DNA of 64,000 bases, from the NCBI GenBank assembly GCA_011959285.1, contig BLLW01000007.1:1-64000 (forward strand), read 5' to 3'. This DNA is from Lachnospiraceae bacterium (GTDB taxonomy: Bacteria > Bacillota > Clostridia > Lachnospirales > Lachnospiraceae). The notes under the pieces are model-generated. The model had not been told where the DNA came from. It made no database searches and worked only from the letters and a program-made list of their open reading frames with translations. Of the stretch, positions 1 through 64,000 are shown in pieces. Both the position numbers and the translations under genes were made by a program. Each line of letters opens with the position of its first letter. The stretch's first letter is position 1.

Positions 1-164
1 AAATCCGATTTTGAGAGGAGACTTGAAACGATAGGACGTGCCGTCCCTTAGGTCAAGCCTGCCCTTTCGCCTGCGCTATGCCGCGCCCCTAAGCGGACCA
101 TCCACAGCACCCACCGGAACCGAAAGCCGACCGCCGACCCACAGACAACTCCTTGTCTTCACCA

Positions 165-1127
165 CTACAGTCCCCTCCTAACTATATTCCCCCACAACTG
201 TCCCTGTATCCAGAAATAATTCGGTAAATTGCGCCATGCAAACCTCACCTTATTCTTTCTGCCTTGTTTTGAAAACGCCATCCTAAATCCCTGCAAGATT
301 CCTGCAAGGTAAGCCCTTCCCAATCCTTTGTGAAGAAAAAAAGCAAATTTGATCAAATGTCCTGCCGCCAGAAGAGGCAGATTGATCACAAACTGCAAAA
401 GAGGCATGTTTTTATAAATCAAATATATATTGTTCCGCGCAGAGAGCGTCACTTTAAACGCATTGTGCCTAGAACCCGTGGCAGCGCTGCCGGCATGGTA
501 GACCTTTGCCTCCGGAACATATTTATTATGGTATCCATAAATGTCCGCGCGATACCCGATATCCAGATCTTCCAGATATGCAAAATGGTTTTCATCAAAA
601 TAACCTATGTTATCAAAAATTCCCCGCCTGTAGATGGCAGCGCCGGCGCAGGCAGAAAAAATACGGCAGGGCTTATCATAGCCTTCTGCCGGCTTATCTT
701 TCCCTCTGGCAAACGCCCAGCCAAAGGCACAATAAAAATCCCCTGCGCCGTCCAGCCGTTCAGGCGCATGGAGATTTATCATCTTTGCCGCTGCTGAAAA
801 TACCTTCCGGTCATTTTCAAGCGCCTGCTCTAAGCAGGACACCATGTGATTATCCACTTCCGTGTCATTGTTGAGCAGGAGGACATAGGGCGTGTCTGCC
901 GCCTTGATTCCTGCATTTACTGCCTTGCAAAATCCCATATTGTCTGTAAACTCTATGATCTTCACTTGGCAATACTTTTCTTTTACCAATGCCAGACTGC
1001 CGTCCTTGGAATTATTATCCACCATAATGACGTTCGGAATGACAGTTCCTTTATATATGGAAGAAAGACAGTTGTCTATATAGTCTATTCCCTTGTAATT
1101 TGGTATTACTATCGTCGTTTTTGTCAC
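165..1127 (-). CDS. GT2 glycosyltransferase, WbbL/rhamnosyltransferase-like
   Basis: A 320-residue cytoplasmic GT-A glycosyltransferase. It opens with a nucleotide-binding strand (TIVIPNYKG, residues 5-13), followed by VDNNSKDG near 36, the metal-binding LLNNDTEV near 85-92, and the acceptor-side YLEDLDIGYR near 184. Length and motifs fit the single-domain WbbL-type family that often moves rhamnose from dTDP-rhamnose, which suits the rfb genes upstream; the sugar itself is inferred. The start is GTG: an in-frame TAG lies two codons upstream and a GAGG motif sits about 10 bases before it. It is the last gene of the minus-strand glycan unit, 23 bases after the preceding GT2 gene. Confidence 0.9.
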   Translation of the reverse strand: MTKTTIVIPNYKGIDYIDNCLSSIYKGTVIPNVIMVDNNSKDGSLALVKEKYCQVKIIEFTDNMGFCKAVNAGIKAADTPYVLLLNNDTEVDNHMVSCLEQALENDRKVFSAAAKMINLHAPERLDGAGDFYCAFGWAFARGKDKPAEGYDKPCRIFSACAGAAIYRRGIFDNIGYFDENHFAYLEDLDIGYRADIYGYHNKYVPEAKVYHAGSAATGSRHNAFKVTLSARNNIYLIYKNMPLLQFVINLPLLAAGHLIKFAFFLHKGLGRAYLAGILQGFRMAFSKQGRKNKVRFAWRNLPNYFWIQGQLWGNIVRRGL

Positions 1128-1150
1128 GAACTAAATCCTCATTTAATATT

Positions 1151-2533
1151 TTAATCAATTTTTTCTGACATCGCAGGATCCCATACGATCCGATAGCCTT
1201 GTTCTCTTACCTTGGCACAAAACCGGCGGCTCAAATCCAGGAAATCCACATCCTCCTTGAGGCAATCCCGCCAGTCAAATCTTCCTGTTCCAGGATGCTG
1301 TAAATAGGGAAGCCCGATCATTTCTTCCAGAATTCCTTCCGCCGCCAGAGAAACCTTCATACAGCGCAAATCCACCATTTCCGCTTCCTGCTGCAGCACT
1401 GCCCTGTGCATATAGCCGCTGTACTCCTTATGAAGCCCTGCGTAAAAAGGCTGTCCATCGGCAGTATATATTCCACCCGTTATTTTATTTTTCTTATCAA
1501 GCAGCCTTCCTCCCACCACTGCCACGTCGGGTCGGTTTGCGATCAAATCCGGCTGATAATCCACCCTGTAAAAACCAAGATGCGGCAGATGGGAGACCAT
1601 GCCCTTAAATCCCCTTGCCCTTAGAAAATCCTCTAAGGCTCTTTTCCCAGCATCATAGGCATACTGCTTACTTGCCGGATTTTCAGACGTAGACTGCTCA
1701 TGGCACCTCCAATGATATAACACCTTCTGAATATGCGCTACCGGCACGTCTTTCTTTTTCGTCCGCTTTTTATCTTTACCCAGCATCACACTCAATGCCC
1801 GGAGCACCAGATCATAGTCCTGGGCGCCGTCGCACACACTGCGGAAACCAAGTTCCTGCATCAACTGGCGTTTCATCACCATAAAATGGCATACATAATT
1901 ATTGGTCAAAAGTAAGTCTATATTAAATTCCGGTTTTCGATTGACTTCAAAATAGCTGGTCTGATTTTCATCGCATTTATCTTCATCTGAATACAAAAGC
2001 TGCAGCTGAAGATCTTCCTCTTCATACCTTGCAATACATGCTGCCATTTCATAAAGCGCATCGGGCGTGAGCACGTCGTCATGGTCAAGGAGTCCTGCAT
2101 AATCCCCCGTTGCATACATGAGTGCCTGATTGGTGTTTGCAGAGATTCCTGCATTTTGTTTTAGCCGCCTATACATAATCCGTTTGTCCGTATAAGTGCG
2201 GATCACCTCTTCTACCCGCCCGCTCTCGCTGGCATCCGCTATAATCAGTTCAAAATGTCCATAGGTCTGCAACATAACAGAATCCAGCATCGCCCTTAAG
2301 TGTTCTTCCTTTGTCTCAAAAGCAGGTACCAGAATGCTGAACTTCGTTGAAAATCGTTTTCCGTCCTGCACCTGCCATTTTCTTTGTTCGTCACTTAAAG
2401 GTTCGTAAACATAATCATCTTTTGTCTCCGTCTCAATCCGCTCCTTCATGGCATAGTATGCCCGGCGGATTCCGTTTTTCTTTAGATAACGCAATGTTTT
2501 TTTCAAATTGCTGATTTTGGCTATTTTCCCCAA
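1151..2533 (-). CDS. GT2 family glycosyltransferase (DHDD type)
   Basis: A 460-residue glycosyltransferase. After about 60 basic residues the GT-A domain begins at FSILVPAFET (near 65). LLDHDDVL near 147-154 is the nucleotide-sugar/metal motif, and YSDEDK and CDGAQDYDL follow. It resembles the N-terminal half of the 662-residue protein at 4491-6479, including the NAGIS(A/G)NTNQ stretch, so the two probably arose by duplication and may act in turn on the same chain. The C-terminal 180 residues have no motif I recognise. The start is probably TTG, with AGGTG five bases upstream; the next in-frame ATG (residue 29) would remove the basic leader. Donor and acceptor are unknown. Confidence 0.88.
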   Translation of the reverse strand: MGKIAKISNLKKTLRYLKKNGIRRAYYAMKERIETETKDDYVYEPLSDEQRKWQVQDGKRFSTKFSILVPAFETKEEHLRAMLDSVMLQTYGHFELIIADASESGRVEEVIRTYTDKRIMYRRLKQNAGISANTNQALMYATGDYAGLLDHDDVLTPDALYEMAACIARYEEEDLQLQLLYSDEDKCDENQTSYFEVNRKPEFNIDLLLTNNYVCHFMVMKRQLMQELGFRSVCDGAQDYDLVLRALSVMLGKDKKRTKKKDVPVAHIQKVLYHWRCHEQSTSENPASKQYAYDAGKRALEDFLRARGFKGMVSHLPHLGFYRVDYQPDLIANRPDVAVVGGRLLDKKNKITGGIYTADGQPFYAGLHKEYSGYMHRAVLQQEAEMVDLRCMKVSLAAEGILEEMIGLPYLQHPGTGRFDWRDCLKEDVDFLDLSRRFCAKVREQGYRIVWDPAMSEKID

Positions 2534-2570
2534 TTTGTCACCTACCGTTCACCCATAAGCTTTTTTGTTA

Positions 2571-2616
2571 CAAAATCCGCCCCATTCAACGTTTACTTAC
2601 GGCAACGGGGCGGATT
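2571..2616 (-). terminator. Putative intrinsic terminator after pgcA
   Basis: A perfect 10-bp inverted repeat (AATCCGCCCC at 2607-2616 pairing with GGGGCGGATT at 2574-2583, read on the minus strand) with a 23-base loop and a short TTTT tract. It lies between the pgcA stop and the next GT2 gene. The long loop and short T tract suggest partial termination. Confidence 0.55.
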
Positions 2617-2691
2617 CCTATTCATTGTTACAGTTTGGTCTTCCTCCTTACACGAATTACCTTACCGGCTTTTCATGCATTCTTCCACTGC

Positions 2692-4413
2692 TTACAGATA
2701 TGCCTTCAGATCTTCCGTAAGCTTCTGCACCTTATCTTCTGCGTCGGCAAGGCTGGTTCCCTTGACGCCCATATAGAATTTGATTTTCGGTTCTGTGCCG
2801 GAGGGACGCGCGCAGCACCAGGAATCATTGGTAAGGTCAAAGTATAATACATTGGATTTTGGCAGCCCTGTAGGTCTTTCTTCACCTGTTGCAATATCTT
2901 TGGTAATGCCGCTGCCGTAATCTCTGAATTCCTTTACCGTAAGCTCCCCGAAATTCTTAGGCGGGTTGCTTCTTAATTTGTCCATCATTTCTGCAATCTG
3001 CTTGGATCCGTCGATTCCCTTTAAGGTGATAGCGTACTGTGTTTCCTTAAAATAGCCATACTTCTCATAGAGTTTCAACATTTGATCCCATACGGTAATG
3101 CCATTCTTTTTACACCATGCCGCCATCTCGCACAGGCACATAACAGCCACAACCGCATCCTTATCCCTTGCATGGGTGCCTGCCAGACATCCGTAACTTT
3201 CTTCCAGACCAAATACATAATTGTTGGATCCGCTCTGCTCAAATAACTTGATCTGTTCGCCGATATATTTAAATCCGGTCAAGACCTCGATAAATTTTAC
3301 ATTGTAATCCTTGGCGATAGCTGCAGCCATATTGGTAGTAACAATCGTCGTAACCAACGCAGGATTTTCCGGCATCGTGCCTGTCGCCGTTCTTTCTCTT
3401 AAAATGTATTCCGCTATCAGCATGCCCGACATATTGCCTGTAAAGGGGATGTACTCACCGGATTTGGCGTCAAGCGCATATATGCCAAGTCTGTCTGCAT
3501 CCGGATCGGTTGCTAGTACGATATCCGCATTTTTCTCCTTTGCCAGCTTAAGCGCAAGAGTGAATGCCTTGGGATCTTCCGGGTTGGGATATTCCAGCGT
3601 GGTAAAATCGGGATCCGGCAGTTCCTGCTCCGGCACCACATAAACATGCTTAAAGCCGAGCTCAGACAGGATTCTTCTCACGGGCACATTTCCGGTTCCG
3701 TGGAAGGGTGAATAAACAATCTTGATATCATCCGCCACTTCCTTGATGATTTCAGGATGGATAATCTGCTTTTTCAACTCTTCCATATAGGCATCGTCTA
3801 TTTCCTTGCCGATTACCTGATAAAGACCTGCCGCAAGAGCCTCTTCCTTATCCATCGTCTTTACCTGATGATAGTCTGTCACATTTTTGACTTCGGTAAT
3901 GATTTCCACATCCTTGGGTGCCGTAACCTGCGCGCCGTCTTCCCAATATGCCTTATATCCATTATACTCCGGCGGATTGTGACTTGCTGTGATAACAATA
4001 CCAGAGATACAGTGAAGGCTACGAAGGGCAAAGGAAAGCTCCGGTGTGGGGCGAAGGGCGTCGAACACATAGGCCTTGATGCCGTTAGCTGCAAGACATA
4101 GCGCTGCTTCGTCCGCAAATTCAGGGGACATTCTTCTTGAGTCGTAAGCGATTGCCACGCCCCGCTCTTTTCCTCCCTGTTTGATAATGTAATTGGCAAG
4201 ACCCTGGGTCGCCTTTCTTACGGTATAAATATTCATACGATTGGTACCTGCGCCTATGACACCACGCAGTCCCCCTGTTCCAAACTCCAGTTCCTTGTAG
4301 AAACGGTCTTCTATTTCCTTTTCATCTCCTGCAATGCCGCGCAGTTCTTCTTTGGTCTTGTCGTCGAAATAGGCATCCTCCAGCCAGAAATCATATTGTT
4401 CTTTATAGCTCAT
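2692..4413 (-). CDS. pgcA: Phospho-sugar mutase (alpha-phosphoglucomutase type)
   Basis: A 573-residue alpha-D-phosphohexomutase that should interconvert glucose 6-phosphate and glucose 1-phosphate, the precursor for dTDP-glucose (RfbA) and UDP-glucose. The phosphoserine loop TASHNP (142-147, Ser144), the metal loop DPDADR near 310, the sugar-binding GLEESYG and the phosphate-binding RPSGTEPK near the C-terminus are all present. Length and sequence match Bacillus PgcA. The start at 4413 has AGGAGG seven bases upstream; an in-frame ATG nine codons earlier has no such site. It sits among glycosyltransferase genes in the same direction, so it likely feeds the glycan pathway, although it is also a housekeeping enzyme. 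Confidence 0.95.
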   Translation of the reverse strand: MSYKEQYDFWLEDAYFDDKTKEELRGIAGDEKEIEDRFYKELEFGTGGLRGVIGAGTNRMNIYTVRKATQGLANYIIKQGGKERGVAIAYDSRRMSPEFADEAALCLAANGIKAYVFDALRPTPELSFALRSLHCISGIVITASHNPPEYNGYKAYWEDGAQVTAPKDVEIITEVKNVTDYHQVKTMDKEEALAAGLYQVIGKEIDDAYMEELKKQIIHPEIIKEVADDIKIVYSPFHGTGNVPVRRILSELGFKHVYVVPEQELPDPDFTTLEYPNPEDPKAFTLALKLAKEKNADIVLATDPDADRLGIYALDAKSGEYIPFTGNMSGMLIAEYILRERTATGTMPENPALVTTIVTTNMAAAIAKDYNVKFIEVLTGFKYIGEQIKLFEQSGSNNYVFGLEESYGCLAGTHARDKDAVVAVMCLCEMAAWCKKNGITVWDQMLKLYEKYGYFKETQYAITLKGIDGSKQIAEMMDKLRSNPPKNFGELTVKEFRDYGSGITKDIATGEERPTGLPKSNVLYFDLTNDSWCCARPSGTEPKIKFYMGVKGTSLADAEDKVQKLTEDLKAYL

Positions 4414-4490
4414 CTTAATTCCTCCTCGTATCATCTTCATTGATAGGCATGAAATGCGCCTTACACTTGTATTATTTTACCATAATCCTT

Positions 4491-6479
4491 CTATATTTTC
4501 AAAGCAAAGTCGCTTCGATCCAGAGAAAAATTGGGATTATAATAAGGATCGCCGGCGCGGAGCACCTCCTTCCACTTTTCACGGAAGCGCTCTGATTCCT
4601 GATTATACCGCTCCGCCTTCTCACCGCCGTCGTCCAATCCCCTCGATACCGACTCTAAATGATATAATTCTGCAAAAGGCGTAAATACGTTTAAATATCC
4701 TTTTTCCCTAAGTTTCAAACAAAAGTCCACATCATTCAAGGAAATAGCAAACCCTTCATCCAGTCCTCCCACTTCCTCAAAAAGGGATTTCTTCACCATA
4801 AGACAGGCGCCGGTGACTGCGGAGACATCCTGCGCATAGCAGAGCCTTCCCATATACCCCAGATTGTCCCTGTGCTGCCCGTAATGGCTGTGCCCCGCCG
4901 TCCGGTGAGCGCCAAGTCCCAGCACCACGCCGGCATGCTGGATCGTCTTATTGGCGTAGTACAATTTTCCGCCTGCCGCCCCAACATCAGAGCGCTGGGC
5001 ATACATCAAAAGCTCCTCCATCCAGTTGACGGTGATTACCTGGGTATCATTATTCAGCAGTAAAAGGTACTCTCCGCGGGCATGCCGTGCCCCTAAATTG
5101 TTTACCGCTGAATAATTAAATTCTCCTTCAAAGGTAATCACCCGAATCTTCTCATTTTCTTTTAGTTCTTCGTAATAATCAAAAATGGCTCTTTCCGTGC
5201 TGTTATTTTCCACCACAATAATCTCGAAATTCTCATAAGTAGACTTTTCTAATATAGAAGTAATACATCGCTTCAAATCTTCTGTGTGATCCTTATTGGC
5301 AATAATAATGGAAATCAAAGGACTTCCTATAATTTGATAGCGGATTTTAAAAATAGTCTCAAACGCCCTGGTGGATGTAATCTGAAAATGCTCAAAGCCA
5401 TGCCTTCTCAAATGGTCCGCCACGGCTCCCTTTGCCGCTTCAATGGCATAGGGCTTTGCGCCGATATCAGAAGCCACGCTGTCCGGATGGCTTCTCCAAT
5501 AATAGAGAAGTTTGGGCACGTGCACCACATTTTTTGCCCGGTCCGTGAGGCGCAGAATCATGTCGTGGTCCTGGCTTCCATCGAATCTGGAGCGGAACAA
5601 CTCGGTTCCGTCCAAAAGTTCTCTTGCAAAAACACTGAAATGGCAGATATAATTGTTCGCCCGCAGATTGTCAATGGCATAATCCGGCTTGAAATGCAGC
5701 GTCAGCATCTTGTTGATGTCCCCACTCTTAAAGGTGGTCTCGTCGCAGTATATGTAGTCTGCCTTTTTTTCATTGATGACTTTCACATACTCATACAGTA
5801 CACTGGGATGAAGGATGTCGTCATGGTCGAACAATCCAATAAATTCTCCTGTCGCCATCTTAAGACACTGATTGGTATTGCCTGAGATTCCCTCATTCTT
5901 TTCCAACTTCCGGTAAAGGATTTTGTCCTTACCGGTTTTTTTCCTGTATTCCTCCACCATTCCTTCTATATAAGAGTGGTTTTCATCAGAACCGTCTGCC
6001 AGACACAACTCCCAATTTTCATACGTCTGGTTCACTACAGACTCAATCATTTCCTTCAAGAACATTTCCGGTGTATTATATAAGGGCACTAAGATGCTGA
6101 ACTTGACCATGCGGGGAAACTGTTCCTGCCTCTGCCTCTTTGCCTCTTCCTCAGAGGGAAAACTTTTTGTGCCGTAATTCCCCCTTGCCTGCCTTTCTAT
6201 CTTCTTATAATTCAATTTTGCCCAGATTCCACGAAGGCTGCCGCAGTTTTTCAGCCGGTTCCTCTGCCGGATTGCAAAGTGCATACATCTGCGCAGGGGA
6301 GCTGACATTTTCCACAGAGGGTTCTCCTTGATTCTGTTAAGCTTAAAGGCAAGGTCATCACATTTTGCCTCCAGATCCGCCACCCGGCCCGCAAGATCTG
6401 CATTACGAAGATGCTCTCTCTCGTATTCTTCCTTATAATCAACCTCTTCAAAATTCTGTTTATTCTCATTTTGGTCCAT
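4491..6479 (-). CDS. Tandem-domain GT2 glycosyltransferase
   Basis: A 662-residue cytoplasmic protein with two GT-A domains. Residues 20-60 form a predicted coiled coil (ADLEAKCDDLAFKL). Domain 1 (about 128-330) has FSILVPLYNT, LFDHDDIL and FDGSQDHDM. Domain 2 (about 385-620) has SIIIANKDH, LLLNNDTQV, AVTGACLM and NDVDFCLKLREKGY. Both keep their acidic metal motifs, so both may be active and could add two different linkages, as in tandem-domain rhamnan or O-antigen synthases. Its start overlaps the end of the upstream GT gene by 14 bases and has GGAGGTGA nearby, pointing to translational coupling. The sugar is not readable from sequence; rhamnose is plausible given rfbABC. Confidence 0.92.
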   Translation of the reverse strand: MDQNENKQNFEEVDYKEEYEREHLRNADLAGRVADLEAKCDDLAFKLNRIKENPLWKMSAPLRRCMHFAIRQRNRLKNCGSLRGIWAKLNYKKIERQARGNYGTKSFPSEEEAKRQRQEQFPRMVKFSILVPLYNTPEMFLKEMIESVVNQTYENWELCLADGSDENHSYIEGMVEEYRKKTGKDKILYRKLEKNEGISGNTNQCLKMATGEFIGLFDHDDILHPSVLYEYVKVINEKKADYIYCDETTFKSGDINKMLTLHFKPDYAIDNLRANNYICHFSVFARELLDGTELFRSRFDGSQDHDMILRLTDRAKNVVHVPKLLYYWRSHPDSVASDIGAKPYAIEAAKGAVADHLRRHGFEHFQITSTRAFETIFKIRYQIIGSPLISIIIANKDHTEDLKRCITSILEKSTYENFEIIVVENNSTERAIFDYYEELKENEKIRVITFEGEFNYSAVNNLGARHARGEYLLLLNNDTQVITVNWMEELLMYAQRSDVGAAGGKLYYANKTIQHAGVVLGLGAHRTAGHSHYGQHRDNLGYMGRLCYAQDVSAVTGACLMVKKSLFEEVGGLDEGFAISLNDVDFCLKLREKGYLNVFTPFAELYHLESVSRGLDDGGEKAERYNQESERFREKWKEVLRAGDPYYNPNFSLDRSDFALKI

Positions 6480-8715
6480 TCAGTGTCACCTCCAGCACCC
6501 AGTTGCTCCAGTTTACCAATTTCTGTCTGGAACATCGATCCTCCGCCAGCATGCCGAACTGGTATATGCCTGCCGGAATTTCCTCCATATGCATTTTAGC
6601 CGCAAATCCAGTTAAATCTACATTTAATTGGTCTTTCAAATTATCTTTGATATCCTTACGGTATCTGTCATCTACATCCATCATCCAAATATGATGATCT
6701 GCTTGATTTTTTAGGAGCAATTTCTTTTTATAACAAGCATTATCTGCTCCTATGACAAAGGAATAGCCCTGAAAATAATATCCCATATCTTCTGGCTTTA
6801 CCTTAATTCTCCCTTTTTCTAAAGCCACTCCATACTGCCACTTATAGATATCCATGGCGCATTCCATCCCCACTACAAGGCATTTGTCTTCCCTTGCGTT
6901 TTGAATCAGCCGGTCACCGGAAAACGCCTTTGACCATGGCATATCAAGCGTCACCTGATACCTGTAAGCCGGTGAATATTCCGATTCCAGCATATCCGTG
7001 GTAAGATAGGGGTGATAATAAGGATCCTTTCCGTATAATGCTTGATGCCTCTCGTAAAGAAGATCCTTTTCCTTTGACAGACGGAGTTGTTTCTCCGAAG
7101 ACTCCCCATCCTTTCCCCTGCTTAAAGATTCATGGTGATAGAGTGCCACATCATTTCTTACTATATTATAATAGCCTTTCTCATAAATCGTATAACATAA
7201 GTCAACGTCATTAAAGGCGACCGCAAGTTCCTCGCAAAATCCCTCTGCCTCTTCAAAAACCTCCCTTGACATCATAAGGCATGCCCCTGTAGCTGCCATC
7301 ATATTGTGGACGCCTCTGTTCATGCCGAAATAGTGTGTGGTTCCATCTTTTAAAAACTGCAGTTTATGGGCTGGTCCCACCCGCAAATTGGTGATTCCTG
7401 CATGCTGGATGGTATCCGATCCGGGGTATAAGAGTTTCACCCCCACAGCTCCCGCCCGGGGGAGCCTTGCTTTTTCCAGCATTTTATCCAGCCAGTCCGG
7501 TTGAAGAATTTCCATATCGTCATTTAAAAAGAGGAAAAACGACCCTTTTGCCTTTCCCGCTCCCAGATTGCACATATGTGAAAAATTAAAGGTCATGGGC
7601 TGATACAGGTAACGACAGCCTGCAAGTCGAAATTGTTTCTCACCTGTTGTCAAATCACGATTTATCCTTGACACCTTTTCTGAAATTGCAGCCTTATTTT
7701 CTTCGCTGCTTCCATTGTCCACCAAAATAAGTTCACACAAATAAGCGCAACAAGTTCTTTCCATCAGCGAATCCAGACATTGAAACAGTACTGCAACATT
7801 ATCTTTGGAGGGAATGATAATGGATAAGATGATTTCATCTCTGTCCTCCCTCTTCTGTTCACCAGAGAAAAACGTCTCTTCCTTTTCTGCAAAAGCCGGA
7901 AGCTTTAAATCTTTCACCTGCCCGTAGCCGTTTTCCGCACTGTGAAAAAGTACTTCTCTGATATGAAACACGACCGGATTAGTCCTTTCCTCCCTTTTAT
8001 CAAACCCTCCGCGTGTTTTCAACAGCTGATACAATAATAAATACACCAGTTCTCCCGTCTGTTTCCAGGCGCCTTCAAGCATTCCGCTTTCCTTGCATGC
8101 TTTATATGCATCCCACAGTGCTTCCGCCCTGACTGCCACAAGCCCGCCAAGATAGAAGCAGGACAAGAAACGGTCCGGAGACCAATCCGGCTTAAACCAT
8201 GGCTCCTCCCTAAAATCGTCCTTCTTTATGTCCTCATCCCCATAAATTAAGGCAACATCCCGATCCTTTGCAAAACGCTGCACAATCAGCCTGTATGCCC
8301 TATCGCTGATCTCTCCCTCATACATGCTGATCAAAATAGCATCAAAAGCAGCTTGCTGCGACAAAACGTCTGCATTTTTCTCAAATGCATCCGCCGTCAC
8401 GGATAAATAAGTCTTCTTTTCCCTAATCTGACCAGATTTACCAATTACTTCCAGTACATGACAGTTCTCGTCATATTTTGAATGATTTCCATCATTTTCA
8501 TCATTTTTTCTCCCAAATCCGCATAATGCAAAATCATTTGTCAGACTTTTCTTTTTCTCAACTTCAATTGCATCGCCAATTGAGGATTTCTCTTCTTGTT
8601 CTCTGATCCAGTCGTTATATGTCAGATTTTTTGACATTACTTCTTTTGCATAACGTTTATGCTGTCTACTTACCAATATCTGTTTTATAGTCTGTTTCAG
8701 AGCATTCACTTGCAT
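6466..8715 (-). CDS. Large GT2 glycosyltransferase with degenerate N-terminal domain
   Basis: A 749-residue protein. Residues about 120-270 look like the back half of a GT-A fold (YGDEDIKKDDF, FKPDWSPDRF) without a clear nucleotide-binding start, so this half is probably structural. The active domain (about 295-560) has SIIIPSKDNV, LVDNGSSEENK, FLNDDMEIL, AATGACLMM and FNDVDLCYTIYEKGY. The last 160 residues form a separate domain I do not recognise. The second half is paralogous to domain 2 of the neighbouring 662-residue enzyme. The start is uncertain by two codons: a GTG at residue 3 is better spaced from GAGG than the ATG. A 45-base gap separates it from the methyltransferase/kinase-like gene upstream. 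Confidence 0.9.
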   Translation of the reverse strand: MQVNALKQTIKQILVSRQHKRYAKEVMSKNLTYNDWIREQEEKSSIGDAIEVEKKKSLTNDFALCGFGRKNDENDGNHSKYDENCHVLEVIGKSGQIREKKTYLSVTADAFEKNADVLSQQAAFDAILISMYEGEISDRAYRLIVQRFAKDRDVALIYGDEDIKKDDFREEPWFKPDWSPDRFLSCFYLGGLVAVRAEALWDAYKACKESGMLEGAWKQTGELVYLLLYQLLKTRGGFDKREERTNPVVFHIREVLFHSAENGYGQVKDLKLPAFAEKEETFFSGEQKREDRDEIILSIIIPSKDNVAVLFQCLDSLMERTCCAYLCELILVDNGSSEENKAAISEKVSRINRDLTTGEKQFRLAGCRYLYQPMTFNFSHMCNLGAGKAKGSFFLFLNDDMEILQPDWLDKMLEKARLPRAGAVGVKLLYPGSDTIQHAGITNLRVGPAHKLQFLKDGTTHYFGMNRGVHNMMAATGACLMMSREVFEEAEGFCEELAVAFNDVDLCYTIYEKGYYNIVRNDVALYHHESLSRGKDGESSEKQLRLSKEKDLLYERHQALYGKDPYYHPYLTTDMLESEYSPAYRYQVTLDMPWSKAFSGDRLIQNAREDKCLVVGMECAMDIYKWQYGVALEKGRIKVKPEDMGYYFQGYSFVIGADNACYKKKLLLKNQADHHIWMMDVDDRYRKDIKDNLKDQLNVDLTGFAAKMHMEEIPAGIYQFGMLAEDRCSRQKLVNWSNWVLEVTLNGPK

Positions 8716-8760
8716 TTCCTCGCTTTAAATATAGTTGAATATAACGTGTGATATTTATAC

Positions 8761-10869
8761 TTAGAACAACCTCTTGACTGCCCCCGTCATATCATTTGCC
8801 ATATCCTCCGGCACAGGCGCCAATTCCATTTTAACCAAAAGCAGATTCTCACCATTTCTGGGAAGCTCTGAAACTGCAATACACACATTTGGATCCTGGC
8901 TCTCAAATACATAGCACCCTGGCTTTACCGTTTTTCCGTTGGTCTGAATATATTTCTTTTGCAGCGGCACATCCGTTTCATTCAGCCGCAGTTCCTTTAT
9001 TTTAACCATGCAGGAACGGTCTGCCGGGTCGATCCTAAGCCCTTTTACATTGCCATCAAAAGGAATATTGGCTTCTATTTCATATTCGCCAACATAAATA
9101 TCCGGCATATAACAGGAATCTTCCTCCCTGAATCCGCTTCCTCTGTCATAGTAGACCTGAATCCTCTGATTCAGGATTTTTTGAAGATGACGCTCCATCA
9201 GCTTTTTGGGATCCACACTGTAAGTGCCAATGGATGCCCTGATTTCTCCCATAGAACTGCGCTTGCCGGTTACCTGCTTTTGAAATTTCCCTTCTTTTTC
9301 ACGGTAATCTTCCGCTTTCTGCTGGCTGATTCCCAGCTTATCCATAATCAAATCCAGATTTAGCTTGTTTCGTTTTTCTTCCTCCAGCACATAACAATAA
9401 ATTGCCCTGAATGCCACTTCAGAGGAGGGAATTTTCTTTTCCACCGTCCATTCATAATCAATCACGGTAAACTGATCCCCATCTACAAGGATATTGGCAA
9501 AAATCAAATCGTAATCTGTAACCTCTTGCTCCTCCCCATACGAAATCAATTCATAATATCGGTCGAACAAGCGATAAAACTCGTCCATATCTTCCCGCTC
9601 AAGGCACCTGTCTAAGAGTTCCTCCAATGTAATGCCTTTTTCATAGGGAAATTCTGCATAACTTCCATCCTCTGCGAGAAAACATTGGTTAATTGCAAGC
9701 CCGCTTCCCTCATATCTTTTCTTTAATAGCTCACAAGAGCGCTTCATTCCCATTACATGTTCCCTCGCAGGCGCATTTAAGGGGATTTTCCGTACCACTC
9801 TTCCCTCCGGCGTATCTGCGATTTCCGTCCGGAGTGCATACTTTTCCGCCCTGTCATTTGAATATTTGACATAGCAAGTATCTGCGCCTTTTCCTATAAG
9901 TACCAGATAAGAATTGGAAAAAACGGGAAACAGACCGTCTTCTATGATTCCGTCAAACACATATTTCTCATTGAACATCACCATCCTGTCACGGTCAAAA
10001 TTCCGCATATTGTCCGTCAGCTCACCTGACCCGGGCAGCCTTTTATCTGAATACAGAGTCGTAGGAAATTTGTAGTCCGGATAGGGATAATAAAAAGAAT
10101 AGTTTTCCACGCCGCAGTTTTTAAAGATTTTTTCAAGACCCGTTCTGGTAAAGGTTCGGGCACTCCCTCCTTCCGGATACCCCTCTAGACCGCTGAAGTA
10201 AGTCCCAAGGTGATCTTCCTTACATCCCGCCCAGTATTTGAGACCAAATTTGTTTTCAATGGCGATTACGATGCATCCATCCTTTTTTACATGCTTCATC
10301 ATGATTTTCAAAAAATCTTCATAAGGCGTCTTTGTGTGAATATAGGACTGCCCATATTCAAATACGCCAATCATACAGGCAAAATCATAATCTTCAGAAA
10401 GGGATGGTTCAATATCGCTGAAATTTCCCACATGAATCTCAATGTTGTCTCTGTCCTGATTTCGATAGGCATTGATCAGGCTGCGTTTGGCAGATAGATC
10501 GATGCAAGTGACGCTCCCCGCTTTTTCTGAAAGTTTTTCCGTTATTGCGCCACAGCCGGAACCGATTTCCAACACTTTATCAGAAGGCTTGATGGGAATC
10601 CAGTCTACGATGTTTCCCCTAAGAGGTGATAAATGATAGAGAATCGGCCAACTTTTCCGTTCTTCTATGACCGCTGGATATTCCACTCTTGAAGCATTTT
10701 TTACAATTGCCAGTATTTCGTCCTCAATAGCTCCATCACTATATAGATCCTTTCCCGGATAATACCTATAGTCAAGCCTCACCTTCCCGATTTCTTCCGG
10801 CAGTTTTCCCAACAGTTCTTCTTCCTTCAAATGAATGGGCTTAGGTCTTGTGCGCTTACTCTCGTTCAT
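8761..10869 (-). CDS. Methyltransferase plus kinase-like fusion (WbdD-like chain terminator candidate)
   Basis: A 702-residue two-part protein. Residues about 75-260 are a class I SAM methyltransferase: motif I VLEIGSGCGAI at 99-109, then an acidic CIDLS near 122-126. Residues about 335-520 resemble a phosphotransferase: EFPYEKG near 406-412 in the hinge position, DLIFAN (454-459) as a catalytic-loop equivalent, and IDYEW (470-474) in place of DFG. About 180 further residues are unassigned. In Gram-negative O9/O9a systems, WbdD (methyltransferase-kinase) caps the chain end and the Wzt C-terminal domain reads the cap. This gene sits 14 bases downstream of a Wzt with such a domain, so a chain-capping role is a reasoned inference, not proven. 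RBS AAAGGA lies eight bases upstream. Confidence 0.85.
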   Translation of the reverse strand: MNESKRTRPKPIHLKEEELLGKLPEEIGKVRLDYRYYPGKDLYSDGAIEDEILAIVKNASRVEYPAVIEERKSWPILYHLSPLRGNIVDWIPIKPSDKVLEIGSGCGAITEKLSEKAGSVTCIDLSAKRSLINAYRNQDRDNIEIHVGNFSDIEPSLSEDYDFACMIGVFEYGQSYIHTKTPYEDFLKIMMKHVKKDGCIVIAIENKFGLKYWAGCKEDHLGTYFSGLEGYPEGGSARTFTRTGLEKIFKNCGVENYSFYYPYPDYKFPTTLYSDKRLPGSGELTDNMRNFDRDRMVMFNEKYVFDGIIEDGLFPVFSNSYLVLIGKGADTCYVKYSNDRAEKYALRTEIADTPEGRVVRKIPLNAPAREHVMGMKRSCELLKKRYEGSGLAINQCFLAEDGSYAEFPYEKGITLEELLDRCLEREDMDEFYRLFDRYYELISYGEEQEVTDYDLIFANILVDGDQFTVIDYEWTVEKKIPSSEVAFRAIYCYVLEEEKRNKLNLDLIMDKLGISQQKAEDYREKEGKFQKQVTGKRSSMGEIRASIGTYSVDPKKLMERHLQKILNQRIQVYYDRGSGFREEDSCYMPDIYVGEYEIEANIPFDGNVKGLRIDPADRSCMVKIKELRLNETDVPLQKKYIQTNGKTVKPGCYVFESQDPNVCIAVSELPRNGENLLLVKMELAPVPEDMANDMTGAVKRLF

Positions 10870-10883
10870 GGAATGTGTCCTTT

Positions 10884-12254
10884 CTACTGCTCGTCAATAA
10901 CCTCTATCTTAGAATTGGTATCGTAAAAGCCAACCGTGTCCTTATCCGATATCACCGTCAGATTCATCACATCATACAGTCGATGATACACCGTAAAGTC
11001 TTCCTTCTCATATCCTGTAACCCCAAGGGAAAGGAGATATTCTCCCCCTTGTAAATCTAAGTTCTGCGTAAATACGATATGTTTAACACTGCCTGCCTTT
11101 ACCGGCTCCAAAAATGCCTTTTCCACCATGGTATTGGTTCCGGTAATCTCCACTCCCTTGATATTTTTGATTGTAAATGCAAAAATGGGCTCGCAGATAT
11201 CCTCCTTAAAGCATACCTTCATATGTATGCTGCACTGTCCGCCCTTAAGCACGGCGCTGCAGTTCCTGCCTGCCTCATCTGTAATATAATATGACTCGAT
11301 AAGCGCCTGTTTCGTTCCATATTCCAGCAAATCCGGATTTACGCAGGCGCCGGTACTATCCTCTTCCCCTGCACCGTCCTGCATAGTTTCTTCCTTCGCG
11401 CCAGAGTCCTCCAAGTTTTCTCCCCCTGCATGCCGTTTTCCTGCCCTGGCAGCCGCCGCTCCAATTTCTTCATCGTCCAGAAGCGAGGCATCTTCCTCAT
11501 GGGGAAGGGGATACTGCCCCACAAGCACCTGCTTATAGGCGTCTATCATTTCCTTCGGCGTTCCTTCGCCTAATTTCACTCCTTGGTTGAGCAGGACCAC
11601 ACGATCACAATATTTGCTGATACTGCCAAGATCATGGCTTACGAATACGATGGTCTTTCCCATCTTTTTAAACTCTTCAAATTTATGATAACATTTTGCT
11701 TGGAAGAAGACATCTCCCACGGACAGCGCTTCATCTACAATCAGTATCTCAGGATCGATATTGATTGCCACCGCAAAGGCAAGGCGCACGAACATACCGC
11801 TGGAATAAGTCTTTACAGGCTGATAAACGTAGTCTCCAATATCGGCAAATCCAAGAATTTCATCCATCTTAGCGTCTATTTCCTTTTTGGAAAATCCAAT
11901 CATGGTTCCATTCAAGTAGACATTTTCAATTCCATTGTACTCCATATTAAATCCAGCTCCCAGTTCAAGCAGTGCGGAAATACGTCCATTCACATTCACA
12001 GAGCCTTTGGTCGGATTCAAAACACCTGTTATTATTTTAAGAATCGTAGACTTGCCAGAACCATTGGTTCCGATGATTCCCACAGTTTCCCCCTGATAAA
12101 TCGACATATCTACCCCTTTGAGGGCATAGTGCTCCTTATAGCGCTTCTTTCTACCAAATCCCAATGCCTCTTTCAGTCTGTCAGAAGGCTTATCATAAAG
12201 TTTGTATGCTTTTTCCAGATCTTTTACCTGTATGGCAGTCTTTTTTCCATCCAT
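10884..12254 (-). CDS. wzt: Wzt-type polysaccharide ABC transporter ATPase with C-terminal domain
   Basis: A 456-residue ATPase that pairs with the downstream ABC-2 permease to export lipid-linked glycan. Walker A GTNGSGKST (62-70), the signature YSSGMFVRLAFA, Walker B ILIVDEALSVGD and the switch VSHD are intact. After a charged, low-complexity linker (about 255-305) comes a C-terminal domain of about 140 residues. Its position fits the Wzt carbohydrate-binding jelly roll that recognises the finished, capped chain end; TagH-type ATPases lack this arrangement. The permease gene ends 59 bases upstream, and the WbdD-like gene follows within 14 bases, as expected of a length-controlled export system. 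Confidence 0.92.
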   Translation of the reverse strand: MDGKKTAIQVKDLEKAYKLYDKPSDRLKEALGFGRKKRYKEHYALKGVDMSIYQGETVGIIGTNGSGKSTILKIITGVLNPTKGSVNVNGRISALLELGAGFNMEYNGIENVYLNGTMIGFSKKEIDAKMDEILGFADIGDYVYQPVKTYSSGMFVRLAFAVAINIDPEILIVDEALSVGDVFFQAKCYHKFEEFKKMGKTIVFVSHDLGSISKYCDRVVLLNQGVKLGEGTPKEMIDAYKQVLVGQYPLPHEEDASLLDDEEIGAAAARAGKRHAGGENLEDSGAKEETMQDGAGEEDSTGACVNPDLLEYGTKQALIESYYITDEAGRNCSAVLKGGQCSIHMKVCFKEDICEPIFAFTIKNIKGVEITGTNTMVEKAFLEPVKAGSVKHIVFTQNLDLQGGEYLLSLGVTGYEKEDFTVYHRLYDVMNLTVISDKDTVGFYDTNSKIEVIDEQ

Positions 12255-12313
12255 CTTTCGACTTTCTCCTGCTTTCGCCTTTCTCTTAAAACCTTTTTAT
12301 GATGCCGCCAGGC

Positions 12314-13345
12314 TTAAAGCACATCTGCAAAATGCACCTTCAACCTCTTAAAGATCAACGACCCTACGCAGAACAAGGTAACCGTAAATATCCAGAAATA
12401 AGTAGAAGAATAAAAATGTTCAAAAAACCATTCATCCCCATATATTGCATTTCTGTAACCATTTACAATATAAACCAGAGGATTGAGCTTAAAAAGGGTG
12501 ATGATCTTATCGTTATTCAACATATCAATATTCCAAAGAATCGGCGTCGCCCACATCCCCACCTGTAGGCTGATGTTGATAATCTGTCCCAGATCCCTGA
12601 AAAAAACCACAATTGCACAACTGCAGTAACTCATGGCAAGCACCAGGATGAACAGACAGAAGCTATAATAGAATACCTGTAATGTATACAGATTGGGATA
12701 ATATCCATAACAAACGGCAACTACCAGCAGAACTCCGACAAAAAACAGATGGATAAAGGTGGCGGCAATTAACTTGATAATCGGGAGAATACTGATATTG
12801 AATACCACCTTCTTCACAAGATAGCTATATTCCAGCAGCGCATTGGTTCCGTTTGTAATTGCTTCGGAAAAATAAAACCAGGGCACCAATCCTGCCGTAA
12901 GGTATAAGACATAAGGCACCTCCACACCGCTTGCCACCAACTGGCTTCGTGTCTGAAAGACCTTGTCGAACACGATCCAATACATGAGTACCGTCACCAC
13001 GGGCTGCACCAGCGCCCACAAAAAGCCAAGATAAGAACCCGCATAACGCTTTTTGAAATCATTTTTGGACAGCTTCCAAATTAATTCCCGGCTTTGGAAC
13101 AATTCCTTTGGAATAATGAACATCCTGTCATAATACAGTCCAAAAATAATGCATGCAAGCGTAAGTAGGGCACATGCGCAGAATTTCTTCAAATCCTCCG
13201 TGTGCTGATCGGGCGCTAAGGGATTGCTGTGGGAAAGTACCATAATCGCCACCAAAATACAGATTCCGTAAAAAATCCCGATTCCTAGTGGCTTTGGCAG
13301 CTTTTTCAATTTGGACTGCTTATTCTCTTTCACATCACCCTTCAT
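12314..13345 (-). CDS. wzm: Wzm-type polysaccharide ABC-2 permease, N-terminally extended
   Basis: A 343-residue membrane protein of the ABC-2/TagG/RfbD family. The usual core starts near residue 85 (LIWKLSKNDFKKRYAGSYLG) and has six predicted membrane segments, including FLWALVQPVVTVLMYWIVF. Usual length is about 260 residues; this one has an extra 80 at the N-terminus with two more hydrophobic stretches (about 22-40 and 54-71). It should form the glycan channel with the Wzt ATPase encoded just downstream. It follows rfbC by three bases, so it belongs to the same transcript. The ribosome binding site is weak. Confidence 0.92.
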   Translation of the reverse strand: MKGDVKENKQSKLKKLPKPLGIGIFYGICILVAIMVLSHSNPLAPDQHTEDLKKFCACALLTLACIIFGLYYDRMFIIPKELFQSRELIWKLSKNDFKKRYAGSYLGFLWALVQPVVTVLMYWIVFDKVFQTRSQLVASGVEVPYVLYLTAGLVPWFYFSEAITNGTNALLEYSYLVKKVVFNISILPIIKLIAATFIHLFFVGVLLVVAVCYGYYPNLYTLQVFYYSFCLFILVLAMSYCSCAIVVFFRDLGQIINISLQVGMWATPILWNIDMLNNDKIITLFKLNPLVYIVNGYRNAIYGDEWFFEHFYSSTYFWIFTVTLFCVGSLIFKRLKVHFADVL

Positions 13346-13348
13346 ACA

Positions 13349-13915
13349 CTATCCGTTCTTTCTGCTTTCCGTATATTCTTTGATTCCGCCCCACTTTTTA
13401 TCCTTGTCAGACATAATCAACTCTGTTCCCTGCAAGATGGGCCATTGGATGCCGATTTCCGGATCATCAAACTTAATTCCGCCCTCATCGTTGGGATGAT
13501 AGAAGTCCGTGCATTTATAGGCAAACTCTGCATAATCCGAAAGGACGACAAAACCATGGGCAAAGTTCTTCGGAATGAAAAACTGCTTCTTATTCTCCGC
13601 AGAGAGAAGGACGCCGAACCACTTTCCATAAGTGGCGGAACCGGGTCTTAAATCCACTGCCACATCGAACACTTCCCCCGCAATCACACGCACAAGCTTG
13701 TCCTGAGGGTAATGAATCTGAAAATGAAGCCCCCTTAAAACATTCTTTACGGAAGAAGACTGATTATCCTGTACAAAAACCTGGTCGATACCTGCTTCCT
13801 TATAATCATTATAATTGTAACTTTCCATAAAATATCCCCTTGCATCCCCAAAGACGGCGGGGGTAATCACCTTTAATCCTTCAATTTCACATGTCTCAAC
13901 TGTTATTTTTCCCAT
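13349..13915 (-). CDS. rfbC: dTDP-4-dehydrorhamnose 3,5-epimerase
   Basis: A 188-residue cupin enzyme for the third step of dTDP-L-rhamnose synthesis. LRGLHFQ contains the catalytic His64. EVFDVAVDLRPGSATYGKW, FFIPKNFAHGFVVLS and the tyrosine-bearing region CTDFYHP are conserved RmlC features. The length is typical. RBS AAGGAG lies just upstream. It is co-directional with rfbA (18 bases away) and the export permease, linking rhamnose supply to the transported polymer. Confidence 0.96.
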   Translation of the reverse strand: MGKITVETCEIEGLKVITPAVFGDARGYFMESYNYNDYKEAGIDQVFVQDNQSSSVKNVLRGLHFQIHYPQDKLVRVIAGEVFDVAVDLRPGSATYGKWFGVLLSAENKKQFFIPKNFAHGFVVLSDYAEFAYKCTDFYHPNDEGGIKFDDPEIGIQWPILQGTELIMSDKDKKWGGIKEYTESRKNG

Positions 13916-13933
13916 ATTTCTCCTTCGGTTAAC

Positions 13934-14803
13934 TTATAAACCTTCTGCAACTTCTTTCATATATTTTCCATAATCTGTCTTCATAAGCGGCTCTGCCAGC
14001 GTAAGAAGCTGTTCTCTGTTAATAAATCCTCTCTTATAGGCAATTTCCTCAATGCAGGAAATGTACAATCCCTGACGTTTCTGGAAAGCTGCCACAAAAT
14101 CAGCAGCATCTAAAAGAGAATCATGATTGCCTGTGTCCAGCCATGCAAAGCCTCTTCCTAAGGTCTCAACGTGCAGCGTTCCTCTGCGTAAATATTCATT
14201 ATTGATACTGGTAATTTCGATTTCTCCTCTGGCAGAAGGCTCAACATTTTCCGCAATCCTTACCACATCATTATCATAAAAGTAAAGTCCCGGCACTGCA
14301 TAATTGCTCTTTGGATGTTCCGGTTTTTCTTCTATGGAAAGTGCCTTCCCGGACTCATCAAATTCTACCACTCCATATTCCCTGGGATCACGGACATAAT
14401 ACCCAAAAATCGTCGCTCCTTTTTCCCTTGACGCTACATCCCTGAGCACTCTTGAAAAACTCTGTCCATAAAAAATATTATCACCGAGCACCAGTGCCAC
14501 ACTATCTTTGCCGATAAATTCAGCGCCAATGATAAACGCATCTGCAAGTCCCCTGGGCTTATCCTGAATCGCATAAGAAAACTGCATCCCCAGCTGACTC
14601 CCATCCCCTAAAAGTTCTTCAAAGACCGGCAGATCCCTTGGGGTAGAGATAATCAGCACCTCCCTGATTCCTGCCAACATCAGTGTAGACAGGGGATAAT
14701 AAATCATTGGCTTATCATAAACCGGCATAATCTGCTTACTGATTGCCTTCGTAAGCGGATAAAGCCGTGTCCCTGCACCGCCCGCCAAGATAATTCCTTT
14801 CAT
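13934..14803 (-). CDS. rfbA: Glucose-1-phosphate thymidylyltransferase
   Basis: A 289-residue nucleotidyltransferase that makes dTDP-glucose from glucose 1-phosphate and dTTP. The signature [11 protein letters not shown] begins at residue 8, and [30 protein letters not shown] and [13 protein letters not shown] are present. The start at 14803 has GGAGGTG eight bases upstream and gives the family length; an ATG 22 codons earlier lies between the predicted -10 element and this RBS and is rejected. It has its own promoter overlapping the terminator of rfbB. Confidence 0.96.
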
Positions 14804-14857
14804 ATTTGAACACCTCCAAAACTTCTCTTTCCACGCGCAATACGCATAACTCATATG

Positions 14858-14887
14858 ATTATACCACAAAATGGGAGTGATTGTAAA
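14858..14887 (-). promoter_or_regulatory. Extended -10 promoter for rfbA, overlapping a terminator hairpin
   Basis: Reading the minus strand, TTTACA (14882-14887) is followed after 18 bases by TGG TATAAT (-10 at 14858-14863), an extended -10 element. The -35 lies inside the loop of the hairpin that ends the rfbB transcript, so transcription can restart right after termination. Confidence 0.6.
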
Positions 14888-14895
14888 TCACTCCC
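14867..14895 (-). terminator. Intrinsic terminator after rfbB
   Basis: A perfect 8-bp stem (GGGAGTGA with TCACTCCC) around a 7-base loop at 14873-14895, followed on the minus strand by ATTTTG. It lies 25 bases beyond the rfbB stop. The short T tract suggests partial termination. Confidence 0.6.
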
Positions 14896-14920
14896 AAATT
14901 TCCGTCAATCAAGTTGTAAG

Positions 14921-16003
14921 CTATTTGTTTTCATACATTGACGCATAATATTTTTGGTAATCGCCGCTGGTCACATTCTTCATCCATTCTTCGTGTTCAA
15001 AGAACCATTCAATCGTGCGCCTGATTCCCTCCTTGAACATGGTTTCTGGTTCCCATCCGATTTCCGCTTTGATCTTGTCCGGCGCAATGGCGTATCTTCT
15101 GTCATGTCCCTTTCTGTCTTCCACATACGTGATTAAATCTTCGCTGACCAGTTCCTTTCTGGAATCTTCCTCCGGGAGCATCTCCCTTAATGTGTCCAAA
15201 ATGATATGGATGATTTCGATATTCTGCTTTTCATTGTGCCCGCCTATATTATAAGTCTCAAAAAGCCTTCCCTTTTCCTGCACCATGTCGATTGCCTTCG
15301 CATGATCCTCCACATACAGCCAGTCGCGGACATTTTTGCCGTCTCCGTAGACAGGGAGTTTTTTACCCTGCAGCGCATTATTGATGATGAGAGGAATCAG
15401 CTTTTCCGGGAACTGGTAAGGTCCGTAATTATTGGAGCAATTGGTGATATTCGCCGGAAATTTATAAGTGTCCATATACGCCTTCACAAGCATGTCCGAA
15501 CTTGCCTTACTGGCAGAATAGGGACTGTGAGGAGCATAGGGCGTCGTCTCATAAAAATAGCCACCATCCTCTTCAAGAGAACCATATACCTCATCCGTCG
15601 ATACATGAAGGAATTTCTTATCCGGCTTAAAGGTTCCGTCTGGGTTCTCCCAGGCTGCTTTCGCACAGTTGAGCATTACCGCGGTCCCCAATACATTGGT
15701 CTGGACGAACACCTCAGGCGTCCTGATGCTCCTGTCCACATGGCTTTCCGCCGCAAAATGCACCACTCTGTCAATATCATTCTCTGCGAAAATCCCTGCA
15801 ATAGCTTCCTTATCGCAGATATCCGCTTTTATGAATGTATAATTCTCCCTCTCTTCTACATCCTTAAGGTTTTCAAGGTTACCCGCATAAGTAAGCGCAT
15901 CCACATTAATGATACGGATTTCATTATCATATTTTTTGAACATGTAATGAATGTAATTGGATCCGATAAAACCAGCTCCTCCTGTCACTAAATAAGTCCT
16001 CAT
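14921..16003 (-). CDS. rfbB: dTDP-glucose 4,6-dehydratase
   Basis: A 360-residue extended short-chain dehydrogenase catalysing the second step of dTDP-rhamnose synthesis. It has the NAD-binding GGAGFIGSN (8-16), the family triad TDE (136-138) and the catalytic YSASK (Tyr162, Lys166). The length is typical. RBS GGAG lies eight bases upstream. It follows the GH25 lysozyme gene by 37 bases in the same direction, so the lysozyme and sugar-nucleotide genes may share a transcript. rfbD, needed to finish dTDP-rhamnose, is not seen in this window. Confidence 0.96.
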   Translation of the reverse strand: MRTYLVTGGAGFIGSNYIHYMFKKYDNEIRIINVDALTYAGNLENLKDVEERENYTFIKADICDKEAIAGIFAENDIDRVVHFAAESHVDRSIRTPEVFVQTNVLGTAVMLNCAKAAWENPDGTFKPDKKFLHVSTDEVYGSLEEDGGYFYETTPYAPHSPYSASKASSDMLVKAYMDTYKFPANITNCSNNYGPYQFPEKLIPLIINNALQGKKLPVYGDGKNVRDWLYVEDHAKAIDMVQEKGRLFETYNIGGHNEKQNIEIIHIILDTLREMLPEEDSRKELVSEDLITYVEDRKGHDRRYAIAPDKIKAEIGWEPETMFKEGIRRTIEWFFEHEEWMKNVTSGDYQKYYASMYENK

Positions 16004-16040
16004 TTTCTTTTCTCCATTCTTTTTGATAAAGCTTTCTTAT

Positions 16041-18806
16041 TTAATATCCCATATAACTGATATTCATGTCAACATTTCCTTTGATTCCCGATACGCTTCC
16101 TTTAGAAGAATACTGCCACATGTCATACCGTGTCTTATTATAGGTAGGCGCTGCCGCATACTGTGCCAGCCAGATTTTGTATCCGGATAGGCTTGGCGCG
16201 TCCACATAGCTGTTCAGCCACGTTTTGTTTGCATAAATACCGGCTTTGTATCCGGAATTTTGGATGGTCTGGCAAAATGCCCTGCACACTGCCGTTCTGG
16301 TAGATGCATTGATACCATCTGCCCGTCCATTGCTGGGCTCTACATCAAGGAACACCGGATAACTGATATTATACCCCTTTATCAGCCCTAATACCATAGA
16401 AGCTTCCTCTACAGCCTCCACTTCATTCACCGCCTGGGTGAAGAAGTAAACGCCTACTTTCAGTCCGGCGCTTGAAGCCCCCTGTATATTGCTCCTGAAC
16501 ATAGGATCTTCAATCAGAGCTCCCGTGGTGGAACCTCGGTAACCGCACCTGATAATGACATAGGAGACGCCGCTGTTCTTTACAGCATTCCAGTCTATGT
16601 TCCCATTCCATTTAGAGACGTCTATCCCCATCTGACCAGAACCGGTATTGAGAGAGCCGTCACTGTTGAAATTGTATTTCGCTCCCTGAATGACCTGCTC
16701 CCCTGTAACTTTATTTCCATCTTTATCAAAGAAATAGGTTGCACCGTCAATCTCCTGCCATCCTGTATACCGATAGTCTCCTGTAGTCTTATTTACCCTG
16801 CGGTAAAATTCTTTCGCCGTATAGTAATCTGCATATTTCGCTTCCCTGAAATTTCCGTCCCCGTCTTTCACCCACAAAGTTTCACCGCTTGTCGTTTTTA
16901 AAGTGGTCGTTGTATCATTCTTTGGATCATTGGGTTTCGCGGTAGGTGAAGCAGTCGGCTGCGCAGTAGGTGTCGCTGTAGGCTGCGCCGTTGCCGTAGG
17001 TGCAGGCGTCGCCGTAGGTAAAGGCGTTGCGGCAGGCACCGGGGTTGCGGTAGGCAAAGGGGTCGCCGTCGGTACAGGCACCGCAGTTGGCGCCATGGTA
17101 GGCTGCGGTGTGGGCGGCGCAGTGGGTGCTTCCGTGGGCGCTGGCGCCAGTGTGGGCTCCGGTGTGGGCGGCAGGACAGGATCCGGTTCCTTTGTAGGTT
17201 CCGGCGTGGGATCGCCTGCCGGTTCCGGAGTCGGATCCGCATTTGCACCGCCGTCTCCCTCTATTCCAGGGTTTGTTTCATCCGGCGCCGTAAGAAGCCG
17301 GAATGATAAAGACGCCTGCTTTCCGGGGTCCGCAATCAGGCTCTTATCGACCTTCTCGTAACTGTCCTCTGAAGTTTCTGTTCCTTCTATCAAAGTCTTG
17401 GTAGACTCCACCCACTCCACGGTATCTGTGTTAGTAGATTCCACTACCGTTTCATTGACCTTGGTGTCCTCCACTGCTACGTTGACCTGGGCTTCTGTCT
17501 TCACTTCATCTGATACATCTACCTTCTTGTATTCAATGGTATCCCGCACCGTAATCGCCGTCACTTCATCCGAAATCTTATATGTATCATCTGTGGCAGG
17601 TCCTGTCATTTTAATCTGATACCTGCCAGGTTCTATATTTGTCTCGTATATAATTCCATCTTTATCATCATCCTTGAAAGTAAACGTTCCGCCGGACGGC
17701 TTTTCTACTTCCACTTCAAATGCAAGATCCGGAATCAATTTTCCTGTCTTTGAATTGATAAATTTGATTTTCAGATCCTTCTGGATAGAAGTCAGATTCA
17801 TGACGACCTCTATTTTCTCTCCCTCACTATCCGCAGGCTCCGCTTCCTCCGGTTCCTCCATGGATGCCGCCATAAGCTTTGCCGCCTGTGCATCTGAAAT
17901 CGCTACCAGCCCGCTCTGCCCAATCATGGTGATATCTTCCACTCCCGTTCCAATCTCAGCAAATGCTTCAATCTGTGTCTGGTCACTCTTCGCGCCAAAA
18001 TACATCATACCGGCAAATACTGCCAGCAGGAGGACTGCCGCACCGGTAAAGGCAATAATATGATCCACTGCAGACATATGGGTAATCTTATATATGATTT
18101 TTCTTACGCCTCCCTCAGAATCCTCCTCGTCATAGTCTTCTTCATCGTCATAGTCTTCTTCGTCGTCATAGTCTTCATCATCATCGTCGTCCTCGTAGTA
18201 GTCATCATCCTCATCTACTTCGCCATACTCATCCTCATAGTACCCATCATCCTCTTCTTCATCATACTGTTCCTCATCATCTTCATAGTATTCGTCATCA
18301 TCGTCGTCATACAGTTCTTCATCGTCCCCGTAATCTTCGTCGTCCTCCCCATCATATTGCTCCTCATCATCCGCATAATATGCATCGTCATCGTCTACAT
18401 AATACTCGTCATCGTCATACTGCTGGTCATCTTCGGCGTAATATTCATCATCCCCTTCATCATACTGCTCTTCTTCGTCTTCGTAATATTCGTCGTCGTC
18501 CTCCTCATACCGCTCGTCATCTTCGGCATAATATTCGTCATCGACTTCATCATATTGCTCTTCTTCGTCCTCATAGTAATCCGCATCGTCGTACTGGTCT
18601 TCTTCCTCGTAATATTCGTCATCGTCCTCCCCATACCAGTCTTCATCCTCTTCATAATACTCGCCATTGTCTATCTCATCATCTTCATAATATTCTTCAT
18701 CATCTATATCATCGTATTCATATTCGGTTTGGCATAATTTTCCTTTCTTATTTTCATGCTTTCTTGCCTTTGCAGACCCCTTTGCACGTCCAAAAAGCTT
18801 TCCCAT
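16041..18806 (-). CDS. Membrane-anchored GH25 lysozyme with acidic D/E/Y cytoplasmic tail
   Basis: A 921-residue multidomain protein. Residues 1-27 are basic. Residues 28-230 are almost only Asp, Glu and Tyr, with a roughly 30-residue repeat at 81-110 and 111-140. A membrane segment at 257-280 puts this tail inside the cell. Outside come a folded region (about 310-520, with a Cna-B-like stretch), a Pro/Thr/Ala linker rich in PTATP units, a cell-wall-binding-like repeat (WQEIDGATYFFDKDG) and a GH25 muramidase domain (726-921) with Asp729 and the catalytic pair DVE (821, 823). It should cut peptidoglycan between MurNAc and GlcNAc, perhaps where glycan is attached. The acidic tail is not part of known GH25 architecture. 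RBS GGAGG lies 10 bases upstream. Confidence 0.93.
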   Translation of the reverse strand: MGKLFGRAKGSAKARKHENKKGKLCQTEYEYDDIDDEEYYEDDEIDNGEYYEEDEDWYGEDDDEYYEEEDQYDDADYYEDEEEQYDEVDDEYYAEDDERYEEDDDEYYEDEEEQYDEGDDEYYAEDDQQYDDDEYYVDDDDAYYADDEEQYDGEDDEDYGDDEELYDDDDDEYYEDDEEQYDEEEDDGYYEDEYGEVDEDDDYYEDDDDDEDYDDEEDYDDEEDYDEEDSEGGVRKIIYKITHMSAVDHIIAFTGAAVLLLAVFAGMMYFGAKSDQTQIEAFAEIGTGVEDITMIGQSGLVAISDAQAAKLMAASMEEPEEAEPADSEGEKIEVVMNLTSIQKDLKIKFINSKTGKLIPDLAFEVEVEKPSGGTFTFKDDDKDGIIYETNIEPGRYQIKMTGPATDDTYKISDEVTAITVRDTIEYKKVDVSDEVKTEAQVNVAVEDTKVNETVVESTNTDTVEWVESTKTLIEGTETSEDSYEKVDKSLIADPGKQASLSFRLLTAPDETNPGIEGDGGANADPTPEPAGDPTPEPTKEPDPVLPPTPEPTLAPAPTEAPTAPPTPQPTMAPTAVPVPTATPLPTATPVPAATPLPTATPAPTATAQPTATPTAQPTASPTAKPNDPKNDTTTTLKTTSGETLWVKDGDGNFREAKYADYYTAKEFYRRVNKTTGDYRYTGWQEIDGATYFFDKDGNKVTGEQVIQGAKYNFNSDGSLNTGSGQMGIDVSKWNGNIDWNAVKNSGVSYVIIRCGYRGSTTGALIEDPMFRSNIQGASSAGLKVGVYFFTQAVNEVEAVEEASMVLGLIKGYNISYPVFLDVEPSNGRADGINASTRTAVCRAFCQTIQNSGYKAGIYANKTWLNSYVDAPSLSGYKIWLAQYAAAPTYNKTRYDMWQYSSKGSVSGIKGNVDMNISYMGY

Positions 18807-18874
18807 TTATGTTAACCCTCCGTATTAATAATTTCGTAATACTTCAACAGCATCATTTTTCTGCATCAGTTGAT

Positions 18875-18903
18875 ATTATAACATTTATCTACAATAAGTA
18901 CAA
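18875..18903 (-). promoter_or_regulatory. Promoter for the GH25 lysozyme gene
   Basis: On the minus strand TTGTAC (18898-18903), 17 bases, then TGT TATAAT (-10 at 18875-18880). The -35 is weak but the extended -10 is perfect. It lies about 70 bases before the start codon, in the divergent region shared with the zinc-ribbon gene. Confidence 0.55.
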
Positions 18904-19015
18904 TCTCTTTGTTGGTTCATTTGTTATAAAGGTTTAATATTTAGATTCTTTGTAGTTAACATAAATATTTATCGAATTCTGTCATTCAAATCTTCCAAAC
19001 ATTACCTATAAGTTA

Positions 19016-19043
19016 TTGACATTTTCCCGAAAACCTTTAAACT
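19016..19043 (+). promoter_or_regulatory. Promoter for the zinc-ribbon gene
   Basis: A perfect -35 TTGACA (19016-19021), a 16-base spacer, then TAAACT (19038-19043) as a weak -10. It lies about 48 bases before the ATG at 19091, so longer readings of the downstream gene starting at 19016 are unlikely. Confidence 0.45.
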
Positions 19044-19090
19044 GGGTTACAACATTACGAATATGCTTGTTTAAGAAAAGAGGAATTCTT

Positions 19091-19426
19091 ATGATGTACA
19101 TGCACTACTGCAAACCCTGCCATCGTATTTTCATGCTGAATGGGCACAAACTAATATGCCCTAAATGCACCAACCCTTTGGCAGAACTCCAGATTTCCTA
19201 TCTGGACTACGTTAACATGGACATGGAAGAGCGAGAAGCGTTCAAGAATGCCTGTGCAGACGAAACTCAACTGTGCAAACTGAAATCCAGCTATCGTATG
19301 TATAAATATAGCAAATGGTATAAGGAACTTCAGGCGCATAACAAGGATAACCTTCCTGTCACCACTTTACTGGCTACCATGGTCAACCAAAGTGCTGAGG
19401 GATGCAATGTACACCAAATGGATTAA
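19091..19426 (+). CDS. Small zinc-ribbon protein of unknown function
   Basis: A 111-residue soluble protein. Two cysteine pairs, CKPC near residue 7 and CPKC near 23, form a probable zinc ribbon at the N-terminus. The rest is helical and charged (MDMEEREAF, YKYSKWYKEL). I do not recognise the family. RBS AGAGGA precedes the ATG by about seven bases; a second ATG follows at once. It is transcribed away from the lysozyme gene and ends at a strong terminator, so it is a single-gene unit. A regulatory or adaptor role is possible but unsupported. Confidence 0.75.
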   Translation: MMYMHYCKPCHRIFMLNGHKLICPKCTNPLAELQISYLDYVNMDMEEREAFKNACADETQLCKLKSSYRMYKYSKWYKELQAHNKDNLPVTTLLATMVNQSAEGCNVHQMD

Positions 19427-19436
19427 TCAATTGAGT

Positions 19437-19461
19437 AAGGACCGGGATTCCCGGTCCTTTT
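19437..19461 (+). terminator. Intrinsic terminator
   Basis: An AAGGACCGGGA / TCCCGGTCCTT hairpin followed by TTTT, 10 bases after the zinc-ribbon stop codon. The GC-rich stem makes it strong. Confidence 0.8.
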
Positions 19462-19581
19462 GCATGGAAACTGTTACATATGTATATTAAATTTTTATGA
19501 ATATATAGATTTTTTTCCCAGATAATAGTAGAATGACAATAATTGTTTTGTGCATGAATCAGTAAATCAAAGGAGAACCTT

Positions 19582-20619
19582 ATGGAAAACGATAAAAAAA
19601 TCCCTTCAGAAAACGATTTAAATAATCAGCAAGAATCCCCTGCAAAGTCTGGCATTCATGTAAATCTTCATATCGTCCTGATTGCTGCCATTTTTCTCAT
19701 TGCAATCATATCTGCATACAGATTATATAAATGGAACAAGGGCGTACCTTTAGATACAGACACTTCGGATGTAGATACATCGCAATTCGATGTAGAACCC
19801 CTTGACATGATTCTTCCCATGGATTCCTCCCTTCTGGCAGGACGCGAAGATGACGGAGTCACCACCATTCTTTGTTTAGGAAACAATCCTTTTACCGATG
19901 ACAGGAGTGAAACCGGGCTTGCTTCCCTGATTACCGCTAAAACAGGCGCCGTCGTTTATGACTGTGCTTTCCCAAATTCCTCTGCTGCGTGCAAGTACCC
20001 CGTATATAATCCGGAGTATACCAGAGACCACTTTAATCTTTATTATGTAACAGAATGTTTCCGTAACAACGAATTTACCGCCATTGCATCTATTGCAAAC
20101 GATGAGCCTGACCCAATTTATGCCGAAACTGTCGAAGTCATGAAAACCGTTGACATGGATAAGGTGGATGTCGTCCTCATTATGTATGACAGCACCGACT
20201 ATAATCAGGGCACCCCCTCCGACAACCCGGACAATCCAAATGATGTCACCGCTTTCACCGGAGGATTACGTACCGCCATCAATAATATCAAAAACACCTG
20301 GCCGTATATCCGTGTTTTTGTGATGTCCCCTACCTATGCCCTATACATGGACGAGGACGGAAAACTTCATAATGGAACAACGACCGATATGGGAAATGGC
20401 ACCCTGAATCATTATGTGGTAAAAGAATCGGATGCTGCCATGGACTGCGGTGTTTCTTTTATTGATAATTATTTTGGAACCATCAATGAAGATAACTACA
20501 AAGAATACCTGTCTGACCATATGCATTACAATCAGGCAGGCAGGGAAAAACTGGCGGATCGCATTGCAGACATTATTAATAACCGTATGAGCACGGTAAA
20601 TTCTACTACCGCAGAATAA
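19582..20619 (+). CDS. Membrane-anchored degenerate SGNH-hydrolase-like protein
   Basis: A 345-residue protein with a cytoplasmic N-terminus, one membrane segment (about 28-45) and an extracellular SGNH-like fold. Block I reads ILCLGNNPFTD, where active family members have GDS, so the catalytic serine is replaced by Asn. The C-terminal block DHMHYNQAGREKLADRI keeps the Asp-x-x-His pattern. A binding or structural role, or an altered mechanism, is likelier than normal esterase activity. It has a good RBS (AAGGAG, six bases), lies alone on the plus strand between two terminators, and faces an SGNH gene on the other strand. It may modify or bind the same glycan. Confidence 0.8.
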   Translation: MENDKKIPSENDLNNQQESPAKSGIHVNLHIVLIAAIFLIAIISAYRLYKWNKGVPLDTDTSDVDTSQFDVEPLDMILPMDSSLLAGREDDGVTTILCLGNNPFTDDRSETGLASLITAKTGAVVYDCAFPNSSAACKYPVYNPEYTRDHFNLYYVTECFRNNEFTAIASIANDEPDPIYAETVEVMKTVDMDKVDVVLIMYDSTDYNQGTPSDNPDNPNDVTAFTGGLRTAINNIKNTWPYIRVFVMSPTYALYMDEDGKLHNGTTTDMGNGTLNHYVVKESDAAMDCGVSFIDNYFGTINEDNYKEYLSDHMHYNQAGREKLADRIADIINNRMSTVNSTTAE

Positions 20620-20631
20620 GCATTACATGAC

Positions 20632-20667
20632 AACAGGACCATATCGAGAACTTCATATGGTCCTGTT
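20632..20667. terminator. Bidirectional hairpin between convergent genes
   Basis: A perfect 13-bp inverted repeat (AACAGGACCATAT and its complement) with a 10-base loop, sitting between the stop codons of two convergent SGNH-type genes. T tracts are poor on both sides, but the position fits a shared terminator. Confidence 0.6.
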
Positions 20668-20672
20668 ATTCT

Positions 20673-21797
20673 CTACTTTCGTGACAGCAGTTCTTCATAG
20701 TCAAAATTTTCTACAATTTTACGCATATGCTGCAGATATTCGTCTATCCCCTTTCCTTCCTGCCCTTCCTTGACCACCAGGCAAGTCCCGTCCGCAAAAC
20801 ATTCCGCCATATATCGGTTATATCTAGGGTGATAATGGCTGTAATCCGCGTAATGATTCAAATCGCAGATAATTTCCTCCTGATCCGGGAAAAAATAAAC
20901 CTCCACATTTTCATAAGCATTCAGTCTATTTGCAATATACCTATATTCCTCCATAGTCGCTTCAAAATGATTTTCCTTTAGAACATCATTCCAAAATAAA
21001 ATACTATAAGGTGGAAAGAAAACCACGAAATCCGTCTCCGGATTTTCTTCTATATAAGGGCAGATATTTGCCTCAAGATTTGCCTCGGCTGCTTCCAAGT
21101 AAGCCTCCGGCGGTGTCTCATCCTTAATCTGTTCCGGAGACGTATAATTGTGAAGCACCCACTGCTCACTATAATATTCCTCCGTCCACCAACTGGCATA
21201 CACATTCGACAAATCCGTAGGATCCGGATCCGCCAGTGGGCGCAGAATATAATTCAGCACCACATCCTTATTGAGCACATAAGCAATATCATTGAAATAA
21301 TTATCATCGTACAAATACTCCGGAATCGGATACTTCGTCTCATCCACCCCTCCGGTATAAGTGATGACATCCACCCCTAAGAAAACCTTCTTAATCCTTT
21401 TTTCTCCCGTGTTGTTATCGCTCTTAAAGATAATTTCCATAATATTTGCCTGATCCTTAGGAAATGCGCCGCTATAGCTGAGTTTAATCGTGTCAAGGTC
21501 CATCAGTTCCTTAAACCAGTCCGTCTGGAAATTCACCGTCATGGAAGAACCTAAAATCACGCTGTCATACTCCATATGCGCCGCCATCCCCGGATTCTGT
21601 GATAACTGATTATCCACCAAATACGGAAACCCTTCTAATGGCGCATGATAATGAAAAAAGGGATCAACGTATACCACCAGCGCACATGTCAGAATACATG
21701 CAGCCGCTGCCATAACTAAGAAGCCTGTAACAGCAGCTTTGAAAGGATTCCTGCTTTTATTTTTCTTTTCATTTTGTTTTATTTGTTCAGTTCTCAT
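20673..21797 (-). CDS. SGNH/DltD-like O-acyltransferase partner protein
   Basis: A 374-residue protein with one N-terminal membrane segment (about 22-44) and an extracellular SGNH-like domain. ILGSSMT matches the GSS-type nucleophile block of DltD/AlgJ-like proteins, and YADYSHYHPRYN gives the C-terminal Asp/His block. Such proteins act with an MBOAT protein to move acyl groups onto surface polymers, and an MBOAT gene lies directly upstream. The start at 21797 has AAGGA seven bases before it; an earlier GTG has no RBS. It is the last gene of the long operon starting with CotH-A. The acyl group and target are unknown. Confidence 0.82.
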   Translation of the reverse strand: MRTEQIKQNEKKNKSRNPFKAAVTGFLVMAAAACILTCALVVYVDPFFHYHAPLEGFPYLVDNQLSQNPGMAAHMEYDSVILGSSMTVNFQTDWFKELMDLDTIKLSYSGAFPKDQANIMEIIFKSDNNTGEKRIKKVFLGVDVITYTGGVDETKYPIPEYLYDDNYFNDIAYVLNKDVVLNYILRPLADPDPTDLSNVYASWWTEEYYSEQWVLHNYTSPEQIKDETPPEAYLEAAEANLEANICPYIEENPETDFVVFFPPYSILFWNDVLKENHFEATMEEYRYIANRLNAYENVEVYFFPDQEEIICDLNHYADYSHYHPRYNRYMAECFADGTCLVVKEGQEGKGIDEYLQHMRKIVENFDYEELLSRK

Positions 21798-21852
21798 TTT
21801 TTCATCCTTATTTCCATTATCACATACGCCTTGCACCTTGATTTTTTAGAAA

Positions 21853-21943
21853 ACGTGACGGTATTGAGCAAAGCGGAGGTGCTTGCTGGGTACTTGGCTT
21901 AGGGGGCGCCCACAGGCAGGCAGCACCGCTTTGCCCGTTACGT
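21853..21943. repeat. Long GC-rich imperfect hairpin between MBOAT and SGNH genes
   Basis: Outer arms ACGTGACGG and CCGTTACGT, then GCAAAGC with GCTTTGC and GGTGCT with AGCACC, enclose a loop containing CTTAGGGGGCGCC. It lies inside an operon gap of about 150 bases with no T tract. It could be a small foldback repeat or an mRNA processing or attenuation structure. A related motif (CTTAGGGGCGC on the minus strand) occurs at about 95-111. Confidence 0.5.
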
Positions 21944-21949
21944 ACAGGA

Positions 21950-23404
21950 CTAAAAATTCACGTATAGGAATGAGCTGACCCCGGAAAGGGAAAGAATACT
22001 CCATACAAACAAGACTGCTATAAGCATTGTAGAGAATATCCCAGGCTTTACATGTTTAGCCATATCAAATGCATTTCTGCAGAAAAACACAAGGATGAGC
22101 ATAACCACCAAAATTACTGCCATGAGGATGTAATGAGCATATTGCCAACTATCTATGCCTGCTACTTTGATGATATACCAAAATTCGTCTAAATTAAAGC
22201 ATCCCGCCAAGTCCCAGTTGATTCTGCTAAAGCGGAAAGAACATATGGTTTTGATGAGTTCCAGCGCTTGCCCAACGGAAGGCGCACGGAAGAAAATCCA
22301 GGCAATGTTTACATATAAAAACGTGAAGAACACATGGGCAGCATGAAAAATCTTGTTTTTACCATAGTTCTGTTTTTCTTTGCCTGCATAGGAATCTTTC
22401 CATGCTCTGGTTACCACGTAGAGGATGCCATGCATAAGCCCCCAGATTATGAACTGCCAGCCGGCGCCGTGCCAGATGCCGCTTATAAAGAATACGATCA
22501 GGCAGTTGATGTAGGTTCTGTATTTTCCTTTTCGGTTCCCTCCAAGGGGAATATACAGGTATCTGGTGAAAAACCGGGTCAGTGTGATATGCCAGCCCTG
22601 CCAAAATTCCATGATATTGGAAGCTTTGTAGGGGGAATTGAAGTTGAGGGGCAGCTCGATGCCAAACATGCCGGCAATACCCATCGCCATATCGCAGTAC
22701 CCGCTGAAATCAAAATAAAGCTGAAGTGTGTAGGAAAGCATGACGATGACTGCGTCGGCAGAATTTAGCGCCCCAAGATTGGCATAGCCGAAATCCACTG
22801 CCCCTCCTAAGGTATCTGCCAACAATACTTTTTTGAATAAGCCTAGGGTGAACAGGTAAAGGCATCGGTAAATCCGTTCCCAGTCCACTTTTTTTTCTGC
22901 TTTTTCAAGCTGGGGCAGTATTTCATCGGGCAGGGCAATGGGGCCCTGCATCACCTTGGGGAAGAATCCCACATAAAGACCATAAGAAAGCGCCTTTACC
23001 TGCCCCAGATTTCCCCTATAGCCTTCCATCAGGAAGGCAATCTGGGTAAAGGTAAAGAAGCTGATTCCCAGAGGCACAAAGGCGCCTGTACCGATATATT
23101 TAAAGCAGGCAAGGACGGTAAGATTGAAGACAAGCCCTGCCGCAAGCGCTCTTTTTTTGTGCTGCGCTTTTTCCATCTGCCGGAAAAGTCCGTAATTGAC
23201 TGCCATACTGCTCACCAGGACCGGTATATATGCCGGTCGGTTCCATCCGTAGAACACAAAGGAGGCTGCCAGCAGGAAGGCATTCCCAACGCTGATGCGG
23301 CGCTGGTCATTCCAAGACCGTTTTCCCGCCTTTTTAAGAATAAAATATCCCAAAAGGGTGATGGGCAAAAATAAAAATAGAAAAACATACGAATTAAACA
23401 GCAT
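21950..23404 (-). CDS. MBOAT family O-acyltransferase
   Basis: A 484-residue polytopic membrane protein of the AlgI/DltB group. It has the N-terminal FNSYVFLFLFLPITLLGY, then FFPKVMQGPIALPDE (148-161), the conserved WHITL (His272), YIPLGGNRKG and the catalytic WHGAG (His312). It should pass an acyl group, usually acetyl, across the membrane to an SGNH partner, here the gene at 20673-21797. The start codon overlaps the stop of the preceding gene (TAATG), so the two are translationally coupled. The second MBOAT at 43465-44901 is distantly related, implying a different substrate. Confidence 0.94.
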   Translation of the reverse strand: MLFNSYVFLFLFLPITLLGYFILKKAGKRSWNDQRRISVGNAFLLAASFVFYGWNRPAYIPVLVSSMAVNYGLFRQMEKAQHKKRALAAGLVFNLTVLACFKYIGTGAFVPLGISFFTFTQIAFLMEGYRGNLGQVKALSYGLYVGFFPKVMQGPIALPDEILPQLEKAEKKVDWERIYRCLYLFTLGLFKKVLLADTLGGAVDFGYANLGALNSADAVIVMLSYTLQLYFDFSGYCDMAMGIAGMFGIELPLNFNSPYKASNIMEFWQGWHITLTRFFTRYLYIPLGGNRKGKYRTYINCLIVFFISGIWHGAGWQFIIWGLMHGILYVVTRAWKDSYAGKEKQNYGKNKIFHAAHVFFTFLYVNIAWIFFRAPSVGQALELIKTICSFRFSRINWDLAGCFNLDEFWYIIKVAGIDSWQYAHYILMAVILVVMLILVFFCRNAFDMAKHVKPGIFSTMLIAVLFVWSILSLSGVSSFLYVNF

Positions 23405-24210
23405 TATTCCTCATCCCCATAGTATTCCTGCCACTGCTGCTCCTGGGCTTTCGCCGTGACCGGATCTTCATACACGCGATATCCATCGATGACTTCCAAA
23501 AGTACCAGACCACAGTCCTTTGGATCTTCATTCGTCCGCTTGTTTTCTGCCATCACAATGTAACGGCAGTTCTCTGTCCTGGTCGCCTCAAGCAGTTCTT
23601 CCATGTCAACCACTTCCGGCTTTTCCATTGCCTCGTAAACCGCATTGTAATAATCCCACTGGTTCACCAGCATCTCCCTGCCGTAGGGCATATTGATGGA
23701 AGCATCATACTGCCTTACAAAATGAATCAAATCCGGGGGCATCACCGCCGATACCCTCTCCCCAGGCCGCTCAGGTCCTATCAGATCACAGATCCTGACC
23801 ACCGTATCTGGTATATGGTAAAGATTTTCTGCTCTGGATATATAAGGACTCTTATATACAAAACTTCCGCACAGCACAATGAGAACTGCGCAGACCGCCA
23901 ACCCAATCCGCCTGTGTGATGCAAAAAATCGGCAGGCGCCGTACACGAAAATGACCCCCATGGGAATCGTCCACAAGATACGGTAGTAAGTTTCCCCGTC
24001 CAGCCCTGCCGCCACAAATATCTTTCTGCTCACAGGAAAAAGGAAAAGCAAAATCGTAATAATCGGCGCATACACCAATAGTATCCGTATCTTTTTATCC
24101 CTTTCCGTAAGAAGAAGATAAATCCATGCAAACGCCGCAAGACCTAAGAGCAGCTTAAGTCCTGTATATAATTTAAAGATAACCACGCTTTCCATAAAGA
24201 TTCCAAACAT
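23404..24210 (-). CDS. Membrane protein, C-terminal half of a split DUF6077-like GT-C protein
   Basis: A 268-residue protein with four predicted membrane segments in the first 125 residues and a soluble extracellular tail. YYRILWTIPMGVIFVYG and the tail with PPDLIHFVRQY and NCRYIVMAENK look like the second half of a DUF6077/GT-C membrane protein, with the gene just upstream supplying the first half. It has its own RBS (AAGGAG, seven bases), so the split looks genuine rather than a sequencing frameshift. A role in extracytoplasmic glycosyl transfer is inferred from context only. Confidence 0.75.
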   Translation of the reverse strand: MFGIFMESVVIFKLYTGLKLLLGLAAFAWIYLLLTERDKKIRILLVYAPIITILLFLFPVSRKIFVAAGLDGETYYRILWTIPMGVIFVYGACRFFASHRRIGLAVCAVLIVLCGSFVYKSPYISRAENLYHIPDTVVRICDLIGPERPGERVSAVMPPDLIHFVRQYDASINMPYGREMLVNQWDYYNAVYEAMEKPEVVDMEELLEATRTENCRYIVMAENKRTNEDPKDCGLVLLEVIDGYRVYEDPVTAKAQEQQWQEYYGDEE

Positions 24211-24228
24211 AAAGCATCTCCTTCAAAA

Positions 24229-25314
24229 TTAAAAAGCAATCAGTCCATGGGTCAATGCTATGTAAAGAAGCACATAAACTCCTCCGGGCACACAGCTTAA
24301 AGCGCCCTTAATCAAAATCCCCAGCTTTCTCTCCCTAATGGCAAACAGCAAAGAAAAGCCTGCCGTCATCAGACAGCTGAGCAAAATGGCAAGGGAACTG
24401 CTGGCTCCCCCTGCAAAGTTCAGACAGGCAAGCAGAAGCCAAAAGCCCTTCTTGCCGGTATTTTTCTCCTCCATCAGACATAAGAAAATCCAGATGACTG
24501 CCGGTATCACAAAATTGCCTGCAAAGGACTTTCCCTGCCAGGTCCTGGTCAGAAAGAAGGTTTCCGTGGTATAAATAGAAATATTTCCGAACATCTGCCA
24601 CAAAGCAATCAGTACCAGAAACATGGGCAGAAGCTCTTTTTTTTCCTTCAAAAGTTCCTTTCCAAGATGACAATACAGAATATAGGTCAGCGGAATCAGT
24701 ATAAGAGGCGCCACACTGTGACATATAATCGTCGCATGAATGCCGCTCATGCTCCCAATATAAGCCTCCCAGATTGGGAAAAGCGCCAGACAGTGGCGCA
24801 CATCGAGAGGCGCGCTCCGCCCCGTATAAGGATTTACCCGATATAAAGTATCAATCTGCTGGGCAATCACCGCCTGTGCCCCGTAATAGGCATCATCCCC
24901 GTCAAAGGATGCCTGCGCAAAAGACATGTACAGTTGAACCCCCACAATCACGAAAAACAGAATCAGCACGATTTTTTCTTCCACAGATTTATCTTTGAAA
25001 GAAGAAATCACCCGGAAATTCAATTCATACCCATTTTTCCTTCCCCGCCATGTGACGAAAATCCCCGCCGCCGCGCACAGCACCGTTATGGGCGTAAATA
25101 AATTCCTAAAAACGGTAAACCCATTATAAACCACCAGAAGAACCACCGGTATTCCCACCAATTCCAGCACCGTAAATAAAATAATATATCCCGCTGCCAG
25201 AACTGCCCCCGGCGTCCGAAAACGTTTTTCAAGCAAAGGCATTGGCAAGAGTCCCATACAAAAGGGAATTGCCACCAGCCATAGGATTAAGCTAATTATT
25301 TTCAGCACCACCAT
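24229..25314 (-). CDS. DUF6077-like polytopic membrane protein (N-terminal half)
   Basis: A 361-residue, very hydrophobic protein with about nine membrane segments. After the fourth segment an extracellular loop has FDGDDAYYGAQAVIAQ (near 137-152). An acidic pair after an early segment is where GT-C glycosyltransferases keep their catalytic Asp, so this may be the active half of a two-subunit GT-C enzyme using a polyprenyl-phosphate sugar. It ends without the usual soluble C-terminal part, which the next gene appears to provide 18 bases downstream. Function is inferred. Confidence 0.78.
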   Translation of the reverse strand: MVVLKIISLILWLVAIPFCMGLLPMPLLEKRFRTPGAVLAAGYIILFTVLELVGIPVVLLVVYNGFTVFRNLFTPITVLCAAAGIFVTWRGRKNGYELNFRVISSFKDKSVEEKIVLILFFVIVGVQLYMSFAQASFDGDDAYYGAQAVIAQQIDTLYRVNPYTGRSAPLDVRHCLALFPIWEAYIGSMSGIHATIICHSVAPLILIPLTYILYCHLGKELLKEKKELLPMFLVLIALWQMFGNISIYTTETFFLTRTWQGKSFAGNFVIPAVIWIFLCLMEEKNTGKKGFWLLLACLNFAGGASSSLAILLSCLMTAGFSLLFAIRERKLGILIKGALSCVPGGVYVLLYIALTHGLIAF

Positions 25315-25331
25315 CTGCCTTCTCCTCTCTC

Positions 25332-26885
25332 CTACTCATTTTCCCGCAGCCTGAACAAATAATACGTAAATTCCTGTCCTTCATGATACCACAACTCTTC
25401 CGATACCAGATCATATTTTTCAAAAATCACCTGCGGATAATCATTCCTTGCAATCACAAATGTGGTCTGACCTTCTTTGATATAGCGTTCCTGTTCCTCT
25501 AGCACATCGTCGATCGCCAACGTCTGGGTCTGGAACCACCTGCAGCTGGGAACAATATCGCACACCGTATAAAGCCCTGCATCCAGACACCCGATGTTAA
25601 GAAGCGTGGGATTGTCTGTCTCCTCCACGATTTCTTTGAATTTGTATAAAAATAGGTCTTCTCTCTTTTCAGACATATAAGGGATGTTCATAGAAACCGC
25701 AAAAATAATTCCAATACAAAGGACCACCGTGCCCATTCCCGCGGCTCCCGCCGCTGCTTTCCCATTTTTGATTCCCGCGCTCCTTCCTGCAAGAACATGC
25801 GCCCATATCCACTCATAAATCCTCCCCAGCAATGCAAAGCCAAGTACCGTGAACACTGCCAATGGAAATGCATAATAAGGAAGCTCCGAGCCTCCCACAT
25901 AGATACCCAAAAACAGAAAAAAACAAAGTGCCAGCGTGTTAAAACGCGCCAAGAATTTTTTCCCTCTGCCAAGTATATTCCATAGCACACCGGGTATCAG
26001 AAAGCAGAAATAAATCATATTCTTTCGGATGACCCAATAGAGCAGCTTGCTTAGGCCATAAATCCGATCAAACAACCCCGGACCTTCCCCATTTAAATTG
26101 CTATACACAAATACGTTGATATGCACATATCCCCAATACCATTCGTACAGCCCATGATTCCATGCAAAATAAATCACCCAGGGAAGAAACGGAATCACCA
26201 TGCCTGCCAAAAAAACGAGACACCCTTTGACTGCCCCCAGGAAATCTTTTTGAACCAGAAAGGAAAAAGCAATGCACATCATCCATGCAAAGAAAAATCC
26301 AAGGACGGTGAATTTAATATTTGCCACCATTCCTGCCAGGATTCCGTTAATCAAGATGGTCTTCCATCCCATCGCTTCCTTCGGATATCGATTTTGAAAA
26401 TAATCCAGCGAAAAATATAAGCCCCAGATTAAAAAGGGGAAACAGACTTCCTCCGCGCTCCCTCCCCAGTAAAAGCTGAAGGAACTTACAATAACCGCAA
26501 GGACCAGCGGACTTAAGATGAGTGCTGTGGTTTTCTTTACATAAAGCTGCAGGATCCTGCAGATGCCGAACAAGTCAAATGCGGCAAGGATTACCTCAAA
26601 AAAGAAGACCCCTATAAAGGTGGTATTCGATATGAGATAGCACAGCCCATAAAAAAAGTACAGATACATTCCCTTTTGATCGAACACATCCCGGTAGGGC
26701 ATCTTTCCGTTAAAAAGCGCTTTCCCAACAGAAAAATAGCTGTTGGCATCATTCCAGTTATTGCATGGATATAAAAAGGAAGAGCGGGTGGCAACCATCA
26801 TAATCAGAAATACTGATAAAATCAAATACACTGCTGCCACAATACGCCCGTTCCTTAAAACCGATTCTTCTCTTCTTTCAGACAT
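25332..26885 (-). CDS. GT-C fold membrane glycosyltransferase-like protein
   Basis: A 517-residue protein with about 11 membrane segments and an extracellular C-terminal domain of about 110 residues. The first outer loop has CNNWNDANSYFSVGKALFNG followed by PYRDVFDQKGMYLYF, a layout like the GT39/ArnT class with an Asp just outside the first helix. It would use lipid-linked sugar to decorate a polymer outside the membrane. It lies nine bases downstream of DUF4956-A, so it is translated with cassette A. No family-level sugar assignment is possible. Confidence 0.82.
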   Translation of the reverse strand: MSERREESVLRNGRIVAAVYLILSVFLIMMVATRSSFLYPCNNWNDANSYFSVGKALFNGKMPYRDVFDQKGMYLYFFYGLCYLISNTTFIGVFFFEVILAAFDLFGICRILQLYVKKTTALILSPLVLAVIVSSFSFYWGGSAEEVCFPFLIWGLYFSLDYFQNRYPKEAMGWKTILINGILAGMVANIKFTVLGFFFAWMMCIAFSFLVQKDFLGAVKGCLVFLAGMVIPFLPWVIYFAWNHGLYEWYWGYVHINVFVYSNLNGEGPGLFDRIYGLSKLLYWVIRKNMIYFCFLIPGVLWNILGRGKKFLARFNTLALCFFLFLGIYVGGSELPYYAFPLAVFTVLGFALLGRIYEWIWAHVLAGRSAGIKNGKAAAGAAGMGTVVLCIGIIFAVSMNIPYMSEKREDLFLYKFKEIVEETDNPTLLNIGCLDAGLYTVCDIVPSCRWFQTQTLAIDDVLEEQERYIKEGQTTFVIARNDYPQVIFEKYDLVSEELWYHEGQEFTYYLFRLRENE

Positions 26886-26894
26886 GATTACTCC

Positions 26895-27569
26895 CTAACC
26901 TTTTACTTCTCCGTCATGTGCAAGAAGGGATACCGCCGTGATTCCCTTCATTCCGGAAAGCCTGTCCACAAGTTCCTTCTCCTTTCCTGCCTTTACCTCT
27001 AAAATTAGGTCCATGCCGTCCTTCGTAATGTTTTTTGATTTCAGCTTGTATGCCCCCGCCAGTTTCTTTACTGTGTCTGTAATCTCATCTTCCACTTCTT
27101 TCGTATCCGCATTGATGATCAGAAGATAAGGACTTATTCTAGCCGGAAGCATATCCAGAATCAAAATGCCCACCGTTACTAAAACGGCAAGGATAATGGC
27201 AATCTTATAGAGTCCGGCTCCGCAGATGATCCCTGTCCCGATTGACCAGAATAAGAACAAAAGATCCATAGGGTCCTTAATTGCCGTCCTGAATCTCACG
27301 ATGGAGAGCGCGCCCACCATACCTAAGGAAATCACAATGCTTGACTGCATGGCAAGAATAATCCCCGCCGTCACCACGGAAATAATCGCCATGGAGACGT
27401 TAAAGTTCTTAAAGTAAAAGGCACTCTTGGTTATCTTTTTATATACGAAAAAGATATATACCGCAATCAAGAACGTAATCAGCAGCGTCGTTATGATTTT
27501 TGCCGTTGACAGGTCTGCATAAGAAAACCCTTCTAAAACTGATTTTTTAATTACATCACTAAAATTCAT
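26895..27569 (-). CDS. DUF4956 membrane protein (cassette A)
   Basis: A 224-residue protein with four predicted membrane segments (about 25-42, 55-75, 78-95, 105-135) and a cytoplasmic ferredoxin-like C-terminal domain (about 145-224). The conserved core is GMVGALSIVRFRTAIKDPMDL followed by FWSIGTGIICG. The function of DUF4956 is not established to my knowledge; the charged RFRTA..K loop between helices suggests it handles an anion such as phosphate, which is inference. RBS GGAGG is strong. It follows VTC-A by 23 bases. Two near-equal-length paralogues occur at 29966 and 38169. Confidence 0.93.
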   Translation of the reverse strand: MNFSDVIKKSVLEGFSYADLSTAKIITTLLITFLIAVYIFFVYKKITKSAFYFKNFNVSMAIISVVTAGIILAMQSSIVISLGMVGALSIVRFRTAIKDPMDLLFLFWSIGTGIICGAGLYKIAIILAVLVTVGILILDMLPARISPYLLIINADTKEVEDEITDTVKKLAGAYKLKSKNITKDGMDLILEVKAGKEKELVDRLSGMKGITAVSLLAHDGEVKG

Positions 27570-27592
27570 GAAATTCCTCCGTTCTTGTACCT

Positions 27593-28273
27593 CTAATTCT
27601 GTTTATAATTTCTGGCATAATAATATTTTGAAAATGCAGTTCGCTGTAATACACTGATTTCCAACGCCTGTGCAATGTATTCAGGAAGCAATTCATCATA
27701 TTTCACTTCCAGCACATGATTTCCCTTAGGCAGAAGCGGCACTGCCATGATCTTCTTATCTAAAAAATGCCCTATCGCTTCACTGCCGCTTATATTTTTG
27801 TCGAAAGTGACTCTCACATTGCCTCTTGGTTCCACAAAAGCACATCTCTCATACTCCACCACCGTTACAGGCTTCATGCCGCTCATTTTCATTTCGGCAT
27901 ACAATTCCTTCTCCAGTTCTGCACTGTCCGGCGCCAGAAGCGGCGCTCTGCCGGACATATAAAGCAGGCAGTCCTTTCTGGAAATCTCCCTGCTGACCTT
28001 CCTAGTCATGCCCCGGCATTTGATTTTCTTTTCCAGCTTGATTACCCCATCATTTCCGTCGTAAATGCGGATCCGGTACTTTCTCCTGTTGTCGATACCG
28101 TTCTCGTTTTCCTCCATGCAGGAATTGCCGAAATCATCAAAATACAGGCTCCGCACCGTATAAATGCCATCTTTTTGATGAAGATCCTGCCGCATCAGCA
28201 GCTTCAGCCGATAGCGTATCATTTCCAACTGCGCATCTGAGACCAGAAATTTCAATTCATGCCTATAGTCCAT
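27593..28273 (-). CDS. VTC-domain polyphosphate polymerase-like protein (cassette A)
   Basis: A 226-residue single-domain triphosphate-tunnel protein. The tunnel residues are in order: YRHELKF (3-9), RSLYFDD, RKYRIRIY, KLEKKIK, RVTFD, LEVKYDE and the C-terminal FSKYYYAR. In yeast Vtc4 this domain makes polyphosphate from ATP; all the basic and acidic tunnel positions appear kept, so catalysis is plausible. There is no membrane segment, so it should act in the cytoplasm, perhaps at DUF4956. Its RBS lies within the last codons of CotH-A, five bases upstream, indicating coupled translation. Confidence 0.93.
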   Translation of the reverse strand: MDYRHELKFLVSDAQLEMIRYRLKLLMRQDLHQKDGIYTVRSLYFDDFGNSCMEENENGIDNRRKYRIRIYDGNDGVIKLEKKIKCRGMTRKVSREISRKDCLLYMSGRAPLLAPDSAELEKELYAEMKMSGMKPVTVVEYERCAFVEPRGNVRVTFDKNISGSEAIGHFLDKKIMAVPLLPKGNHVLEVKYDELLPEYIAQALEISVLQRTAFSKYYYARNYKQN

Positions 28274-28278
28274 GCGTC

Positions 28279-29826
28279 TTACCTCATCCGTCCAATATAA
28301 CTGTCCAAAAAGTCGATTCTCTTGTCAATATATTCATAAATATATTCGTCCCGCCAGTATTCGCCCTTAGGCGGCCACTTTTGGCGGTTCCTCACATATG
28401 CCCCTGATGAATAAAGGTATGCATATTCCGCATCCACTTTTGCGTACAGAGCTTCTTTCGTAATAATGCTTTTCCTAAGCTCCTGCCATCTTTCAGCCAT
28501 CAAAGCGCCGATTTCCCCATGATTTCGTTCATACAACGCTTCCATATCCGGAGTCCAGCCGCCTGTACTGTCAAAGTTCTTTTCCTGGAACAGATTGAAA
28601 TTACAATTGATGTCATCAATCCACGAATTTCCCCACGTCATGTTAAGATCCCATGGAATCTTAATGAACTGATAGCTGCCATCCGACTGGTAGTCGGCAT
28701 AGAAATAAACATTCTTCATAATATTATCCATACCGCATGTAAGCAGGTTAAACAAATTATAGTCGACTGCATTTTCTATATTAAGAATTGCCTTTGCAGA
28801 TTCGTAATCCGAAATTTCGCCAAAACAGAACATAGAAGTCCACTGACGCAGCGGATTCCAATCCTCCATCTCAAAATCCTTAGGATATTTTAAGACAAAC
28901 ACCGGGTTCATCTCCCCTGTGAGTTCCTCATAAAAATCCTCTTCTCCGGGATTGACCTGATCACGGCACTTGTACAAAATATCCTGCTTTCCCAAATGCA
29001 GCGCTTTCTTATCGATTCGCTCTGAAAGTCCATATACGCCGAGGTACGTATCATCAATAAATAATTCCACATACTCCATGTGGATTCCCTCATCATAATC
29101 CACATGATTGTCCTCCGCAATCTCCTGCCACACCTCATAGGACAATTTATTGTGAATCAATCCTTCATCATCGTAAAGTCCATGCAAAATCCAATCGTCA
29201 TCCTTTCGCATCCCCAACAAAGAATATTTTTTGTCAGTAAGTGTCAGCCGGTAACTGGATTTCTCATAATTCAGCGTTGTTGCTCCTCTTAAATGCCAGG
29301 AGCATGCTGCCCTTTGATACTGCGATGCGCTGTGGTACTGATCATAGACCCACATATCGCCCGTCATGATTCCTTCTTCATCCGCTTCCACTGCTGTGGT
29401 GATAGATGCAACAGGCATTCCTGTGAAATATACATTATACATCCAGCAGCTTGTATCCCTGACCCAGAACAGATGGAGCATTTTGCTCTCCCTAAGCGTA
29501 CCCTCCTTGTCCTCCAGTGCCTCATCCTGCATAAAATATAGCTTCCCGTCTGGCACCTGCAAAGTGCCGTCAAAGTTCTTTTGGGATAAATCCTGGGGAA
29601 TCAGCAACAGATTCATCTCGCTGTCATAGGCAATCTCTCCTCCGTCTAATGTGATTTCCGATTCCATATAGACATCTTCTTTTCCTTCGCACAAAGCATT
29701 TATTTCTTCCACAGGAAGCACCTCTGCTCCCATCACACTTGTGCTTAGCTTGTCTGCTATTCTGCCGCTCATCAAGTAAATGCCCAAAAACATTACAGAA
29801 AATACAATCATCCAGATTTTTTTCAT
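28279..29826 (-). CDS. CotH-family kinase, membrane-anchored (cassette A)
   Basis: A 515-residue protein with an N-terminal signal anchor (about 4-20) and an extracellular CotH domain. Markers are HLRGATTLNYEKSSYRL (178-193; the RG..T and K of the nucleotide-binding region), EYVELFIDDTYLGVYGLSERID (251-272), the catalytic-loop-like MDN..KN (366-372, Asp367) and the metal motif PWDLN (391-395, Asp393). CotH of Bacillus phosphorylates spore-coat CotB; extracellular members like this have no known target. A 70-residue beta-rich section precedes the kinase. It is the first gene of an operon reaching to 20673. Confidence 0.92.
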   Translation of the reverse strand: MKKIWMIVFSVMFLGIYLMSGRIADKLSTSVMGAEVLPVEEINALCEGKEDVYMESEITLDGGEIAYDSEMNLLLIPQDLSQKNFDGTLQVPDGKLYFMQDEALEDKEGTLRESKMLHLFWVRDTSCWMYNVYFTGMPVASITTAVEADEEGIMTGDMWVYDQYHSASQYQRAACSWHLRGATTLNYEKSSYRLTLTDKKYSLLGMRKDDDWILHGLYDDEGLIHNKLSYEVWQEIAEDNHVDYDEGIHMEYVELFIDDTYLGVYGLSERIDKKALHLGKQDILYKCRDQVNPGEEDFYEELTGEMNPVFVLKYPKDFEMEDWNPLRQWTSMFCFGEISDYESAKAILNIENAVDYNLFNLLTCGMDNIMKNVYFYADYQSDGSYQFIKIPWDLNMTWGNSWIDDINCNFNLFQEKNFDSTGGWTPDMEALYERNHGEIGALMAERWQELRKSIITKEALYAKVDAEYAYLYSSGAYVRNRQKWPPKGEYWRDEYIYEYIDKRIDFLDSYIGRMR

Positions 29827-29899
29827 TTTATGTCAGCCTTTCAAGTAAGTCAACTGTATCCGGTTTCCGTTTCCTTTCATTCTACACCAATTTCTCCAT

Positions 29900-29913
29900 A
29901 GATACTAGTATCT
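29900..29913. promoter_or_regulatory. 14-bp palindrome upstream of cassette A
   Basis: AGATACTAGTATCT is a perfect palindrome about 75 bases before the CotH-A start, in the only gap before this operon (29827-29965). On the minus strand a TAGAAT lies downstream as a possible -10. It could be an operator; no regulator is identified. Confidence 0.35.
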
Positions 29914-29965
29914 CTTCTTTATTCCGGATTTCTGTCCCCCTGTCTCAATTTTTCGTTGTTATATA

Positions 29966-30640
29966 TTATAAAACATCATCAGAATCATATTCCATTAATG
30001 AAAAGCGTTCTACCATTTCTGCCTGCTCCAGATTGCATGCCAAGTTTCCCGCCTCTTTCACCACGATTTCAAAGACGTAATCCATCCCTTTTTCCGTATA
30101 ATTTCTGCTTTTTACTCGATACCTCTTTGCGCATTTCTCCAGCAGTGTTCTAAGGTTTTCTTCCTCCTGTGCCGACTTGCAATGCACCACCAGAATATGC
30201 GACTTCATCCGCTTATTCACATGACCAAGAATGACCAGCGCAACTGTCGCCACAAGCGACGTGATTACTGCCATCTCATATAACTGACAGCCACAGGTGA
30301 TTCCTGTATGAAGGGACCAAAGAATGAAAATCAAATCCACCGGATCCTTCACCGCTGTTCTGAATCGGATAATCGCCAAAGCCCCTATTGTTCCCAAAGT
30401 TATCACCAGATTGGACTGAAGGCAAAGAATAATTGTGGATATAAAAAGCGGAAGTACCGCAATGCTGATATTGAATGCCTTATTGTATAGGGAACGATGC
30501 AGGACTGCCTGGTAAACAATAAACTCATACACCGCCAGTATACCTGCTACGACAAGCACCGCTAATACTGCCGATGTGGAAATCTCCTGATTTTGTAAGC
30601 TGTTCATAATTTGATTGGCTAACGCCTGAATAAGACCCAT
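29966..30640 (-). CDS. DUF4956 membrane protein (cassette B)
   Basis: A 224-residue paralogue of DUF4956-A. Four membrane segments are followed by a soluble C-terminal domain. The conserved core reads LGTIGALAIIRFRTAVKDPVDL then LWSLHTGITCG. It is clearly more diverged from A and C than those are from each other (for example LGTIGA in place of LGMVGA). RBS AAGGAG lies eight bases upstream. It follows CotH-B by 57 bases and is the last gene of cassette B. Confidence 0.93.
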   Translation of the reverse strand: MGLIQALANQIMNSLQNQEISTSAVLAVLVVAGILAVYEFIVYQAVLHRSLYNKAFNISIAVLPLFISTIILCLQSNLVITLGTIGALAIIRFRTAVKDPVDLIFILWSLHTGITCGCQLYEMAVITSLVATVALVILGHVNKRMKSHILVVHCKSAQEEENLRTLLEKCAKRYRVKSRNYTEKGMDYVFEIVVKEAGNLACNLEQAEMVERFSLMEYDSDDVL

Positions 30641-30697
30641 TTTCCCTTCTCCTTATGTGATTTACTATACTCCCAGTACCGCCTGCCCTTGGGCGGC

Positions 30698-32422
30698 TTA
30701 AGGTTTTGCCCTGTAACTATTCAAAATCGGTTCAAGGCAGATTTTTCGTTTATAAAAAAAATCCTTCAATTCCTCAATTTCCCTGTCAAAAGATGCCAGA
30801 GAGTCATCATTATAAAAACGCCTGTCATTTTCCCGCATCGCCTCAGCCATAAAACTTCTATAATCATCAAGCTTTTTTTCCATAGCTTCCGCCTCAAATA
30901 CGGTATCAGACAGTTCTTCTATCCTACTGATCAACTGGCTCTTGAAAGTATCATTTGTCATCAGATTTTTAAACATATCATCATTACTCATCGCCCAACT
31001 TATGGAGTCAAGTTCTGGATAGAAGCCATAAGAATTCATATCAAATACCATCCATCTCCATTTTCCGTCTCCGTATACACCGTCTTCTTCTTTTTTTACT
31101 CTCCAGCAGGCATAATTCTCTGATGGCCAGTCGATTGTTCTCGCCGAATAAAGCATAACCGCCATATAATCAATATAGCTTTCCATATCAATCATCCGAC
31201 ACACCTTATCATAATTTTCATCCTTCGTCAAATCGCTCTCCGAACAGAATTTCACCATGTTTCCATAATATTTATAGTCCTCTTCTTCCCCTTCTGCCAG
31301 TTCCAACGCTTTGACCATAATCAAATTATCTTTATTTACACCATAATAATATTCCAGATAACGCGCATCATATTTTTCACATATCCAATAAACACCCCAA
31401 TATTCCCCGTTCAAAAACATGACACACGGTCTATAATTCAATGCCGAAACATTTAAATCCTTGATTGCAGTACTGACCAGCCAGTCCTTTGCTTTCGTCC
31501 TCACATCATTACCGCCCTGAAAGACCGTCATGGCTGACGGCTGATACCCTGTTCCAAAAAGATCTGCTTCAAAAACTTTATTTCCGTCATATTCTTTTCT
31601 GGCATATAGATTCAGGCTCTTGGGATTATACGCCCTGGTGCTTGTCCCATGAATGCGAATGCCGCATTCTTGTTCAAAAACAGGTTCTCCTGTTGCGTCA
31701 AAAAACTGGCATACCGCCTTTCTTTCCCATTTTATCCCTCTATTCTTGTAATTTGCAAGCCACTGTGACCAATAAGCCTCACGAAAAATATAAATTCCCT
31801 GATTCCTGTATTCATTTACATAATCATCATACTCTTTGCCAGACACATAAATACCGGTTTCATAGTCAAACAGATTGGCTGGATCCGTCACAATACTGAG
31901 AGTGCTTATTCCGTCATATCCCTCCTTGTCAGAAAACCCAACAAAATAAGTCGCAGTTTTTGCATCTCTGCATTGCCCCTGTGCATCGTAAAGCGCTGCA
32001 CGTATCACAGTTGCTTTATCAATCTTATAATTCGGTGTTTCATAACCTGGGAAAGGTTCCTCAATGCTCATTTTTTCTACCGCTTCACGATCAAACGCTA
32101 CTGAGATATCGGTTCGCATGGAATAAGTATTCTCCTTCTGTGTGGCATCTGCAATCAAAATAGGCGCTTCATATTTTGCAGACTCCTGCGTTGGGATTGA
32201 ACCATCCAGCGTGTAATAAATCGTCCCTGCCCCTGCCGTCATTTCCAGTTGAAACGGCTCCTCATAAAAGCCAGATTCCCTGGAAAAAGACATTCTGAAT
32301 TTTCCATCTTCCATCACGCTTTTATCACTTTCAGCGCAAAGCCATTCCGTCACCACCGCAAAAAGCAAAAGCAATATGCTTCCTATTATAAAAATCCTGT
32401 TTTTTCTTGCATAAAACCTCAT
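30698..32422 (-). CDS. CotH-family kinase with chitobiase-C-like domain (cassette B)
   Basis: A 574-residue membrane-anchored protein (anchor about 9-25). Residues about 45-165 form a chitobiase/Fn3-type beta domain (TIYYTLDGSIPT, ATVIRAALYDAQG) known from carbohydrate-active and surface proteins. The CotH domain (about 170-574) has IRIHGTSTRAYNPKSL (255-270), MFLNGEYWGVYWICEKYD (335-352), a catalytic-loop-like IDWPSEN (430-436) and FDMN (460-463) in the metal position. The added domain suggests its target or docking site is a surface glycan or glycoprotein. The start abuts the VTC-B stop codon (TAGATG). Confidence 0.92.
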   Translation of the reverse strand: MRFYARKNRIFIIGSILLLLFAVVTEWLCAESDKSVMEDGKFRMSFSRESGFYEEPFQLEMTAGAGTIYYTLDGSIPTQESAKYEAPILIADATQKENTYSMRTDISVAFDREAVEKMSIEEPFPGYETPNYKIDKATVIRAALYDAQGQCRDAKTATYFVGFSDKEGYDGISTLSIVTDPANLFDYETGIYVSGKEYDDYVNEYRNQGIYIFREAYWSQWLANYKNRGIKWERKAVCQFFDATGEPVFEQECGIRIHGTSTRAYNPKSLNLYARKEYDGNKVFEADLFGTGYQPSAMTVFQGGNDVRTKAKDWLVSTAIKDLNVSALNYRPCVMFLNGEYWGVYWICEKYDARYLEYYYGVNKDNLIMVKALELAEGEEEDYKYYGNMVKFCSESDLTKDENYDKVCRMIDMESYIDYMAVMLYSARTIDWPSENYACWRVKKEEDGVYGDGKWRWMVFDMNSYGFYPELDSISWAMSNDDMFKNLMTNDTFKSQLISRIEELSDTVFEAEAMEKKLDDYRSFMAEAMRENDRRFYNDDSLASFDREIEELKDFFYKRKICLEPILNSYRAKP

Positions 32423-33181
32423 CTAAATACTGCTCACTTTCTTTTCCTGTAAGGCAATTCTTCCTAAATAGTATTTAGAAAAGGACTGTTGCAGGCGTAC
32501 ATCCGCTTGCAGAACTGCCTTAATATAGGATGGAAAAACTTCATCAAATTTTACTTCCAAAACATGCATCTTGCTTTCCATAATCGGCACCTTGAAATAA
32601 TCACCGTTCAAGAAGCGCCCGATTTCATCTGAAGCAGAAATATTGTAATCCAGCGTAACCCGTATATTTGCAACAGGTTCCACAAAAGCCTCCCTCTGAT
32701 AGCTGATGATTGCCTTAGGTCGAAATCCTTTTGTGACAATATCGATGCAGAACGCCTTCAGCAGATGATCCTCTGTCCCCCAGAAGACATCCATAACTTT
32801 CCCTTCCATGATGTTCTGGTATTCTTCCAAGGAAATCGCACACTTTTCTTTATGACATCCGCTGTTTTTCTTTTCCTTCTTCTCCAGCCAAAGCTTTCCT
32901 GCATAATCTCCATAATAGCGGATGCGATATTTGAACCTTTTTCCTTCACCAGACACATTATCTCTCGCGCAGGTATCCTTATAGTCATCAAAATACAGAC
33001 TTTGAATCCCGTATTTTCCGTCTTTCCCTGCATGGACATCATAATCCAATATCCCCGCAAGCCGTTCTCTAACCGAAAGCAATTCCGCTTCCTTTTCGCT
33101 ATATTTCCACTCGTTCCTATACTTAGAACCAGCATCCTTTATCTTTTCCCGTTTCAACAAGTTTCCATGTTTCTTTATCAT
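32423..33181 (-). CDS. VTC-domain polyphosphate polymerase-like protein (cassette B)
   Basis: A 252-residue triphosphate-tunnel protein with a 20-residue basic N-terminal extension not seen in copies A and C. Tunnel motifs: YRNEWKY (21-27), QSLYFDDYKD, FKYRIRYY, LWLEKKEK, RVTLDYN, LEVKFDE and FSKYYLGR. All key positions are kept. Here the VTC gene comes first, before CotH-B, unlike cassettes A and C. It is divergent from an acyltransferase gene across 245 bases. Confidence 0.92.
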   Translation of the reverse strand: MIKKHGNLLKREKIKDAGSKYRNEWKYSEKEAELLSVRERLAGILDYDVHAGKDGKYGIQSLYFDDYKDTCARDNVSGEGKRFKYRIRYYGDYAGKLWLEKKEKKNSGCHKEKCAISLEEYQNIMEGKVMDVFWGTEDHLLKAFCIDIVTKGFRPKAIISYQREAFVEPVANIRVTLDYNISASDEIGRFLNGDYFKVPIMESKMHVLEVKFDEVFPSYIKAVLQADVRLQQSFSKYYLGRIALQEKKVSSI

Positions 33182-33342
33182 AAATAATACTTTTACCTCT
33201 CTGCAGATACTTCATTCAATTGTCGGACAAAAATATGGACTTAACATTAGCATTTTATCACAAGAATCCATATAATTCCATTGCAAACTAACGGTCAAAA
33301 TGAATTTTTGTGCCAGATCAGTGGGATGTGCCACCCCACTTA

Positions 33343-33371
33343 TTGACTAACACCATGCTTATTGATATGAT
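33343..33371 (+). promoter_or_regulatory. Promoter for the acyltransferase gene
   Basis: TTGACT (33343-33348), exactly 17 bases, then TATGAT (33366-33371); each box differs from consensus by one base. It lies 55 bases before the ATG at 33427. Confidence 0.65.
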
Positions 33372-33426
33372 TATAAAGCTTTTATGTAACGAGATATTTT
33401 TCAAATCTGCAGAAAGGACAAGCAAA

Positions 33427-34434
33427 ATGTATAATTTAATATTTTCAGCCTCCGTCATTCTAATTCTAGCAATTCTTTTGTTCGCTGGATTGAAACAAGA
33501 CAAAAACGGAGAAAAAGCAATTATATTGCAGCGCTTTAATAATATAAGGGGTTTTTTTGCCTTAGAAATCATAATTGGTCATGTGATCAGATATGACAAG
33601 TCGATTTTATATCCCCTAGGGAAATTTATGATTATATCAGTGGCATTCTTTTTCTTTGTTTCAGCCTTTGGATTATCTTACTCTTTTAGGACGAAGGATA
33701 ATTATTTAAAGGGATTTATAAAGAAAAAATGTTGTTATCTGATGCTTTTAATTGTTGTGGCATACTGTCTCAATGTATTTATTTCTTTGTTTGTACCTGT
33801 AAATACCGGATATTACGCGGGAATCCAATCAATAATTCCTTTACTATTCTCTAAAACAAATTGGTATCTATGGGCATTACTGTTTTTTTACTTTCTGTTT
33901 TACATAATATTTAGATTTACCCAAAAACATAGGTGGCTGTACTTTTTTCTGATAGTGTCTGTTCTGACTGCACTCCTATTTAAAGCAGGATGGCCGGAAG
34001 GATGGTATGCTTCTTCATTTGCTTTTCCATTTGGACTGTTTTATGAAGAATACTATGAAAAATGCAATGATTTCCTTTATAGTAAAAAGGGATACGGACT
34101 TACCCTATTGCTTGTATGTCTGGGCCTAAGCAGTCAATTATTAGATACAAACAGCCTGGTCGGCATGGTATACTTGAGAAATATTATGTGTATTGCCGGG
34201 CTTCTTATTTTGATATATGTGTTGCATATTTTTGAAATCAACAATCGGGGGATGCGAATACTGACAAAGTATTCTACAGAACTGTACCTTTTCCAATTTA
34301 TTTATCTGAGAATTTCCGAAGCAACCCCGTGGGACTACAAATTGAGAATGATATTTGTCATAACGCTGACAGCGGTTACAGCTTTCTTTATGTATAGGGT
34401 AATCAATAAGGCTAGAGCTTGCATGCATACCTAG
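33427..34434 (+). CDS. Acyltransferase-3-like membrane protein
   Basis: A 335-residue protein with about 10 membrane segments. RGFFALEIIIGHVIRY (near 40-55) matches the RG..AL....H signature of the acyltransferase-3 (OafA) family, and a conserved NWYLWALLFFYFLFY follows. Such proteins transfer acetyl or similar groups to surface sugars. The start has AAAGGA eight bases upstream and lies downstream of a good promoter, so the in-frame extension back to 33310 is rejected. The gene is more AT-rich than its neighbours and lies on the opposite strand between cassettes B and C, which hints at separate acquisition. Confidence 0.82.
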   Translation: MYNLIFSASVILILAILLFAGLKQDKNGEKAIILQRFNNIRGFFALEIIIGHVIRYDKSILYPLGKFMIISVAFFFFVSAFGLSYSFRTKDNYLKGFIKKKCCYLMLLIVVAYCLNVFISLFVPVNTGYYAGIQSIIPLLFSKTNWYLWALLFFYFLFYIIFRFTQKHRWLYFFLIVSVLTALLFKAGWPEGWYASSFAFPFGLFYEEYYEKCNDFLYSKKGYGLTLLLVCLGLSSQLLDTNSLVGMVYLRNIMCIAGLLILIYVLHIFEINNRGMRILTKYSTELYLFQFIYLRISEATPWDYKLRMIFVITLTAVTAFFMYRVINKARACMHT

Positions 34435-34460
34435 ACTCCAATTTAAAACCATGCTATAAT
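34432..34460 (+). promoter_or_regulatory. Promoter of a dead gene
   Basis: TAGACT (34432-34437), 17 bases, then a perfect TATAAT (34455-34460), 38 bases before an AAGGAGG/ATG whose reading frame is broken. Confidence 0.5.
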
Positions 34461-34497
34461 AATACGTCCATATTAATCTAGCAAAAAAGGAGGAATT

Positions 34498-34973
34498 ATG
34501 ATTTAATTTAAAGAAAAGGACAAATGTTTCACTATAATTTTAAAATCGATTTTATTGCTCATAACATACGCCGGTGCTGGCTTTTTAGCATTGTTGTTAG
34601 TGTATTCCCTCCCAAGAGACCTAATTCTTCTCAACAATAACAATATTGAGGGATCGGAAATCACGATAATAAGCGGAATGGTAAAAGTTTTTTCCCATTA
34701 TTTGCAGCTGCCTTATTTACTGTTAATTATGGGAGGTCTTCTATATACCATAATACTTTCCCTAAAAACAAAGCCAGTTTCAACCTGGTTATGCAGAAGC
34801 ATTCCATGGTCTTGGTAGCCTTGTTTCCTTTCTGTCATTTGATTGCGTCCACTCATGCCTTTTATCACCATCATTTTGTATACCGGGAATTTGCAGTTAC
34901 TCTTCTGGCTGTCCTGTTTATCATTCTTGATATCAAAAAGAGCGCTGAGCTTTCATCTACCACAGACGGTTAA
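34498..34973 (+). pseudogene. Remnant of a polytopic membrane protein gene
   Basis: An ideal AAGGAGG RBS is followed by ATG ATT TAA: a stop at codon 3. The same frame then reads on for over 100 codons with two hydrophobic helices (LLLITYAGAGFLALLLVY near 34552 and YLLLIMGGLLYTIILSL) to a stop at 34818. A second frame (about 34791-34973) continues with VALFPFCHLIAS, then HHHFVYREFAVTLLAVLFIIL, which looks like the C-terminal end of a multi-helix sugar-modifying membrane protein. The short total length implies a large internal deletion as well as a nonsense and a frameshift mutation. The original function cannot be fixed. Confidence 0.75.
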
Positions 34974-35011
34974 CGATATATATTCAGTTAGTGCCGAAGT
35001 TTTTCAAATTA

Positions 35012-35040
35012 TGGACACAGTTTTCAAATTATGTTACAAT
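35012..35040 (+). promoter_or_regulatory. Promoter for the FAD oxidoreductase gene
   Basis: TGGACA (35012-35017), 17 bases, then TACAAT (35035-35040); each box is one base from consensus. It lies 62 bases before the ATG at 35103. Confidence 0.65.
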
Positions 35041-35102
35041 GACATAATATATATGAACTCATGCCAAATATGATTTCATACAGGAAAGGTGGATATAAAA
35101 GT

Positions 35103-36677
35103 ATGAAGAAAGCTCTTGTCATAGGCGCAGGTCCCGCGGGTCTTACCGCCGCTTATGAACTTTTGACCAAGTCAAAGGACATTGAAGTAACTGTATTTGA
35201 AGAAAGCGATTGTTTTGGCGGTATTTCCAAAACCGTAAACTATAAAGGGAACCGGATGGATATGGGCGGTCACCGCTTCTTTTCCAAGATTCCTGAAGTA
35301 AACGAGTGGTGGGACAAGATGCTCCCCATGCAGGGTGCTCCCACTTATGACGACATTCTTTTAGACAGACCCATGCCCCTTACCAAGGGCGGTCCCGACC
35401 CCGAAAAGGAAGACCGGGTCATGCTGACCAGACACCGCGTATCACGCATTTATTTTGATTCCAAATTCTACGACTATCCTATTTCCTTAAAGTTAGAAAC
35501 CTTTAAAAATTTTGGATTTCTGACCACCATGAAGGTGGGCTTCAGTTATCTGGCTTCTCTGATTCACAAAAGACCGGATGATAATCTTGAGAATTTTTAT
35601 ATCAACCGCTATGGACGCAAGCTCTACTCCATGTTCTTTGAGTACTACACCGAAAACCTGTGGGGACGCCATCCCAGCGAAATCGACGCCTCATGGGGCG
35701 CACAGCGCACCAAAGGTCTATCCATCATGGCGATTATCAAGGACGTATTCGAGAAAAAGTTCAAAAAGAAAAACCGCAAGGTAGAGACCTCCCTGATCGA
35801 GGAATTTAAATACCCCAAGCTCGGTCCCGGTCAGCTCTGGGATGTAACCGCCTCTGAAATTGAAAAGCTGGGCGGAACCATCATCAAAAATGCAAAAGTA
35901 ACAAAAGTGCACAAAAACGAGAGCAATGTCATTACCTCCCTCACCTACGAAAAGGATGGTCAGGAGCACACCATGGAAGGCGATTACTTCATCTCCTCCA
36001 TGCCGGTAAAAGATCTTGTAAACGGCATGAACGACGTCCCTGCCGATCCCGCCCGGATTGCAGCGGGACTTCCCTACCGCGACTACATGACCTTAGGCGT
36101 TCTCGTTCCCAAGATCAACTTAAAAAACAAGACCAAACTAAAGACCGTCAGCAACATCGTCCCCGACTGCTGGGTCTACGTTCAGGACAGGCATGTAAAA
36201 CTGGGTCGATTCCAGATTTACAACAACTGGTCCCCTTACATGATCAAAGATCTTGAGCACACCGTATGGATTGGTCTTGAATACTTTGTAAACGAAGGCG
36301 ACAACTTCTGGAACATGACCGAAGAAGAATTTTCCAAGATTGGTATCGATGAAATGATCAAACTCGGACTCATTGACAGCCCGGACGTCGTCCTGGACAC
36401 CCACATGGAAAAAGTTAAAAAAGCGTACCCCGCCTACTTTGACACCTACGATGAAATCGACACCCTAGTAGCATACCTAAGCTCCATCGATAACCTCTAC
36501 TGCGTAGGACGCAACGGTCAGCACCGCTACAACAACATCGACCACTCCATGGTAACTTCCTTCGAGTCCGTAAAAAATATCCTAAGCGGAATCAAAGACA
36601 AGACCAACATCTGGAACGTCAACACCGAAAAAGAATACCACGAAGAAGGCGCCAAAAATGAGGCGGAAGTAGATTGA
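35103..36677 (+). CDS. FAD-dependent amine-oxidase/UGM-like oxidoreductase
   Basis: A 524-residue flavoprotein. The dinucleotide-binding [14 protein letters not shown] (8-21), the acidic end of strand 2 ([10 protein letters not shown]) and [11 protein letters not shown] match the UDP-galactopyranose mutase/protoporphyrinogen-oxidase-like fold. The C-terminal FAD contact is [20 protein letters not shown]. Members with this RYNNIDHS ending are common in glycan clusters, where a role on a nucleotide or lipid-linked sugar is suspected, not shown. The start has AAAGGTGG about 10 bases upstream and its own promoter. It is monocistronic and ends 43 bases before the foldback element. Confidence 0.85.
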
Positions 36678-36720
36678 CATCTGCGAGGTTGGTTATTTAT
36701 TTTGAATGATTTACGCCGGG

Positions 36721-37026
36721 CGGGTAGCGTAACCCACCGGCAAAGGGGAAGCGCTCCGCAGCCCGGCAGCAATAAAACTGTACGGAACCTATAAAAATCA
36801 GCAAGAAAAACTAAGCATCCCTGATTTAATCTGTCAGGGAGGACGCAAACAGCGTATGGGATCATCCATGGTCCCAGTTACGCTTTCGTCGGACGTCCTG
36901 TCCGCCGATTGCTGGGTATCGAGAGGGATACTAAGTTTTTCTAACTGATTCTTATAAGGTTCCGTACAGTTTTATTGCTGCCGGGCTGCGGAGCGCTTTC
37001 CCTTTGCCGGTGGGTTACGCTACCCG
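36721..37026. mobile_element. 306-bp foldback (MITE-like) element
   Basis: The region 36678-37103 has no gene. Its centre is a giant inverted repeat. The left arm starting CGGGTAGCGTAACCCACCGG (36721 to about 36791) is matched by its complement ending at 37026, with one substitution in about 71 bases. The inner segments continue the pairing imperfectly: AATCAGCAAGAAAAACTAAG near 36797 pairs with a diverged copy near 36930-36950, and a TGGGATCATCCATGGTCCCA-type centre lies near 36857. Transcribed, it would fold into one long hairpin. It encodes no transposase. A non-autonomous foldback element is most likely; a structural RNA or bidirectional terminator between the convergent genes is the alternative. 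Confidence 0.75.
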
Positions 37027-37103
37027 TCCTCATTGTCAAGCCAAAATTTATTCCCGCGAGCAACGAACCAAGTGACTGCTTGCAGGCATTTGATTAGAAT
37101 ATT

Positions 37104-38084
37104 TTACTTTCTAAAAAGGGATTGCCTGGCGCCGTGGTTGGCATCTCGATTTTTCAGGGTGTCGTCTACTACATCCATGCGAAGTCCGGCGTCGATGAAG
37201 TCGCAGTATTTGCAGAAGTTGTAGTCTCCGCGGCTCTTTCGGATTGCCTGGCGGAGTTTTTTGTATTCTTCGCTGTTCCAGGCTTCCTTGAGGGGGGTCT
37301 TGGTGAGGTCGGCTAAAGTGGTTGCCTCGAAGTTGTCGCAGCAGCAGATTCCCATTCTTCCGTCGGGGAAGATGAACATGTCGGTGTAGGGCATCAGGCA
37401 GGTCTCTTTGATGATCTTCTGGGTGTTTTGTTTGTTGGGGGCGCTTCCGGCGCGGTTGGTGAGGACTGCGTCCATGTAGCGCATCTGAATCAAAAGTTCT
37501 ACGTCCTTAAATTCTTCTTCATGGGCTTTGGCATAGTCGTAGATTTCTTTTACGTTATCGTGGAGTTTCATGTCACGGCAGTAGTTGTTGATGATCAGCT
37601 GATCCACGTAAGGGATGATTTCCTTTACTTTGTCAACGGTGAGTAAAAGTCCGTTGGAGGAAAGAAAGATGAAACAGTCGGGAAGCTGTTCCCGGCAGTA
37701 TTTGTGAAATTCTACGATTCTGGTGTCAAGGAAGGGCTCGTTGTTTCCATACAGGGTCAGGTGTCCCTTATAGCCCCAGTCACGGAGCTGGTCTATGATG
37801 TTGTAGAACAGCTCGTCGTCCATGCGTTTGTAGGGGCGCTTTTCTGCGTTCTTGTTAGCTGTGCAGAAGGAGCAGGTGCTGTTGCAGCGGTTGATCGTCT
37901 CTAAGTTGACCACCAGCGGCATGGGTGCCTCTTCACCCTGGAAAAAGTAATCGATATATTTTCCCTGAAGTTTGTTTCTGGTAAGAAATTGTAATTTTAG
38001 GTAGCTTTCGGAGGAAAGCTTGGGGAATCTCTTCTGTAAGTTCCATCCTAACGTTCCGCCAAAATTGTGAAATTTAACTGACAT
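37104..38084 (-). CDS. Radical SAM/SPASM protein
   Basis: A 326-residue enzyme. The cluster motif CNSTCSFC (Cys67, Cys71, Cys74) binds the SAM-cleaving 4Fe-4S cluster, and YGNNEPFLD is the GGEP-equivalent. The C-terminal region (CLMPYTDMFIFPDGRMGICCCDN then CKYCDF) is a SPASM-type auxiliary cluster site. Such proteins modify peptides or sugars; single-copy members next to glycan genes often act on nucleotide sugars, while the absence of a small precursor peptide nearby argues against a RiPP pathway. RBS AAGGAG lies seven bases upstream. It lies downstream of cassette C but has its own promoter-like sequence. Confidence 0.9.
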   Translation of the reverse strand: MSVKFHNFGGTLGWNLQKRFPKLSSESYLKLQFLTRNKLQGKYIDYFFQGEEAPMPLVVNLETINRCNSTCSFCTANKNAEKRPYKRMDDELFYNIIDQLRDWGYKGHLTLYGNNEPFLDTRIVEFHKYCREQLPDCFIFLSSNGLLLTVDKVKEIIPYVDQLIINNYCRDMKLHDNVKEIYDYAKAHEEEFKDVELLIQMRYMDAVLTNRAGSAPNKQNTQKIIKETCLMPYTDMFIFPDGRMGICCCDNFEATTLADLTKTPLKEAWNSEEYKKLRQAIRKSRGDYNFCKYCDFIDAGLRMDVVDDTLKNRDANHGARQSLFRK

Positions 38085-38136
38085 AGCTTGTCTCCTTTAT
38101 CTTAAATACATTGTTCTCAAAGTTATTGCTAACTGT

Positions 38137-38168
38137 ATTATAGTATCATTTTATGCATGGGGCGTCAA
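38137..38168 (-). promoter_or_regulatory. Putative promoter for the radical SAM gene
   Basis: On the minus strand TTGACG (38163-38168) directly follows the DUF4956-C stop. A perfect TATAAT is at 38137-38142 but 20 bases away; TACTAT at 17 bases is the alternative -10. The spacing makes this tentative. Confidence 0.4.
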
Positions 38169-38843
38169 TTAAAAGGTCACTTCTCCGTCATGAGATACCA
38201 GCGAAACGCTCTCCACTCCTTCTAAATGTTCCAGTTCCTGCATCATTTCATATTCCTTCAAAGCGCGGACCTCTATTACAAGATTGCACTTTCCCGCCGC
38301 GATATTTCTTGATTTCACTTTATAGTATTTGCAGTATTCTGCAATTTTCTGCGTAAAAAGCGGTTCTTTTTGGGATTCCTTTAAATTTGCCACCAGAATC
38401 ATGGGCGCGCGTCCTATCGGAAGTCTGTCCAATACCATGACTAAAATGGTGAGTACAAGGGAAAGCACCACCGCCACCTCTGTCATGTGGGCGCCGCAGC
38501 AGATTCCTACCGCAATAGACCAGAACATAAAGCATAAATCCATAGGTTCCTTGACTGCAGTCCTGAAACGCACGATAGAGAGAGCGCCTACCATACCCAA
38601 CGAAATAACGATGCTGGACTGCACCGCCAAAATAATCGCTGCCGTGGTGACAGCAAGGGCTGCTAATGAAATATTGAAATTCTTGGAATAAAAAGTCTTT
38701 TTGGTGACGAGCCTATAGACCATGAAAATGTAAGCGGCTATGACGGCAGTAATCAGAAGTACTGCCGCTATATGCATGACGCTGATGTTTTCACTGGTGT
38801 ATGATGCTAAGAAATCCTTTTTAAATATATCCGAAAAACTCAT
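38169..38843 (-). CDS. DUF4956 membrane protein (cassette C)
   Basis: A 224-residue protein, the third copy. Four membrane segments and a soluble C-terminal domain; the core reads GMVGALSIVRFRTAVKEPMDL then FWSIAVGICCG. It ends SLVSHDGEVTF, matching the SLLAHDGEVKG ending of copy A, so A and C are close relatives. It follows VTC-C by 48 bases. Function is unknown; see copy A. Confidence 0.93.
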   Translation of the reverse strand: MSFSDIFKKDFLASYTSENISVMHIAAVLLITAVIAAYIFMVYRLVTKKTFYSKNFNISLAALAVTTAAIILAVQSSIVISLGMVGALSIVRFRTAVKEPMDLCFMFWSIAVGICCGAHMTEVAVVLSLVLTILVMVLDRLPIGRAPMILVANLKESQKEPLFTQKIAEYCKYYKVKSRNIAAGKCNLVIEVRALKEYEMMQELEHLEGVESVSLVSHDGEVTF

Positions 38844-38891
38844 TTTATTTTCCCGCCTTTCTGTTGGTATTCCTCTAAGTGTAGTGTTGTA

Positions 38892-39587
38892 TCATGTCTT
38901 AAATTTTCTGCACAGATAGTATTTTGAAAAGGTGCTCGCCGACAGTCCGTCGAGCTGCAAAAGTCCGTGTATCTCATCTGGAAGAAAACTGTCAAACTTC
39001 ACTTCCATAAGCGCCCATCCGGCTCTCATTACACCCCGCCCGCTTACTTTTTCGTCCAAAAAAGTCTGCACATTGCTCACAGAAGTGATATTACAGTCAA
39101 AGGTGACCCGCACATTGGCGTCCTGCTGCCTGTAAACATAAGGAACCCTGTCATAATCCACAATGACCACCGGCTTCATGAAACGCACCGCCATCAATAT
39201 CGCCAGCTTATGCAATACCTGCTGGTCCGGCTGTATGTCATTTGGAATGATGCCGTCCATCAACTGCCTGCACTGCTGCCGGGTAATCAGGCATGCGCGC
39301 TTACTTGTCTTCCCCCGGATTTTCTGTTTCACTTCAAGGCTGATCCGGTCTGTCTGATGATTATAGATACGTATTCTGTATTTTTCCCTGTTGTCCACAC
39401 CGTTTTCATTATCCATATAACAGCGGTTCTCATAGTCATCAAAGTATAAGCTCCTGATGTTATAAGAGCCATCCTCTCCGGCATGCACATCAAGGGAGGC
39501 AACTGCGCTTATTTTGGCATCTTCTATTATCCTTTGTCCATGTGTTAAAGGATATTTATATTCGTGTCTGTAGTGATCCTGCTCCAA
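38892..39587 (-). CDS. VTC-domain polyphosphate polymerase-like protein (cassette C)
   Basis: A 231-residue triphosphate-tunnel protein. YRHEYKY (6-12), RSLYFDDYEN, EKYRIRIY, ISLEVKQK, NVRVTFD, LMEVKFDS and FSKYYLCR are the tunnel motifs. LEVK replaces the LEKK of copies A and B. The start is TTG, supported by AAGGAG eight bases upstream; that RBS lies in the last codons of CotH-C, so translation is coupled. Confidence 0.92.
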   Translation of the reverse strand: MEQDHYRHEYKYPLTHGQRIIEDAKISAVASLDVHAGEDGSYNIRSLYFDDYENRCYMDNENGVDNREKYRIRIYNHQTDRISLEVKQKIRGKTSKRACLITRQQCRQLMDGIIPNDIQPDQQVLHKLAILMAVRFMKPVVIVDYDRVPYVYRQQDANVRVTFDCNITSVSNVQTFLDEKVSGRGVMRAGWALMEVKFDSFLPDEIHGLLQLDGLSASTFSKYYLCRKFKT

Positions 39588-39590
39588 TGA

Positions 39591-41474
39591 TTATTCTCCT
39601 TCTTGCATCCAAACGGCTTCCAGCACCCGGTCTTCCCAAATAATCGTATCCTGGGTGACAGCTTCCCCTGTATCTGCATCCACATAGTAAAAATGCGCCC
39701 CATCTATCGTTTCATAGGAAGCAAGGTCTGCAATCGGCGTCCCCCTCTCTACCCAGAAATAAACCGTCTGATAATAATCCTGATTCAGGGCTTGCGATTC
39801 ATTCTTTACTTCCACTACGCAGAAATCAACCTGTTCTATCCACAGTTTATCCAGAAATTCTTTTTTCTCTGACAAAAAATCTTTTACCATATTCACATGG
39901 CTTTCAAGACCTGCAAACCGCCTATAATCCGTTCCCTGAGGAACCGAATAGTCCTTTGGCAGCGTAAACATCCAGTCAAGCCTTTTATCATGCCACCGGA
40001 ATCCATCCAATTCCGCGCTGCGGCGGATTCTGCCTGCCCAAAGTTCTATACCCGTATCCAGAATCTCTTCCAGCTTCCCCCTGAATATCTGCTGGTACTT
40101 ATCTTCCACTGCCTTCCTAAATTCATCATTCCGGTACATAGCCGAAAGCCATCTGTTCTGATTGGCATTACCCGCAGGGCGGGACTGCCCCGCAGAAGTT
40201 ACAAGGGCTGCCGGATTTCCAAACATGGGAGTATTGACATTTCCCATTGTACCGTCAAAATCCCACACCGGTCCCGCATACAAAAACGGATTTTCTTTAT
40301 CCGTCACATAGGCAAAGGTACTTGCGATTCCCGTATCATGATCCCCTGATATTTCCTGAATCAACCACATTTCCGCCCATGAATCCATGTCAATCAGCTG
40401 GGATAACTTTTTCCCGCTTATGCTGCTGACACCATCCTGTGCAAACAACGCGCTCTCGATATCATTTATCATGTTCTCAATCCGGCTCTTTTCACCAGCC
40501 GAAATTCCCTCTGCATTCCTGAGGGCAAAAATCTGTCCCCTCTCCGACACCACAAAAGGCTCATTTTCTTCCAGACGGAAGTCCAGCTCCATTTCCAAAA
40601 ACCAACTGTACGCAGGGTCGATGGCAAGCCGGTTCTCACCGATTTCCACCGCCTCCGTCAACAGATACATGCCCATATACTGCCCGTTTAAATACACCTC
40701 CATAAATTCCCCGTCCGGCTCATAGGCATCTATGCTCCTGTTTGCCAGCTCCAGCACCGTTTTATTCCTGATATAGGAGCCGTCCGTGGCATTTGCCAGC
40801 AGATTCCATTTCACCGCAGGCGCCATGCCGCATAAGCCTATGGGCTCCTTGAAGGAAAAGGTAAACGGTCTCTTATCCAAAGTTGCCGTAAGATTCCCCC
40901 TTATCTTAAATTTATCCAGCTTTTCACTGCACACAATCCTTCCCTCTTCGTCCAATATACATGCAGTGCCCGTCTCGATATACTTCTTGTTGTCAAATTC
41001 ATCCAGCCTGATCAGATCTTCCCTATCCTCCACCGTGACCATCATAACGGGAAGATTTTCAGATACCAACACCTTGAATGGCTTGTCCATATAAGTGCTT
41101 CCAAAGAGTCCCTTCACTTCTATGCGATGTTCCCTTTCCTTGCCGCTATCCCGAAAAACATCGCCCGCCGCATAAGGCGCACCGTCAATCTCCACCTTTC
41201 CATAGCTTTCCTCATACGCCAGAGACAATTCTATTTCCTTCTTCGCAAAACAGGAAGGCAGGAAAAGATAATAGCTCCCATCTTCTCCGTCTTCCCACAG
41301 TCCAATCCGTATTTCCTGCCCATCTAAAACACTTGCAAAAGACAATCCCTCCACAAATTCCTTTTCATGATCCGTCTGTAAATAAGAAACTGTCAGCAAG
41401 AATAACAAGATAAGGCATGCACTTGCAATCATAAATCCATGTATTCCGTTTCCAGCTCTCCTACTGCAATGCAT
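39591..41474 (-). CDS. CotH-family kinase, membrane-anchored (cassette C)
   Basis: A 627-residue protein, the most canonical CotH of the three. A signal anchor (about 14-31) is followed by a beta-rich region to about 140, then the kinase: KFKIRGNLTATLDKRPFTF (188-206), FMEVYLNGQYMGMYLLTEAVE, a catalytic-loop-like SGDHD (376-380) and GPVWDFDGTMGN (401-412), where both metal-site Asp residues (405, 407) are present. Copies A and B have Asn at the second. A C-terminal segment of about 80 residues has a beta-rich repeat-like end (YETIDGAHFYYVDADTG). It heads cassette C behind a clear promoter. The phosphorylation target is unknown. Confidence 0.92.
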   Translation of the reverse strand: MHCSRRAGNGIHGFMIASACLILLFLLTVSYLQTDHEKEFVEGLSFASVLDGQEIRIGLWEDGEDGSYYLFLPSCFAKKEIELSLAYEESYGKVEIDGAPYAAGDVFRDSGKEREHRIEVKGLFGSTYMDKPFKVLVSENLPVMMVTVEDREDLIRLDEFDNKKYIETGTACILDEEGRIVCSEKLDKFKIRGNLTATLDKRPFTFSFKEPIGLCGMAPAVKWNLLANATDGSYIRNKTVLELANRSIDAYEPDGEFMEVYLNGQYMGMYLLTEAVEIGENRLAIDPAYSWFLEMELDFRLEENEPFVVSERGQIFALRNAEGISAGEKSRIENMINDIESALFAQDGVSSISGKKLSQLIDMDSWAEMWLIQEISGDHDTGIASTFAYVTDKENPFLYAGPVWDFDGTMGNVNTPMFGNPAALVTSAGQSRPAGNANQNRWLSAMYRNDEFRKAVEDKYQQIFRGKLEEILDTGIELWAGRIRRSAELDGFRWHDKRLDWMFTLPKDYSVPQGTDYRRFAGLESHVNMVKDFLSEKKEFLDKLWIEQVDFCVVEVKNESQALNQDYYQTVYFWVERGTPIADLASYETIDGAHFYYVDADTGEAVTQDTIIWEDRVLEAVWMQEGE

Positions 41475-41510
41475 CCTGATTATAAACCGCCTTCTGTTTT
41501 TATGGACTTA

Positions 41511-41539
41511 ATTATAATAGATGCTTCTGCAAAAGGCAA
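41511..41539 (-). promoter_or_regulatory. Promoter for cassette C
   Basis: On the minus strand TTGCCT (41534-41539), exactly 17 bases, then a perfect TATAAT (41511-41516), 37 bases before the CotH-C start. Confidence 0.65.
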
Positions 41540-41561
41540 CTGTGTGATGAAGGACATCAAA

Positions 41562-41593
41562 TTTAAAATAAGGGAACTACGCGTAAGTTCCCT
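41562..41593 (-). terminator. Intrinsic terminator overlapping the end of the nuclease remnant
   Basis: A perfect 8-bp stem AGGGAACT / AGTTCCCT (41571-41578 and 41586-41593) with a 7-base loop, then TTATTTT on the minus strand. The stop codon of the DUF1016 remnant lies inside it. It insulates cassette C from upstream transcription. Confidence 0.7.
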
Positions 41594-42299
41594 CTTCTAT
41601 CCATTCCTTTAATTTCTTCTGTAATTCTTTCTTATCAGGCAAATATAGCTGATATTCCGATGTATAAATATTAGCATCGTCCGGCAATGTAATTTCTACA
41701 AGAGCATTATCCTTTTCTTTACAAAGCAAAATTCCCACCGTTGGGTTTTCCTCTGGCAATTTCTCATATCTGTCATAGTAATGCACATACATCAGCATCT
41801 GCCCTAAATCCTGATGTGTCAGTTTATCAATCTTCAAATCTATCAATACATAACACCGCAAAAGTCTGTTATAGAACACGAGATCCACGTAAAAGTTGTC
41901 CTCTCTAAATGTAAATCGCTTTTGCCTTGCTTCAAATAGATAACCTTTACCCAACTCCAATAAAAATTTTTGTAACTTATTGATTATTGCAGTCTCCAAA
42001 TCAGATTCCACATATTTTGCTTTTTCATCTAACCCAAGAAATTCAAGCACCGTAGGCTGTTTCACAATGTCCTGTGGTTTTGTAATAACATTGCCTTCAG
42101 ACGCAAGTTTCATTAACTCGTCCTTTTCCCTGCTCAACGCCAACCTTTCATAAAGACTTGAATTATATTGTCTTTGCAATGTTCGTATTCCCCATGCCTC
42201 ATTTGTTGCTTCTATTTCATAAAATTTTCTTTCATTTTCATCTTTTATACGCATCAATTGAAGATAATGGGACCAAGGAAGTGTAAACGGAGCTTCTTT
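41577..42299 (-). pseudogene. 5'-truncated DUF1016/YhcG-type PDDEXK nuclease
   Basis: An open frame of 240 codons without its N-terminal domain. Coding similarity continues upstream of the first ATG (42257): FTLPWSHYLQLM precedes MRIKDENERKFYEIEA, as in full-length YhcG proteins, and then runs into a TAA at 42300-42302. Full proteins are about 340-375 residues, so roughly 100 are missing. The PDDEXK nuclease part is intact: FYVDLVFYNRLLRCYVLIDLKIDK. A shorter protein could be translated from 42257, but no good RBS is seen. This family is often tied to mobile DNA, restriction or defence islands, so it may mark an old insertion or deletion. Confidence 0.75.
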
Positions 42300-42308
42300 T
42301 TAAAAAAA

Positions 42309-42363
42309 GCTAAACACTGTTTCACTTTTTTGAATAGCAAAAAGGCTAAACATTGTTTCACTT
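42309..42363. repeat. Two 19-bp direct repeats at the truncation edge
   Basis: GCTAAACACTGTTTCACTT (42309-42327) recurs with one change at 42345-42363, a 36-base period, each preceded by an A-rich run. They sit beside the broken end of the nuclease gene. Confidence 0.55.
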
Positions 42364-42413
42364 ATTCGGTTATTATATGTCATATAGTGATTAATCGGAT
42401 CAACAAATATTTG

Positions 42414-43442
42414 TTATTCCAGCCGTTCAAGTTTCCCCTCTTCATAGTGTTTTAGTTCCTCCCGGATCATGCGTGCATTCTCATCCCATGATTCGTATTC
42501 TTCTTGTCCTCCTCTGTCTGGAATCTGGTCATAATAACTTAAAAAGTCCCCCAGGTAATCTGTAAACTTGCAGCTCCCCCAGTAGTTCAGGTGTGATTCA
42601 TCATTGAAATCTGTCTCAAAGTCAAAGCCGATGGAATCGTAATATTCATTATAATTGATGAACGTAACTCCTTCTTCCGCCGCGATTTCTGCAATTCTAT
42701 TGTAAGTGCGCTTATCCTCGGCTGTCATGATATACGGGATTACGATCAGTACCAGTTCACTGTCTTTTTCCTTTACATAGGAAATAATCTTGCGCAGGTA
42801 TTCCTCCGACTTAGGCGTCAGCCCGTCGTTCCGGTCTTCAGAGATATTTATCCTCTCCTGGGGTCTTTTGTTCCAGTAAGGAGTATATCCCTTAAATGCC
42901 TCTTTTTCCTGAATGTCCCAGAAAAAGCTGTTAAAGTCTTCCTCTTCTAAGTCGTCATACCGGCTGTGGTAAATTGCAAAGTCAGGAAAATATTGGGACA
43001 GCTTCTGGGGTTCCACACTCACGGAAAGCATCTGCAGTTTATTAAGTGAAAACTTCATTCCGTAAACATTTTCCGCCATAAAGTCATATTGATAATCGTC
43101 CTTAAATCTTGCAGGCGCATATAAATCCAAAAGGACCACCTTGGGCGTCTGGTATTTATATAGTTCTTTCAAATAATAATATGTGGTCCAGAGGGGCTGC
43201 TCCGCACAGCTGTAATCGTAGGATGCGATTCCATACTTTTCCCATAAAAGCCCCGTGTTGATGCCGCAATGGACATGACTGGTTCCCATCGCTGCCACAT
43301 CCACAGAATCCTTGGGCTGCCAGTATATTCCGGCACTCTGATTTACGCCGTGCCGGGATTTGATACTTAAAATACTGATACATAAATAAATTGTAACCAA
43401 AAATAATACTGCAAATCCTGCTCTGATAAAATTCTTTTTCAC
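42414..43442 (-). CDS. SGNH/DltD-like acyltransferase partner protein (second pair)
   Basis: A 342-residue protein with an N-terminal membrane segment (about 6-25) and an extracellular SGNH-like domain. AAMGTSHVHCGI carries a GTS nucleophile block and DESHLNYWGSCKF the Asp/His block. It follows an MBOAT gene, the usual partner for O-acylation of surface polymers. The likely start is GTG at 43442 with AAGGAG six bases before it, 22 bases after the MBOAT stop; longer readings would overlap the MBOAT gene. It is only distantly similar to the SGNH protein at 20673. Confidence 0.83.
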   Translation of the reverse strand: MKKNFIRAGFAVLFLVTIYLCISILSIKSRHGVNQSAGIYWQPKDSVDVAAMGTSHVHCGINTGLLWEKYGIASYDYSCAEQPLWTTYYYLKELYKYQTPKVVLLDLYAPARFKDDYQYDFMAENVYGMKFSLNKLQMLSVSVEPQKLSQYFPDFAIYHSRYDDLEEEDFNSFFWDIQEKEAFKGYTPYWNKRPQERINISEDRNDGLTPKSEEYLRKIISYVKEKDSELVLIVIPYIMTAEDKRTYNRIAEIAAEEGVTFINYNEYYDSIGFDFETDFNDESHLNYWGSCKFTDYLGDFLSYYDQIPDRGGQEEYESWDENARMIREELKHYEEGKLERLE

Positions 43443-43464
43443 TTTCCGCTCCTTATCCTGCTGC

Positions 43465-44901
43465 TCAAAACTGCATATAAATGAATTGTTCCGCATGATA
43501 TCCCGGACCATACATGCCAAACACAAAAATCGCAATGAGCAGGAGATAAAAGATAAGATATCGCACCGCATTCTGCTTTTGCTGAATCAGAACCGGTAAA
43601 TGAAGTTTTTTCCTTCTGCAGTACAGATCCACCCCCCAGACGATACAGATGCTTAGAATAATCAATGCGATCTCCACTTCATTCAGCTGCAGGTCCATTC
43701 TTGTCTGATTCCATGTTTCCGGATGAATCCCAGCAGTGAACATGGCGCCAATATACGTAAGCGCCGCTCCAAGATTGTCTGCTCTAAAAAAAATCCATGC
43801 AAATGCAACAGCAAGGAAGGTAAGCGTCCGTCCTCCTTTCACCTTCCATCCCTTCTGCCGCACAACTCCATCGATAACCGAATAGACTCCGTGCAAAAGC
43901 CCCCACACCACAAAGTTCAGTCCGGCGCCGTGCCACATGCCGCAAATTAAAAACACAATCATGGTGTTGATGCATTTTCTGACAAATCCCTTCCGGTTTC
44001 CTCCTAAAGGAATGTAAATATAGTCTCTAAGCCACGTGCTCAAAGAGACATGCCATCTGCGCCAGAAATCGGTGATATTTTCCGCAAGGTAAGGTCCCTT
44101 GAAATTTTCCGTCAGACGGATTCCAAAGATCCGGGCGCAGCCGATGGCAATATAAGAATATCCCGCGAAGTCACAATAAATCTGCATGGTATAGAAAAAA
44201 GCGCCCACGATCAGCCAGATACTGTCATACATAGACGGATCTGCAAAAATCTGATTTACCGTCACCGCCAGGCGGTCCGCCACCACCATTTTCATAAAGT
44301 AGCCCCACAACATATAGGTAAAGGCGGTGGACAGACGCCCCCTGTCCTTCAGCGTCACCTTGACCGGAGATTTAATCTGCGGCAGGAGATTCTCTTCTCT
44401 TTCAATGGGACCGCTCACCAGCTTGGGGAAAAAGGCAAGGTAACAGCTCAGATACACAAAGTTCTTTTCCGCAGAACTTTTTTCTTTATAAATATCAATC
44501 AAGTAACCGATTGCCTGAAACAGGTAGAAAGACAATCCGATGGGCATAATCAGATTGCTTAACAAACTTTCCTTTGCCCTTCCTCCCCAATCAGCCGCCC
44601 GCAGGAAAGAAGGTATATATTTATAAAAACACAGGATGAAAACATAAGCAGCCACTACTGCCTGCAGGCAGATTTTCCCTCTGCTTTTTTTGCCCTCAAC
44701 TAATAATTTTTCAATTTTCCTTCCTGCCGCCCATGTGCTGAAAGAAATCACCACAAGTACCAGCAAGGAACGCCAGTCCAGCCACCCACAGACCGCGTAA
44801 CTTGCCGCCAGCAGAAATGCCGGACGCCACTTTACAGGCAGCGCAAAAAACAATGCCACAACGATTCCCAAAAAAACGGGAAATACCATTGACACAAACA
44901 A
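43465..44901 (-). CDS. MBOAT family O-acyltransferase (second pair)
   Basis: A 478-residue polytopic AlgI/DltB-type protein. FFPKLVSGPIEREENLLPQ (158-176), FWRRWHVSLSTWLRDYIYIPLGGN (279-302, His284) and the catalytic MWHGAG (His324) are all present; this is closer to the textbook AlgI pattern than the first MBOAT. The start is probably TTG at 44901, since AGGAGG lies eight bases before it, while the ATG four codons later is 20 bases away. It forms a two-gene unit with the SGNH protein downstream. Confidence 0.93.
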   Translation of the reverse strand: MFVSMVFPVFLGIVVALFFALPVKWRPAFLLAASYAVCGWLDWRSLLVLVVISFSTWAAGRKIEKLLVEGKKSRGKICLQAVVAAYVFILCFYKYIPSFLRAADWGGRAKESLLSNLIMPIGLSFYLFQAIGYLIDIYKEKSSAEKNFVYLSCYLAFFPKLVSGPIEREENLLPQIKSPVKVTLKDRGRLSTAFTYMLWGYFMKMVVADRLAVTVNQIFADPSMYDSIWLIVGAFFYTMQIYCDFAGYSYIAIGCARIFGIRLTENFKGPYLAENITDFWRRWHVSLSTWLRDYIYIPLGGNRKGFVRKCINTMIVFLICGMWHGAGLNFVVWGLLHGVYSVIDGVVRQKGWKVKGGRTLTFLAVAFAWIFFRADNLGAALTYIGAMFTAGIHPETWNQTRMDLQLNEVEIALIILSICIVWGVDLYCRRKKLHLPVLIQQKQNAVRYLIFYLLLIAIFVFGMYGPGYHAEQFIYMQF

Positions 44902-45101
44902 GACTTCCGCCTCCTATCATTCACTTTTTGTCTACTTTCACGTCCCTTTGCCTGCCGCCCGTCTTCTCACAAAAAAGGAGTTTCCGCATGCCGCTGCAAT
45001 GCACCTGCATCACGCTCTGATGCGCAAAAGCCTTTTCCTTAAAAGCTTGGCTTTAACACAAACTGATTTCTCAAAAACCAACGCTCGTTACATCTAACGT
45101 T

Positions 45102-45110
45102 AGTATAACA
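45102..45110 (-). promoter_or_regulatory. Extended -10 element for the MBOAT/SGNH unit
   Basis: TGT TATACT on the minus strand (-10 at 45102-45107) begins directly at the end of the terminator T tract; no good -35 is seen. The transcript would have a leader of about 190 bases (44902-45095) that holds no gene I can support. Confidence 0.4.
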
Positions 45111-45137
45111 AAAAAGAAGCCTTTTTATAGACTTCTT
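45108..45137 (-). terminator. Intrinsic terminator of the eight-gene glycan operon
   Basis: AAGAAGTC (45130-45137) pairs with GGCTTCTT (45114-45121) around an 8-base loop, followed by TTTTTT on the minus strand, 54 bases after the stop of the 722-residue GT-C gene. Confidence 0.75.
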
Positions 45138-45190
45138 TTCCAAAATTAAGAAATATTCAAGAAATATTAAGAATCGCTTCATCTCTTAGC

Positions 45191-47359
45191 TTATTTGAGG
45201 GAAAGCACCAGAAACGCTTCGTCTTCCCGCCTTTCTGTGGCGGCACGCATAAGCCAGCCGCTCACGCTCTCATCATATTCCCCCGACTCTAACATTGCCT
45301 CTGCAAACTCTGCGCGGATGCACAGATAATCCGATCCGTAATAAGTATTTTGGATATCCGAGAGCGTATCTGCCGGACTGATGATTCCATCCACCACGTC
45401 CGGTCGGTAATAAGACGACCTAAAATCAATATCATTGAAAATAATAACAGATTTTTCAGGTATTTCTGCATATGCCTCTTCCCACTGACTGCACAGCTGT
45501 GCATAATAACCCTCTTCCCGGCTCATGCCTCCGTTTTCAAAGACAGACACAACTGCAATGAGCACAATTGCGCTGACTGCCCCTGCAAAAAAGCAAAGCC
45601 CTTTTTTTCCTTTGACGTAGGGCAGCAAAAGCCCGATCAGCCCAATGCACATAAGGAAGCTTGCCGGCTCAAAGAAGCGGAAGTAAAAGGTATCCATGGA
45701 AGAAAAATAGCGGATTCCTGTAAAGATCACATAATATGATGCCGCCATGGTGATCAGCACCGACTCTCTGGTAAAGCGCCTGCAGTTTCTGCCTATGAAC
45801 CATAGAAGACCCACGAAGACGATTACCAGAACAAATACTTTCATATGATGCGGGAACCCTTCTATGAGTTCCGGCACCTGCAGGGAAAAGACGTTGAAAA
45901 TCTCCGTCAGAAGACTGTCGATCAGGTCATTGGTCAGCTTCTCGTAGTCATCCCACCACATCGTCCTGCTGACCCCGGATGCCATGCCGTTCATCACCTT
46001 ATTCATCAAAAGATAGCCCATCCCCAGGCTCCCTGAGACAAATGCCGTGACGGTGAGCCCCGCTGCCTTCTTCAGCACCTTTTTATCCCGTCTCTTAAAA
46101 TAATCATTAAACAGGAGCAGGAGATATCCTCCCACCACAATCCACACATAAATACCGAAATATCTGGTGAGGAAACAACACAGCCCTAAAACGCCCAGCA
46201 GCACGAACCATTTTACCCCTGCATCCTCTTCACCCAATATTTTGGCAAGTACAAGCGCGAACCCCAGCATGAACAGCATAAAGGGGATCTCGCTCCAGGT
46301 ATAATAGGCAAGGTTCAAAAAGCCTATATTCGTCAGGCACAGGGCGTACACCCAGGCATCCTTTTTAAAACACCCCCGCAGCACCAGCAGAATGCCCCCT
46401 GTAAGAATCATAGTCAAAATCTTGGACGCAAGATAGGCATTTACCTTCGTCACTGCCATGACCAGCGCGATCATTGCCGGATAAAGAATGGGCCAGTTGG
46501 CAAACCAGGAATCATATCCCGCCATTCGATCATAGGCAAACCCATTCCCATTTGCCAGATTCACCGCCTCCCGCAGATACCCCGCAGAGTCGGAAGAGAT
46601 ATATACCCCTTTTAAGTAAGCCCTTGCATAAATGCTGACACAGATTGCGGCAAACAAAAGCACCAGAAATAGATCATTTCCGTATTTCCCGAAAAATGCA
46701 CCCAGGGGAATCCGCCTGATCCGGTTCCACACATTTCCAAACCCTGCAAACACGCCTGCCAGTGCAAAAATCGTCAGCAAAATGCAAAACGGCACTGAAT
46801 AATATAAAATTTCCCCATAAGTGACTTTCGTCTCCTCCACCAGATCCACGCCCAGAGAGATTCCGCAGTCCGCCGTCTCTCCCTTCTTTACAACAACCTC
46901 CTCAAAAGGAAGCGCCTGCGCTCCCTCAAAGGGAACCTGCATAAAATAGGGTTCGCTTCCGTCTGCAAGGATGGACACCAGATAAGATTCCCCTTCTGCC
47001 ATACGCATATCCGCAGGAACCAGGAACCATTTCCCAGGTGTAATCGTCTCCACCGGTATGACCTGATTCACCAGCAAATTAGATGCTTCATCCGTCACGG
47101 CGATACGGACCGTTCCCCTGCTCTCCTCTGAAAGGTTGACCATCAACAGCTTAAGACCGCCCACCCAGATATCTTTCTTCGCCGTGAGCGTGACTTCTAA
47201 GGGCACCTTTTCCTCACATTCCACGTACACTGGTTCTTCCTTGATCTGAGGAAGGACCTCTGTGGTTTTTTGCCCGTTTTGCGCGGTATGATTCAAAAAG
47301 AGCATGGCTCCGGCAAATAAAATCATGATTCCCGCTGCCGCAAATATTTTTTTCATCAT
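45191..47359 (-). CDS. Large GT-C fold membrane glycosyltransferase-like protein
   Basis: A 722-residue protein. A signal anchor (about 5-24) is followed by an extracellular beta-sandwich (about 30-180), a helix at about 185-207, then about 10 further membrane segments and a soluble C-terminal part (about 610-722). The loop after the first helix of the core has GVYISSDSAGYLREAVNLANG (near 252-272), the GT39-like position of a catalytic Asp. It would add a lipid-linked sugar outside the membrane; the beta domain may bind the acceptor. It is the last gene of the operon that begins at 54888. Confidence 0.85.
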   Translation of the reverse strand: MMKKIFAAAGIMILFAGAMLFLNHTAQNGQKTTEVLPQIKEEPVYVECEEKVPLEVTLTAKKDIWVGGLKLLMVNLSEESRGTVRIAVTDEASNLLVNQVIPVETITPGKWFLVPADMRMAEGESYLVSILADGSEPYFMQVPFEGAQALPFEEVVVKKGETADCGISLGVDLVEETKVTYGEILYYSVPFCILLTIFALAGVFAGFGNVWNRIRRIPLGAFFGKYGNDLFLVLLFAAICVSIYARAYLKGVYISSDSAGYLREAVNLANGNGFAYDRMAGYDSWFANWPILYPAMIALVMAVTKVNAYLASKILTMILTGGILLVLRGCFKKDAWVYALCLTNIGFLNLAYYTWSEIPFMLFMLGFALVLAKILGEEDAGVKWFVLLGVLGLCCFLTRYFGIYVWIVVGGYLLLLFNDYFKRRDKKVLKKAAGLTVTAFVSGSLGMGYLLMNKVMNGMASGVSRTMWWDDYEKLTNDLIDSLLTEIFNVFSLQVPELIEGFPHHMKVFVLVIVFVGLLWFIGRNCRRFTRESVLITMAASYYVIFTGIRYFSSMDTFYFRFFEPASFLMCIGLIGLLLPYVKGKKGLCFFAGAVSAIVLIAVVSVFENGGMSREEGYYAQLCSQWEEAYAEIPEKSVIIFNDIDFRSSYYRPDVVDGIISPADTLSDIQNTYYGSDYLCIRAEFAEAMLESGEYDESVSGWLMRAATERREDEAFLVLSLK

Positions 47360-47382
47360 CGCTTCTATTCTCCTAAATCCAT

Positions 47383-48600
47383 CTAGCCTATCTTTTCTGC
47401 CAGATCCATTGCCCGCTCCACCACCACATCGGAATTATAGTGACAGTGCTCACCCCAGCGTCCCAAACCGTAAACCTTTCTCGTTTCTCCGAATGCAAGC
47501 AGATGTTTCATGATTTCAGGTTTGTCAACAGTATTGACGGGATAGGCATATGGGTTGACATAGCGGTAATGCTCATCCTGTGCCGGAAACATTTCTACCC
47601 GCTCCAGCCTGGTCTCCGTCCAGTATCCCCTGCTGCCCTTAAAGAAATTATGGCGCACCAGAATCCTATGGCAGGGAATCTGCGGATCCGGCAGATAAAT
47701 CCACTGTGCAGGCGTATCCAGATTTTCCCCTCTGTACCGGGTCTCCACCGCGCTTGTTCTCAGCTTCCTTACGGCGGATACAAGCTCCCGCGGCATTCCC
47801 TTTATTTCTTCAAATTCCATCCACGGAATCGTAGTGATGATCTTATCCCCCTGAAAGTGCTCTCCCGATTTTGTGCATACCCTGCGGGTATCAAAATCAA
47901 TTTCCTTTATATCCGCCCCATAGCATACCCTGGGCGCAAGCGCCTGTGCCATCCGAAGCCATACCTCGCCATAGCCGTAATGTTTCGGATAATAAAAACG
48001 GGCGTGCCCGGGCTGTGTGCCGTAGGGCTCTCTCATCAGACAAGACCGCAAGGTCTCCTCAAAACTCACATCCGGCAGTTTTTCCAGCCAGTAGGTCCCC
48101 AGCATATCCAAGTCTTCCCCGAACATCTTCTGATTATAGGGAAGCATATAATCCTCTGCAATCTTCTCCCCCAGCTTCCATACGATCCAATCCGTAAACT
48201 TATCCGGCATCTTTCTGCCGCTGTTACACCCCGCCCGTGCTATGGAAGACAGATAGGCAATCTGCTCCTCGATTCCAAACTGCCAGATATTGGCTTCCAT
48301 GGGATGACCCACCACCGCGCCCCCAACTGCAATGCGGCTGTCCCTTGTAAAGAGATTCCATTCCTCCCTTTCCATGAACCGGAACAGAAATTCCGTCACC
48401 TTAGGTCTCTTCACATCCAGAAAGTGCCCGCCGCCGACGTCAAAAGGACTTTCGTCCACCATGACAGACCGACAAAGCCCTCCTGCCTCATTTTCCTTTT
48501 CCAGAAGGAGAAAAGAGTCCTCCCCCTTCTCCTTCAGCCTGTGGGCAAAGGAAAGCCCTGCCGGTCCTGCACCCAAAATCAGATATTTTACATTCTCCAT
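47383..48600 (-). CDS. FAD-dependent amine-oxidase/UGM-like oxidoreductase
   Basis: A 405-residue flavoprotein with GAGPAGLSFAHRL (10-22), a second-strand acidic LLEKENEAGGLCRS and FDVGGGHFLDVKRP. The end, GLGRWGEHCHYNSDVVVERA, is the FAD-contact motif of this group. The fold suggests a UDP-galactopyranose-mutase-like or desaturase reaction on a sugar or prenyl substrate; neither is proven. RBS GAGG lies eight bases upstream. It lies between a GT-C gene and a GT2 gene in the eight-gene operon. Confidence 0.87.
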   Translation of the reverse strand: MENVKYLILGAGPAGLSFAHRLKEKGEDSFLLLEKENEAGGLCRSVMVDESPFDVGGGHFLDVKRPKVTEFLFRFMEREEWNLFTRDSRIAVGGAVVGHPMEANIWQFGIEEQIAYLSSIARAGCNSGRKMPDKFTDWIVWKLGEKIAEDYMLPYNQKMFGEDLDMLGTYWLEKLPDVSFEETLRSCLMREPYGTQPGHARFYYPKHYGYGEVWLRMAQALAPRVCYGADIKEIDFDTRRVCTKSGEHFQGDKIITTIPWMEFEEIKGMPRELVSAVRKLRTSAVETRYRGENLDTPAQWIYLPDPQIPCHRILVRHNFFKGSRGYWTETRLERVEMFPAQDEHYRYVNPYAYPVNTVDKPEIMKHLLAFGETRKVYGLGRWGEHCHYNSDVVVERAMDLAEKIG

Positions 48601-48615
48601 CCCGATTTCCTCATC

Positions 48616-49329
48616 TTATTTTTTCCACACAAAAGGCTCATGTCTGCGCAGCATGAACAAGATTTTCAGCGCTTCTAAAACAGAACTCCCCTTTAAGCTG
48701 GAAGCGCTCCCCACATAATGAATGGGAACCTCAACGGTATGAAAGCCCCTGCAGTAATAGCGCATTTCCGTCTGATACATATGTCCTCTTGAAAGGAATG
48801 CATCCAGATTCATTTTTTCAAGAATCTGTCGCTGGAATCCTTCAAATCCGCTGGTCATATCCTTTAACTTTGTCCCTAAAACCAAATTGGACAGATAGGT
48901 GCCGCCCTGGCTAAGCACCCTGCGGTACAGGGGCTGCTCCCTCATGGAGCCTCCCTGGATGAACCGGGATCCCCACACACAGTCGTACCCCTCCTCCAGC
49001 CGCTGAATAAACTGGTAAAGCTCTGACGGGAGATGACTTCCCCCTCCATCCATCTCGATGATCCACTCAGCCCCGTCTAAAAGCGCCTGCCTGAATCCCT
49101 CCAGATAGCAGGTAATGACCCCTTTGGACTCCTTATGGAAAATACACCTTACCTTATCGCTGACCTTTTCCCTTTCCCGTATGATCTCCTCCGTGCGGTC
49201 TTTGGAATAGCTGTCGATTACCGGGTATATGTATAAATTATCATAGGGCAGCGCCAGAATTTCATCCAGGATCTGCCCCATTGTACTTTCTTCATTTGCC
49301 ACAGGCATGACAATAATCGTTTTTTTCAT
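48616..49329 (-). CDS. GT2 glycosyltransferase, polyprenol-phosphate-sugar synthase type
   Basis: A 237-residue soluble GT-A enzyme of the DPM1-like class. IIVMPVANEESTM opens the domain, YPVIDSYSKDRTEE follows, and the metal motif is EMDGGGSH. FQRQILEKMNLDAFLSRGHMYQTEM is the usual family helix region. It probably makes a prenyl-phosphate sugar for the GT-C enzymes of this operon. The start at 49329 is preferred (GAGG six bases before); an earlier frame extension would overlap the aminotransferase gene. Confidence 0.88.
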   Translation of the reverse strand: MKKTIIVMPVANEESTMGQILDEILALPYDNLYIYPVIDSYSKDRTEEIIREREKVSDKVRCIFHKESKGVITCYLEGFRQALLDGAEWIIEMDGGGSHLPSELYQFIQRLEEGYDCVWGSRFIQGGSMREQPLYRRVLSQGGTYLSNLVLGTKLKDMTSGFEGFQRQILEKMNLDAFLSRGHMYQTEMRYYCRGFHTVEVPIHYVGSASSLKGSSVLEALKILFMLRRHEPFVWKK

Positions 49330-49358
49330 TCCCACCCTCATTTGTCCTGATTTTGTTC

Positions 49359-50456
49359 TTACGCCTGATACTGATTGCAGGCATCGATCACCATGGATAC
49401 CTCTTCCTCCGTCATCTCCGGGAACAGGGGCAGCGTCACGCAATGGCTTGCCAGATATTCCGCATTGGGACAGTCTCCCTTCTGATACCCCAGATCAGCA
49501 TACGCCTTCTGCAGATGGCAGGGCACCGGATAATGCTTGTTGCACTCCATCCCCTTCTGCTCCATATAGGCAATGAGATCGTCCGGGTCATCCACCGTGA
49601 CTACAAACAGATGGAACACCGGGTCCGTGTTCTCTGGATGCGCCTGCATGGTAATCCTTGGATTCGTGATTTCCCTTATATAGCGCCTGCCGATCTCCCT
49701 GCGGCGCGCCGTCCATTGGGGCAGATATTGAAGACTCACGCTAAGGACGGCTCCCTGCAGTCCCTCCAGCCTGTAATTATATCCAATTACATCATGATAA
49801 TACCTGACCTGACACCCCTGGTTCTTAAAGGTGGTGATGGCGTCAAAATATTCCTTTTTATAGCAGGTAACGCTCCCCCCTTCCCCGAAGGCGTACAGAT
49901 TCTTACCTGGATAAAAACTAAAACACCCCAGTTCTCCCAGGCTTCCTGCCATTTTTCCTTCATAAAGGGCGCCGTGTGCCTGGGCACAGTCCTCCACCAC
50001 ATAAAGCCCGTGCTTATCGGCGATTTCCTTCACCCTGCCAAATGCAAAGGGCTGACCGTATAAATGGACGCCTATGATTGCCTTGGTCCTGTCCGTGATC
50101 TTTTCCTCAATCCTGTCAGGATCGATTTCCCATGTGTCCGCCGTGCAGTCCACAAACACCGGAACCGCTCCTGTATATGTGACGCCCCATGCCGTTGCAA
50201 TATACGTGTTGGCAGGCACGATCACCTCGTCCCCCGGTCCGATTCCCAGCGCCATCATGGCACAGTGCAGGGCGGAGGTTCCGTTGTTGACCCCTGCCGC
50301 ATAGGGAACGCCGCAGTACGCGGCAAACTCCCGGTCAAACTGATCCGCAAACCGTCCCCCCGAAAAAGCAGTCTCCTCGCAGACCGCCTCGATTGCCGCC
50401 ATGTACTCTTTTTTATGCTTCTTAAAATCCCTCGTCAAATCAATTCTCTTTAACAT
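49359..50456 (-). CDS. DegT/DnrJ/EryC1-type PLP aminotransferase
   Basis: A 365-residue sugar aminotransferase. NNGTSALHCAM (57-67) binds the cofactor phosphate, EDCAQAHGA (155-163) contacts the pyridine ring, and FYPGKNLYAFGEGG (181-194) holds the Schiff-base Lys185. It should put an amino group on a keto nucleotide sugar, such as the 4-keto product of RfbB; the real substrate is unknown. RBS GGAGGAG precedes the ATG. Its presence implies that an amino sugar is part of the product of this operon. Confidence 0.94.
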   Translation of the reverse strand: MLKRIDLTRDFKKHKKEYMAAIEAVCEETAFSGGRFADQFDREFAAYCGVPYAAGVNNGTSALHCAMMALGIGPGDEVIVPANTYIATAWGVTYTGAVPVFVDCTADTWEIDPDRIEEKITDRTKAIIGVHLYGQPFAFGRVKEIADKHGLYVVEDCAQAHGALYEGKMAGSLGELGCFSFYPGKNLYAFGEGGSVTCYKKEYFDAITTFKNQGCQVRYYHDVIGYNYRLEGLQGAVLSVSLQYLPQWTARRREIGRRYIREITNPRITMQAHPENTDPVFHLFVVTVDDPDDLIAYMEQKGMECNKHYPVPCHLQKAYADLGYQKGDCPNAEYLASHCVTLPLFPEMTEEEVSMVIDACNQYQA

Positions 50457-50485
50457 ACTCTCCTCCGTCTTGAACCCGCCTGAAA

Positions 50486-51229
50486 TTATTTACGTCTGTC
50501 TTCCTGTCTGAACGTCTTTTTCAGCCTGTAAATCTGTACCAGATAATTTTTAATGGTCTTCCACACCTTCACCGTAGTATTGTAATCTTCCTGCCACTCC
50601 ACGGGCATGTCATAAATCACCACGCCCATGCGCTCCGCCCGCAGCAGAAATTCTATGGTATAAAACCAGCCATTGTCATTGCCGCTTGCCGCCACCAGCT
50701 TTTCCGCCGTCTCTTTTCGCAGAAAGGTAAAGCCGCACACCGCATCCGTCGCTTTCATATGAAAAATCGTCTTAAGCAAAAACACCAGCCCCATGGATGT
50801 GATCTTGCGGTACCATTTACGCCCCCTGGTATCGGACTCTTTGCTGAACCGGCTTCCGTTTACATATTCCAGTTCCGGTCTATCCTTAAACAACTCTATG
50901 GTCCGTCCTAAATACTTGATATCCGTGGACAGATCGATGTCCATATATCCCACAAGGGCACATTCATTTAAAGCAATTCCTTTTCGAAAGGCGACGCCTA
51001 CGCCCCGCTCTCTCACCCTTACATAAGTCACCTCAGGATATTTCTCTTCCAGCGCCTTCCCGATTTCAGGGGTTTCATCCTCCGAACCGTTATCCAGAAT
51101 CGTAAGACAGTAAGGAACCGAAACATTTTCCCTCAGATATGCCATGGTCCTGTCGATGCCGTTCTGCAGCCGCAACCGCTCATTCAGCACCGGAAACAAT
51201 AAATTGATGGATAGTTGTTCTGTACTCAT
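50486..51229 (-). CDS. GT2 glycosyltransferase, DPM-like
   Basis: A 247-residue soluble GT-A enzyme. INLLFPVLNERLRL (8-21), TILDNGSEDETPE and YMDIDLSTDI (near 94-103) are the nucleotide and metal motifs of prenol-phosphate glycosyltransferases. ATDAVCGFTFLRKET follows. It lacks the C-terminal membrane helices found in the next protein. It overlaps the upstream GT2 gene by four bases (ATGA), so the two are translationally coupled and may form a complex. Confidence 0.9.
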   Translation of the reverse strand: MSTEQLSINLLFPVLNERLRLQNGIDRTMAYLRENVSVPYCLTILDNGSEDETPEIGKALEEKYPEVTYVRVRERGVGVAFRKGIALNECALVGYMDIDLSTDIKYLGRTIELFKDRPELEYVNGSRFSKESDTRGRKWYRKITSMGLVFLLKTIFHMKATDAVCGFTFLRKETAEKLVAASGNDNGWFYTIEFLLRAERMGVVIYDMPVEWQEDYNTTVKVWKTIKNYLVQIYRLKKTFRQEDRRK

Positions 51230-52188
51230 TTTTTTACCACCTTTTCTATATCTGAAACCAGATATCTCTGCTGCTTGAAAATCAAATTAAGCAGCACAGA
51301 CAGATATTTCAGGATAATCGTAAGCAGCGCGAACACGCCGAAAAAGCCCAATGCCAGAAAGCCCATAGTAGAGAGCCACCCTTCCACCGGTCTTGTATGA
51401 TTAAAGATATCGGAAATAATATAGATTCCCATCCCTATGATCACCGCCAGGAAAATACCGCATATGATTGCCGATACCCGCTCGAGTACATTGGTAAAAT
51501 AAATGAAAGAATCCAGCGCCAGCGCAGTCCGCTCAGAGGTCACCGTCTTGTTCTTTACCCGCACATTCACGTCCTTGCTGCAATAAAAAATCGTATCTGC
51601 TTTAAGTCCGCAGTTCATATAAACAGCCTTGCGGTAGGGGATATACTGTCCCATGGACTTGATCCTGTTGATCGCCCTTCTGGAAACAATCCGGAAGGTC
51701 TCCGGTCCTATCTTTCCATTTCCCCTGCTGGTACTGTTATACAAAGAATAAAAAAGCTTGGAAGTCATGCGCAGCTTCCCTTTGCTGCTTGCCGCCACAA
51801 TATCGTTTCCTTCGATCAGCTTACGGTAGACCTCCATCATGACATCCGGCTCGTAGTCCACGAAAATATCATCGAACTCAAAGACAAAATCCCCGATGGC
51901 AATGTCCCGCCCCGCATTCATGGCGCTTTCCAGCCCTTGGAAAAAACTCATGTGAACCACATTGACCATCATCTTAAGCTGTCTGCTTTCCACATACTCC
52001 CGAAGGACCTCTACCGTGCCGTCTGTACAGGCATCATCCACGCACACCAGCTCGTACTGCTCAAAATTCTCCTCGCATACCGGAAGCACCGTATCCAGAA
52101 AATATTTCACGTAAGAAGCTACATCATGCAGATAGACTACCAGCGAAATAAATTTTTTTTCTTTTTTATTTATGACCTGTCTTTCCAT
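51226..52188 (-). CDS. GT2 glycosyltransferase with two C-terminal membrane helices (GtrB-like)
   Basis: A 320-residue enzyme. The GT-A part (about 12-235) has FISLVVYLHDV, VDDACTDGT and FVFEFDDIFVD in the metal position. Two helices at about 237-260 and 275-298 anchor it. GtrB-type proteins load undecaprenyl phosphate with a sugar for later outside transfer. The metal motif FDD is less regular than the usual DxD, so activity is probable but not certain. RBS AAAGGA lies six bases upstream. Confidence 0.88.
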   Translation of the reverse strand: MERQVINKKEKKFISLVVYLHDVASYVKYFLDTVLPVCEENFEQYELVCVDDACTDGTVEVLREYVESRQLKMMVNVVHMSFFQGLESAMNAGRDIAIGDFVFEFDDIFVDYEPDVMMEVYRKLIEGNDIVAASSKGKLRMTSKLFYSLYNSTSRGNGKIGPETFRIVSRRAINRIKSMGQYIPYRKAVYMNCGLKADTIFYCSKDVNVRVKNKTVTSERTALALDSFIYFTNVLERVSAIICGIFLAVIIGMGIYIISDIFNHTRPVEGWLSTMGFLALGFFGVFALLTIILKYLSVLLNLIFKQQRYLVSDIEKVVKK

Positions 52189-52206
52189 AATTCGTCCTTT
52201 CCTCCT

Positions 52207-53355
52207 CTATTCCAGCATCAAATACTCATCCAGATCATACACCGTATTAATCTTGCCCGACAAAACGCTGACAAACATCGGCTGCCTGTTCATTACCTTG
52301 ATTGCAGTAGGGCGGGAATCGTCCACCTCAGAACTTTTCAAGATCGGCTTCATGGAATAAAGGGATTTCTCATAAGAATAAGTATATTCCGGTTTCATAT
52401 ATTTATCAGCCAGATGAGACATGTAGGGCCATGCCGAATCCGGCTTATGCACACATTCACTGCAGTTCCCAAGGTTATCCGGCGTGCATCTTCTGCCTCC
52501 CGCCTCGCTGCCATTCTGGCAGGAGAACACCGGTTTCGCATCATAGCTGGTCACATGAGGCGTAAAAGTCACAGAAGTAAGGGAATGCAGTCCCGTCTTT
52601 CCAAAAGGCATAATGGAGAAGAAAGGTCCATCCATAACCGTTATTCCAATACCCTTCAGCACATCAGATGGTTTACATAATATAATCTCACAGAGCTCAT
52701 ATTTGATATTAAACAATTCCTTGTCTATGCCTTCCACCTTATCGATAATCTGGTTTACCGAGGCATAAGAGGCATTGAGCACATAAGGCGCTTCATAACA
52801 GCTGCCCTCTTCCGTCTGTACCTGAAAACACCTCTCCTGCTTTATGATCCGCTCTATGCGGGCGTCAAACACCATCTGAACAGCTGGATTATCATAGAGC
52901 CTGTCCTCATAATATTTCTGCAGAATCTTGGCATCATAGGTATATTCTTCCGTGAGAAAGGCACCGTCGCACATTCCCGGCTTAAAATACCTGGAAATGG
53001 GCGCTTCCTCGCACCGGATGCCTGCCGCTTTACAAAATTCCTTAAACTGAGCCGCATTGGTCCAGGAGAACTTGTCCGAAGTGGCATAAATCTGCTCGAA
53101 CCTATCGTGAATACAAAAGCCGAAGTCCTCCACGAACCGCCTGAAATACCCCGCCGACTTCACCGCCGTGGTAAGACTGCGCGGATAGTGGTATCCCATA
53201 TGCACCCTCGCCTGATTGATATAAGTAGCCCGCATAAAAGGCGCGCTGTCATACTCAAGCACCAGAACCTGCTGCCCCTGCTGCGCACAAAAGTCTGCAG
53301 CATATAAGCCATAGAGACCGGCACCGATAATGATTTTATCATACTGCTTTGACAT
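52207..53355 (-). CDS. FAD-dependent DAO-like oxidoreductase
   Basis: A 382-residue flavoprotein with IIGAGLYGLYAADFCAQQG (9-27) and an FAD-ribose-binding acidic VLEYD. GYHYPRSL lies after the first strand, as in D-amino-acid-oxidase-like and UGM-like enzymes. A cysteine group near 292-318 (CQ, RRC, NCSEC) may bind a metal. It is the third flavoenzyme of the window and unlike the other two. RBS AAAGGA lies seven bases upstream. Its substrate is likely a sugar or lipid intermediate of this operon, by context only. Confidence 0.85.
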   Translation of the reverse strand: MSKQYDKIIIGAGLYGLYAADFCAQQGQQVLVLEYDSAPFMRATYINQARVHMGYHYPRSLTTAVKSAGYFRRFVEDFGFCIHDRFEQIYATSDKFSWTNAAQFKEFCKAAGIRCEEAPISRYFKPGMCDGAFLTEEYTYDAKILQKYYEDRLYDNPAVQMVFDARIERIIKQERCFQVQTEEGSCYEAPYVLNASYASVNQIIDKVEGIDKELFNIKYELCEIILCKPSDVLKGIGITVMDGPFFSIMPFGKTGLHSLTSVTFTPHVTSYDAKPVFSCQNGSEAGGRRCTPDNLGNCSECVHKPDSAWPYMSHLADKYMKPEYTYSYEKSLYSMKPILKSSEVDDSRPTAIKVMNRQPMFVSVLSGKINTVYDLDEYLMLE

Positions 53356-53388
53356 AAACTAATCCTTTACATTCCTTTCATCATCGCT

Positions 53389-54888
53389 TTATTCCAGTAT
53401 AACCCGGTAAATCGTATATTCCTCACCCCTCGCAGTATCCTCCGAAGTCCGGTACAAGACTTCACACTCTGCTAAGCGGTCTGCCTGGGTAAGACAGCTG
53501 TCTTTAGAGTCCAGAAGATATAATTCCTCCCTTTCAGGAAAATTTATCCCCGCCCACGATAGGAGCTCTTCAAAGCTGATTTTTTTCTCCTGCTCCACAC
53601 TCCAGTCCGCGTAAGTTTCCTTCTGCCCATTCCCTGCAAAATAAAACTCGTATTCAGGAAGATAAGCAAGCACCGTAGATGCATAGGGCACATTCACAGT
53701 GACCAGCAGCGCATCCTGAGGTATATTCTCCCTGATATATTCAGCTGTATACACACCATCCGAATATACACCGTTAAGGGCGTTCGCAAGGCTGGATGAC
53801 TCTTCCTTATCATTCCACCTTAGGAACATGCAGAAAGATAGCAAAATCACCATTAACTCAATTCCCAGAAGCGCCCTTTCCGCAGCCTTCCCTGCCGGCT
53901 TCTTCTCTTCCTTTTGGAGATACAATACCCATATTGTCCACATCAGCACAAAGCAAAGCGCAATAAAATGCCAGATATGAAGCTGATAAATCATAACACT
54001 GAACGCCGCCTCAAACAAATAAGCGCCTGCCATCACAGCGGCTGCCCACAGACTCTTCAGCTGGACGGATGCCACCAGTAATAAGACGGCAAGCAAAAGC
54101 AGAAACAACTGACAGAAAAATTCGCCTCTTCCTGTCAGACGTATCAAAATCCAACAGGCATAATCCCCAATCTCTTTCAACAATTCCCAGAAACCATGGC
54201 TGCTTACCTGAAATACCGGACTGTCAGAGACACGGTAAAACTGCCCGACCAGCAAGCATAAACTAAACAGCGGAATCCAGATTCCCTTAAGGATATTTAA
54301 AACAGGACCCCATGTTTTTCCTCTAACGCCCTTCCACACATTCTCACCGAGCCACATTAAGGAAATCATTCCTGCACCCATCAGGATAATCACATCAGAC
54401 TGCACCAAAAGCCCTAAAAGCAGCCCATACAAAATGCATCTTTCATTTCTTTTGGGATAGCAAAGTGCCAGCAGTATAAGCAGCAAAGCAATCAGGCAGT
54501 AATTCCTGGCTATTTCCGCATAATAATACGTAAATATAGGACTGAACACTGCCGCCGCCTTTACAATCTTACGCATAGGCGCTTTAAACAAAAACAATCC
54601 TGTAGTCACCGCCATAATCAGATAACTAGCCAAACTGATTGTCCGAAAGGGCAGACCTGCCTTTGCAAAGGGCATAAGCAACAGATACCAAAGGCATGGA
54701 TGCCCCTGATATTTAATTTCTGAGAACAGTTCCAATGGCGAAAGTCCCTTTGCCATCAGCCACACATTCGCCTCATCCCGCCACAATTCATGTCTTACAA
54801 GCAAAATTCCGTTAAAAATCAGATACCCCAGGAATACCATTGTCAAAATGACTCTATCTACATTATGCCTTTTATTCGTATCTGTCAT
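53389..54888 (-). CDS. GT-C fold membrane glycosyltransferase-like protein
   Basis: A 499-residue protein with about 12 membrane segments and an extracellular tail (about 375-499). After the first helix comes LVRHELWRDEANVWLMAKGLS; the RDEA motif is the typical GT-C catalytic-loop acid pair. PCLWYLLLMPFAK follows. It heads the eight-gene operon. The start at 54888 is chosen because GGAG lies about six bases before it; two ATGs five codons upstream are alternatives. It would transfer a prenyl-linked sugar at the outer face. Confidence 0.86.
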   Translation of the reverse strand: MTDTNKRHNVDRVILTMVFLGYLIFNGILLVRHELWRDEANVWLMAKGLSPLELFSEIKYQGHPCLWYLLLMPFAKAGLPFRTISLASYLIMAVTTGLFLFKAPMRKIVKAAAVFSPIFTYYYAEIARNYCLIALLLILLALCYPKRNERCILYGLLLGLLVQSDVIILMGAGMISLMWLGENVWKGVRGKTWGPVLNILKGIWIPLFSLCLLVGQFYRVSDSPVFQVSSHGFWELLKEIGDYACWILIRLTGRGEFFCQLFLLLLAVLLLVASVQLKSLWAAAVMAGAYLFEAAFSVMIYQLHIWHFIALCFVLMWTIWVLYLQKEEKKPAGKAAERALLGIELMVILLSFCMFLRWNDKEESSSLANALNGVYSDGVYTAEYIRENIPQDALLVTVNVPYASTVLAYLPEYEFYFAGNGQKETYADWSVEQEKKISFEELLSWAGINFPEREELYLLDSKDSCLTQADRLAECEVLYRTSEDTARGEEYTIYRVILE

Positions 54889-54935
54889 TTTCCTCTCCAT
54901 CATGTATACATGCGTTTCTTTTCACACACCCTATT

Positions 54936-54944
54936 ATCATACCA
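54936..54944 (-). promoter_or_regulatory. Extended -10 element for the eight-gene operon
   Basis: TGG TATGAT on the minus strand (-10 at 54936-54941), starting right after the terminator T tract of the lipoprotein gene. No convincing -35 was found. The layout repeats that seen at rfbB/rfbA. Confidence 0.4.
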
Positions 54945-54945
54945 T

Positions 54946-54975
54946 AAAAACGCCGGCACGCAAAGCATGCCGACG
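54946..54975 (-). terminator. Intrinsic terminator of the SGNH lipoprotein gene
   Basis: CGTCGGCATGC (54965-54975) pairs with GCGTGCCGGCG (54951-54961) around AAA, with TTTTT following on the minus strand, 25 bases after the stop codon. It is the strongest terminator in the window. Confidence 0.85.
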
Positions 54976-55000
54976 TATATTTTAAACCGCAATAATCAAA

Positions 55001-56032
55001 TTAATTATTTTTTGTTTCCTCATAGCTTAAAATCATGTGCGCAAGTGCATCCGCATAAAGCTGTCTGCCTGCCTCTGTCAGGTGTACGCCATCCTCCAGA
55101 TATTCTTCCGCTGTATAACCATCGATTCCCAAATCCTGATAAGCATTGAAAAACAGCGTCTGTCTTTCATTTGCCACGTAATTACATATCCCTTTATAAT
55201 CAAACAGCGTACCATATCCGCTGTTAACGGTATTTCCATCTCCAATCATCCATGTACCGTCATAAAACTGAGCATAATTAGGCGCACATAAAATGATAGT
55301 CGCATCCGGCGCAACATCCCTCAAATTATCCACTGCATAGCGGAGTGCGCCGGCATAGGTTCTTAAATCAAAAAGCTCCATATCTGCACTGTCAAGCGGC
55401 GTTGCCCTAAAGAAGTCATTCATGCCATACTCTACAATAAAATAATCCGTCTTTGAAAAGTCGATATTAGGATTATCCAAGATTTTCTTCGCTTCTTTTC
55501 CAGAAAAAACATCCGTGGGTATGTCGCCCATGATTGCTTTGACTACTCCTACCAGGCTTGTGGAAGTCCATTTGTCCGACTCTGCCGACTCCTCATATTC
55601 AATCGCCGCACAGGTGCCTCCAATGGCTAGATTGAAAACATCTGCCTCACACGCAACGGACGTCAAGTAAGGTATACCCGTTCCGTCCCTGTTCGCATCA
55701 AAAATACTATCTCCTAAAAATACAAGCTGCAGTTCTCTTCCCTCAGGTTCTGTCTGATCCGCCTCGGTAATCACCTGCTCCTGCTCCGGTTCCTTAAGCT
55801 GAACCTCCGGCGTTATGATTTCCGGTGTCGCCGTCTCTTCAGGAGTTGGCGCTGTCGAAGGCATGACCTCTTCCTCCAGTACCTCTCCTGTCTCCGTAAT
55901 GATAATATTCTCAGGCAGAATTTCTTCATTCTTCTTGTCTTCAGTTTCTCTGCCACATCCAACCAGTACTAATACCGCCAGAACAGATGCCAATGACAAA
56001 CAAAGACGCCCCTTGGACTTGACCATTCTCAT
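55001..56032 (-). CDS. SGNH/GDSL hydrolase lipoprotein
   Basis: A 343-residue lipoprotein. A signal peptide ends in the lipobox LVGC (Cys26), then comes a Pro/Thr/Glu-rich tether (about 30-95). The SGNH domain is complete: FLGDSIFD (Ser nucleophile), a conserved Gly in NLAIGG, EYGMND (Asn) and DGVHLTEAGRQLYAD (Asp and His). It should be an active esterase or acetylhydrolase at the outer membrane face, perhaps removing acyl groups added by the MBOAT systems. The start at 56032 has GGAGG 10 bases before it; a GTG three codons earlier is too close. Confidence 0.92.
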   Translation of the reverse strand: MRMVKSKGRLCLSLASVLAVLVLVGCGRETEDKKNEEILPENIIITETGEVLEEEVMPSTAPTPEETATPEIITPEVQLKEPEQEQVITEADQTEPEGRELQLVFLGDSIFDANRDGTGIPYLTSVACEADVFNLAIGGTCAAIEYEESAESDKWTSTSLVGVVKAIMGDIPTDVFSGKEAKKILDNPNIDFSKTDYFIVEYGMNDFFRATPLDSADMELFDLRTYAGALRYAVDNLRDVAPDATIILCAPNYAQFYDGTWMIGDGNTVNSGYGTLFDYKGICNYVANERQTLFFNAYQDLGIDGYTAEEYLEDGVHLTEAGRQLYADALAHMILSYEETKNN

Positions 56033-56060
56033 GTTCTGCACTCCTCCACTTCTTACTGAT

Positions 56061-56090
56061 TCTATAGATAAATTATCTATAGATAAATTA
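56061..56090. repeat. Tandem 15-bp repeat upstream of the lipoprotein gene
   Basis: TCTATAGATAAATTA occurs twice in direct tandem. Each unit contains the palindrome TCTATAGA. It lies 30 bases before the start codon, where a TTGCTA/GATAAT promoter (16-base spacing) may overlap it. It could be a pair of regulator sites. Confidence 0.45.
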
Positions 56091-56206
56091 TCTTAGCAAA
56101 GAATACCACATTTTTTACCAAAATGCACATCCTAAGAAGCAATTTAAGATTTCTTTCTCGAACCTTAATCAATTCTTAACAACTGATCTGCTTCCTTATA
56201 TTTTAT

Positions 56207-57205
56207 TCACCTTTCCTTATTATATTCCAAAAACCACTCCGCAAACTTACCAAGTCCTTCTTCTATCGTTGTTTCTAGTTTAAAGCTATAATCCCTCATC
56301 AAATCTTCTACATCCGCATAAGTTTCATAGACGTCCCCCGGCTGCATGGGCAGATATTCCTTTTTTGCCTCTTTGCCAAGGCATCTTTCGAGCACTGCAA
56401 TATAATCCATCAATTTTTCCGGCTTATGATTCCCAATATTGTAGATTTTGTAGGCGGCGCCGTTTTCATCCTGAGCGGGAGGATTACAGAGCATATTCTC
56501 TACCCCTTTCACAATATCATCAATATAAGTGAAATCACGCATCATATCCCCATTGTTATAAATCTGGATTGGTTCACCTGCCATGATTTTCTTTGCAAAC
56601 TTAAAATATGCCATATCCGGTCTTCCCATGGGTCCGTAAACGGTAAAGAAGCGAAGCCCCGTTAAAGGAATCCCATAAAGTTTGCTGTATGAATATGCCA
56701 TCAGTTCATTGGATTTCTTGGTCGCCGCATAAAGACTTACCGGCTTGTCCACTTTATCATCTGTAGAAAAAGGTACCTTTTTGTTTCCTCCATAAACAGA
56801 ACTGGAAGAGGCAAAGACAAGATGCTCTACCGGATAGTAACGGCATGCCTCCAAAATATGAAAAAAGCCCACAATATTGGATTGAATATAAGCGTCAGGA
56901 CATTCAATACTATAACGCACCCCCGCCTGTGCCGCCAGATTGACTACGATCTGCGGCTTAAATTCATCAAAAACTGAAAATAACGCCTTTTTATCCGCCA
57001 GATCAGCCTTGATAAAGTGATAATTCGGTTCATTTTTCAAAATGGAAAGGCGGTCCTCCTTGAGTGAGACCTCATAGTAATCATTCATATTGTCAAGTCC
57101 GATTACTTCTGCTCCCTTTTCAAGCAATGCTTTTGATAAAAAAAAGCCGATGAACCCGGCGCCGCCGGTAATCAAATAACGTTTGGATGGGTCTAAAGTT
57201 TTCAT
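56207..57205 (-). CDS. UDP-glucuronate 4-epimerase (CapI/LpsL type)
   Basis: A 332-residue extended SDR enzyme. It has GGAGFIGFFL (14-23), LDNMNDYYEVSLKEDRL (typical of glucuronate epimerases), SSSSVYGG and the catalytic YAATK (Tyr159, Lys163). It should make UDP-galacturonate from UDP-glucuronate, which the ugd product at 61235-62545 supplies. GGAGF replaces the usual GxxGxxG spacing without harm. RBS AAGGGG lies about five bases upstream. It follows the secreted-protein gene by 47 bases. UDP-glucose 4-epimerase is the less likely alternative. Confidence 0.9.
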   Translation of the reverse strand: MKTLDPSKRYLITGGAGFIGFFLSKALLEKGAEVIGLDNMNDYYEVSLKEDRLSILKNEPNYHFIKADLADKKALFSVFDEFKPQIVVNLAAQAGVRYSIECPDAYIQSNIVGFFHILEACRYYPVEHLVFASSSSVYGGNKKVPFSTDDKVDKPVSLYAATKKSNELMAYSYSKLYGIPLTGLRFFTVYGPMGRPDMAYFKFAKKIMAGEPIQIYNNGDMMRDFTYIDDIVKGVENMLCNPPAQDENGAAYKIYNIGNHKPEKLMDYIAVLERCLGKEAKKEYLPMQPGDVYETYADVEDLMRDYSFKLETTIEEGLGKFAEWFLEYNKER

Positions 57206-57252
57206 ACAATCCCCTTTATGGTAGTTTATTTTTTAATGCTTCTATTTTATAC

Positions 57253-58152
57253 TCATAAAGCGCTTTCGTCAAATACCAGATTCAAATACCTGAATCCGCA
57301 GAACCCGTTTTCATCTGCCAGCGTACTCACCTCTGCTCCCGATGGAATCGTCACTTCGTATTCCATTCCTTGATACCGATATTTGATCCGGACTTCCACA
57401 TCCGGTCTTAAGGAAATTGCTTCAAGTACCGATTGGTGAAAGCTGACCCAATACTGTGTGGTAATCATCACTTCATCGGATTGGGCATTTCGTATCTTTT
57501 CAATTGTCTCCTGCTGGAATGCTGCATAAGCGGAATTGGGCACTTCTGTGTATTCCAGAACCGCGCCGCATATGGTGCACTGCTTTGCCATCAGCGCATC
57601 CCTTTCTGCCGTTGCTGGCCTGACCATTTCATCTGTCAATTCATGAATGCATGTATCGCTTCCTTCATAAAATTCATTTTCAGGCGCCCCGTTTTGTCCT
57701 CCCTCCGGTATTTTTGAAACTTCTACTTTATCTCCCGACTGCGCCACACGGTAATAATGCTCTGAATTGATCTGTACGACCCTTCCGCCGTAGTCCATAC
57801 CTACAGATGCCAGATAAATTCCATCACCAGCAGATGCTGCTACTGCTGCCGCGCTTCCTTCTCCTTCATAAGGGATTTTTTTGTATGCTGCAATAGACAT
57901 CTCATTTTCATCCCCTACCTGGTATAAATACAGCGTCATGACACAGCCGCTCTGCTCATCATACTTTTGAAAATCGCACTGTGCCATGATCTGTGTTCCA
58001 TCCTCTGTCGCCGCAACCTGCAGTTTCATGATAAGCGGTGTTTCTGCTGCCTGTACCTTAGCCGCCTGCCCTGTCCCTGACAGTATTCCCAAAAGCAGGA
58101 AAATTACCGCCATTCTTGCCAACACTTTCTTTTTCCACATGTTTTTCTTCAT
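57253..58152 (-). CDS. Secreted protein of unknown function
   Basis: A 299-residue protein with a clear signal peptide (basic MKKNMWKKK, hydrophobic to about 29, probable cleavage after VQA at about 35). Residues about 40-145 look like a beta-sandwich resembling GBS Bsp-like repeats (VAATEDGTQIMAQCDFQKY, GDGIYLASVGMDY). A later segment has CIHEL and CTICGAVL, a possible metal site, and a C-terminal alpha/beta part ends in RYLNLVFDESAL. I do not recognise the family. It lies between a regulator and a sugar epimerase in the same direction. A wall-associated role is likely. Confidence 0.8.
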   Translation of the reverse strand: MKKNMWKKKVLARMAVIFLLLGILSGTGQAAKVQAAETPLIMKLQVAATEDGTQIMAQCDFQKYDEQSGCVMTLYLYQVGDENEMSIAAYKKIPYEGEGSAAAVAASAGDGIYLASVGMDYGGRVVQINSEHYYRVAQSGDKVEVSKIPEGGQNGAPENEFYEGSDTCIHELTDEMVRPATAERDALMAKQCTICGAVLEYTEVPNSAYAAFQQETIEKIRNAQSDEVMITTQYWVSFHQSVLEAISLRPDVEVRIKYRYQGMEYEVTIPSGAEVSTLADENGFCGFRYLNLVFDESAL

Positions 58153-58203
58153 TTGTTTTCTCTTTCCTTTCTTTTTGATAGGAGCTCATGCCATCGCGCA
58201 CGC

Positions 58204-58452
58204 TTAATCTGATGGATCCTCAAACAGTTCCTCGATCGATACTTTCAGGATTTCCGCCATTGCCTTCAATTCAAAATCGGTCACCGTCCGTTCATGACTC
58301 TCGATTCTTGAAATGGATCCCCGGCATATATAAATCGCATACATCTCCAGCTTTTCCGACAATTCCCTCTGGCTCAGCTTCCTTTCAATCCTATACTTCC
58401 TGACCTTTTCGCCCACAACATTCTGCGTTTCGTAATCAATGATTCGCGCCAT
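58204..58452 (-). CDS. XRE-family helix-turn-helix regulator
   Basis: An 82-residue DNA-binding protein. The helix-turn-helix spans about 19-70: KYRIERKLSQRELSEKLEM is the first part, CRGSISRIESHERTVTDFE the recognition part, and LKVSIEELFEDPSD the usual C-terminal end. An insertion (YAIYICRG) lengthens the turn between helices, as in several Clostridia proteins. It may control the genes that follow it (57253, 56207), and a 15-bp palindrome lies upstream. RBS GGAG is present. Confidence 0.9.
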   Translation of the reverse strand: MARIIDYETQNVVGEKVRKYRIERKLSQRELSEKLEMYAIYICRGSISRIESHERTVTDFELKAMAEILKVSIEELFEDPSD

Positions 58453-58509
58453 GACTGATCTCCATAAAAATTTGACACAAATATTTTATTACACTCCTTT
58501 CCGTTTCTT

Positions 58510-58524
58510 GTCCTGTGACAGGAC
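58510..58524. promoter_or_regulatory. 15-bp palindrome upstream of the XRE regulator
   Basis: GTCCTGTGACAGGAC is a perfect inverted repeat around TGA, 58 bases before the regulator start. It is a candidate autoregulatory operator; there is no T tract, so it is not a terminator. Confidence 0.4.
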
Positions 58525-58531
58525 ACTTACA

Positions 58532-58562
58532 AAAAGAAAAAAAGAAGAAGTCCGCCGACTTC
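58532..58562 (-). terminator. Intrinsic terminator of the DUF6056 gene
   Basis: GAAGTC CGCC GACTTC (58547-58562) with TTCTTTTTTTCTTTTT following on the minus strand, 36 bases beyond the stop codon. Confidence 0.75.
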
Positions 58563-58598
58563 CTCTTTTCTTTCTTATATCTTTATTCTGCCAGAATC

Positions 58599-60149
58599 TT
58601 ATTTCTTTTTGACAGCCACGCCTTCAAACCCATAATATCTCGACAGTCCTTTATTTTCCCAGTCCTCCGAATCCTCCTTAATATCGGAAAAGTATAAAAG
58701 GGCAGGCTGCACTGGCAAAGGTTCCACCTCAACAATTCCCTCTCCGGTGCTGCGGTAGAGCTCCATGCGCTCCTTAAGTGCATCGCCATAAGCCTTGGCA
58801 TTGCCATTTGACAATTCTGTGCATGCTGACGAGAACGTATAATAATGCGGCTCCGGTATGACCGTGAGCACTGACCCCGCCGTCAAGAAAAGAATACATC
58901 CCACAAGGCACCAACAGCTTTCCGCTGAAAATTGCTTAAAGGTCCCCTGACTTGCTTCATTTTGCCTGCCTGTCCATCTTTTCCGCACCCAACCAGTCAT
59001 ATAGCCCACGCTCAAAGAAAGGAGCAATATATACATAAGATAAACAAGTGCCTGCAGCCTTCCCGCTTCCATGTTTCCCACTGCGAACATGGGCGGCGTA
59101 ATCATTGCCGAGGTCAGGCAAAAGCCAAAAAGCAGCACTGCAAGCGGACACGGAAAACGAAAGGAAGTCTTATCTGCCATATGCCAGAATAAGGGAATCA
59201 GCGCAATCATGAGGATCACCACCGGCCAAATCGTCCACTGGCTCATCGCCCTGTCGAGACAGCCATAAAAAGACACCAGCACCGCCTTAATAGGGTTCAT
59301 TCCATTTGCGTCCTCGGCGCGCACCCAATTCCCGGGGGCAGCCACATTGAGCACAAATCCTATATAAAAAAAGCCAATAGGTACCGCTAAAGCCCTGCAC
59401 TTATTCCAATTTTTGCAGACACTGATAATCACAACCGCTGCCAGCAAGACAATTGCCCCGTTGAGCGCAGTCAGCTGATTTCCTCCGCCCGTAAAAAAAC
59501 CCAAAAAAGAAGCGGCGCATAAATCCCAAATCCTCTTCTTTCCTTTATCATAAACCGCTGAAATCAAAAGCCCAAAGAAAAACAAAGACATGCTATGGAC
59601 AAAAATATAATTTACCGCTCCGCTGTACCAGTAAAAAGCCTCACAACGGCCTGCCGGGCACATACATTGAACGGATGCAAAAAGCACCAGCATAGAAACA
59701 CTGTGGCTGAGCATTTTGTCTGCTTTAAATACTTTCACAAAAATTGCATGGAACAAATACATCACGGAAAAGCTGAGCATTCCCAGCATAATCCATGTGG
59801 TCAGCACATATCCTCTCTCACCGAAGCTGCTTGGCGGTATTGCCATCAGAAAATTGGAAGTAAAATACCCCATCCAGTGCGCCCAGTCATCTATCGCCCT
59901 TAAGATTCCCTGCCAGATCACTGCAAACACATTATGCGTTGCCATCCACGCCTGATGACAATTACTCCCAATAGAATAGTCGTCAGCGCTGGGATAATTA
60001 TACCAGGCCAGCCATAGAAGCGGCACGAGACTAAGTACATACACTACCGTCGTAAAAACGGCAACGCTTTTAGGCGTAATCAGTTTTGTGATTCTCCCGT
60101 CCCACTTTTTCTTCGCCCCATCGATCCTTATTTTCAAATCTTCTTTCAT
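58599..60149 (-). CDS. DUF6056 polytopic membrane protein (GT-C-like)
   Basis: A 516-residue protein with about 11 membrane segments and a short soluble tail. The loop after the first helix has YNYPSADDYSIG (near 51-62); the ADDY motif is the hallmark of DUF6056 and corresponds to the catalytic acid loop of GT-C enzymes. RCEAFYWYSGAVNYIF follows in the fourth loop. It probably moves a lipid-linked sugar onto an extracellular acceptor. It is a single-gene unit, divergent from the GtrB-like gene at 60298; co-regulation of a lipid-sugar donor synthase and its user would fit. Confidence 0.85.
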   Translation of the reverse strand: MKEDLKIRIDGAKKKWDGRITKLITPKSVAVFTTVVYVLSLVPLLWLAWYNYPSADDYSIGSNCHQAWMATHNVFAVIWQGILRAIDDWAHWMGYFTSNFLMAIPPSSFGERGYVLTTWIMLGMLSFSVMYLFHAIFVKVFKADKMLSHSVSMLVLFASVQCMCPAGRCEAFYWYSGAVNYIFVHSMSLFFFGLLISAVYDKGKKRIWDLCAASFLGFFTGGGNQLTALNGAIVLLAAVVIISVCKNWNKCRALAVPIGFFYIGFVLNVAAPGNWVRAEDANGMNPIKAVLVSFYGCLDRAMSQWTIWPVVILMIALIPLFWHMADKTSFRFPCPLAVLLFGFCLTSAMITPPMFAVGNMEAGRLQALVYLMYILLLSLSVGYMTGWVRKRWTGRQNEASQGTFKQFSAESCWCLVGCILFLTAGSVLTVIPEPHYYTFSSACTELSNGNAKAYGDALKERMELYRSTGEGIVEVEPLPVQPALLYFSDIKEDSEDWENKGLSRYYGFEGVAVKKK

Positions 60150-60216
60150 TTAAGTACCCATACCTTTCCTGCAAATTCCTATAATGTTCTTATTGCGTCA
60201 AATCCATTTTCAAACC

Positions 60217-60245
60217 TTGCCAACCCTGTCTTTCTCATATATACT
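60217..60245 (+). promoter_or_regulatory. Promoter for the GtrB-like gene
   Basis: TTGCCA (60217-60222), 17 bases, then TATACT (60240-60245); each box is one base off consensus. A 13-bp inverted repeat AGCTGTAACAGCT (60248-60260) covers the expected transcription start and could be an operator. Confidence 0.65.
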
Positions 60246-60297
60246 TAAGCTGTAACAGCTATCACTATTTAGAGAATCATAAGGAGTTTTTATATAA

Positions 60298-61227
60298 ATG
60301 CCAGTCGAAGACAAACTATCCATCATCATCCCTTCTTATAATGAACAGGATAATATAGCAAGGACCTTTCACACGATTTGCGAACTGTTGAACGCAAATC
60401 ATATCCCATTTGAAATCATCTTTGTGGATGATGGCTCTAAAGATTTAACCTACCAGCGTATCCAGGAATTATCTTCTACCCACCCAGAGGCAAAGGGCAT
60501 CTCCTTTTCACGAAATTTCGGCAAGGAAGCCGCTATTTTTGCCGGACTTGAAGTCGCACAGGGCGCCTGTTGTCTGATTATGGATTGTGACTTACAGCAC
60601 CCTGCTTCCTTGATTCCCGAAATGTACCGTCTCTGGAAAGAAGGGTTTGAGGTCATAGAAGGCATCAAATCTTCCCGCGGAAAGGAAACCCCACTGCATA
60701 CATTCTGCGCAAGAACCTTCTATCGCATCATCAGTAAGGTAACTGCCATCGATATGTCACACGCTTCTGATTTTAAGCTTTTAGACCGGAAGGCTGTGGA
60801 TGCACTCCTTGTCATGCCGGAACGCGCCCCCTTTTTCCGCGCCTTATCTTCATGGGTGGGCTTTCGGACCACTACGATTCCTTTTGAGGTGCAGGACCGG
60901 GAAATCGGCACTTCTAAATGGTCCTTGTGGAGCCTTACGAAATATGCCGTTCGGAATATCACTTCTTTTTCCAGTGCACCGCTTCAGTTGATTTCACTGC
61001 TGGGATGGATTATGTTTTTTGCTTCCATCGTTCTGAGCATTCAGTCGCTGTACCGTTATTTTTCCGGTACCGCTTTGGAAGGGTTTACGACGGTGATTCT
61101 TCTACAATTGGTCATTGGAAGTGTGCTCATGATCAGCCTTGGCTTTATTGGACACTATATTTCCAGGATTTATGATGAGATTAAGGCAAGACCCCGGTAT
61201 ATCATCAGCAAAAGATGCGGATGTTAA
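60298..61227 (+). CDS. GtrB-like polyprenyl-phosphate glycosyltransferase
   Basis: A 309-residue GT2 enzyme. SIIIPSYNEQDN (8-19), FVDDGSKD (42-49) and MDCDLQHP (95-102) are the nucleotide and metal motifs; RNFGKE and REIGTSKWSLWSL are the family marks of GtrB/YkoT-type bactoprenol glucosyltransferases. Two helices at about 228-250 and 263-287 anchor it, and a basic tail follows. It should charge undecaprenyl phosphate with glucose or a similar sugar for a GT-C enzyme. It is one of only four intact plus-strand genes besides the acyltransferase. It meets ugd tail to tail seven bases away. Confidence 0.92.
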   Translation: MPVEDKLSIIIPSYNEQDNIARTFHTICELLNANHIPFEIIFVDDGSKDLTYQRIQELSSTHPEAKGISFSRNFGKEAAIFAGLEVAQGACCLIMDCDLQHPASLIPEMYRLWKEGFEVIEGIKSSRGKETPLHTFCARTFYRIISKVTAIDMSHASDFKLLDRKAVDALLVMPERAPFFRALSSWVGFRTTTIPFEVQDREIGTSKWSLWSLTKYAVRNITSFSSAPLQLISLLGWIMFFASIVLSIQSLYRYFSGTALEGFTTVILLQLVIGSVLMISLGFIGHYISRIYDEIKARPRYIISKRCGC

Positions 61228-61234
61228 TTAGACC

Positions 61235-62545
61235 TTACCTTCCTATGCTGTAATATTCTACATTTGCTGCTTTCATTTCCGTTGGCTCGTATAAGTTCCG
61301 TCCATCATAAACTAACGGCGTGTGCATTTGATCCTTAAAGTTCTGGGGTTTTATTTCTTTAATTTCCGGCCATTCTGTAAAAATGAAGCATATATGGGCT
61401 CCGTCTAAGGCTTGTTTCGGAGTAGAAACATAGTTTATAGAGCCCTTATCCATTTTTCCTTCGGGGAAAAGTTGTTTGGAGCGCTCTGTTCCTTTAGGGT
61501 CGTAGGCATGAATTTGTGCACCTGCTGCCAGAAGGAGCCTTAAATTATCAATAGAAGGCGCTTCTCTTAAATCATCCGTTCCGGACTTAAAAGTAAGTCC
61601 TAACACTGCTACCTTTAAGCCATTAAAAGAAATCATTCTTTCTTTTGCTTTTTCAAAAAGCCGGGTCTTCTGTGCGCTGTTTACATCCACGCAGGCTTCT
61701 ACCGTTTTCAACTGGTAACCATGTTCTCGTGCAAGAAATTTGAGGGCTTTGGTATCTTTAGGGAAGCAGCTTCCGCCAAATCCGATTCCTGCATTTAAGA
61801 AACGGGCTCCAATTCTCTCATCATAACTCATTCCCTTAGCCACGTCGGTGATGTCAGCGCCTACCAGCTCACATAAGTTTGCAATGTCATTCATATAAGA
61901 AATCTTAAGCGCTAGAAAATCGTTGCAGGCGTACTTGATCATTTCAGCAGAACGACGTTTTACGGAAACTACAGGAAGACCAAAAGGTTCATAAATCTTC
62001 TGAAGAAGCACTTCTGCCTCTTTGCTTTCTGTCCCGATAATGATCCTTGCGGCATGAAGGGTATCATGGACAGCTGTCCCCTGGGCTAAAAATTCAGGAT
62101 TCGATGCCACCTCTACTTTTACGTCATGCACAAGAAAATCCTTGATGAACTGCTCCACCTTGTCGTTGGTTCCTACCGGAACGGTGGACTTTACGACCAC
62201 GAGACAGTCCTTTTCTATGGTCTCAGCAATCTGCCTGGACACCTCTGCTATGTAGCTTAAGTTTGCACTTCCGTCAGGCATTTCCGGCGTGCCGACGCCA
62301 ATGAAGATTGCATCTGCATCCCTGTATGCTTCCGCATAATCTGTAGTAAAGTGCAGCGTCCCTTCCGCATTATTTTTCTGCATCAGCTCCTCCAGCCCCT
62401 CTTCATAAATAGGCGAGATACCCTGACGCATCATTTCAACCTTTTTCTCATCGATATCCACACAAGTCACTTGATATCCCTTTTCTGCAAAGCACACGCC
62501 TGCTACCAATCCTACATATCCGGTTCCTGCAACTGCTATTTTCAT
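61235..62545 (-). CDS. ugd: UDP-glucose 6-dehydrogenase
   Basis: A 436-residue enzyme oxidising UDP-glucose to UDP-glucuronate with two NAD. It has GTGYVGLVAGVCFA (7-20), the hinge KSTVPVGT (119-126), NPEFLAQGTA, KYACNDFLALKISYMND (204-220) and the catalytic FGGSCFPKD with Cys260. Length is typical. RBS AAGGAGG lies six bases upstream. It follows a GT-C gene by 20 bases and supplies the epimerase at 56207-57205. Confidence 0.96.
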   Translation of the reverse strand: MKIAVAGTGYVGLVAGVCFAEKGYQVTCVDIDEKKVEMMRQGISPIYEEGLEELMQKNNAEGTLHFTTDYAEAYRDADAIFIGVGTPEMPDGSANLSYIAEVSRQIAETIEKDCLVVVKSTVPVGTNDKVEQFIKDFLVHDVKVEVASNPEFLAQGTAVHDTLHAARIIIGTESKEAEVLLQKIYEPFGLPVVSVKRRSAEMIKYACNDFLALKISYMNDIANLCELVGADITDVAKGMSYDERIGARFLNAGIGFGGSCFPKDTKALKFLAREHGYQLKTVEACVDVNSAQKTRLFEKAKERMISFNGLKVAVLGLTFKSGTDDLREAPSIDNLRLLLAAGAQIHAYDPKGTERSKQLFPEGKMDKGSINYVSTPKQALDGAHICFIFTEWPEIKEIKPQNFKDQMHTPLVYDGRNLYEPTEMKAANVEYYSIGR

Positions 62546-62565
62546 ATTCTGCCTCCTTTTTCTAT

Positions 62566-64000
62566 CTAATCTATTTTTTTTAAAATCTCATTTAATCCAA
62601 ATGCTGCCAGCGGGAGCATCAGAACGAAATATCCTAAAATGTATCGTGCCTGTGCCTCCCAGATCATATGAAACAAAAATCCGCCAAAAATATTCAACGC
62701 GAAATAAGCACGCGCTAAGAACCAATCCCTGCGCACAGAAAAGCAATATATCCCCGTACATAAGAACACAAAGAAATGATAAATATTCATTATTTCGTAT
62801 AGCACGTTTCTGCCTGTTCCATATATAAAGAACTGTGCCAATGAGGATAGATTTTCCACATGCCGGCTGTTCCATTCATTTGTGATCATTGCCTGAAAAG
62901 TAGGCGCATTCCACTGGGATGTAAATTTCTTGTAAAAAAAGTCAAGTGCGTAGCGCTGTTCATGCGCGAATTTATTCATAGATTCCTTAAGACTCTCCAC
63001 GCACGCCTTGCTTGTCAGTTCTCTGTCATAATTGTTATCACCATAAACAGTCCAATTATAACCATTATACCAGCCGCACGCATATCCCCCTTCATCTGCC
63101 TCCTGCATGCTCATTGCAATCCAGGCAATCTTAGGAATCCCCTTGGGAAACTCTGAAAGACCTGCACGTGCAGCATAGACGCCATTTACAATCCCTGTGC
63201 CAGCCTGAGAAATAAGGATAAGCCCAACCGCCCAGATTAACATTTTATATCTTTTTTTCTGGACAGCATGCAAAACAATGGCAATGACCGCCGCCACCAC
63301 TAAAATATTAATATTAGATTTTACAACAATACCAACAGACAGCAGCACTGCTGCCTTTAAAATGTTCTGCCATCTATCCGTTTTCAAGTACCGAATCATA
63401 CAGTAGATACTGCACACCCCAAAACTCCAGCCGATGATATCTCCATAGACAAACGTAGAAAAAAGGAAAAGCGGAAACATGCCCATAGATAAAACAGCTT
63501 CTATCCTTCCCACGCGCTCTTCTGCAAACAATTCTCTTGTAATCATTCCCAGCATTTTCAGGATGACCACGATACAGACAATATTGATCAACTGAAACAC
63601 AATGAAATTTTCCACGCCGAAAATCTGATAAATCCACTCAAGCAGTGCCGCAAAACCAATCTGGAAAGAATAACGGTAAAGATACTCCCCCTGCTCAAAC
63701 GCCTGATAGTTCTTCTCCATGAACTGGATTGCAATGTCACTGATCAATCCACTGTCGCAGGTGACGACACACCTAAAAAGCAGAACAATCAGTAAGCATA
63801 TGACTGCACTGTAAATCAGCGCCAGTCTCTCGATACGAATATGTTTCACCCACTTAGCTTTCATCAGGAAATGAAGGCATACAATGATTCCTCCCGATAC
63901 TGCCAGCACAACAAGCGGCTTGTCCCACTTATATTTTGCCGTCTCCATCACCTGATAGAGCTCAAAGTAGGTCGTACGCAAAAGGCTGTTGACGGTATTG
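62566..64000 (-). CDS. GT-C fold membrane protein, cut by the window edge
   Basis: At least 478 residues; the frame stays open to the end of the window, so the true start lies outside. About 12 membrane segments. After the second helix comes FRCVVTCDSGLISDIAIQFMEKN, with a possible catalytic Asp (CDSG) in the GT-C position, and AFEQGEYLYRYSFQIGFAALLEWIYQIFG resembles mannosyl/glucosyltransferase-like loops. A TTG at 63981 exists but has no RBS. It is probably another extracellular glycosyltransferase, in one unit with ugd. Confidence 0.8.
   Translation of the reverse strand, partial: NTVNSLLRTTYFELYQVMETAKYKWDKPLVVLAVSGGIIVCLHFLMKAKWVKHIRIERLALIYSAVICLLIVLLFRCVVTCDSGLISDIAIQFMEKNYQAFEQGEYLYRYSFQIGFAALLEWIYQIFGVENFIVFQLINIVCIVVILKMLGMITRELFAEERVGRIEAVLSMGMFPLFLFSTFVYGDIIGWSFGVCSIYCMIRYLKTDRWQNILKAAVLLSVGIVVKSNINILVVAAVIAIVLHAVQKKRYKMLIWAVGLILISQAGTGIVNGVYAARAGLSEFPKGIPKIAWIAMSMQEADEGGYACGWYNGYNWTVYGDNNYDRELTSKACVESLKESMNKFAHEQRYALDFFYKKFTSQWNAPTFQAMITNEWNSRHVENLSSLAQFFIYGTGRNVLYEIMNIYHFFVFLCTGIYCFSVRRDWFLARAYFALNIFGGFLFHMIWEAQARYILGYFVLMLPLAAFGLNEILKKID

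Follow-up and report, generated by a model that had tools for sequence, protein, structure and literature searches.

In a 64,000-nucleotide stretch of DNA from a Lachnospiraceae gut bacterium (the window), three divergent cassettes each encode a CotH-family protein, a VTC polyphosphate-polymerase-like protein and a DUF4956 membrane protein. A survey of the phylum shows that VTC and DUF4956 form a near-obligate pair, associated far beyond chance, and that the partner on the outward side varies. This suggests that a nearly inseparable VTC-DUF4956 pair serves whatever acts outside the cell. We tentatively propose, as a possibility that falls short of probable, that each cassette is a membrane module: VTC would synthesise polyphosphate, DUF4956 would link this synthesis to the membrane, and a protein on the outer side would be the user. 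For the uncharacterised DUF4956 family this gives a role open to test, as membrane partner to an enzyme of polyphosphate-polymerase type.

Three CotH/VTC/DUF4956 cassettes in the window

The first-pass annotation had placed three such cassettes here, and our results agree: the nine ORFs lie at those coordinates, all on the minus strand, and all nine proteins exceed the Pfam cut-off for CotH (PF08757), VTC (PF09359) or DUF4956 (PF16316).

28279-29826, minus strand: cassette A CotH-family kinase-like protein with an N-terminal membrane anchor, predicted extracytoplasmic (PF08757 E=4.5e-34; hydrophobic segment 2.41; closest relative in the set 86%)
27593-28273, minus strand: cassette A VTC polyphosphate-polymerase-like tunnel protein, predicted cytoplasmic (PF09359 E=4.7e-36; AlphaFold2 and Foldseek)
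26895-27569, minus strand: cassette A DUF4956, five predicted TM helices and an ACT-like domain, cytoplasmic by loop charge (PF16316 E=1.3e-11; AlphaFold2 pLDDT 74)
32423-33181, minus strand: cassette B VTC, first gene of the cassette (PF09359 E=1.4e-35)
30698-32422, minus strand: cassette B CotH-family protein, N-terminal anchor, chitobiase/FN3-associated domains (PF08757 E=1.9e-39, PF13290, PF13287; hydrophobic segment 3.11)
29966-30640, minus strand: cassette B divergent DUF4956, 33% identity to A (PF16316 E=3.3e-9)
39591-41474, minus strand: cassette C CotH-family protein, N-terminal anchor, extra C-terminal region (PF08757 E=2.4e-33; hydrophobic segment 2.91)
38892-39587, minus strand: cassette C VTC, TTG start (PF09359 E=1.9e-38)
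38169-38843, minus strand: cassette C DUF4956 (PF16316 E=7.9e-12)
21950-26885, minus strand: tight run downstream of cassette A, comprising a protein with no Pfam match (a membrane protein by eye), DUF6077, a second protein with no Pfam match and an MBOAT acyltransferase (Pfam; gaps 9, 17, 18 and -1 nt)

The genes of this last run are neighbours of cassette A and lie outside the module. The window as a whole is a polysaccharide island. Read in the direction of transcription, A and C run CotH-VTC-DUF4956, and B runs VTC-CotH-DUF4956. The gaps at the intra-trio junctions are 5 and 23 nt in A, 0 and 57 nt in B, and 3 and 48 nt in C; the stop-start contact described earlier is therefore found at three of the six junctions and not at the other three. 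Purine-rich stretches resembling ribosome sites, judged by eye, precede most starts, some of them within the upstream gene.

Although the cassettes had been called triplicated, they are better described as divergent paralogues, because VTC identity among the three cassettes is only 33-40%, whereas relatives in other species are 80-86% identical for cassette A and 76-79% for cassette C. The same comparison rules out a recent tandem triplication. Outside the window, contig C1 carries a fourth trio, into which a Cthe_2159 gene is inserted, and a fragment of CotH lies at the border of contig C165. We also considered carriage by viruses; 25 stretches in viral contigs matched our patterns, and none was confirmed as a VTC relative.

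VTC and DUF4956 are nearly inseparable across genomes

Among 378 genomes of the phylum, VTC is found in 64 and DUF4956 in 65, with both present in 64. The two are also physically close: DUF4956 lies within 3.5 kb of 75 of the 79 VTC matches, VTC is near 75 of the 78 DUF4956 matches, and in all 80 related loci VTC is within 1.5 kb of DUF4956 on the same strand. After length filters, we counted 83 VTC-DUF4956 pairs in 78 loci, 74 of them with a same-strand CotH. The evolutionary distances of the families are correlated as well (r=0.93 for VTC vs DUF4956 and 0.70 for VTC vs CotH in 94 trios; neither value was reached in 500 permutations). The pairing persists over the 64 genomes despite varied flanks; family-2 glycosyltransferase matches occur in 19 of the 82 flanking proteins scanned, themselves part of 95 distinct ones collected. 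We sought gene fusions as direct proof of contact, and found none involving VTC, DUF4956 or CotH among the ORFs of the related loci scanned.

These data support the earlier claim that the products of the trio are functionally linked, through co-occurrence, adjacency and correlated divergence. The first-pass annotation had named two findings that would count against it, a lack of conserved co-occurrence or VTC proteins unable to bind nucleotide or phosphate; neither is what we see, because co-occurrence is conserved and the VTC tunnel residues are kept.

VTC proteins match yeast Vtc4 in fold and tunnel residues

The three VTC proteins score 123-133 bits against a PF09359 cut-off of 23. An AlphaFold2 model of the cassette A protein (pLDDT 95.2) has yeast Vtc4 as its top Foldseek matches (E=3.1e-14 to 3g3r), the best being Vtc4 with AppNHp or polyphosphate. 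The equivalents of Vtc4 K200, R264, R266, K281, K294, R361 and R373, which we take to be the catalytic residues, are identical in all 59 aligned VTC sequences, which bears out the assignment of a phosphate tunnel. By Pfam, the VTC domain is the one domain recognised in each of the three proteins, with no SPX domain found. When VTC A, CotH B and DUF4956 B were searched singly against the PDB with phmmer, none yielded a true relative, the two matches of CotH B being weak and to a designed protein; profile searches recovered relatives for VTC and CotH. The genome also encodes a PPK1-type match, which rules out VTC as the sole polyphosphate synthase of the cell; bulk cytoplasmic polyphosphate therefore need not depend on VTC.

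DUF4956 is distantly related to MgtC by profile comparison

DUF4956 had been described as a four-helix protein. Instead, we predict five membrane helices followed by a ferredoxin/ACT-like domain that is cytoplasmic by loop charge. R92, R94 and K98 are invariant and fall in the predicted cytoplasmic loop between H3 and H4. Judged by profile alignment, the family is a distant relative of MgtC: hhalign gives 95.6% (E=1.1e-8) over 137 columns. The Pfam scan finds MgtC (PF02308) in the cassette B protein at 21.4 bits (E=3.3e-4), below the cut-off of 31.4, and lists no match for A or C. The structural model (pLDDT 74) has no full-length match to a solved structure at E <=0.001; among the matches listed, those recognised cover the C-terminal domain alone, and the weak ones include the C-terminal domain of MgtC (7qa5, rank 9, E=0.011). 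Searching the PDB with a DUF4956 profile returned just NapD, at E >0.5.

MgtC is known as a regulator (PMC12345266), and this relationship raises a different reading of the pair, one that we think unlikely but worth serious consideration: VTC and DUF4956 would form an MgtC-like sensor or regulator of glycan assembly, with no polyphosphate crossing the membrane. DUF4956 would tune a membrane enzyme or the supply of ATP or phosphate, VTC would report the state of ATP or phosphate, with CotH or Cthe_2159 as the actuator outside. The homology to MgtC, the ACT-like domain weakly matching 7qa5 and the glycosyltransferases among the flanking proteins all favour a regulator, as do genetic data. The statement that the trio had no experimental assignment is out of date, since knockouts of SIR_1594-1592 in Streptococcus intermedius have been published. 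In the available sections of that report (PMC12345266), deleting CotH (SIR_1594) lowers both aggregation and Pel, deleting the MgtC/ACT-type gene (SIR_1592, which we infer to be DUF4956) lowers aggregation and raises Pel, and deleting the VTC-type gene (SIR_1593) leaves both reportedly unchanged. A sensor, however, has no obvious need for the full set of polymerase tunnel residues retained in VTC, and this reading leaves unexplained why exported CotH, and not the non-exported form, is tied to VTC.

The outer partner is CotH or Cthe_2159

CotH is present in 49 of the 64 VTC-positive genomes, and the remaining 15 all have Cthe_2159; CotH is therefore not an obligate member of the module, and the outward partner varies. 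Cthe_2159 is found in 15/15 VTC-positive genomes without CotH, in 24/49 with CotH and in 6/314 VTC-negative genomes, and VTC lies within 5 kb of 25 of its 48 places (one retained per gene). Among CotH proteins scored as exported, 58 of 59 are in VTC-positive genomes and 40 adjoin a VTC-DUF4956 pair, compared with none of nine adjoining VTC among those scored as non-exported, a split that is partly one between CotH subfamilies, with location counts that are not independent events. VTC is missing from one genome (G068, assembly 93% complete) whose CotH resembles a lipoprotein.

The CotH proteins of the three cassettes score 116-137 bits against a cut-off of 23.8, and the CotH profile matches the Bacillus CotH kinase (PDB 5jd9) at E=1.1e-25. 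Two aspartates, presumably those of the kinase, are kept in 163 and 153 of 172 members. Both columns hold D in A and C, and I and R in B; CotH B is probably misaligned here, because a nearby FDMN fits by eye.

Cthe_2159 proteins are beta-helices that bind celluloses and acid sugars, according to the accessible part of PMC6712302. Their presence in every VTC-positive genome that lacks CotH, and near VTC at about half of their places, would fit polyphosphate being itself the exported product, deposited on the cell surface or within the matrix, which Cthe_2159 or CotH would bind or attach, for example with calcium, rather than a donor that is consumed. We consider this rather improbable: pure binding does not need the CotH aspartates, which are mostly kept, and surface polyphosphate is, to our knowledge, unreported in these species. 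Least credible is that VTC, instead of being a polymerase, acts as a tripolyphosphatase or as a tunnel protein that binds nucleotides, and that the three genes are linked just by travelling in surface-polysaccharide islands. In favour of this reading, the fold also matches the triphosphatases E. coli YgiF and AtTTM3, and the window is such an island. Against it, the triphosphatases fall below VTC-complex chains, which take Foldseek ranks 1-13, and the pairing is kept over 64 genomes with varied flanks.

Proposed mechanism

Returning to the membrane module that we tentatively favour, each cassette would supply a core of two proteins, to which an outer partner is added that can be exchanged. Cytoplasmic VTC would make polyphosphate from ATP in its tunnel, as fold and residues suggest. 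DUF4956, with its five MgtC-like helices and cytoplasmic ACT-like domain, may tether VTC to the membrane and pass or gate the chain. Outside, where ATP is scarce, the CotH kinase or Cthe_2159 would use or bind the phosphate, and the target to be modified would be a surface glycan or protein. Several observations weigh against this module: the VTC-type deletion in S. intermedius reportedly left aggregation and Pel unchanged, the DUF4956 model lacks a full-length structural match, MgtC is a regulator, and G068 combines a lipoprotein-like CotH with the absence of VTC.

Characterised CotH kinases use ATP, which also speaks against the module. In a stricter version of the model, polyphosphate made by VTC and passed through DUF4956 would be the phosphoryl donor for extracytoplasmic CotH, and the module would be a bacterial equivalent of the yeast VTC complex, divided between separate proteins. 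We regard this version as doubtful. It is weakened because it predicts an equal phenotype for the three deletions, and those in S. intermedius differ (PMC12345266). If true, a polyphosphate donor would explain extracellular kinase activity without ATP, and it raises a concrete question, namely what serves as phosphate donor for extracellular kinases. We found no proposal of such a role for polyphosphate with CotH in the literature searched, which comprised few subscription papers and no bioRxiv preprints.

Comparison with known systems

Like the yeast VTC complex (Vtc4; PDB 3g3q, 8i6v), the cassettes have the tunnel fold and residues and a membrane-associated polymerase domain; unlike it, they place the membrane part in a separate gene, the MgtC-like DUF4956, and we found no SPX and no Vtc1-type domain. 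DUF4956 resembles MgtC/SapB (PF02308) in an aligned GxxGA region and a C-terminal ACT-like domain, but falls under the Pfam cut-off and is a separate family tied to VTC. The kinase domain is shared, by profile match, with the Bacillus spore-coat kinase CotH (PDB 5jd9). In contrast, eight survey CotH proteins of spore-CotH length (352-407 aa) have no export segment and no VTC neighbour, and the B. subtilis control has CotH with no VTC or DUF4956 match.

The papers that we found either present the trio as accessory to Pel or name its genes with no link between them. In Clostridium perfringens NELoc-2, behind each of two VTC genes stands one for a membrane protein of 222-226 aa, labelled tubulin/FtsZ, which would be DUF4956, and the locus also has CotH and a chitin-synthase-like transferase; the accessible text of PMC2879425 does not link these genes functionally. 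The group cotH-PPP-DUF4956 has already been published as a Pel accessory group (PMC7112168). Its families are identical to ours and contiguous: a secreted CotH, a polyphosphate polymerase domain and an MgtC-like protein with an ACT domain. With a single PelG query we found no match in the window or in any of the 78 related loci, ruling out Pel as a required neighbour; the query matched in 1 of 35 larger survey loci. A PelF query gave weak matches in three related loci (L062, L056 and L040; E 3e-8 to 8e-6), which we take as general glycosyltransferase similarity. PMC12345266 states that its authors could not locate the arrangement outside the Pel locus, whereas we see many trio-type loci outside Pel. 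Unlike the Pel accessory genes, those described here form several divergent cassettes in a single genome, and across the survey CotH can be missing with Cthe_2159 present. The survey reveals a wider two-gene core of VTC and DUF4956, with an exchangeable outer partner, that extends well beyond Pel loci.

Three divergent cassettes lie in one glycan island

The window carries three cassettes combining genes for a CotH kinase-family protein (PF08757), a polyphosphate-polymerase-type VTC protein (PF09359) and a DUF4956 membrane protein (PF16316). These cassettes, first noticed in the first-pass annotation, are real and well defined; all nine products score above their Pfam cut-offs.

26895-29826, - strand, cassette A, transcribed as CotH-VTC-DUF4956
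29966-33181, - strand, cassette B, transcribed as VTC-CotH-DUF4956
38169-41474, - strand, cassette C, transcribed as CotH-VTC-DUF4956

Cassettes A and B lie head to tail, 139 nt apart, with C about 5 kb off. The gene order of B is unique among the 124 VTC-DUF4956 pairs compared (83 from 80 related loci, 3 from the window and 38 from other loci), and CotH stands between VTC and DUF4956 in only two of them. Four more genes continue cassette A at gaps of 9, 17, 18 and -1 nt, the last encoding an MBOAT acyltransferase. The surrounding island holds ABC-type polysaccharide export and acyltransferase genes and, judged by eye, many glycosyltransferases. In 20673-23404 and in 42414-44901, an MBOAT gene is followed by one for a protein of ~385 aa without a Pfam match; by eye these resemble the acyl-transfer pairs of exopolysaccharide systems, and one such pair closes the gene run of A. 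Just upstream of the cassette C CotH, on the same strand, a possibly truncated gene (41577-42257) encodes a YhcG-type PDDEXK nuclease that retains just the end of its N-terminal domain. The protein encoded at 16041-18806 (921 aa) combines an acidic and very long N-terminal stretch with a choline-binding repeat and, at its C-terminus, a family-25 lysozyme domain.

The window belongs to contig C7. The 4.23 Mb assembly, whose nearest VTC matches belong to Lachnospiraceae, has a fourth trio on contig C1, with a gene for Cthe_2159 (PF14262) inserted, and its contig C165 begins with a CotH fragment. No other genome among the 64 VTC-positive ones of our survey shows four VTC matches.

The cassettes had been described as triplicated, but recent triplication is ruled out: the VTC proteins of A, B and C are 33-40% identical to one another, while the closest relatives elsewhere share 80-86% (VTC), 92-94% (DUF4956) and 79-86% (CotH) with A, and the two closest share 76-79%, 85-87% and 58-61% with C. 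Because A and C are closer to outside relatives, and because two complete pairs per locus also occur in L021, L022, L023, L030 and L067, the cassettes have been gathered and kept, not freshly copied. Cassette B has no close relative among the 80 related loci. It does have a relative within the genus, since L134:1255-1929, found in a congener as a weak MgtC match, is a B-type DUF4956 by sequence.

VTC and DUF4956 form a near-obligate pair

Scanning public genomes for VTC gave 576 confirmed relatives, of which we kept the best 80 loci; since nearly all of these come from Clostridia, they represent close relatives. Every one of the 80 has a DUF4956 gene on the same strand as a VTC gene and no more than 1.5 kb from it. 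Length filtering leaves 83 pairs in 78 loci, and 74 of these pairs have a same-strand CotH; CotH of any kind is found in 78 of the 80 loci, being absent from L020 and L040.

We also surveyed 378 genomes sampled evenly across the phylum, finding VTC in 64, DUF4956 in 65, CotH in 55 (excluding the sub-threshold G184) and Cthe_2159 in 45 (including G075, under its cut-off). The conserved co-occurrence that a neighbourhood survey was proposed to check holds for DUF4956 in all 64 VTC-positive genomes. The sole DUF4956 genome without a VTC match is G400, where DUF4956 adjoins a broken CotH. DUF4956 lies within 3.5 kb of 75 of 79 VTC places, the exceptions being in G058 (at a contig start), G305 (a broken gene), G372 and G271. 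In 14 named control genomes, the matches of the two families coincide: both are confined to Bacteroides ihuae, Corynebacterium glutamicum and Methanosarcina acetivorans. Across 94 trios, sequence distances correlate at 0.93 for VTC-DUF4956 and 0.70 for VTC-CotH.

In five loci (L098, L100, L101, L110 and L115), a response regulator and histidine kinase pair, recognized by eye from N-terminal sequence, lies divergent near VTC-DUF4956; this proximity suggests that the pair may be under signal control there.

The outer partner is exchangeable

CotH is present in 49 of the 64 VTC-positive genomes, and the other 15 all carry Cthe_2159. This family occurs in 24 of the 49 genomes with VTC and CotH, compared to only 6 of 314 VTC-negative genomes. 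Within 5 kb of 75 pairs, we found CotH alone at 42, Cthe_2159 alone at 22, both at 2 and neither at 9; each of these nine genomes holds one or the other elsewhere. The controls agree: B. ihuae has Cthe_2159 without CotH, and C. glutamicum and M. acetivorans have CotH. The outer partner of VTC-DUF4956 is thus exchangeable between CotH and Cthe_2159. Some pairs lacking both have other neighbours, such as lamin-tail or leucine-rich repeat domain proteins.

A few N-termini inspected by eye, together with a published description, point to export of Cthe_2159, a beta-helix protein described in PMC6712302 as binding celluloses and polygalacturonic acid. The same paper reports Cthe_2159 and CotH domains in anaerobic gut fungi as unique to them in that comparison; these are the two outer partners of the bacterial pair.

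Exported CotH accompanies VTC. Taking an uncharged hydrophobic 14-mer close to a start codon as the mark of export, we found 58 of 59 exported survey CotH in VTC-positive genomes, 40 of 59 adjoining a pair. In contrast, none of nine non-exported CotH adjoins a pair, and four are in VTC-negative genomes (Fisher p = 0.00014 and 0.0007, values that overstate the evidence because the species and subfamilies are related). L147, L154, L169, G184 and the window genome's own copies were left out, and G400 has no complete CotH to classify. The one exported CotH outside the VTC-positive genomes is a lipoprotein-like protein in G068, whose assembly is 93% complete and gave no VTC match. L141 (616 aa), though scored as non-exported, comes just short of the threshold with a signal-like stretch; the eight clear cases, at 352-407 aa, are as long as spore CotH. 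Among complete CotH from the 80 related loci, 93 of 96 score as exported, and all three window CotH have a strong N-terminal hydrophobic segment.

Our CotH profile matches spore CotH 5jd9 (E=1.1e-25). Of 172 aligned proteins, 163 keep one and 153 the other of two aspartates that we take to be the catalytic residues; window CotH A and C carry both, and for B the alignment at these positions is probably wrong.

Predicted properties of VTC and DUF4956

The best PDB match of our VTC profile is yeast Vtc4 (3g3q, E=1.6e-8). Counterparts of Vtc4 K200, R264, R266, K281, K294, R361 and R373 (alignment numbering), plus seven further chosen positions, are identical throughout all 59 sequences compared (3 from the window, 56 picked by length and redundancy). 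For the cassette A model (pLDDT 95), the top structural matches are Vtc4 crystal forms containing AppNHp or polyphosphate; triphosphatases rank lower. From these residues and this model, we infer that the VTC protein probably makes polyphosphate.

The DUF4956 model (pLDDT 74) has five membrane helices and a beta-alpha-beta-beta-alpha-beta domain. Loop charges predict that the H1-H2 loop, the H3-H4 loop and the C-terminal domain are inside; within the H3-H4 loop, R92, R94 and K98 show no variation across 52 sequences. Foldseek returned nothing at E <=0.001; its listed matches are ACT and similar domains, the MgtC C-terminal domain ranking 9th (E=0.011). DUF4956 also matches a profile of 13 MgtC proteins from related genomes (95.6%, E=1.1e-8, 137 columns). 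This homology is not new, since PMC12345266 had already assigned to SIR_1592 of S. intermedius, by our inference a DUF4956 protein, both an MgtC membrane domain and an ACT domain.

A possible phosphate supply line

Any explanation has to cover three things: a polymerase-like enzyme of the cytoplasm is linked to one membrane protein, the two together are linked to an outward protein that can be of either of two unrelated kinds, and inward CotH does without them. This pattern is most simply accounted for by a phosphate supply line across the membrane, in which VTC and DUF4956 would feed the outward protein.

The main obstacle is the published knockouts. The first-pass annotation knew of no experimental assignment for the trio, but the trio is already known, and each gene has been deleted singly in S. 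intermedius. PMC12345266 reports that, in 10% artificial sputum medium, aggregation drops by more than half when either SIR_1592 or the CotH gene is lost; Pel rises on SIR_1592 loss and falls on CotH gene loss. For the polymerase-type SIR_1593 it reports no such change in aggregation or Pel. If CotH needed VTC, deleting VTC should look like deleting CotH. The strongest rival, that VTC-DUF4956 is an MgtC-like regulatory module, matches these knockouts better than the supply line does. Redundancy through the product of PPK1, a scaffold role for CotH or the wrong assay could reconcile the supply line with them, but these are excuses.

Comparison with known systems

In PMC7112168, the genes listed as accessory to Pel in streptococci and clostridia are cotH, a polyphosphate polymerase gene, DUF4956 and DUF4832, with a variant set in bifidobacteria. 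VTC or polymerase-domain genes and CotH genes are also listed for NELoc-2 of C. perfringens in PMC2879425 and PMC11677781. By annotation, complete trios are plasmid-borne in L219 (Pseudobutyrivibrio plasmid pNP95), amid glycosyltransferase and acyltransferase genes, and in L220 (a Planococcus plasmid), where, as in NELoc-2, a gene for a HEAT-repeat protein is close by.

As far as we searched the literature, four points are new: the near-obligate VTC-DUF4956 core, Cthe_2159 as alternative partner, the export rule for CotH, and trios beyond Pel with several divergent cassettes per genome. With one PelG query (from G099) and flanks of up to 9 kb, PelG was found in none of 78 related trio loci nor in the window; of 35 larger survey loci, one has it (L107, the query's own source), and it adjoins one further CotH (L176). 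Our data contradict PMC12345266 where it states that its analyses did not detect this gene arrangement beyond the Pel locus. The trios here mostly lie without PelG nearby, yet they are built from the same families as the Pel accessory trio described in PMC7112168 and PMC12345266.
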